Origin: a virus
Reading direction: 5' to 3' (one strand)
DNA: 21,217 nt
Virus record (IMG/VR): IMGVR_UViG_3300044960_000581
Location: 1 to 21,217 of that record
The translations under genes were made by a program, and so were the position numbers. A model generated the notes under the pieces. It was not told where the DNA came from. It did no database searches and saw only the letters and a list, made by a program, of their open reading frames with translations. Positions 1 to 21,217 of this stretch are shown here, piece by piece; position 1 is the stretch's first letter, and each line of letters opens with the position of its first letter.

Positions 1-2529
1 CACATTATAATTTGATCCAGTTACTGTTTGAACATTTAATGCAGAAGCAGTTGGAACAGCTGAAATAGTAATTGTGGTTGGAGCTGGAGTAATTGTAACA
101 CCTGGTCCTGCTACAAGTGATTTAAATTGTAAATCTGTTCCTACTTTGGAGCTAAATAATCCTGCTCCACCACCTATATTGGATGCAGTGTTGGCTTCTC
201 CTCCGCCTCCGCCACCACCACTACCTATAACTTTACTTGGGTCTATTCTAAAAATGAGTATATCGCCAACTTCTAACTGTTCTAAAATTTCAATATTTAC
301 CGATTCACTACCTGGTAATCCTACTTCATCCCAAGATGAGCCTAAAATTAATTTGATACCATTTAGGTATACTTCAAGTTCTCCATTACCAACAACATAT
401 GATCTAGCTGCATTTCCATTTCTAGAATCTAATGGAATTGTAATAGTAGTGTTTGGAGGTACAGGACCAAGGATTTGATTAGGCCCAGGAGAAGAAGCTA
501 CAACCTCAATTTTTTCTTCATAATCAATTTCTACGTTATTAACAATTCCAGCAATAATATTATCTAAGCGTTTAATTGCTAAAGTTAAGTTGTCACCGTC
601 AACTACTGTATGGTTTGCAGCGCCAGAACCTTGTTGTACAATCGTAATTGAAAGTCCTGATACGTTAACGTTTGATGCATCCGTTGCCATTCCTGCTGTA
701 GCATTAGTTACAGTAACAACGTTTGCACTTGCACTTGCGTTAAAATCAACAACAGCGTTAATAGCTGCAGCTGTTGCTGTAGCTACTTGTGCAGCAGAAT
801 CGCCAGAGTTAATGTTTACTTGAATTGGAATTTTTCCAATCGGACTTGGATTGCCGCCGCCTCCGTTTACGTTGTACCAAACATAATATTCAGGTAAATC
901 TTGGGCAGCATATAATAAAAAGTATTGGCCAGAAGTTATTGATGAGCCAGGGGGGCATGTAATGTCGGTGATTTCTGGAAGAAGTGGTCCTAATTTATTA
1001 GAATATACAGGAAAATTGTCAGAATCACCGGCAGATCCAACATAAGCAAAAAGTTGCTCTGACGTTGTATCGTTAATTTCTACAGTTTCACCTTGCTCAA
1101 GTTCTTGTCCTACAAATCTAGCGTAAACTCTTGGGGTTGAGCCTCCGTTATCTGAACGCAATAATAACCAATAAACATTTTCACCGCTTGGCACATTCTC
1201 TCTATTTGCAATACGAATATGCCTATTGGTTGAAGGAATTGGACTAGTTTGATATGTTCCCCAAGCGTATTTTGCTTTTGCGCCACTTGGTCCAGTAGAT
1301 GTGCCAGGAAATGGTTCAGTTAAGGTTACTTGACTTAAAGAATCTACTGTTAAAATTTTATAATATTTAGTATCATCTTCTGCCGCGAGCTTAATAAAGT
1401 CGCCAGGCTGAACGTTAGATGTCCAACTCACTGCTCCAACAGAAGTTACAACTGCTGAACCATTTACAAAAATTAGGTTAGGTACGATATCTTGTCCACG
1501 GACTATATTGATATATGCTACTTGGTTATCTGCAAGGACGATATCTGTAGAAGTGGGGTTAGCCAACAATGTATAAGATAGTCGGCTACCGATAACGCGC
1601 ATTACAATATCTTGAGACCAGTTAATACGTCCGGCCGTTACTGTATGGTGAGTAATACTTCCATGGCCTGTAAATACAGTATTTCCTAAGTCTGTCCTTA
1701 AATTAACCGCACTTCCGCCGACGTTTGGAGAATACCAAAATACAGTACCTTTAATTTCCAAGATGGATGTCATAACGGCATCCATCCATTCTTTTAAAGA
1801 GCCTAACTGCTTATCACCGCCTCTAAAAGGGTTGATGGCAGATGAAGAAGAGTTGGGTGGGTTTTCATGTCTGTTAGGAGTTTGATCTGTCCATGGATAT
1901 ACGTAAGAAGGATTTGGAGTAGCTCTTCCGCCGGTACCGAGGCGGTAAAGCATTGGCCTGTGATCAGTTACTTCTACAACGTTATTGGCAGCATCAGTTG
2001 TGATTTTAGCAATTGGTAATACATTTTGAGCCCAAACGCTTGTTGTAATAACAATTTTGTATCTAAGAATTGAGGCAAGAGGTACACTTTTAGAAGTCTC
2101 TGTTTTACTAGATGGATTCCAAAAATAAACTTGGTCTGTTGTTGAGTTATCGATTACTCTTTCGTATTCAATACCAATATAGTTAACAGCGTTTGGGGTA
2201 AACGCACCTTGAACGCGAGGATTGATAGTGGAGTTCAAAATTTCAGGAGGTTGGGTAGACGATACTACGTAAAAAGTACCTGATTCTCTTGACTGACCAT
2301 GTAAAATTGCGGAGTCTGCCACAAGCATTTGGGCGCCTGAAGCAGCAGATCCGATAAGGCCGGTCATGTTAATTTCAAATCCGCGTATTACATAGCTTTG
2401 TCCTTCGCCTGTAATTACGGATTTTAATAATTCGTCAAAATCATTGGATACAGCGGACTCAATGGATCGTAAATGCGGTACATCGACCCTTTGTTGGCTA
2501 AGCCATTGCTGCCTTCTACGAATTGCCAT
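1..2529 (-). CDS. Tail fibre / baseplate-attached fibre protein, 3'-truncated by the window edge
   Basis: The frame is open from an ATG at 2529 to base 1: 843 codons and no stop, so the C-terminus lies outside. GGGAG at 2538-2542 sits 8 nt before the ATG. The N-terminus (about 1-60, starting MAIRRRQQWLSQQRVD) probably docks the protein to the baseplate, as in large phage fibres (inference). The middle is beta-rich. Residues about 520-635 carry the GQYFL...YYVWYN module also found in the J-like and I-like proteins. Further on come a beta segment with EVYLNGIKLILGSSWDEVG (about 715-735), a run of glycines encoded near 190-225, and GEANTASNIGGGAGLF just after it; this last pair is common in tail fibres of large phages. 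It is transcribed away from the zinc-ribbon gene under a motif shared with other late units. Receptor binding would normally lie in the missing C-terminus, so specificity cannot be judged. Confidence 0.82.
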   Translation of the reverse strand, partial: MAIRRRQQWLSQQRVDVPHLRSIESAVSNDFDELLKSVITGEGQSYVIRGFEINMTGLIGSAASGAQMLVADSAILHGQSRESGTFYVVSSTQPPEILNSTINPRVQGAFTPNAVNYIGIEYERVIDNSTTDQVYFWNPSSKTETSKSVPLASILRYKIVITTSVWAQNVLPIAKITTDAANNVVEVTDHRPMLYRLGTGGRATPNPSYVYPWTDQTPNRHENPPNSSSSAINPFRGGDKQLGSLKEWMDAVMTSILEIKGTVFWYSPNVGGSAVNLRTDLGNTVFTGHGSITHHTVTAGRINWSQDIVMRVIGSRLSYTLLANPTSTDIVLADNQVAYINIVRGQDIVPNLIFVNGSAVVTSVGAVSWTSNVQPGDFIKLAAEDDTKYYKILTVDSLSQVTLTEPFPGTSTGPSGAKAKYAWGTYQTSPIPSTNRHIRIANRENVPSGENVYWLLLRSDNGGSTPRVYARFVGQELEQGETVEINDTTSEQLFAYVGSAGDSDNFPVYSNKLGPLLPEITDITCPPGSSITSGQYFLLYAAQDLPEYYVWYNVNGGGGNPSPIGKIPIQVNINSGDSAAQVATATAAAINAVVDFNASASANVVTVTNATAGMATDASNVNVSGLSITIVQQGSGAANHTVVDGDNLTLAIKRLDNIIAGIVNNVEIDYEEKIEVVASSPGPNQILGPVPPNTTITIPLDSRNGNAARSYVVGNGELEVYLNGIKLILGSSWDEVGLPGSESVNIEILEQLEVGDILIFRIDPSKVIGSGGGGGGGEANTASNIGGGAGLFSSKVGTDLQFKSLVAGPGVTITPAPTTITISAVPTASALNVQTVTGSNYNV
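625..975 (-). repeat. Shared tail-protein module alpha, copy 1 (in the fibre)
   Basis: This stretch encodes ITDIT, then GQYFLLYAAQ, EYYVWYNVNGG, IPIQVNINSGDSAAQVA, an Ala-rich helix and a closing ITIVQQG. The same order occurs at 6352-6690 and 3995-4345. By eye, copies 1 and 2 share more than half of their residues, and the helix-coding DNA is also visibly alike, with runs such as gctacttgtgc. The pattern looks like a compact beta domain with one helix. That fold is an inference. Confidence 0.8.
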
Positions 2530-2537
2530 TTAGAAAA

Positions 2538-2542
2538 CTCCC
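2538..2542 (-). promoter_or_regulatory. Ribosome binding site of the fibre gene
   Basis: GGGAG on the minus strand lies 8 nt before the ATG at 2529. It fixes the start of the fibre, whose frame has no other well-placed upstream start. Confidence 0.75.
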
Positions 2543-2553
2543 AAATATATTAC

Positions 2554-2571
2554 CTTATTACAAAGATTGGG
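2554..2571 (-). promoter_or_regulatory. Putative phage promoter element, copy C (fibre unit)
   Basis: The minus strand reads CCCAATCTTTGTAATAAGG, nearly the same as the copies at 12050-12068 (-) and 2616-2634 (+). It ends 24 nt before the fibre ATG, leaving room for a short leader with the GGGAG site. The TAATAA part could act as a -10 element, with CAATCTT as an adjacent upstream determinant. Its position at unit starts supports a promoter role, but transcription here is inferred. Confidence 0.55.
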
Positions 2572-2574
2572 CGT

Positions 2575-2604
2575 TTGGCGTTATTTTTGTTTTAATGGTA
2601 TTAT
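2575..2604 (+). promoter_or_regulatory. Possible sigma70-type extended -10 promoter for the zinc-ribbon gene
   Basis: TTGGCG at 2575-2580 is followed after 18 bp by TATTAT at 2599-2604, with TG one base before it (TGGTATTAT), as in extended -10 promoters. Transcription would start near 2611, giving a leader of about 40 nt that includes motif copy A. The -35 match is partial. Confidence 0.4.
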
Positions 2605-2615
2605 ACCTCTAAGGG

Positions 2616-2634
2616 CTCAATCTTAATAATATAG
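2616..2634 (+). promoter_or_regulatory. Putative phage promoter element, copy A (zinc-ribbon gene)
   Basis: CTCAATCTTAATAATATAG on the plus strand matches copies B and C, which are on the minus strand. It ends 16 nt before the ATG at 2651. The AAGGA ribosome site at 2639-2643 follows immediately. A promoter here would give a very short leader. Confidence 0.5.
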
Positions 2635-2650
2635 CGACAAGGAAACCCTC

Positions 2651-3022
2651 ATGCCTAGACGTGGAAAATCAGCTAGAACAGACTCCGAAAGAACCAAAGT
2701 TTCTCAATTAAGCCATGAAAACAAAAAGCTAAAAAGCGAAATTGCTAAATTAAGGAAAACTTTAGAGCGATTAGATGCCAATTGGTGTCCAGGATGCCTT
2801 AAAAAATACGAAGAACCCAAAAATCAAGAAGAAAAAAACCTTCCAAATCCAGATACATTCCCTGTCATCACCGCTCCAGATAGGACTTGCTATACCTGTC
2901 ACAGTGATAAGCTTGTTATCATAAAATACTACAAAATGGGTGAATGTTGGTATATTCGTCGTTGTCCCAGCTGTAAATACCAAACTAAGGGCAAAAAATA
3001 CACACCAGATGTACTAGATTAA
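2651..3022 (+). CDS. Coiled-coil zinc-ribbon protein, probable nucleic-acid-binding accessory factor
   Basis: This 123-residue protein begins with a basic tail (MPRRGKSART), followed by a charged heptad-like helix at 14-42 that is likely a coiled coil. Three CxxC knuckles follow: C46/C49, C80/C83 and C105/C108, with C99 and H84 as extra possible ligands. The C80-C108 part, with beta-like sequence between the knuckles and a basic ending (KYQTKGKKY), looks like a zinc ribbon of the kind seen in transcription factors and DNA- or RNA-binding proteins. I do not recognise the family. AAGGA lies 7 nt before the ATG. The gene runs against its neighbours, and its TAA overlaps the TAA of the facing gene in TTAA at 3019-3022. 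A role in late transcription is possible but is only inference from the domain type and location. Confidence 0.75.
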   Translation: MPRRGKSARTDSERTKVSQLSHENKKLKSEIAKLRKTLERLDANWCPGCLKKYEEPKNQEEKNLPNPDTFPVITAPDRTCYTCHSDKLVIIKYYKMGECWYIRRCPSCKYQTKGKKYTPDVLD

Positions 3023-3441
3023 CTGCGATCTAGCGGTTCAAATGGCACTAAGCCTTTGAAATTAAAGGATAATCTATAAATTCCTCGCGCTGGAATTTGA
3101 ACACTTTGAGCTGTAATCATCGCCGAAGGGACAAATAAAAGGTCTTCTGTTGTTGCCCTATCCTGAATCCTGATAGAAATATAAGGTGACGATAAAATAT
3201 CAGCAATAGGCGGTATAGCCTCATATGCCTGTAACCCACCGGAATTCTTAATTTTTATTCCGTTTATTGATCCTTGAACTGATATTCTCCCTGGAGAAAT
3301 TTCCTGTGGAAACGGAGAATCAATGCCGTAAATTTCACTAGCTCCGTAATCAATACTGTACGAAACCTGTTCAGCTTCTTTATAGAGCTTATTATTAAGG
3401 TAAATTCTTACAGCCGCGCCTTGTAATACGATATGTTTCAT
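3019..3441 (-). CDS. Small tail-tube-like / baseplate-tube junction protein
   Basis: The product has 140 residues and starts at the ATG at 3441, which overlaps the previous stop as TAATG and has TGGGGT about 6 nt upstream. A TTG four codons earlier is possible but less likely. The sequence is almost all short beta strands (VRIYLNNKLYKEAEQVSYSI, then IYGIDSPFPQEISPG, then RISVQGSINGI), ending in IYRLSFNFKG. The pattern of a beta sandwich with an IYGID..P.EI.PG stretch resembles XkdM-type tail tube proteins and related tube-fold baseplate parts. This is a judgement on pattern, not a clear family match. Coming last in the wedge operon, it may be a tube-initiator or wedge accessory protein. Confidence 0.6.
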   Translation of the reverse strand: MKHIVLQGAAVRIYLNNKLYKEAEQVSYSIDYGASEIYGIDSPFPQEISPGRISVQGSINGIKIKNSGGLQAYEAIPPIADILSSPYISIRIQDRATTEDLLFVPSAMITAQSVQIPARGIYRLSFNFKGLVPFEPLDRS

Positions 3442-5462
3442 TATGGACCCCAAATTATAGGTGTTTCAGAATCTTTAGTACCCCATTTTGACAATCCTTC
3501 ATCGCCTGGATAAAGTATTGTAATTACAAGCCTAATTCCTGTTGCGACAACCATTTTAATTAAATCTTCGGCATAAACTCGGCCTGCAACAACATCGGTT
3601 AAATAAAACGGAAGATCAGTCCCAGTTTTACTAATAATAACAGGGCCGTTTGAGGCAACCAAGGCAACATCGGTTCCTACTGGATGAGTATTCTTAATTC
3701 GATACGATGGGTTTAATAAAAGACTGTTTGAACTTGGTCTTGCTAGATATGGTATTGGCCCTTCTTGTCTTGACGTGCCATATCCTAAAATTATAAAGCC
3801 TTGTGAATCTGGGAAGTTATTAGCGTTTGCTACTTGAATAATCTTATTGGTTGTAGGACTAGCTTGTGCGGTAAGCGTAGAACCTTTATCTGAAATCGTA
3901 AATGGTTGGGAAGGATCGTATAAGTATGGGCCAAAGTTATCTGTAAATTGCTCATCAGGGTTTGGAACAGAAGTTGTAACTACAGATGCGTTAACTCCGG
4001 TTTGGTATACAGAAAAAGAAATACCTGGTACATTACCATTTGAATGTGGCGTTATAGCTCCGACATCGGCATTTGCAATTCTTGCTGTAGGTGTTGATGG
4101 ATTGGCTGCGGAAAAATGAATAGTTCCACTAACTTCTTTTGCTACTTCTTGTGCAACTTGTGTTGCAGTGGTAAGAGAGCTTATATTGATTCTAATCCCA
4201 GTCCTTCCTGGTATTGCTGGGTCAACAAGGTTTCCACCTGTTGTATCAAAATATACATAATACAATGTTGTAGGAGTATTTAAAAGAAAGTATTGTCCAT
4301 CTGATATTGCACCTGGGCTTGGGAATGTAATATCTGTAACTTGATTTTGACCGTCATTATATGTTGTAGTTGTTATAAAAGCTGAGCCATGGATGTGAGC
4401 CGCTCCTGCTTTATCTCGTCTTACAACTTTGGTTGTAGCGGGAATAAGTATTTCTAAAAGCCGTTGTTCAGCTTGATATACGGCGGCATATCTAGTTTTA
4501 TCCAAAATAGTCATTCGGTAAGGATTAAAAAACAAAACTCCATTATTGGTTCCCTGTACCGCTATTTCCGATACTCCGTTTGGATTTTCAATTTCAAAAT
4601 AAGCATTGTTTACACTTCCGCCACGAACATCTATAACTGTAAAAGTACCCCTATTTGCATTATTAAATCCTGGGCCGTAAATATTTACATAGTCGTTTTT
4701 TCTAACTTTACCAACCGATGGGTTGGCTCCACCACTCCACGTATATCGAATAATTCCGCCAGCTTGAGCAGAAACAGTCCATTGGGTTGAAGCAGTAGCA
4801 CTTGTAGGTCTTGCTTCTCTAAATAAAAGTACGTTTTGAGCCTTTCCACCTAGTACTTTAATTGAAGATGATGGACTTGGAGTATTAGACAATAATTCGA
4901 CAAATTTATTGGTTCCGTCATCTTTTACAACCGCAGAACCTATTTTACCTTGCTTTCTAATACTTCTGGTAATGGCATCGGCTACTTCTTGTGCCGTAGC
5001 TGTATTAATATTAGCAAATTGAGAAGATTCAAAAGTAATAGTTATAGGATCTGCGCCATCATATTGTATAATAAGTGTGTCGCCATCATCTAAGTTATAT
5101 GGTTCATAGGCGCCCGATATGGAAGTGGCACGAATTGCATCTTCACCAAACATTGTGCCTAAGATTTTTAAAATCAGGTCTCGTATTTGTTTTGTATTTA
5201 AAACGCTAATACCAATATCACGAAACACATCGTCTGAAAGACCTACTGTAGGTGGACGTATTAGGTTGGCATCGGCTAAACGCTGATCTAAGTATCTTCC
5301 CTCTGCAGTCGCAATATAAATTTGATCGTGAACTGCCTCTACGTTATCGATTAGCTTTTCAGTTCCAGAAGCAAGCGCCCATAACACTGCATCGGTATTA
5401 GGTCCATGAATAGCTGGATTTAAAAGCTTGCGAAGTCTTTTATATTCTTCTTCTCTAGCCAT
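3441..5462 (-). CDS. Baseplate wedge protein, tail-protein-I-like (gpI/gp7-type), with inserted beta modules
   Basis: The protein has 673 residues. Residues 1-115 are helical and look like the N-terminal part of tail protein I and related wedge proteins: a helix pair (LLNPAIHGPNTDAVLWALAS), then AEGRYLDQRLADANLIRPP and a following DDVFRDIGISVL segment. The rest is a string of beta modules: delta at about 126-210 (GDTLIIQYDG, PITITF), beta at about 236-312 (YTWSGGANP, NRGTFTVIDV), alpha at about 372-490 (ISDGQYFLL, YYVYFD) and gamma at about 553-605 (ILGYGTSRQEGPIPY). All four have relatives in the upstream J-like protein. The ATG overlaps the J stop as TAATG, so the two are translated together. 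P2 gpI is under 200 residues, so this copy is strongly enlarged. It most likely joins J in the wedge. Confidence 0.72.
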   Translation of the reverse strand: MAREEEYKRLRKLLNPAIHGPNTDAVLWALASGTEKLIDNVEAVHDQIYIATAEGRYLDQRLADANLIRPPTVGLSDDVFRDIGISVLNTKQIRDLILKILGTMFGEDAIRATSISGAYEPYNLDDGDTLIIQYDGADPITITFESSQFANINTATAQEVADAITRSIRKQGKIGSAVVKDDGTNKFVELLSNTPSPSSSIKVLGGKAQNVLLFREARPTSATASTQWTVSAQAGGIIRYTWSGGANPSVGKVRKNDYVNIYGPGFNNANRGTFTVIDVRGGSVNNAYFEIENPNGVSEIAVQGTNNGVLFFNPYRMTILDKTRYAAVYQAEQRLLEILIPATTKVVRRDKAGAAHIHGSAFITTTTYNDGQNQVTDITFPSPGAISDGQYFLLNTPTTLYYVYFDTTGGNLVDPAIPGRTGIRINISSLTTATQVAQEVAKEVSGTIHFSAANPSTPTARIANADVGAITPHSNGNVPGISFSVYQTGVNASVVTTSVPNPDEQFTDNFGPYLYDPSQPFTISDKGSTLTAQASPTTNKIIQVANANNFPDSQGFIILGYGTSRQEGPIPYLARPSSNSLLLNPSYRIKNTHPVGTDVALVASNGPVIISKTGTDLPFYLTDVVAGRVYAEDLIKMVVATGIRLVITILYPGDEGLSKWGTKDSETPIIWGP
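3995..4345 (-). repeat. Shared tail-protein module alpha, copy 3 (in the I-like protein)
   Basis: The stretch encodes VTDITFPSPGAISDGQYFLL, YYVYFDTTGG, PGRTGIRINISSLTTATQVA and a closing SFSVYQTG. It is the most diverged of the three copies, but the landmarks are in the same order and spacing as at 625-975 and 6352-6690. Confidence 0.75.
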
Positions 5463-8400
5463 TAGCCAATCTCACTTACAGCAATATCAGAGATGCTATC
5501 AATAATACGAGTTTTTTCACCAACATTTACTCTAATAATATCGTTTTGAGCATCGTATTGAGGCGAACTAATTGCAACAGCTCGTACACCTGGGATAGAG
5601 TTTACAGTGGCAACAATATCAGAAATTGCGATAGATTGACCAATTTCGTTACTATCAATAAGTGCTGCTACGTTATTTCTTACTTGCTCAACAATTTGAG
5701 TAAAAGGAATACCCGTTTCAATTCTTACATCAATAGATACCTGAATTCGCTTAGTTAAAGGCTCTTTAATAAAAATTTCAGCACCTGCAGCTGCAACACC
5801 TCGGTAAGTTGCGGCATCTCTTGGATCTCCATAAATAATTCTATTAGCTTCACCAATCAATCCTGTATGATACTTATAACTATCAATACCGCGTATTAAT
5901 TTAGTACTAAAAGATAGTTTATTCATTGTAGAAATTTGTACGCCAGCATCTTCATTGATCTTATTAGCGCCTTCTCTTCCGTAGAAAACTACATTACCTC
6001 TTAAATCATTTGATCCATCTGTAGAGATAAATTTAATCTTCTTATAAGCAGTGTATGGTTTTTGTTCTTGAACTAAAATAGATCCTTCATTTGGAGATAA
6101 AGGTCTTTCTTCTACCGATGCCATAGTTCCTGAAACTACAATAGTTTCTTGATCTAAAACCGATACAATTGGGAAAGTACCTTGCGAAGCATTTCCTAAA
6201 AAGTCACTAGAAACTATAAAAGAATCTCCAGCAACCGTTGCATCATATTCGCTAAATAGCATTGCTGGTCTATGGCATTCTAAAATATTAGAAATAGTGA
6301 TATTAGATTCAGATACAGCTTTAGGGTTGATCGCTTCTAAGAATGACCATTGACCTTTTTGAAGGATGGTAATAAAGAACGGTCCTGCAACGTTTACGTT
6401 TACAGCAGTTGTAGTTGGACCAAAACCTACGTTTTCTACTGTTACATGACTTCCCGAAGCAGTAGCAGTGAAATTGACGTTACCGTTTATGACGGCAGCA
6501 GTTGCTGCGGCTACTTGTGCTGCTGAGTCGGTTGAGTTAATATTAACTTGTAATGGGGTTTTTCCAGGCGGAGCTGGGTCGTTTAGAAGTCCGTCAATAT
6601 TATACCATACGTAATATTCAGTAGCATCTAGAGCTGAATTGATTAAAAAATATTGACCAGAAGTCATCTGGTTGCCGGCAGAACAAAGGATTTTATATTT
6701 TTCTTTTTTCTTTGGTTGGGCTTTAATAACCATAAACACGCCTTGGTTATTAGGAGCAAAATCTGTTCCAAAGGTAATCTCATCGCCCATTTTTGCATTT
6801 CCAAGGAATGGTTCAGTTCCGTTTCCGTTCCAAGATAGTTTGATAGTAGCATTTGATGCATCAACATTAAATTGAGTAGTAGCATCAAAACCTAAAGAAA
6901 TAAGGTTATCAGATAAAGTGACATATTCTTCTACAGAATTTGGCGCATCAATATAAATTGAGTTGTTAAATTCTTTAATAACTCGATAAGTTCCACGGTT
7001 TAATATATTAAATGGCGCTTTAATTTCTACAGTATCACCTTCTGTGACTTTAGTGGTACATACAAAATCACCAGCAGCAAAACTTCTACCTACCAATGTA
7101 GGGCTAGATACTGTTGCTCCAGGTGCACCTACGTTATTAACATAAGAAACAGCAATAGACGCGTTTGGAGTGGTTGCGGTAACAATAACAGTGTTTGCAG
7201 AAGCTTTTGCGGTAACTCCTGGTAAAGCACTAATAGCTGATGCTAAGTTAATAGCCGTAGCGGCTGCGTTTACACCTACCGTAAAATCAACGCCAGCTTG
7301 AAGTATGTTGCCATCTACTATAAAATCGTCGCCAGCAATATCACCATTATTAGTGATCGTAAATGTTGCTTGAGAGTATTCTGCAACCGCATTTGGATTT
7401 AGCACTCGTACAGTTTTTCCATCTAAGGAAACGCCTGTGACTAAGAATGTGCCATTGTTTTCACTTTCATCCATATTAGAGACTGTAATTAAATCTCCAA
7501 TGGACACTTCTGAAAACCTTGTATTTCCAGTTAAAATCCTGTATTCAGCATCACTTGTGCCGCTAACAGGATGTACGTTTAGAGTACCGCCTAATGAATC
7601 GTTTAATTCTACCGTTTTAGTAAAAGCGGGCGATGCGCCGACTCCATTCCAAGAAATACAAGTAAATTTACCTTGTTTTTCTACCTTGAAAGTTCGTCCT
7701 CTAGTTCTGACATGATGTCTTGGTTTTCCAAAGAATCGGTCTGTAGCTGTTCTGTTGGATAAAGAAATAGTAGATTGACCAACGCCTGGAGTTGCTGGGT
7801 CAATTCTTATTTTAGTTCCACTTTTGAAAAAGGTTTCTTTTGCTTGTTTGTTAGACGCTGTAAGTTTCACCCATTGATCAGAATGAAGTCCAGCAAGGCC
7901 AGATACATTAACTGATGTTTTAACAAGTGAATTATTTATGACAGAAGAATTGTCCAAAACAGGTGTTTCAGATCCATTAGCTAAGCCGCCAACAATTTGG
8001 ACAGCTCCTTGTCCACCCAAAGTTTTTGTGGCAATTTCTAACTTACCTTTTCTATTTACAATCTGCAAATTAGCATTAGTAGTAATGCCACTTACTGCCA
8101 ATTTTTTAGATAAACGTTCAACATGATCTAACGTAGTTGGTACAAGTACGACTTCTTCGCCTTGGTTAAAGGCATATCCTGGAGCAGAAGGTAGCGATAA
8201 GGGTTGTTTAAACGTAAATTGAGGTGAACCACCAAGGTTCGATGAAGCAATCCAATTGATACCGTCTAATAAAGCGATGCTTGTTGCTGAAAAGTTGAGC
8301 TCTTCTTCAGTTGAAAGAGGAATATTTCCAGAACCAGTTAATCCGGAATCATTAACAAGACTTGCTGTTACAAAATTTTGTAAATTTGCATTAACATAAG

Positions 8401-11400
8401 TTACAATTTCTTGGGCAGTTGTTGTTGCGCTATTATAGAAAGTAATTGCATTAGAAACTAAGGTTGCAACGTTTGTTTGCGCAACAGCTTGTCCGTGCGC
8501 TTTTTGAACGCTAAAACTTGTAGCGGTAGGAGTAAATCCTGGCTCGGTGCTAACTCGATACACGCCAGTATTAGCTTTGTCAAATTCGCTTTCTTGTGTA
8601 ATATTTACATACTCTCCACCTGAAAGAACGGATAGGTTTGGTGCAGTACCCGTTCCATTCCAAGTAAAGGTGACTTGATCAACGCCTGCAACAGGAGTGT
8701 TTGGAGTGATTGTAACATTCCATTCTGTTGTTCCGTCTATTGTAGTAGGAATTGCAACACCGCTTTTTAACGATATAGAAATATTAACTGTGTCATTAAC
8801 CTGTACAGAATGACCAATATTTTGGTTTGGAGAGCTTGGATATATGTATGAAATCCTAATGTTTTCGCCAGACCTTCCATATCGAACTGCTCTATATAAG
8901 ATAGCGTTTTGGTTTCCAGCTGGGTTAATAACATTTTTAGCTCTCATTAATGCTTTAAAATCTGAGAAATCAAATGAAGTGCCAAAATAAGTAGTAAACG
9001 GATTAGTTGGGCCGCCATCAATATCGTAAGCATTAAATGATGTTGGGTTTACAGCCAATGTCGTGTTTGTTTTTGCTACACGATACATTGGGATAGAAAA
9101 GGTTTTATTTGTAGGATCATTATCGATAATGGTTACAAGTTCATCTTCATGTCCAAAATCTAGAGGACTTACTGCATAATAACGATCATCTGGTCTTAAA
9201 CGTTTAATAAACGGATCTTGTTCCAAATTAAGTGTGGTTCCGCTATAAGATTTGACTAAAGTTTTTTCATTTGGAGATAAAGTATCTAATATATTTCCAA
9301 ACGGTTGAACATATCCAATTAAAAAGTTGGGGTCTAATGTAGGCGCAATTGCTGAAACTACTGAAGATAGATATGAATTTGGTGGAAGTGCTGCTGAGCC
9401 AGAAGATAGTTTAGAATGGAAAAATAAAGGAAACTCGCCTTCCGTAAATCCTGTTTCATAGTAAGCAATTAAAGATTCATTACTTGTATCCGACTGTCCA
9501 GCAGTAAACGACAGTTGTTTTCCGTTTTCATCAAACGTTACGATCATAACGTGTCCGTTTGATGATTTGGTTAATGTTTTAACTACTAAAAATTCATCAT
9601 TACTTGATGAAAACTCAACACCTTTAGCTTGGTCATTTAATTCTTCTGCAATATCACTTAATGTCTTTGTACCAGCTAGAACACGAAGTTTTTGAGGAAC
9701 CTCTTTAGTTCTAACTACAACAAAACCTTGATTAAAAATGATACCGCTTTCAACAACCGCTGCTGCATACTCTGCGGGTGTTACTTTAATATCTAAAGTA
9801 GCTCCAGATACAGCATGAACGCGTCCTTCCAATCTGTTTGGAGCGCTAAGTTCTTCACTCCATACAATTACATAATCACCGACTTGAACATTAGAAAATG
9901 CGGATGGGTCGTTGGATATATACCTAACAATGTTAGTAAAAGGTTTTGATACTGCAATTAAAGTATCTGATACTACACCAGTATTGATAATTTTAGCATT
10001 TTTGTCGTCAGATAAAACCCAAATATGAGCATTTCCAGTCAAAGTAATAACACCGCCCAAAATAGCATCAGATTCGATTCTTCCTTCTGTGTCGTCTGTT
10101 CCTGCCGTTAACTGATCGCTTGGTTCTAATGGTACATTTAGTTTAATCTGACCGGTGTTTCTAGAAAATTTATAATCGGCCTGTTTTCCTTGTGAAAACA
10201 ATCCTTTATTAACCGAAAACATTCCTTTAGATACCAAAGTAGAGCTTGGGTCAATAGACAAAGATGCTCTATTGGATGCGCCTAAGTTAGATACTAAATT
10301 GATCTGTTCACCCACAACAGATGCGGTTACTCCAGTAATTTTCTTGTTAAATACATTTACCCAAGATTCCAAACTGTTTGTAGAAGAAACGGATGGATAT
10401 GTTCCTTCAGCAATAAAATCGGCATCAGTGAATGTATAAGTAATGGGTGCGGTACCATCTACTGACAAAATTAACGTATCTCCACTTGCAATAGATGGTG
10501 ACCAAGCAACCTGCTCTTCGGTTTCAAGTCTTGCTTCATTTCCATCTTTAGATAGTGGTTTTTTGTTTTTAAATAAACGTAATGTTTGACTTTGGTTTGC
10601 AGGAAGACCTAAAATATCGGCAACATTTCTTCCTGTTGTAGGCTCTTTTGCTTGAATATCTTCATTAGATTCAGCTTTAGCAAATAAAACTACTTTGGTT
10701 CCACCAGCCGAGGTATTGGCTTGCCAATTTAAAGCACTGTTTCCGTTAATAGAAGCTACAACCTCATAGGCTGTTGCGCCACCTGGACTAACAAAATCAG
10801 AGTTTTGGAAAACATGCTGAGTTGTAATTCCACCAACAGAAATTGCTAAGGCATCGCCCCCAACAATATCAAAAGGTGCAGAAAGTTCTGAGAGTAAAAA
10901 TGCTTTTGCTACACTAGATTGTCTTCCGCCCGTTTCAAGCTGAAAATAAGTTTCTCCGCCTAATGCGCTATCTGCTAAGTACTCAATTCCTACGCCAGCT
11001 ACTTTTTGTTCGTATCCAGTTCCATCGTCAATATAAAGAACGGTTTCATCTACAGTATTTAAAATTTGAGCGCTAGTGATTGTAGCAGCTTCATCAGAAG
11101 GCATTGCTCCGATAACTGAATTTTGAATAGCTAAAGCGGTGCCCAATCCACGAGAAAGACGTGCTCGCTTGATTCTGATTCTAAGCTCTTCATCAGTTTC
11201 GGTATCGCGTCCAGTTTTAAATGGTCTAGTATTTTTAACTTTAGCGCCTGGAAATGGAGGAGAGGCGAATTCTTTAATTGCTCCAATTGGTACGTTTCCA
11301 ATAGACCCTGGTTGTTGAGCCGACACTTTAACGCCAGCTACTTCTGTTTCGCCATCTAAAATCAAAGCCGGTTGGGTTACAGAGAATGATACAGCAGGAG

Positions 11401-11998
11401 ATGCTCCAGAAGCTGGGGCTCGGACAATAGTTCCTACAGGGATATTTCTTATGCCGCCCTGAGATAAAATAACACTTTCATTAATGTTATGAAATTTGGT
11501 GGTAGGAGAAGATAGAGTAAGTTGCCAAAAACCGCCAATAAGATTAACTGAAGAATAAGGAATTGGACCTTCTACATTGGGAGTGCCGCGGCCAATGTAA
11601 ACACTTCCCGTAGGGGGAAATTCAGAACCGTCTGAAATCTTAATAACAGTAGAACCAATGTTAGGTGGTTTATCACCTGCATAAATTTTTGTGGCGATTT
11701 TTTTGAATGAAGTATCCGTTATAACTACTTCGCCAGAAGATACTCGTGCTGGGAGTTCGGTTAGCCCCTCATCCCTAGCAATACGACGCAAAGACTCGCC
11801 TTCAGCTCGGTCAACCGATTGATCTCGTAAAATTTGAAAAATGTCACCACTAGCTCGGGCTAAAGCAAGCGCTACAGTTTCAAATAAGCTAGTAGTAACC
11901 GAGCCTGTATTAATGTCATCAATTCCGGTTTTGGCCAGAAATGTTGACAACATATCGCCAAGGTATTGTTCATATGATCTAGGTTTTGGAGTTGCCAA
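5462..11998 (-). CDS. Giant baseplate J-like wedge protein (gp6/gp47 type) with about 1,600 residues of inserted modules
   Basis: The product has 2,178 residues, against roughly 300 in P2 gpJ and about 660 in T4 gp6. The N-terminus (1-300) is baseplate-J-like: a helical start with RAEGESLRRIARDEGLTE, beta strands, then GRDTETDEELRIRIKRARL at about 262-280. The C-terminal 190 residues are also J-like: ATYRGVAAAGAEIFIKEPL, then IQVSIDVRIETG and SIPGVRAVAISSPQ. Between them lie repeated beta modules: gamma at about 122-180, delta twice (about 381-480 and 504-585), beta about five times (near 1090-1180, 1440-1545, 1643-1698, 1706-1763 and 1912-1962) and alpha at about 1772-1882. The start is a TTG at 11998 with GAGGG 7 nt upstream; the frame has a stop 9 codons earlier and no ATG between. 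The protein should link wedges around the hub, with the insert probably exposed on the outside (inference). Confidence 0.85.
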   Translation of the reverse strand: MATPKPRSYEQYLGDMLSTFLAKTGIDDINTGSVTTSLFETVALALARASGDIFQILRDQSVDRAEGESLRRIARDEGLTELPARVSSGEVVITDTSFKKIATKIYAGDKPPNIGSTVIKISDGSEFPPTGSVYIGRGTPNVEGPIPYSSVNLIGGFWQLTLSSPTTKFHNINESVILSQGGIRNIPVGTIVRAPASGASPAVSFSVTQPALILDGETEVAGVKVSAQQPGSIGNVPIGAIKEFASPPFPGAKVKNTRPFKTGRDTETDEELRIRIKRARLSRGLGTALAIQNSVIGAMPSDEAATITSAQILNTVDETVLYIDDGTGYEQKVAGVGIEYLADSALGGETYFQLETGGRQSSVAKAFLLSELSAPFDIVGGDALAISVGGITTQHVFQNSDFVSPGGATAYEVVASINGNSALNWQANTSAGGTKVVLFAKAESNEDIQAKEPTTGRNVADILGLPANQSQTLRLFKNKKPLSKDGNEARLETEEQVAWSPSIASGDTLILSVDGTAPITYTFTDADFIAEGTYPSVSSTNSLESWVNVFNKKITGVTASVVGEQINLVSNLGASNRASLSIDPSSTLVSKGMFSVNKGLFSQGKQADYKFSRNTGQIKLNVPLEPSDQLTAGTDDTEGRIESDAILGGVITLTGNAHIWVLSDDKNAKIINTGVVSDTLIAVSKPFTNIVRYISNDPSAFSNVQVGDYVIVWSEELSAPNRLEGRVHAVSGATLDIKVTPAEYAAAVVESGIIFNQGFVVVRTKEVPQKLRVLAGTKTLSDIAEELNDQAKGVEFSSSNDEFLVVKTLTKSSNGHVMIVTFDENGKQLSFTAGQSDTSNESLIAYYETGFTEGEFPLFFHSKLSSGSAALPPNSYLSSVVSAIAPTLDPNFLIGYVQPFGNILDTLSPNEKTLVKSYSGTTLNLEQDPFIKRLRPDDRYYAVSPLDFGHEDELVTIIDNDPTNKTFSIPMYRVAKTNTTLAVNPTSFNAYDIDGGPTNPFTTYFGTSFDFSDFKALMRAKNVINPAGNQNAILYRAVRYGRSGENIRISYIYPSSPNQNIGHSVQVNDTVNISISLKSGVAIPTTIDGTTEWNVTITPNTPVAGVDQVTFTWNGTGTAPNLSVLSGGEYVNITQESEFDKANTGVYRVSTEPGFTPTATSFSVQKAHGQAVAQTNVATLVSNAITFYNSATTTAQEIVTYVNANLQNFVTASLVNDSGLTGSGNIPLSTEEELNFSATSIALLDGINWIASSNLGGSPQFTFKQPLSLPSAPGYAFNQGEEVVLVPTTLDHVERLSKKLAVSGITTNANLQIVNRKGKLEIATKTLGGQGAVQIVGGLANGSETPVLDNSSVINNSLVKTSVNVSGLAGLHSDQWVKLTASNKQAKETFFKSGTKIRIDPATPGVGQSTISLSNRTATDRFFGKPRHHVRTRGRTFKVEKQGKFTCISWNGVGASPAFTKTVELNDSLGGTLNVHPVSGTSDAEYRILTGNTRFSEVSIGDLITVSNMDESENNGTFLVTGVSLDGKTVRVLNPNAVAEYSQATFTITNNGDIAGDDFIVDGNILQAGVDFTVGVNAAATAINLASAISALPGVTAKASANTVIVTATTPNASIAVSYVNNVGAPGATVSSPTLVGRSFAAGDFVCTTKVTEGDTVEIKAPFNILNRGTYRVIKEFNNSIYIDAPNSVEEYVTLSDNLISLGFDATTQFNVDASNATIKLSWNGNGTEPFLGNAKMGDEITFGTDFAPNNQGVFMVIKAQPKKKEKYKILCSAGNQMTSGQYFLINSALDATEYYVWYNIDGLLNDPAPPGKTPLQVNINSTDSAAQVAAATAAVINGNVNFTATASGSHVTVENVGFGPTTTAVNVNVAGPFFITILQKGQWSFLEAINPKAVSESNITISNILECHRPAMLFSEYDATVAGDSFIVSSDFLGNASQGTFPIVSVLDQETIVVSGTMASVEERPLSPNEGSILVQEQKPYTAYKKIKFISTDGSNDLRGNVVFYGREGANKINEDAGVQISTMNKLSFSTKLIRGIDSYKYHTGLIGEANRIIYGDPRDAATYRGVAAAGAEIFIKEPLTKRIQVSIDVRIETGIPFTQIVEQVRNNVAALIDSNEIGQSIAISDIVATVNSIPGVRAVAISSPQYDAQNDIIRVNVGEKTRIIDSISDIAVSEIG
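6352..6690 (-). repeat. Shared tail-protein module alpha, copy 2 (in the J-like protein)
   Basis: The stretch encodes MTSGQYFLINSAL, EYYVWYNIDG, DPAPPGKTPLQVNINS, DSAAQVAAATAAVING and FFITILQKG. It is the closest relative of the fibre copy at 625-975. Confidence 0.8.
6710..8672 (-). repeat. Beta-module array inside the J-like protein (WNGxGxxP type)
   Basis: Three units carry the W-N-G-x-G-x-x-P landmark: FTWNGTGTAP near residue 1113, ISWNGVGASP near 1448 and LSWNGNGTEP near 1724. Each is followed by a GD or GE strand (GEYVNI, GDLITV, GDEITF) and then an N-x-G-x-(F/Y) strand (NTGVYRV, NNGTFLV, NQGVFMV). Two more units without the WNG part (NRGTYRV near 1660, SQGTFPI near 1935) belong to the same pattern. 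The I-like protein has one copy (YTWSGGANP...NRGTFTV) near 4525-4755. Confidence 0.65.
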
Positions 11999-12005
11999 GT
12001 TTATA

Positions 12006-12010
12006 CCCTC
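12006..12010 (-). promoter_or_regulatory. Shine-Dalgarno site that selects the TTG start of the J-like gene
   Basis: GAGGG on the minus strand ends 7 nt before TTG at 11998. The frame contains no ATG or GTG between this TTG and the in-frame TAG at 12026-12028, so a rare TTG start is the best reading. Confidence 0.65.
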
Positions 12011-12049
12011 TAATAGCTCCCACGACTAAAATTATGGGTTTTCTTTTGA

Positions 12050-12068
12050 CCTTATAATAAAGATTGAG
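12050..12068 (-). promoter_or_regulatory. Putative phage promoter element, copy B (J-like unit)
   Basis: The minus strand reads CTCAATCTTTATTATAAGG, between the stop of the LysM/gp25 gene and the J-like start. TTATTATAAG contains a -10-like core. The leader from here to the TTG is about 50 nt, which would let the three-gene wedge unit start separately from the upstream gene. Confidence 0.55.
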
Positions 12069-12085
12069 TATTTATTAATATTACC

Positions 12086-14671
12086 TCAAATTTGGAAGCT
12101 TAACGGTAAGATACCGTTTCCATTGGCAATTCTTACGCTTACTTCTATAGTTAAGGTAGGGCCTTTTAAGGTTACCCTTAAGCGTTCAATATCTGAAAAT
12201 CTAGGGTCAGCAACGATTGTCTCCCTAACTTTATTATAAATATCAGTTGCAGTAAATTCTGCCGTACTTGTACCTGGACCAACGCCTGAGCCGTATTCTG
12301 GGTGCTTAATTAAAGACCTAATTGGGGTAGCAAATTTAAGTTTTAGGGCTTGTATAAGGTTGGTCATTCCACCCGCAAGCTTAATATCCTTGTAATTATC
12401 AAAAGCTATGTCACCTGAATCGGTCAACAATAAATCAACCTTTGACAATCCAACTAATGGGTCGGCTTTAAAAAGTGGAATTGGCCTAGCTCTGATATCG
12501 TTTGGAGCTTCTAAGTCGCTTGGTATAAATATTTGGTTAGACGAATTAACCGTACCTGGTAGATAGGCTTTAATTCTAGCTTGAGCTGAAGTGGTGTATA
12601 CATCTAAATTATCTAGGCCATCTACGGTAATTAGATGGTTAGTTTCATTGATGGTTTCTATATTTAGAATTCGCCTCATCGTTCTTGGTTGGTTATTTGA
12701 ATAAATTGTAATTATTTGATTTACATAAAGATTTTCTCTTGAGGCCACGGTAAATTGTCTTCCTTCAGCATTTGATAATAGATACCTTTCAAAGCCAGTT
12801 TCGTCAATATATGGACTTTTTAAAGCATTAAGTGTAGCTATTTCAATCCATCGATCTGGGTTTCCTAAATACCGCATTGCTATTTCTTCGATAGATAGAC
12901 CAAATGGTACTGGGACTATAAATTTAGAGGATGCGTTTTCGTAAGTAATTCCAGATTCAGCGGCAAGGGCTGCGACATATTCCGTGGCAGATTGAATTCT
13001 GCCATCATCTAGCTCCTGAGTTGCGGTTAAAATTTGTAAAGATTCGATCACTTCGTAAAGTTTATTTAAAATATCATATTCATCAATCGTCATCTCAGTT
13101 AGACGCTGAAAAGGTGCTGGCTTATCATAAATAGCGCTATATGTTTCATCCCCAGCACCATATAAGTTAGCGATTTGACTAGCTAATTCCGATATTTGAT
13201 TGGTTGCCTGAATAATATCATCTACCGTCAGGTTTTGAGCATCACCAATAATAGCGTCGATTTCATCTTGTTGATCTGGTGTTAGGGTAAGACTGCTTAA
13301 AGGAATAGAGTTAAAAAGTTCGTAATACTCTTCTGGATTTTCAAATATTTCGTTAGATGGGTCAGTAAGATCGGATAAAGCGGCGGCACCGCCTAACATG
13401 CTTAAAGTGGTAGCGGAAGCCGCCAATCCCTCTTTTAGGGATAGGCTTGCTTGTATTTTTTTAACTGCATCGGCCATTTTTTTGTTTTTAAATGAAATAG
13501 ACTGTAAGTTTCCAATAGCTTCTTTTATTCCGTTTTTATAATCATTAATAATTTGTCTAGGTAAATCAGCAACGGCCACAGGAATACCTGCAAGGTCTTT
13601 GACAAAAAGAGCGGTTTGTCGTAAAATATTGAGAGGAGTTTGAAAATCTCCTCTAACAGCAGTAATAAGGTTTAAAGCGCTAGCTGCAGTTCGCCTTGCT
13701 TCGTCGATACCATTTATAATCCTTTGTAAAAGATTTGGAGTAATTGCACTAAGCGATGGCGATGGGGAAGCGCTTACACTATTAATTTTAATCCTACGCC
13801 ATGCCTTAAATTGTATAGAATATCTAATTTCAGAAGGTTTTTCTACACTTTGCTGCCAAACAAATTGTTGCGGTGTGACGACAAATGCTTGATTTTGTTT
13901 AGGAATATCAAAAACCAATCGCCATCCAGCATTTTTTGGATCTTTTTTTGCTTCAGCGTATTGTTCCAGAAATTGGTCTAAACGCATTGCATAGGCATAG
14001 CCTGTACTTGACAAGCCTGTTGTACTTTTTTCTGGTTTTAATGCTGCCGGATGTTTACCAGATATTGTGTTAATAAATCTATTAAATTGACCTGCCAAAT
14101 TATTTGCAGCTTGTATTGTTCCAGAAAACAAAGTTTCAAGAATGCTTGGACTTCCTGGCGGAGAAGCCTTATTAGGTTTGTATGGCCAAACACCAAACGT
14201 GCCAGAGGCAGAAATAATCTTAAATTTTACACCGTTATGCTCTTCTACTATGCCTTTTAGTGTTGCTGAAACTTGGTTTGCAAACTGGGTTTGGATAGAA
14301 AGTTGCTGTGGAGTTATAGGAAGTATAAATTCCCATGTATTATCAAAGGGTTTAAAAGTAATTTGAAATTTATCTGGGGTTTGTGAAACTTTAATATCGG
14401 GTTCAGTTTTGCCAGCATTTTTGTTTGAAACAATGGCATTTCCTTTGTGAACGTCTACAACAACAAGCCTATAAGGATACAGTTTATCCCATCTAGAATT
14501 GTCAATCTCTATCGGTTCAAAAAAGGTATTTGTTTGTTTTTCCCAAGGTTTAGGTTGTCTGCTGGAAGATGTGGCGCCTTTATTGGTACCTGTTAATTCA
14601 GGAGCAGCGTCTTTGGATAAATTTTTAGTGGCGTCTGCAATGTTTATGTTTGGTGACCCTGGTTTGCTCAT
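12086..14671 (-). CDS. Baseplate wedge fusion: XkdP-like N-terminus, LysM, and gp25-like C-terminus
   Basis: The protein has 861 residues. After a Ser/Pro/Lys-rich start (1-60), residues about 100-290 hold two beta-rich segments (ITPQQLSIQTQ...ISASGTFGVWPY and GWRLVFDIP...RYSIQFKAWRRI), reminiscent of XkdP-type LysM tail proteins. Residues about 300-530 are helical. At about 575-630 the pattern VPFGLSIEEIAMRYLGNPDR followed by WIEIATLN is a LysM-like repeat of the type found in baseplate proteins, not a secreted wall binder. The last 120 residues form a gp25/GPW-type wedge domain: VDLLLTDSGDIAFD, LIKHPEYGSGVG and RVTLKGPTLTIEVSV. In many phages these are separate genes; here they are fused. 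The neighbouring J-like and hub genes agree with a wedge role. The ATG at 14671 has only a weak, distant GAGG. Confidence 0.83.
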   Translation of the reverse strand: MSKPGSPNINIADATKNLSKDAAPELTGTNKGATSSSRQPKPWEKQTNTFFEPIEIDNSRWDKLYPYRLVVVDVHKGNAIVSNKNAGKTEPDIKVSQTPDKFQITFKPFDNTWEFILPITPQQLSIQTQFANQVSATLKGIVEEHNGVKFKIISASGTFGVWPYKPNKASPPGSPSILETLFSGTIQAANNLAGQFNRFINTISGKHPAALKPEKSTTGLSSTGYAYAMRLDQFLEQYAEAKKDPKNAGWRLVFDIPKQNQAFVVTPQQFVWQQSVEKPSEIRYSIQFKAWRRIKINSVSASPSPSLSAITPNLLQRIINGIDEARRTAASALNLITAVRGDFQTPLNILRQTALFVKDLAGIPVAVADLPRQIINDYKNGIKEAIGNLQSISFKNKKMADAVKKIQASLSLKEGLAASATTLSMLGGAAALSDLTDPSNEIFENPEEYYELFNSIPLSSLTLTPDQQDEIDAIIGDAQNLTVDDIIQATNQISELASQIANLYGAGDETYSAIYDKPAPFQRLTEMTIDEYDILNKLYEVIESLQILTATQELDDGRIQSATEYVAALAAESGITYENASSKFIVPVPFGLSIEEIAMRYLGNPDRWIEIATLNALKSPYIDETGFERYLLSNAEGRQFTVASRENLYVNQIITIYSNNQPRTMRRILNIETINETNHLITVDGLDNLDVYTTSAQARIKAYLPGTVNSSNQIFIPSDLEAPNDIRARPIPLFKADPLVGLSKVDLLLTDSGDIAFDNYKDIKLAGGMTNLIQALKLKFATPIRSLIKHPEYGSGVGPGTSTAEFTATDIYNKVRETIVADPRFSDIERLRVTLKGPTLTIEVSVRIANGNGILPLSFQI
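12102..12118. other. Perfect 7-bp inverted repeat at the 3' end of the wedge fusion gene
   Basis: AACGGTA, AGA, TACCGTT form a perfect stem with a 3-nt loop, inside the last ten codons of the minus-strand gene. In the direction of transcription it is followed by AAGCTTCC, not by a T-run, so it is not a standard intrinsic terminator. It may still pause RNA polymerase or protect a 3' end. Confidence 0.4.
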
Positions 14672-14687
14672 ATAATTAAGATTGGCC
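14671..14687 (-). promoter_or_regulatory. Partial copy D of the promoter-like element, abutting the start codon
   Basis: The minus strand reads GGCCAATCTTAATTATATG, where ATG is the start of the wedge fusion gene. CAATCTTAATTATA fits the shared element, but its position leaves no leader. It may be chance, a leaderless start, or a translational site. Confidence 0.25.
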
Positions 14688-14709
14688 TCAACCTGAAATA
14701 GGGTAATAT
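14682..14709 (+). promoter_or_regulatory. Weak sigma70-like promoter candidate for the + strand membrane/metalloprotease pair
   Basis: TTGGCC at 14682-14687 and TAATAT at 14704-14709 are 16 bp apart. The predicted start would fall at or just before the ATG at 14719, leaving almost no leader. No better candidate is visible in the 47 bp gap. Confidence 0.22.
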
Positions 14710-14718
14710 ATAAGTATT

Positions 14719-14883
14719 ATGAACAATAGCTCGTTTTTATTGACTTTTTTGGTATCTGCATGTATCGGTTTTTCTGTATTTTTAGGGTATCGAGTTGGCT
14801 ATTTCATGGGTAGTTTGCCGAAAAAGCCGTTAAAACGAAAAAGGCCTATTTTTAGAATATTAAAAGGCGGAAAAAATGAATAA
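14719..14883 (+). CDS. 54-residue single-span membrane peptide
   Basis: ATG at 14719 to TAA at 14881-14883 encodes 54 residues. About residues 6-30 are strongly hydrophobic (FLLTFLVSACIGFSVFLGY), followed by a short turn and a very basic tail with KKPLKRKR. By the positive-inside rule the tail should face the cytoplasm. The gene overlaps the next one by 8 nt, and its last codons supply the GGCGGA ribosome site for the metalloprotease, so the two are probably co-translated. No clear SD lies before its own ATG. Small size and topology would suit a holin-like, antiholin-like or envelope accessory peptide, but no family is recognised. Confidence 0.6.
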   Translation: MNNSSFLLTFLVSACIGFSVFLGYRVGYFMGSLPKKPLKRKRPIFRILKGGKNE

Positions 14884-15424
14884 ATGGAAAAAACGATTTT
14901 TAATAGTTCTATTTTGCTTTTTAACAGCAGGTTTTGTGTCTTGTGCTACAAATGGTTGGATGCACAAGAAAATTTACAAGTACAGCTTAAAACCGTATGT
15001 TAAGGAATTTAGCGAAAGAAGCGGCATTCCAATGTCTAATTTAGAAACTATTGATTATTCTATAGTTTTGTTTCTTCCTGCCAATACTGCCGCACAATGT
15101 GTTATTCCTAAAATAAAAAGTGCAAGAAAAGCTATACAAGTTCGTTGGGATATATTTTTATTTTCAAGCGAATTGCAAAAGAAGGCTATAATATTTCATG
15201 AAATACTGCATTGTTATTGTGGTAGAAAACATATAATATTAAAAGGAAGCTACTGGGAAATGTTCGGGTGGACGTATAAAAAAACAAATAATAAAGGCGA
15301 TTGTCCATTGAGTATCATGTACCCATCTCTATTATCTTCAGAATGTTTAAAGCAAAACTGGGAAGAGTATATGGAAGAAGCGTTTTCTTTTTGCCCAAAA
15401 GATTTGTCTATTTTCTTTCGGTGA
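14876..15424 (+). CDS. Lipoprotein zinc metalloprotease, metzincin-like
   Basis: The product has 182 residues. It starts with a lysine-rich n-region (MNKWKKR), a hydrophobic core at 8-22 and FVSC with Cys23 as a probable lipidation site, so it should be exported and membrane-anchored. The zinc site is HEILHCYCGRKH at 108-119: H108 and H112 as ligands, E109 as catalytic base, H119 as third ligand, with a Gly at 116. SIMYP at 146-150 is placed where metzincins have the Met-turn. The third His is one residue further along than in the classical HExxHxxGxxH. Several cysteines (75, 113, 115, 143, 157, 173) could form disulfides. It runs against the flanking tail genes and follows the 54-aa membrane peptide. 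The substrate is unknown; host envelope proteins, wall-linked peptides or phage proteins are all possible. Confidence 0.75.
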   Translation: MNKWKKRFLIVLFCFLTAGFVSCATNGWMHKKIYKYSLKPYVKEFSERSGIPMSNLETIDYSIVLFLPANTAAQCVIPKIKSARKAIQVRWDIFLFSSELQKKAIIFHEILHCYCGRKHIILKGSYWEMFGWTYKKTNNKGDCPLSIMYPSLLSSECLKQNWEEYMEEAFSFCPKDLSIFFR

Positions 15425-15521
15425 AAGCTATCAAAAGAAGGCCGCCCAAAATCCCCACTGTGGCAGTAGCAATTAATACAATCGAAAAAATGTCTAAAGT
15501 TTGTTCCAATATGTCTGTCAT
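15408..15521 (-). CDS. 37-residue single-span membrane peptide coupled to the 458-aa gene
   Basis: ATG at 15521-15519 overlaps the TGA of the upstream gene as ATGA, and the frame ends at TAG (15408-15410). The product starts MTDILEQTLDIF, with acidic residues D3, E6 and D10, continues as one hydrophobic span of about 23 residues rich in Ile, Val, Leu and Gly, and ends in TERK. This suggests an N-out, C-in single-span peptide. The ATGA coupling, repeated at several junctions in this operon, is the main support for a real gene. Its last 17 bp overlap the 3' end of the converging metalloprotease gene. It is not long enough to classify; holin-like and inner-spanin-like roles are possible. Confidence 0.6.
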   Translation of the reverse strand: MTDILEQTLDIFSIVLIATATVGILGGLLLIAFTERK

Positions 15522-16894
15522 AGCTCTTTATACATCCTAGCAAGTTCTGATTCTCTATATTTAGATGAAACAGGCTGACCTAATACGATTCGATTTCCAA
15601 CAATAGCAGAAATTGTTCTAACAATCTCTTCTTGTGTTTCAGAAACAATATATACAGTATCTCCCACCGAAAATCCTGCAGAGTTTTTTACATGAATATT
15701 ATTTGTATTATTTGCTGGAGCAGCAAAAGCTGTGCAAGCTAATAATGATAAATATGTATTTTTAGCTGAGATAATATTATTTTTTAAATCGTTTTGAGCA
15801 TTTACAGCTCGATCATATCCTAAAAGATCAATTAAAGATCCGCCAAGGAGGGCTAAACGTAAATTTATAAATGTTGCTCGTTCAAAATAAAGACCTGATC
15901 CGGTTATAGAACCATCGCTTAGGTTTTGAGTGACAGAACCTAGATTATTAGTTAGTTGGGTAATTCGGGTTGCTATAAAAGACTCGCGAGCATTAATTGC
16001 TGCTTTTAATGCATTTAATTCGGTTGATCTTAGCTTTGTGGGTCCTAAAGACGATACTGGAAACGCAAAAAATCCAGCGCAAGTAGTTTGCCCGTGAGCA
16101 TTATTAAAGTTTGGATAAGCTTGCCATGTGTTAATTGCTGGTATTATAACAGAATTTATATTGTTTAATGCGATATTGTTTTGCGCTTGCCTAGTTGAAT
16201 TAAAATCGTTAGTGTAAATAAGGGCGGCTTCTGCGATTAAAAAGTTTTTATAATCTTGAACAGCAGTAACTAGGTTGTTTAAAGCAGTTACTACAGCAGG
16301 ATAAGTTGTTATATTATCAGGCGGTCCAGGTGTCCAAGTTCCGCCGTGTGAAGTACAATCCGTTTGAGTTAGATATGCTGGCAAGCTACAAAAACCATTA
16401 TAACAGGTTTGGCCAGTAGTTCGCTGAATATCTAAAAAAGTTTCGGCAGCAGTTATTGCGGCTTTTACAGCGTTAATTTTTGACTGTTCAGTGGGAGTAG
16501 TTCCTGGATATGCTTCGTTATTATCTTTACCTATTGCATATGTTCTAAGGTATGGTTTTGTTTTTGTCCAAACATTAGGGTTAATACTAGGCGGTGTTCC
16601 ACCAGGAACGTTTGGATAGTAAATATTTCCATAAACAAAATTAGCTGAATCAATATAATGCTGTTCAATTGTTTGAGTTCTAACGATTCCATCAAGTTGT
16701 GCTAATTCGTTCTGGTATGCATTAATTGCTAAAGTTCTTAATTCTAAAAGTGTTTTATGGCCTTCGTCTAGCTTCAAAGCTTTTTGTTTTTCTTGCAAAA
16801 GCTGTGCCTGAGATGCATCAAACGTAGCTAAAGTTTGATCAGCTTCCACAATTTTTTTTGTAAATGCAATTCTATCCTCTTTAGACAAAGCCAT
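15518..16894 (-). CDS. Probable virion structural protein with coiled coil, cysteine motif and C-terminal beta domain
   Basis: The protein has 458 residues and no family that I recognise with certainty. Residues 1-80 are helical with coiled-coil character. Residues 135-160, 195-260 and 285-385 are further helices, many with KAAI..AE patterns. A small cysteine insert at 160-190 has C164, C169 and C180 before GGTWTPG, a pattern I associate with structural proteins of environmental phages. The C-terminus (about 395-445) is a small beta domain with NSAGFSVGDTVYIVSE and IVGNRIVLGQPV, of the kind used as surface or adhesion modules in tail proteins. It sits between spike-side genes and the wedge genes, so a baseplate or fibre-accessory role is likely. 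It starts 6 nt after the previous stop, with a weak ribosome site. Confidence 0.6.
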   Translation of the reverse strand: MALSKEDRIAFTKKIVEADQTLATFDASQAQLLQEKQKALKLDEGHKTLLELRTLAINAYQNELAQLDGIVRTQTIEQHYIDSANFVYGNIYYPNVPGGTPPSINPNVWTKTKPYLRTYAIGKDNNEAYPGTTPTEQSKINAVKAAITAAETFLDIQRTTGQTCYNGFCSLPAYLTQTDCTSHGGTWTPGPPDNITTYPAVVTALNNLVTAVQDYKNFLIAEAALIYTNDFNSTRQAQNNIALNNINSVIIPAINTWQAYPNFNNAHGQTTCAGFFAFPVSSLGPTKLRSTELNALKAAINARESFIATRITQLTNNLGSVTQNLSDGSITGSGLYFERATFINLRLALLGGSLIDLLGYDRAVNAQNDLKNNIISAKNTYLSLLACTAFAAPANNTNNIHVKNSAGFSVGDTVYIVSETQEEIVRTISAIVGNRIVLGQPVSSKYRESELARMYKEL

Positions 16895-16900
16895 AATATA

Positions 16901-17170
16901 TCAATGTACTCGATATGGAATTAATTTTAGTGTTTCTAGGGCTTCCTTAGCTTGTTCTCTTTCTAAATCGTTTTTTGCGTTTTTATACGCTTCTTTCATA
17001 GAGTTTAGTAGACTTTTAAAAATTTCTTTGGCATCAGAATGATCAAAAATGTGCTCGCCGTTTATACAAACGTAATCGTTATAAGCTTCGATGCAGAATT
17101 TGTTAGCTTCTTTTTTTAAAATCTCTTTAAAATCTAAAGTTTTAATTAATTGATGTCTCATTTTCTTCAT
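16901..17170 (-). CDS. Small charged helical protein of unknown function
   Basis: I place the start at the ATG at 17170, not at the upstream start at 17224. The later ATG overlaps the previous stop as ATGA and has GGAG 10 nt upstream, whereas the earlier one would overlap the upstream gene by 58 bp. The product has 89 residues and is lysine- and glutamate-rich. Helices are expected at about 5-25 and 45-80 (DAKEIFKSLLNSMKEAYKNA and onward). A central part holds two cysteines (YVCINGEHIF and a nearby FCIEA). No family is recognised. Its place in the operon between the CPBP-like protease and the 458-aa protein suggests co-expression only. Confidence 0.6.
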   Translation of the reverse strand: MKKMRHQLIKTLDFKEILKKEANKFCIEAYNDYVCINGEHIFDHSDAKEIFKSLLNSMKEAYKNAKNDLEREQAKEALETLKLIPYRVH

Positions 17171-17676
17171 TGTAGCACAGCTCCAAGTATGAATAAAGAA
17201 GAAAAATATATTGTTACATCCCAAATTATATGCAACGACATTACCGTTCCAAGCCCATAATCTTTGGCAAATTTATAAGTCATAGGAACGTATATTAATG
17301 ATATAATAGCACCCTGTATTCCTTGATATGCATGACCTATGGAAAAAACAACTACAGACATTGGAAAAAACAAAAACTTTAAATATTTCGACCACTTAGT
17401 CCCTATTCTATCTAATAACAAAAGAGGTAGGGTGTGAAGCGCATCTTCTAAAAACACAATAAATAGGTCAGGCAAATTAACCATGCCTATAAATTCTAAC
17501 ATTCCTGGCGGAATATATTTTACGTAAGAAAAAAGTATAATCTTTAAAATGCAAGAAATTAGGATAAAGCAAAAACCTTTTAATAAAATTGACGCATGAA
17601 TGCGTAGAATTCTGGGGCTTAGCGATAAAGCCGCGCCTATAAATAAAGCTCCTAACATCTGCATTAAATTGGTCAT
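17167..17676 (-). CDS. CPBP/Abi-type intramembrane metalloprotease-like membrane protein
   Basis: The product has 169 residues and about five hydrophobic segments. It carries the CPBP (CAAX protease and bacteriocin-processing) signature in order: FLEDALH at 75-81, matching the EExxxR motif with E77-D78; FSIGHAYQG at 111-119, the FxxxH motif with the typical following AYQG; and HIIWD at 149-153, the HxxxN/D motif. E77, H115 and H149 would form the active site inside the membrane. The second Glu and the Arg of motif 1 are replaced by Asp and probably His81. The ATG overlaps the spike stop as ATGA, with AAGGA upstream, so it is made together with the spike. CPBP proteins include prenyl-protein proteases and bacteriocin immunity proteins, so a role in envelope change or exclusion of other phages is possible (inference). 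Confidence 0.68.
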   Translation of the reverse strand: MTNLMQMLGALFIGAALSLSPRILRIHASILLKGFCFILISCILKIILFSYVKYIPPGMLEFIGMVNLPDLFIVFLEDALHTLPLLLLDRIGTKWSKYLKFLFFPMSVVVFSIGHAYQGIQGAIISLIYVPMTYKFAKDYGLGTVMSLHIIWDVTIYFSSLFILGAVLQ

Positions 17677-18728
17677 TTTATAAATGTCCTTGTTGCAAAC
17701 GGGCCTATCATGGTAACCATAACAGGTGCCCCAAGATTTCCTACTCCAATACCTTTAGTACTTAGGGTTGGAGCAGGTGTTCCTCCTGGGCCGCCACAAA
17801 AAGTGAGGCCATCCAAAACCACTTGTGAACCCTTAAGTTTAACCAAGGAGGACGCTTCTACGTTAACTTGCGATGCTTTAACCATAGCATCACCTTGTGA
17901 TTGCAATTTAAATGATGCACATTCTATAGTTGCCGATCCGCTAGCTTTAACAAGCCATTCAGCCATTTTTTGAGACGTATTGCCTGATGATTCGGTATTA
18001 ATATTTGCTCCGGCTTTTAAACTAACATTTTCCTTGGCATCGATAGAGCCGCTCTTTTCAGCTGTAACAGAAAATACGCCATCTTTCTGAAGCCTTTGAG
18101 TAACACCTTTATTTTTTACTTGGAAGGAGCCATCTTTTTCAATATCTAAAGTAGTAACGCCTTGTGAAGAATCGATAGGTTTGCCATCATTATCTGTGGC
18201 GCCGTTAAAACTAAGTCTGCATGAGCCATCGGGTAGGACTTGTACTTCAACACCGTTGAATGCTCCAAATAATTGCTGTCCTTCCCCCTTAATTTTGGTT
18301 TTTCTTTCAGGATGATTTAGTCCACCTAAAATAATGGCAGAATCTGAATTGCCATTCAAACAAAGAAGTAGAACAATTGCTCCGTTTTGTTCATTCAAAT
18401 CTCTTTTATTGTTATTTTTTTGTTTTGTTTGCCCCCTTCGTTTAACTTCAAAATAATCTGCAATTGAACCTAAACTATCAACAGACAAACAGCGTTTGTA
18501 TGTAATTGGAGTGATGCCTCTATTTGAATCTTGTTCAATAACAACAACATCATATTCTGTAGAAATTTTGTTAATATTTTCTTCGCTATCTACTGGATAT
18601 ACTTTAGTAATAAATCCCGCTTTTAAAGAATGGTTAGCATAAGTTTTGTTAAAACCAGCTACTATAGACCGAGTGTCTACTCCTAATAATCCGTTTGGCA
18701 ATACAGTTCCGTTTGATAATCTATTCAT
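17673..18728 (-). CDS. Baseplate central spike protein (gp5/VgrG-like, OB fold plus beta-helix needle)
   Basis: The protein has 351 residues. Residues about 36-141 look like the OB-fold of phage spikes, with a Lys/Asn-rich insert (VKRRGQTKQKNNNKRD at about 95-110) and the closing strand DSAIILGGLNHPE. Residues about 190-310 are a series of short repeats typical of a needle beta-helix (GSFQVKNKG, GSIDAKENVSLKAGANIN, KASQVNVEASSLVKLKGSQV). The C-terminus (FCGGPGGTPAPTLSTKG, then GAPVMVTMIGP) probably caps the tip. No lysozyme domain like that of T4 gp5 is visible between the OB fold and the needle. The start overlaps the hub stop as ATGA, with AAAGGTGG upstream, so hub and spike are made together, as expected of direct partners. 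Confidence 0.82.
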   Translation of the reverse strand: MNRLSNGTVLPNGLLGVDTRSIVAGFNKTYANHSLKAGFITKVYPVDSEENINKISTEYDVVVIEQDSNRGITPITYKRCLSVDSLGSIADYFEVKRRGQTKQKNNNKRDLNEQNGAIVLLLCLNGNSDSAIILGGLNHPERKTKIKGEGQQLFGAFNGVEVQVLPDGSCRLSFNGATDNDGKPIDSSQGVTTLDIEKDGSFQVKNKGVTQRLQKDGVFSVTAEKSGSIDAKENVSLKAGANINTESSGNTSQKMAEWLVKASGSATIECASFKLQSQGDAMVKASQVNVEASSLVKLKGSQVVLDGLTFCGGPGGTPAPTLSTKGIGVGNLGAPVMVTMIGPFATRTFIK

Positions 18729-20626
18729 TTGCGACCACCTTTAGATTTTTTAGGGGTTGTAGATGTATTATCTTCTTCTTTTCTATTAGGTAGTGGTTTT
18801 CTTAAGCCAGCTGGAGTAAAGCTTTCTGTTGACATTGATCGTTTTGCACTTGGAGTGTCTCCGTTGTCTTCCCTTGCATAAGAAAACTGAGTATCGCTTA
18901 TTCCAGGAAGCAATCCATCTCGTGAGTAATCTTTTTTTACTTCATCTTGAATATCTATATTGTCCATTCCAGCATAAACAATACCGCGTTCGCCCGATCT
19001 AATATCAACACCATTACTTAATTCTAAAATAGTTTCAAATCTCTTTTTTCCATCTAGAGTACAAGAAGCTACATGCGTTACTGTTTCAATATGATATACT
19101 ACGTCATCTAATTCTAAATTGTCGCCAGGGGCTATTGGCTCTTCTATTCCTGCACATTTTATATGGCCATTCATTTTAAGATGTCCCCCCATAATAGAAT
19201 CGGCCATAAGGCTTGCCCAATATGGTGCTAGAGTGGATTGTTTGGTTGATTCTGTTGGAAAATCAAAATTATTGCTTATAATCCAAGGTCTTAGACCATT
19301 TCTTTTAATATCACCCTCATCTATTTTAAAATTTCCAAGCCTAATCTGTTCGCTCATTAAAAATCTAACATCTTGACCTATGTTAGTTCTTCCAAAAACC
19401 TGAACGTAATTAATTCTAGCAACCTCATCCCTTCCTAGGTTGAGATCGTAAATCATGGCGGGACTGATTCTCCATCTTGGTAAGTTTAAAAACCTTGTAA
19501 CAGCCGAACCCTTAAAGGATTCAGTGGTAAAAGGAATCTGTCTATAAGTTACTGTTGGCATAATTTTACCATCTGGATTCAATTTAAAACTTGCAAACAT
19601 TTCGTTTATTGGCAAATTTGCATATTGCTGTAACAACGACCAAGCTGTCACTTGGTTCCAATATTCAACCCTGATAAAGGTAGTGCCAGTACAAGGTTTA
19701 TTGGTTTGTAAAAATGAACCTGTAGTATTTTGTAAATTAGAAGGGTTTAATCCTTTAGCAAGCTCTTTTACAGAACCTCCAGCGTATTCTTGTATTCCAA
19801 ATATAAACCTATAAATATCTAATACAGATTTAGCATTTTTAATACCTAATAATTCGCCGACTAAAGATGGTATTAAAAATATAGAATTTGGACTTATAAC
19901 ATTTCCAGCTTTATCGGTTTTTCCCAAATCGCTAGGACCAGTTCCTAGACAAAGTTTAGCCAAGGTTTTTACAATTTCTTGAACATTTTGACCCTTTTTA
20001 GTAATCAAAGAATTGATAGATGCGCCAATTCTATCAAAAAATAACAAAGTTTTACCTTGTTGATCTGGCGGAATTACTTGATCGTTAAAATAAATAGAGT
20101 TATTTAACTCGGTCATCCCATATGCTTGTATTTGAAACATTAATTGTTTTATTCCAGTTTCTGGATTAATAGCAAGCATTTTTCTAACAGATTGAACCTT
20201 GAATACACCTTTAAAACCATCATGCTCGCCATTGATTGGTTGTCTATTTAATGCTCTTTCTGCAATTCTTTGAGCATAATCGTTCCAATCGACAATATTT
20301 AAAAAAACAAAATCACCTGGAGCAATTGCGGTTTCGTAATTAATATCTCCTGGCTTAAACATTGCCGACATCATGGGAGTATGAGTAGCTTTTGACTGTG
20401 TTGTCGTTACTTGAACACAATCATTAACAACAACCATCGGATCTTTTACTTGAAAACTGTCTGGAGCTCTCACATTAGAAGTATATCTATAAGTATCTCG
20501 ATTAGCCCATCTTACAAATGTTAAAACCCAAGCTGGACTAGTTTGATGAACCAGCCTTTCTTGGCCATCTTTATTCACTTTATATGATTTATAAGGTTTA
20601 ATATCCTTAACAAATGCTTTTGACAT
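18725..20626 (-). CDS. Baseplate hub protein (gp27/gpD-like)
   Basis: The product has 633 residues. The N-terminal half has the beta-rich pattern of gp27-type hubs (WVLTFVRWANRDTYRYTSNV, AIAPGDFVFLNIVDWNDYA, FKGVFKVQSVRKMLAINPE). After a helical middle, residues about 484-540 carry a second hub strand group (GHIKCAGIEEPIAPGDNLEL, VVYHIETVTHVAS, RFETILELSNGV), the late-gpD/gp27 layout that forms the pseudo-sixfold ring. The last 70 residues are Ser/Thr/Lys-rich and probably disordered, ending in KKSKGGRK. The gene lies directly before the spike and after a probable tape-measure end, as in many myoviruses. GGAT 7 nt before the ATG is the likely ribosome site, and the gap to the previous stop is 12 nt. 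Confidence 0.82.
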   Translation of the reverse strand: MSKAFVKDIKPYKSYKVNKDGQERLVHQTSPAWVLTFVRWANRDTYRYTSNVRAPDSFQVKDPMVVVNDCVQVTTTQSKATHTPMMSAMFKPGDINYETAIAPGDFVFLNIVDWNDYAQRIAERALNRQPINGEHDGFKGVFKVQSVRKMLAINPETGIKQLMFQIQAYGMTELNNSIYFNDQVIPPDQQGKTLLFFDRIGASINSLITKKGQNVQEIVKTLAKLCLGTGPSDLGKTDKAGNVISPNSIFLIPSLVGELLGIKNAKSVLDIYRFIFGIQEYAGGSVKELAKGLNPSNLQNTTGSFLQTNKPCTGTTFIRVEYWNQVTAWSLLQQYANLPINEMFASFKLNPDGKIMPTVTYRQIPFTTESFKGSAVTRFLNLPRWRISPAMIYDLNLGRDEVARINYVQVFGRTNIGQDVRFLMSEQIRLGNFKIDEGDIKRNGLRPWIISNNFDFPTESTKQSTLAPYWASLMADSIMGGHLKMNGHIKCAGIEEPIAPGDNLELDDVVYHIETVTHVASCTLDGKKRFETILELSNGVDIRSGERGIVYAGMDNIDIQDEVKKDYSRDGLLPGISDTQFSYAREDNGDTPSAKRSMSTESFTPAGLRKPLPNRKEEDNTSTTPKKSKGGRK

Positions 20627-20638
20627 TACTAATATCCA

Positions 20639-21217
20639 TTATTGTTGAGTTGTTCCGCCTTGGGGTTGTTGCATTTGCTGAAATGCTTTTAATACAGCTT
20701 GATTGTCTCCTGATTTTATAGCTTCTTGAAACTTTAGCATAGCCTCCAAGAAAGATGCCGTCATTTGTGAAGCTGCTTTTCCGGCTTTTTCAAATTCTTC
20801 ACTCATATTTTGAATTGATTCGCTCATTGCTGCAAGTCCAGCCGCATCACCTGCTTCTGTAATTTCTCCTATTCTTCCTTTACCAGAGGTTTTAGCTAAC
20901 ACTTTTTCCATTTCTTTAGTAAAATCAGCACGTTGAGACTCTGGTAAATTCATCATAGCGGCCACTAGTGATGCTGTATCTGTTACGCTCATTCCACTTG
21001 CCACGCCAACTTGTCTAGCTGATGCAACTACAGAACCAAATTCTGGTAATTGAACCAGTTGTCTCATTGTCATCTTTGGATTTTCTTTTAAAATATTTTT
21101 TGCACTAGCTATTGATTTATCAAGCAAACCGGTCATATCAATACTGCCGACAGCGGCTTCCATTTTTATCTTTTTCAACTCATCAAATGACATTCCAGTT
21201 TGTTGCATTGCTGATCT
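20639..21217 (-). CDS. C-terminal part of a probable tape-measure protein, 5'-truncated by the window edge
   Basis: The frame is open to the right edge: three further codons (Arg-Ser-Ala) precede the methionine at 21208 and no stop is seen, so that methionine is probably internal. The visible 192 residues are almost all helix, rich in Ala, Met and Lys, and end in a Gln/Gly tail (QMQQPQGGTTQQ). Landmarks are MTMRQLVQLPEFGSVV, then ASGMSVTDTASLVAAMMNLP and ESIQNMSEEFEKAGKAASQM. No membrane segment or catalytic motif is visible. Its place before the hub gene, its composition and its missing N-terminus suit the tail of a tape-measure protein. A separate helical baseplate protein is also possible. 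Confidence 0.55.
   Translation of the reverse strand, partial: RSAMQQTGMSFDELKKIKMEAAVGSIDMTGLLDKSIASAKNILKENPKMTMRQLVQLPEFGSVVASARQVGVASGMSVTDTASLVAAMMNLPESQRADFTKEMEKVLAKTSGKGRIGEITEAGDAAGLAAMSESIQNMSEEFEKAGKAASQMTASFLEAMLKFQEAIKSGDNQAVLKAFQQMQQPQGGTTQQ

Follow-up and report, generated by a model that had tools for sequence, protein, structure and literature searches.

The open reading frame at 5462-11998 of the window, which is the whole 21,217-nucleotide stretch of viral DNA analyzed here, encodes one intact J-like baseplate wedge protein (P2 gpJ/T4 gp6) of 2178 aa, with a large modular insert at a single site in the chain, immediately ahead of the C-terminal domain. Wedge proteins are usually regarded as the compact, conserved core of contractile machines. 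The identity of the protein, the position of the insert and its build from modules are well supported. These modules are gained and lost as whole units and are often nested in one another, and together they may form an arm on the outer or distal side of the baseplate.

The gene lies on the minus strand, begins with a TTG codon preceded by AGAGG and contains no internal stops. Residues 181-279 matched the Pfam family Baseplate_J (PF04865) with 41.6 bits against a cut-off of 21.1, and the C-terminal end gave a weak match to the same family, under the cut-off, at window positions 5609-5803 (~residues 2066-2130). The protein also matched PHROG 6, 'baseplate wedge subunit' (E 8e-24). Comparison of the family profile with solved J proteins of 348-378 aa aligned an N-terminal block, the J core and a C-terminal block, which in phi812 J correspond to residues 2-49, 129-206 and 248-324. 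Both conserved regions, the N-terminal part with the J core and the C-terminal domain, were found, in the order of the wedge family. The distance from J core to C-terminal block is ~40 residues in phi812 J (206 to 248) as compared to ~1,690-1,780 residues here. A sequence-only reading had proposed a J-like wedge protein with plain ends, enlarged about fourfold by its middle. The block alignment and its spacing agree with that description of both ends and of the large insert, as do the structural matches at both ends, and the protein is 3.3 times the length of T4 gp6 (~660 aa) and ~6 times that of phi812 J.

As in the J/gp47/gp6 wedge family, the gene is flanked by a gp25-like gene upstream and a second wedge-like gene downstream. 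The ATG of the second wedge-like gene overlaps the J stop codon, and PHROG 1160 'baseplate protein' matched its product in 4 of 16 relatives. On the strand opposite the tail genes, a 182-aa ORF (14876-15424, +) begins with a signal-like stretch and contains a lipobox-like Cys as well as an HEILH (HExxH) motif; L003, L008 and L012 have small lipoprotein-like ORFs resembling it in the corresponding position. In L003 and L004, a transposase/TnpB-like ORF (L003:15328-15903) separates the second wedge gene from the fibre gene.

Table. Features of the wedge gene and its neighbours, given as positions in the window.
Feature	Position	Strand	Basis or remark
J-like baseplate wedge protein, 2178 aa	5462..11998	-	Baseplate_J, PHROG 6, homologues
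J N-terminal part, residues 1-300: helical bundle region, S domain, J core	11099..11998	-	PF04865; solved-J alignment; compact homologue fold
S domain, residues 112-182, between N-terminal helices and J core	11453..11665	-	profile comparison
Module C1, residues 362-462	10613..10915	-	profile comparison; flagellin/FliD D2-D3-like fold in compact homologue
Module C2, residues 486-600	10199..10543	-	profile comparison
Module B1, residues 698-765	9704..9907	-	profile comparison
Module C3, residues 770-862	9413..9691	-	profile comparison
Module B2, residues 1080-1175	8474..8761	-	takes 66-152 aa insertions in several relatives
Module E, residues 1280-1345, C-related	7964..8161	-	found in every homologue
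Module B3, residues 1494-1545	7364..7519	-	L043/L044 equivalent contains ice-binding-like domain
Module D, residues 1550-1630, sheath-domain-like fold	7109..7351	-	structural match 8kee_C
Module B4, residues 1645-1697	6908..7066	-	profile comparison
Module B5 first part, residues 1718-1762, interrupted by module A	6713..6847	-	profile comparison, alignment
Module A, residues 1764-1888, nested in B5	6335..6709	-	profile comparison; absent whole in L009, L011, L030
Module B6, residues 1912-1972	6083..6265	-	profile comparison
J C-terminal part, residues 1995-2178; C-terminal domain 2079-2178	5465..6016	-	solved-J alignment, structural matches
Second wedge-like protein (gpI/gp7 position), 673 aa	3441..5462	-	J-like N-terminus + C, B, A, S modules
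Module A copy in second wedge-like protein, residues 372-495	3978..4349	-	E 2e-22
Module A copy in fibre-like protein, residues 517-638	616..981	-	E 2e-45
gp25-like/LysM baseplate protein, 861 aa, upstream of J	12086..14671	-	PHROG 975 'baseplate protein' E 2e-24

Fifty-six complete homologues with open frames of 1181-2561 aa were found on separate records (viral contigs), including that of the cultured Myxococcus phage Mx1 (1925 aa). An independent contig (L006) is 97.3% identical to the window over 8979 bp, and members of the closest clade measure 2178-2192 aa save where a module was lost or gained. An assembly or sequencing join, or a frameshift, was rejected on these grounds. The sequence-only reading had named a join of separate genes as the outcome that would overturn it, and we now regard such an origin of the insert as scarcely conceivable. 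Nothing was found in its support; the sole homologue with its gene in two frames is L063 (1350-5048 and 5095-6630, 1232 and 511 aa), which may be an error or a real split. The lineage includes several contigs of 150-177 kb, and the Mx1 genome is 169.6 kb. A scan of the genome collection with the C-terminal part located a single contig, of 129 kb (L079), in a Saprospiraceae MAG, with a 2191-aa member; this is probably a phage contig, maybe misbinned or a hint of the host.

Modules were sought by comparing 100-residue windows of the family profile to the rest of the protein at a probability of at least 50, with the reversed target as a control. Inside J, 99 matches were obtained at this level and none when the target was reversed. 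By sequence, module B recurs six times and module C three times, modules A and D are each present once, and module E is related to C by way of the downstream protein. It had been proposed that the middle holds at least four kinds of module in several copies. Two kinds, B and C, are as proposed; because A and D occur once in J, four multi-copy kinds are reached only when the neighbouring genes are counted.

The sharing with those genes is extensive. The J profile gave 65 matches to the second wedge-like protein (reversed control, 0), which opens with a part resembling the J N-terminus (J 30-109), continues with C, B and then A, and ends with an S-related copy. Module A is also present in the fibre. 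In a tree of module A copies, those from J, from the second wedge protein and from the fibre mostly form groups of their own, and the genomes do not. The transfers are therefore old, and a recent spread of module A from gene to gene within one genome was rejected. A tblastn search of named phage genomes with module A gave no match, and a scan of the genome collection with module A copy A1 found nothing.

When 48 homologues were mapped on the 2178-aa protein, the gains and losses were of whole modules. L009, L011 and L030 are without exactly the module A unit and have an uninterrupted B5, as seen by alignment for the first two and by mapping for L030. Module D is absent whole from six relatives. 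Modules D and A are missing from Mx1 along with part of the 1440-1920 block, Mx1-like members likewise lack D, A and more, and some homologues have tandem A copies at ~1175. A single clade with support of 1.0 unites the compact homologues (1181-1458 aa), in which S, C and E are kept and B, D and A are mostly missing. The wedge proteins of L043 (7962-15647) and L044 (7977-15137) contain an ice-binding-like domain (Pfam Ice_binding, PF11999) inside B3 (E 1e-22 and 5e-36, respectively). This domain, the B2 insertions and the placement of A within B5 indicate that B modules repeatedly host further insertions. In Mx1, the interval of the second wedge-like protein (L013:25778-28726) that holds module A here is occupied by a kelch propeller; this protein is annotated only as 'kelch repeat protein'.

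Structures were modelled for a compact homologue, L061, as a whole (mean pLDDT 82.7, pTM 0.62) and for residues 1001-2178 of the 2178-aa protein (mean pLDDT 84.7, pTM 0.55), with residues 1-1000 represented via L061 only. Both models are strings of separate beta domains, and their relative placement is unreliable at pTM 0.55-0.62. L061 matched J-like wedges at both ends. Over the whole chain, it matched cyanophage A-1(L) gp31 (8kea) best, with Z 15.3 and, across its several domains, an rmsd of 23.3 for 333 aligned residues, followed by phiCD508 (Z 14.9), phi812 (Z 13.7) and T4 gp6 (Z 9.7, 357 aligned). The C-terminal domain alone matched 9euf_I (Z 11.5), 5ces_A (Z 10.2) and T4 gp6 (5iv5_B, Z 10.2), and its PDB matches include pyocin PA0618 202-292 and T4 gp6 410-657. 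For the C-terminal half, the best structural matches were the BFVD entries A0A6J5KUV1 and A0A6J5L250, both named J-like.

Within the insert the likenesses are of fold only. The C-type domains of the L061 model resemble flagellin/FliD D2-D3 (9n8g_A, Z 10.7, rmsd 2.5, 96 residues; FliD 5fhy, Z 8.9, rmsd 2.7, 96 residues), and module D resembles a sheath domain of A-1(L) (8kee_C, Z 12.1, rmsd 1.7, 87 residues). Searches with the models did not show the insert to be a single known gp6 domain, an outcome against which the sequence-only reading had also staked its claim; the matches were to small separate domains. EF-Tu-like matches over the range 338-1028 of the model of residues 1001-2178 may reflect a barrel built from both sides of a long insertion.

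Between close relatives, dN/dS was 0.03-0.24 in all computable parts of the protein and was highest in 1366-1980. Compared to 23 relatives, the insert has a median identity of ~53% and the J ends 61-63%; for the gp25-like, gp8-like, spike and hub proteins the median identity to the same 23 relatives is 42-46%. This pattern is that of a structural element and not of a diversifying or hypervariable adhesin. Strong purifying selection acts on the insert, which also has a higher identity than the spike, hub and gp25-like proteins; both observations speak against an adhesive layer that evolves fast.

The protein is the J/gp6-type wedge of an Mx1-like myovirus lineage, and its conserved ends build a wedge of the ordinary kind. 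The ~1,700 residues that separate the J core from the C-terminal domain would leave the wedge as an arm composed of autonomous beta-rich modules. Such an arm would have grown by duplication and by insertion into the loops of earlier modules, with units gained or lost whole. Solved wedges consist of two J proteins and one second wedge protein, six times, and the protein is therefore probably present in 12 copies per baseplate, giving 12 arms per virion with a predicted mass of ~2 MDa in all. The arms would surround the spike and offer a surface on which the downstream wedge protein and the fibres, some of which have the same modules, could dock. We infer the copy number of the arm, its location on the virion and its function in this way. 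That the arm forms a skirt or cage on the outer or distal side of the baseplate and also docks fibres is a proposal on which we are evenly divided; it is favoured by the cage domain of Alg11 and by the cage and fibre-contacting extension of Cis11.

Two other roles were weighed against a skirt or cage. The insert could be mainly adhesive, with 12 multi-domain arms touching sugars on the host surface weakly, ahead of commitment by the fibres. Carbohydrate-binding-like modules occur in the Alg11 cage (PMC8894135), and the ice-binding-like domain inside B3, the kelch propeller in the module A interval of Mx1 and the flagellin/FliD-like fold of the C modules are all consistent with adhesion. However, the low dN/dS and the higher identity of the insert relative to the spike, hub, gp8-like and gp25-like proteins argue against this role, and no known sugar-binding family was found in the 2178-aa protein by Pfam search. 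We consider a mainly adhesive insert unlikely.

Less likely again is that the insert serves as a mechanical brace, replacing peripheral proteins of the T4 gp8/gp9/gp10/gp11 type and cross-linking wedges and fibres without host contact. The strong conservation of the insert fits such a brace, as does the sharing of modules among J, second wedge protein and fibre, and Pfam and PHROG searches gave no confident gp9, gp10 or gp11 matches within the window. The window is, however, a 21-kb fragment, so that peripheral proteins may be encoded elsewhere, and relatives have lost whole modules, a loss that a load-bearing lattice would resist. The skirt or cage with fibre docking is the preferred reading. 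A more far-reaching and doubtful form of it is that the twelve ~1,700-residue J arms, with their module-sharing neighbours, would enclose the spike and baseplate in a shell of ~2 MDa grown by nested exchangeable modules.

A family that spans 1181-2561 aa with inserted, lost and nested modules suggests that the wedge can be a platform for large phage surface structures, which parallels the role of Alg11 and Cis11 in injection systems. The cultured member Mx1 makes this enlargement directly open to experiment. The Mx1 'baseplate protein J-like protein' belongs to the same family by sequence and has a smaller module set.

Among phages, the closest solved wedges are small. In A-1(L), each wedge contains two J proteins and one second wedge protein, six times over, and the insertion of its wedge protein gp31 occupies a cleft of the hub or anchors the long fibre (PMC10966104). 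The insertion domain of A-1(L) gp31 (81-180; PMC10966104) is near the S domain described here, itself a small insertion ahead of the J core, but gp31 totals 390 aa and is without the large second insert. The J proteins of phi812 (ORF62, 9euf) and phiCD508 (gp65, 9g8s) are likewise short; the former matches by sequence in the N-terminal, J-core and C-terminal blocks and the latter in the J core only. T4 gp6 (5iv5) has the wedge fold at both ends as here, with no B, C or A modules seen. Outward growth is known from large phage sheath proteins, in which a conserved core is split and beta domains are added outward in big phages (PMC9230969). Sheath proteins of the Mx1-like lineage are also large, at 603-942 aa (L082, L083, L084, L085); comparison of the J modules with them gave no sequence relation at a probability of at least 30.

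The nearest parallels in architecture are injection systems. In Alg11 of AlgoCIS, the extra domain IV (278-643) of a J-like wedge protein leaves from the distal tip of domain III and forms a hexagonal cage round the spike (PMC8894135). Cis11, from an Anabaena contractile injection system, has three extra domains, one of which is the cage and one of which touches the fibre (PMC8894136). Alg11 (7aeb) and Cis11 (7b5h) are, like the present protein, J-like wedges enlarged by extra domains; their chains (7aeb_G, 7b5h_AH) gave long, low-scoring matches behind smaller J proteins (Foldseek, VIA) and were not singled out for the insert. Across 198 genomes from a single bacterial phylum, many frames with Baseplate_J are 1,000-1,300 aa long, and we read these as injection-system proteins. 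In the literature searched, a scope with most subscription journals outside it, no description of an enlarged J-like phage wedge was found. Enlarged J-like wedges of up to ~1,000-1,300 aa are thus known already, as are giant J-like database entries, which are uncharacterised. The novelty lies in how large the present protein is, in its construction from repeated and nested modules and in the occurrence of those modules in adjacent tail genes. The solved Alg11 and Cis11 chains have 1,011-1,227 residues and belong to injection systems, whereas the present protein comes from a phage, has ~1,700 extra residues and contains repeated B and C modules that also occur in neighbouring genes. The likeness seen between the inserts is one of architecture, and it is no more than a tentative suggestion that a shell of such arms would be the phage counterpart of the injection-system spike cage.

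Follow-up and report, generated by a model that had tools for sequence, protein, structure and literature searches.

A probable CPBP-like intramembrane protease, apparently specific to phages, is encoded behind the contractile-tail spike and may serve superinfection exclusion

The closest described systems are the Rce1-like or CPBP proteases of Pfam family PF02517 (type II CAAX proteases, with MmRce1, 4cad). In the available excerpts of two papers, the CPBP motifs are given as EExxxR, FxxxH and HxxxN, and the acting residues of the myxosortase MrtX as E146, H188, H223 and N227 (PMC9298176, PMC11980579); the excerpt of the latter also states that MrtX cuts surface proteins beyond the lipidated cysteine (PMC11980579). 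CPBP proteins of bacteriocin clusters, such as SilX and SagE, adjoin an attack gene, and SilX carries EExxxQ, without the arginine, and itself conferred no immunity, according to the portion of text at hand (PMC9298176). On the phage side, according to an abstract, P22 SieA is an inner-membrane protein encoded by the phage that targets components of entering phages, and interference with the DNA delivery conduit has been proposed (PMC10883804).

The phage protein described here shares with the PF02517 enzymes the order and spacing of E-x, FxxxH and HxxxN or HxxxD in transmembrane helices. It differs from them in its length of 169 aa, in having ED rather than EE and no arginine at E+5, and in its place behind a tail spike; moreover, most of its phage relatives have a sub-threshold Pfam match or none. 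MrtX of Myxococcus is likewise an intramembrane glutamic protease acting through E, H, H and N, but it has EExxxR and HxxxN and a role in host sorting. In the bacteriocin clusters the partner is a peptide bacteriocin, whereas the partner of the phage family is a contractile-tail spike; the analogy with bacteriocin immunity is at most compatible with our observations. SieA differs in being expressed from the prophage, its abstract describes no protease, and the link to it is one of analogy (PMC10883804). A literature search of the open PMC library did not find a phage-encoded CPBP protein in a tail module.

The window, that is, the whole stretch of DNA analysed, is the virus record IMGVR_UViG_3300044960_000581 of 21,217 bases. 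A preliminary description had placed a CPBP-type protease gene in a baseplate operon and joined it to the spike gene by ATGA, and both statements hold: its neighbours are hub, spike, wedge and baseplate-J-like genes, and the overlap is found where it was read. The landmarks listed there are also present in order, with E77, D78, H115 and H149 correctly numbered and with the FSIGHAYQG and HIIWD stretches. The features are given below, with motif coordinates computed from the ORF start.

5462..11998, baseplate-J-like gene, among the baseplate neighbours of the protease
12086..14671, minus strand, gp25-like wedge or baseplate protein, 861 aa (PHROG 975, E 1.9e-24; Mx1 homologue 30%)
14876..15424, plus strand, convergent, lipoprotein-like zinc metallopeptidase, 182 aa, with HExxH...H and CPxSIMYP
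15518..16894, minus strand, conserved tail-module gene, 458 aa, with weak gp8 similarity
16901..17170, minus strand, small conserved gene 3' of the protease, 89 aa, ATGA-coupled to it
17167..17170, minus strand, ATGA overlap of the protease stop with the ATG of the 89-aa gene (DNA reads TCAT)
17167..17676, minus strand, CPBP-like intramembrane protease, 169 aa, ATG start, with E77-D78, F111-xxx-H115 and H149-xxx-D153
17218..17232, minus strand, motif 3, codons H149 to D153 (H and D invariant in 41/41 members)
17332..17346, minus strand, motif 2, codons F111 to H115 (F and H invariant in 41/41)
17443..17448, minus strand, motif 1, codons E77-D78 (invariant in 41/41)
17673..17676, minus strand, ATGA overlap of the spike stop (TGA) with the protease ATG (DNA reads TCAT)
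17673..18728, minus strand, tail spike, gp5/VgrG-like, 351 aa, with weak baseplate profiles and a homologue in Mx1
18725..20626, minus strand, baseplate hub, 633 aa (Mx1 homologue 31%, E 4e-67)

The gene at 18725..20626 is named the hub because of gene order, hub before spike being conserved among relatives. For the spike, a DUF2345 match under the cut-off was obtained in the homologue from locus L010. Five of six relatives of the metallopeptidase that were tried matched metallopeptidase profiles below the cut-off (PF18894 for four, SprT-like for one), and the position of this gene next to the wedge is conserved in many loci. The window also holds, amid minus-strand tail genes, a plus-strand ORF of 123 aa at 2651-3022, whose product carries four CxxC motifs and begins like a coiled coil.

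No relatives came out of an IMG/VR scan that used the window protein, spike or hub as a single query, and tblastn against 50,697 phage records was negative for three family members, the window protein and those of L095 and L148. In the phage collection of isolates, the only relative of the hub was that of Myxococcus phage Mx1 (31% identity), which also supplied the best wedge match (30%); neither a PF02517 match nor a protease-family match was detected in its 169,621 bases. The route that succeeded led from Mx1 to L004 and then, through a wedge-protein alignment, to 59 IMG/VR loci, several of which have an ORF similar to the window protease after or near the spike. A protease alignment then gave 22 loci and a spike alignment 78, many of them sharing contigs. 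An iterated profile over all ORFs of 186 sequences yielded 41 distinct family members, 19-34% identical to the window protein in the case of the others, which come from IMG/VR contigs and from one phage-like contig of the MAG Deltaproteobacteria bacterium bog_1112. Genome-level family and Pfam searches covered 49 of the 59 wedge loci and Mx1, with L002 added; left out were L011, L012, L022, L026, L028, L032, L038, L044, L055 and L061 (short, copies, or beyond the limit of 50). The spike census comprised 99 spikes, with 61 distinct clade spikes above 260 bits and 38 below 206 bits. Among these 38, only L065, a cut-off copy of the L024 spike, carries the protease, and the other 37 have none.

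The organism of the MAG contig falls under Myxococcota in NCBI ranks, and Mx1 infects Myxococcus. A cellular origin of the gene in the phylum of the MAG was considered and discarded, as the one positive among 58 genomes was G050, and the phage-like contig itself was its sole source. The GC content is 37% in the window and spans 33 to 57% in the clade loci; therefore, no host was assigned. In L004, a distant relative, a canonical CPBP protease with EExxxR lies at 2962-3411 (plus strand, 66 bits). It was rejected as an orthologue of the window protease, being upstream of the tail genes and scoring E 0.089 with the family profile, which suggests a separate acquisition and that the wider phage group gained CPBP genes more than once. 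L004 also contains at 807-1289 (plus strand) an ORF with HELGHxxGLKHH...C..C..FC..C, which resembles matrixin or archaemetzincin, both Pfam matches being under the cut-off.

The assignment of the window protein to the CPBP type is supported by profile, motifs and predicted fold, and on these grounds we regard it as very probable. Searched alone in Pfam, the protein matched only PF02517, and weakly (E 0.0014; 19.3 bits for a cut-off of 22.4); it had no match in PHROGs or NCBIfam. Across the family, PF02517 was matched by 17 of the 41 members at E<=0.01 (best 3.1e-6), besides one stray TraX match. When nine records with a member were searched, seven matched PF02517, with G004, G005 and G008 at or over the cut-off. 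None of the 41 members matched PHROGs, and NCBIfam returned two single weak hits, YddG and Mrt_core (NF040914, E 0.0095). In hhalign against 24 canonical CPBPs, motifs 2 and 3 aligned in register (P 0.011, probability 4%), with P values of 0.48-0.87 for five column shuffles and 0.64 for the reversed control. When the L010 member was aligned to the profile of these 24 proteins, its ED fell on EE, at a low score. Sequence searches of the PDB with the window protein, a 7-member profile, the 41-member profile and the L004 protein found no CPBP chain.

The positions singled out for mutation in the preliminary description, E77, H115 and H149, proved constant among the homologues. Indeed, the invariant columns of the family are exactly six (E77, D78, F111, H115, H149 and D153) among the 154 columns filled in at least 39 of the 41 rows. 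The motif order E[ED]..FxxxH..HxxxN/D was present in all 41 members, whereas none of 28 other distinct ORFs from the 186 sequences (at least 120 aa, at least three predicted transmembrane segments) had it. Motif 1 has E first and D as the second acid in every member, motif 2 is FxxxH and motif 3 is HxxxD throughout. The arginine of EExxxR is absent, and position 82, where it would stand, is mostly G, V, S, A, T or I. As judged from sequence, the protein thus looks like a catalytically intact member of a novel phage branch of the CPBP (Rce1-like) glutamic intramembrane proteases, and the family is apparently a new, phage-specific one.

An AlphaFold (AF2) model of the window protein built with the 41 rows reached a pLDDT of 96.1 and a pTM of 0.89. 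In VIA-align, the best match of both models was Methanococcus Rce1 (MmRce1, 4cad), with Z of 7.7 and 7.5 and runners-up at 5.5 and 5.4, a Z near 7.5 being ordinary for helical models according to the tool's own note; the alignment at 7.5 covers 151 residues at 5.3 A. Foldseek gave no significant match in the PDB or BFVD, with 4cad at E 2.1 and 3.7. Six transmembrane helices are predicted, probably in the host inner membrane, with the N and C ends outside. Lysine plus arginine amount to 1.95, 2.95 and 2.05 in loops 1, 3 and 5 against 0.95, 0.05 and 0.20 in loops 2 and 4 and the C-terminus; the positive-inside rule would therefore place loops 1, 3 and 5 in the cytoplasm and both termini outside. 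This predicted topology would bring E77, where TM3 starts, and H115, where TM4 ends, close to the periplasmic side, and we infer that the active site faces the periplasm.

The protease is placed behind the spike and co-inherited with it. In 41 of the 61 clade loci it follows the spike; 7 of these 41 overlap the spike, 23 in all lie within 150 nt, and the rest are up to 4,145 nt away, structural-looking genes or inserts intervening in the distant placements. In G008, G014 and G017, where the hub-spike module stands apart from the wedge, the protease is on the hub-spike side. Spike and protease distances are correlated (r 0.67, 0/999 permutations), which may reflect linkage and shared descent alone. 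The intervening sequences are of several kinds. Inserts that are endonuclease-like or unassigned occur in L024 (7032-7763), L099 (6276-6866), L158 (8902-9717) and L124 (7604-8323), and some may be of GIY-YIG or HNH type. A structural-looking ORF separates a shorter spike from the protease in one subclade (L102 7240-7956, with similar ORFs in L098, L100 and L104), and another kind occupies the gap in L185, L108 and L151; the two of these structural-looking genes that were tried had no Pfam match.

In the remaining 20 of the 61 loci, the protease is absent near the spike, in two of them for want of sequence, and in one, G010, it is found elsewhere in the record. Records of 150-168 kb without the protease include G028, G052, G060, G062 and G065, none of them certified complete. 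On the spike tree of 59 rows, from which L159 and L163 were excluded for having too little sequence after the spike, protease presence needs 12 changes, at least 10 of them forced by the starred branches, in a count that is blind to gain versus loss. Among gene families present in at least four loci from 4.5 kb before to 6.5 kb after the spike, none clearly covaries with the protease; accordingly, the idea of a structural gene dependent on the protease was dropped. Near the spike, the cluster of the 89-aa gene occurs in 27 of the 41 protease-bearing loci against 13 of the 20 others. In close pairs, which are non-independent, protease identity was below that of the spike in 40/40, the hub in 36/37 and the wedge in 39/39; compared with the metallopeptidase, the divergence was equal (0.42 against 0.42; protease lower in 19/37).

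In clade loci without the protease, its slot is usually just empty, and another small ORF with predicted transmembrane segments is seen only in L112, L165 and L170. L112 and L091 share 84-87% DNA identity around the slot, which in L091 holds the protease and in L112 an unrelated 73-aa ORF with two transmembrane segments (7910-8131, plus strand). This ORF has no convincing relative among the ORFs of the sequences compared, and a decayed copy of the protease in L112 was rejected, as the DNA similarity was not above chance.

The probable periplasmic orientation, the association with the spike, the frequent absence and the fast divergence are more readily reconciled with a conflict role than with virion building, and this conflict-like behaviour leads us to rank exclusion first, host envelope cleavage second and maturation third. 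We tentatively propose a non-essential envelope protease, most likely for superinfection exclusion. Taken together, a phage branch of CPBP proteases engaged in exclusion is the best overall explanation, although we would put it somewhat below an even chance. On the mechanism proposed for Rce1 and MrtX, E77 and H115 would activate a water, and H149 and D153 would hold the oxyanion. In the infected cell, and this is the least certain step, the enzyme would cut a membrane-inserted protein at the periplasmic side. Its likeliest target would be a protein that a related superinfecting phage uses for entry, such as the tape measure or a tail-tip protein on its way into the inner membrane, followed by a host envelope protein; cleavage of the former would protect the infected cell from sibling or rival phages. 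Exclusion genes are expected early in infection, and the placement with the spike suggests late expression, which is at odds with that timing.

Fast divergence and gain or loss are likewise compatible with enzymes directed at the host and with membrane genes under weak selection. A host-directed protease that cleaves inner-membrane or lipid-anchored surface proteins (a receptor, a stress sensor or a lipoprotein) in late remodelling, possibly together with the convergent lipoprotein metallopeptidase, is a rather doubtful alternative to exclusion. It draws on the predicted periplasm-side active site, comparable with MrtX in the available excerpt (PMC11980579), and on the conserved envelope-type metallopeptidase next door with its equally fast divergence; however, the metallopeptidase also occurs without the protease (11 of 20 such loci, against 32 of 41 with it), and the tie to the spike is left unexplained. 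An enzyme of virion maturation or tail assembly, which would trim a protein of the spike, the hub or the tape measure at the membrane, would fit the placement with the spike, the translational coupling to it in the window and the co-inheritance. Nevertheless, relatives keep the same hub, spike and wedge families without the protease, including the 150-168 kb records, so that processing of a core virion protein is less likely, and the structural families show no covariation; we consider this role improbable. A CPBP-fold adaptor without catalytic activity, binding a partner in the membrane as SpdC or Abx1 are reported to do, has precedent in bacterial CPBP proteins that work without the catalytic motif, according to the excerpt available (PMC9298176). 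However, the catalytic positions are the sole invariant ones in the family, which argues against a pure adaptor, as it would not need them, and makes this reading very unlikely. Least likely of all is that the protein is no CPBP but another kind of six-helix membrane enzyme, whose E-D, FxxxH and HxxxD pattern resembles theirs: the weak profile and profile-profile scores, the missing arginine and the non-significant Foldseek result speak for it, whereas the three records that reach or exceed the Pfam cut-off, the first rank of Rce1 in both VIA comparisons, and the order and spacing of the motifs speak against it.

Phages use small proteins to block or remodel the host membrane, and an intramembrane-class protease tied to the contractile tail spike would be a new phage tool. 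Selection on this family is strong at six catalytic residues, yet it is absent from PHROGs, and it offers compact CPBP-like enzymes (about 160-200 aa) for biochemistry. A more specific and, in our estimate, unlikely version of the exclusion proposal is a spike-immunity pair in free phages, in which the spike would be made together with a periplasm-facing intramembrane protease that destroys the membrane-inserted entry proteins of siblings or rivals. If true, such a pair would correspond in phages to VgrG-linked immunity and would exclude superinfecting phages by proteolysis.
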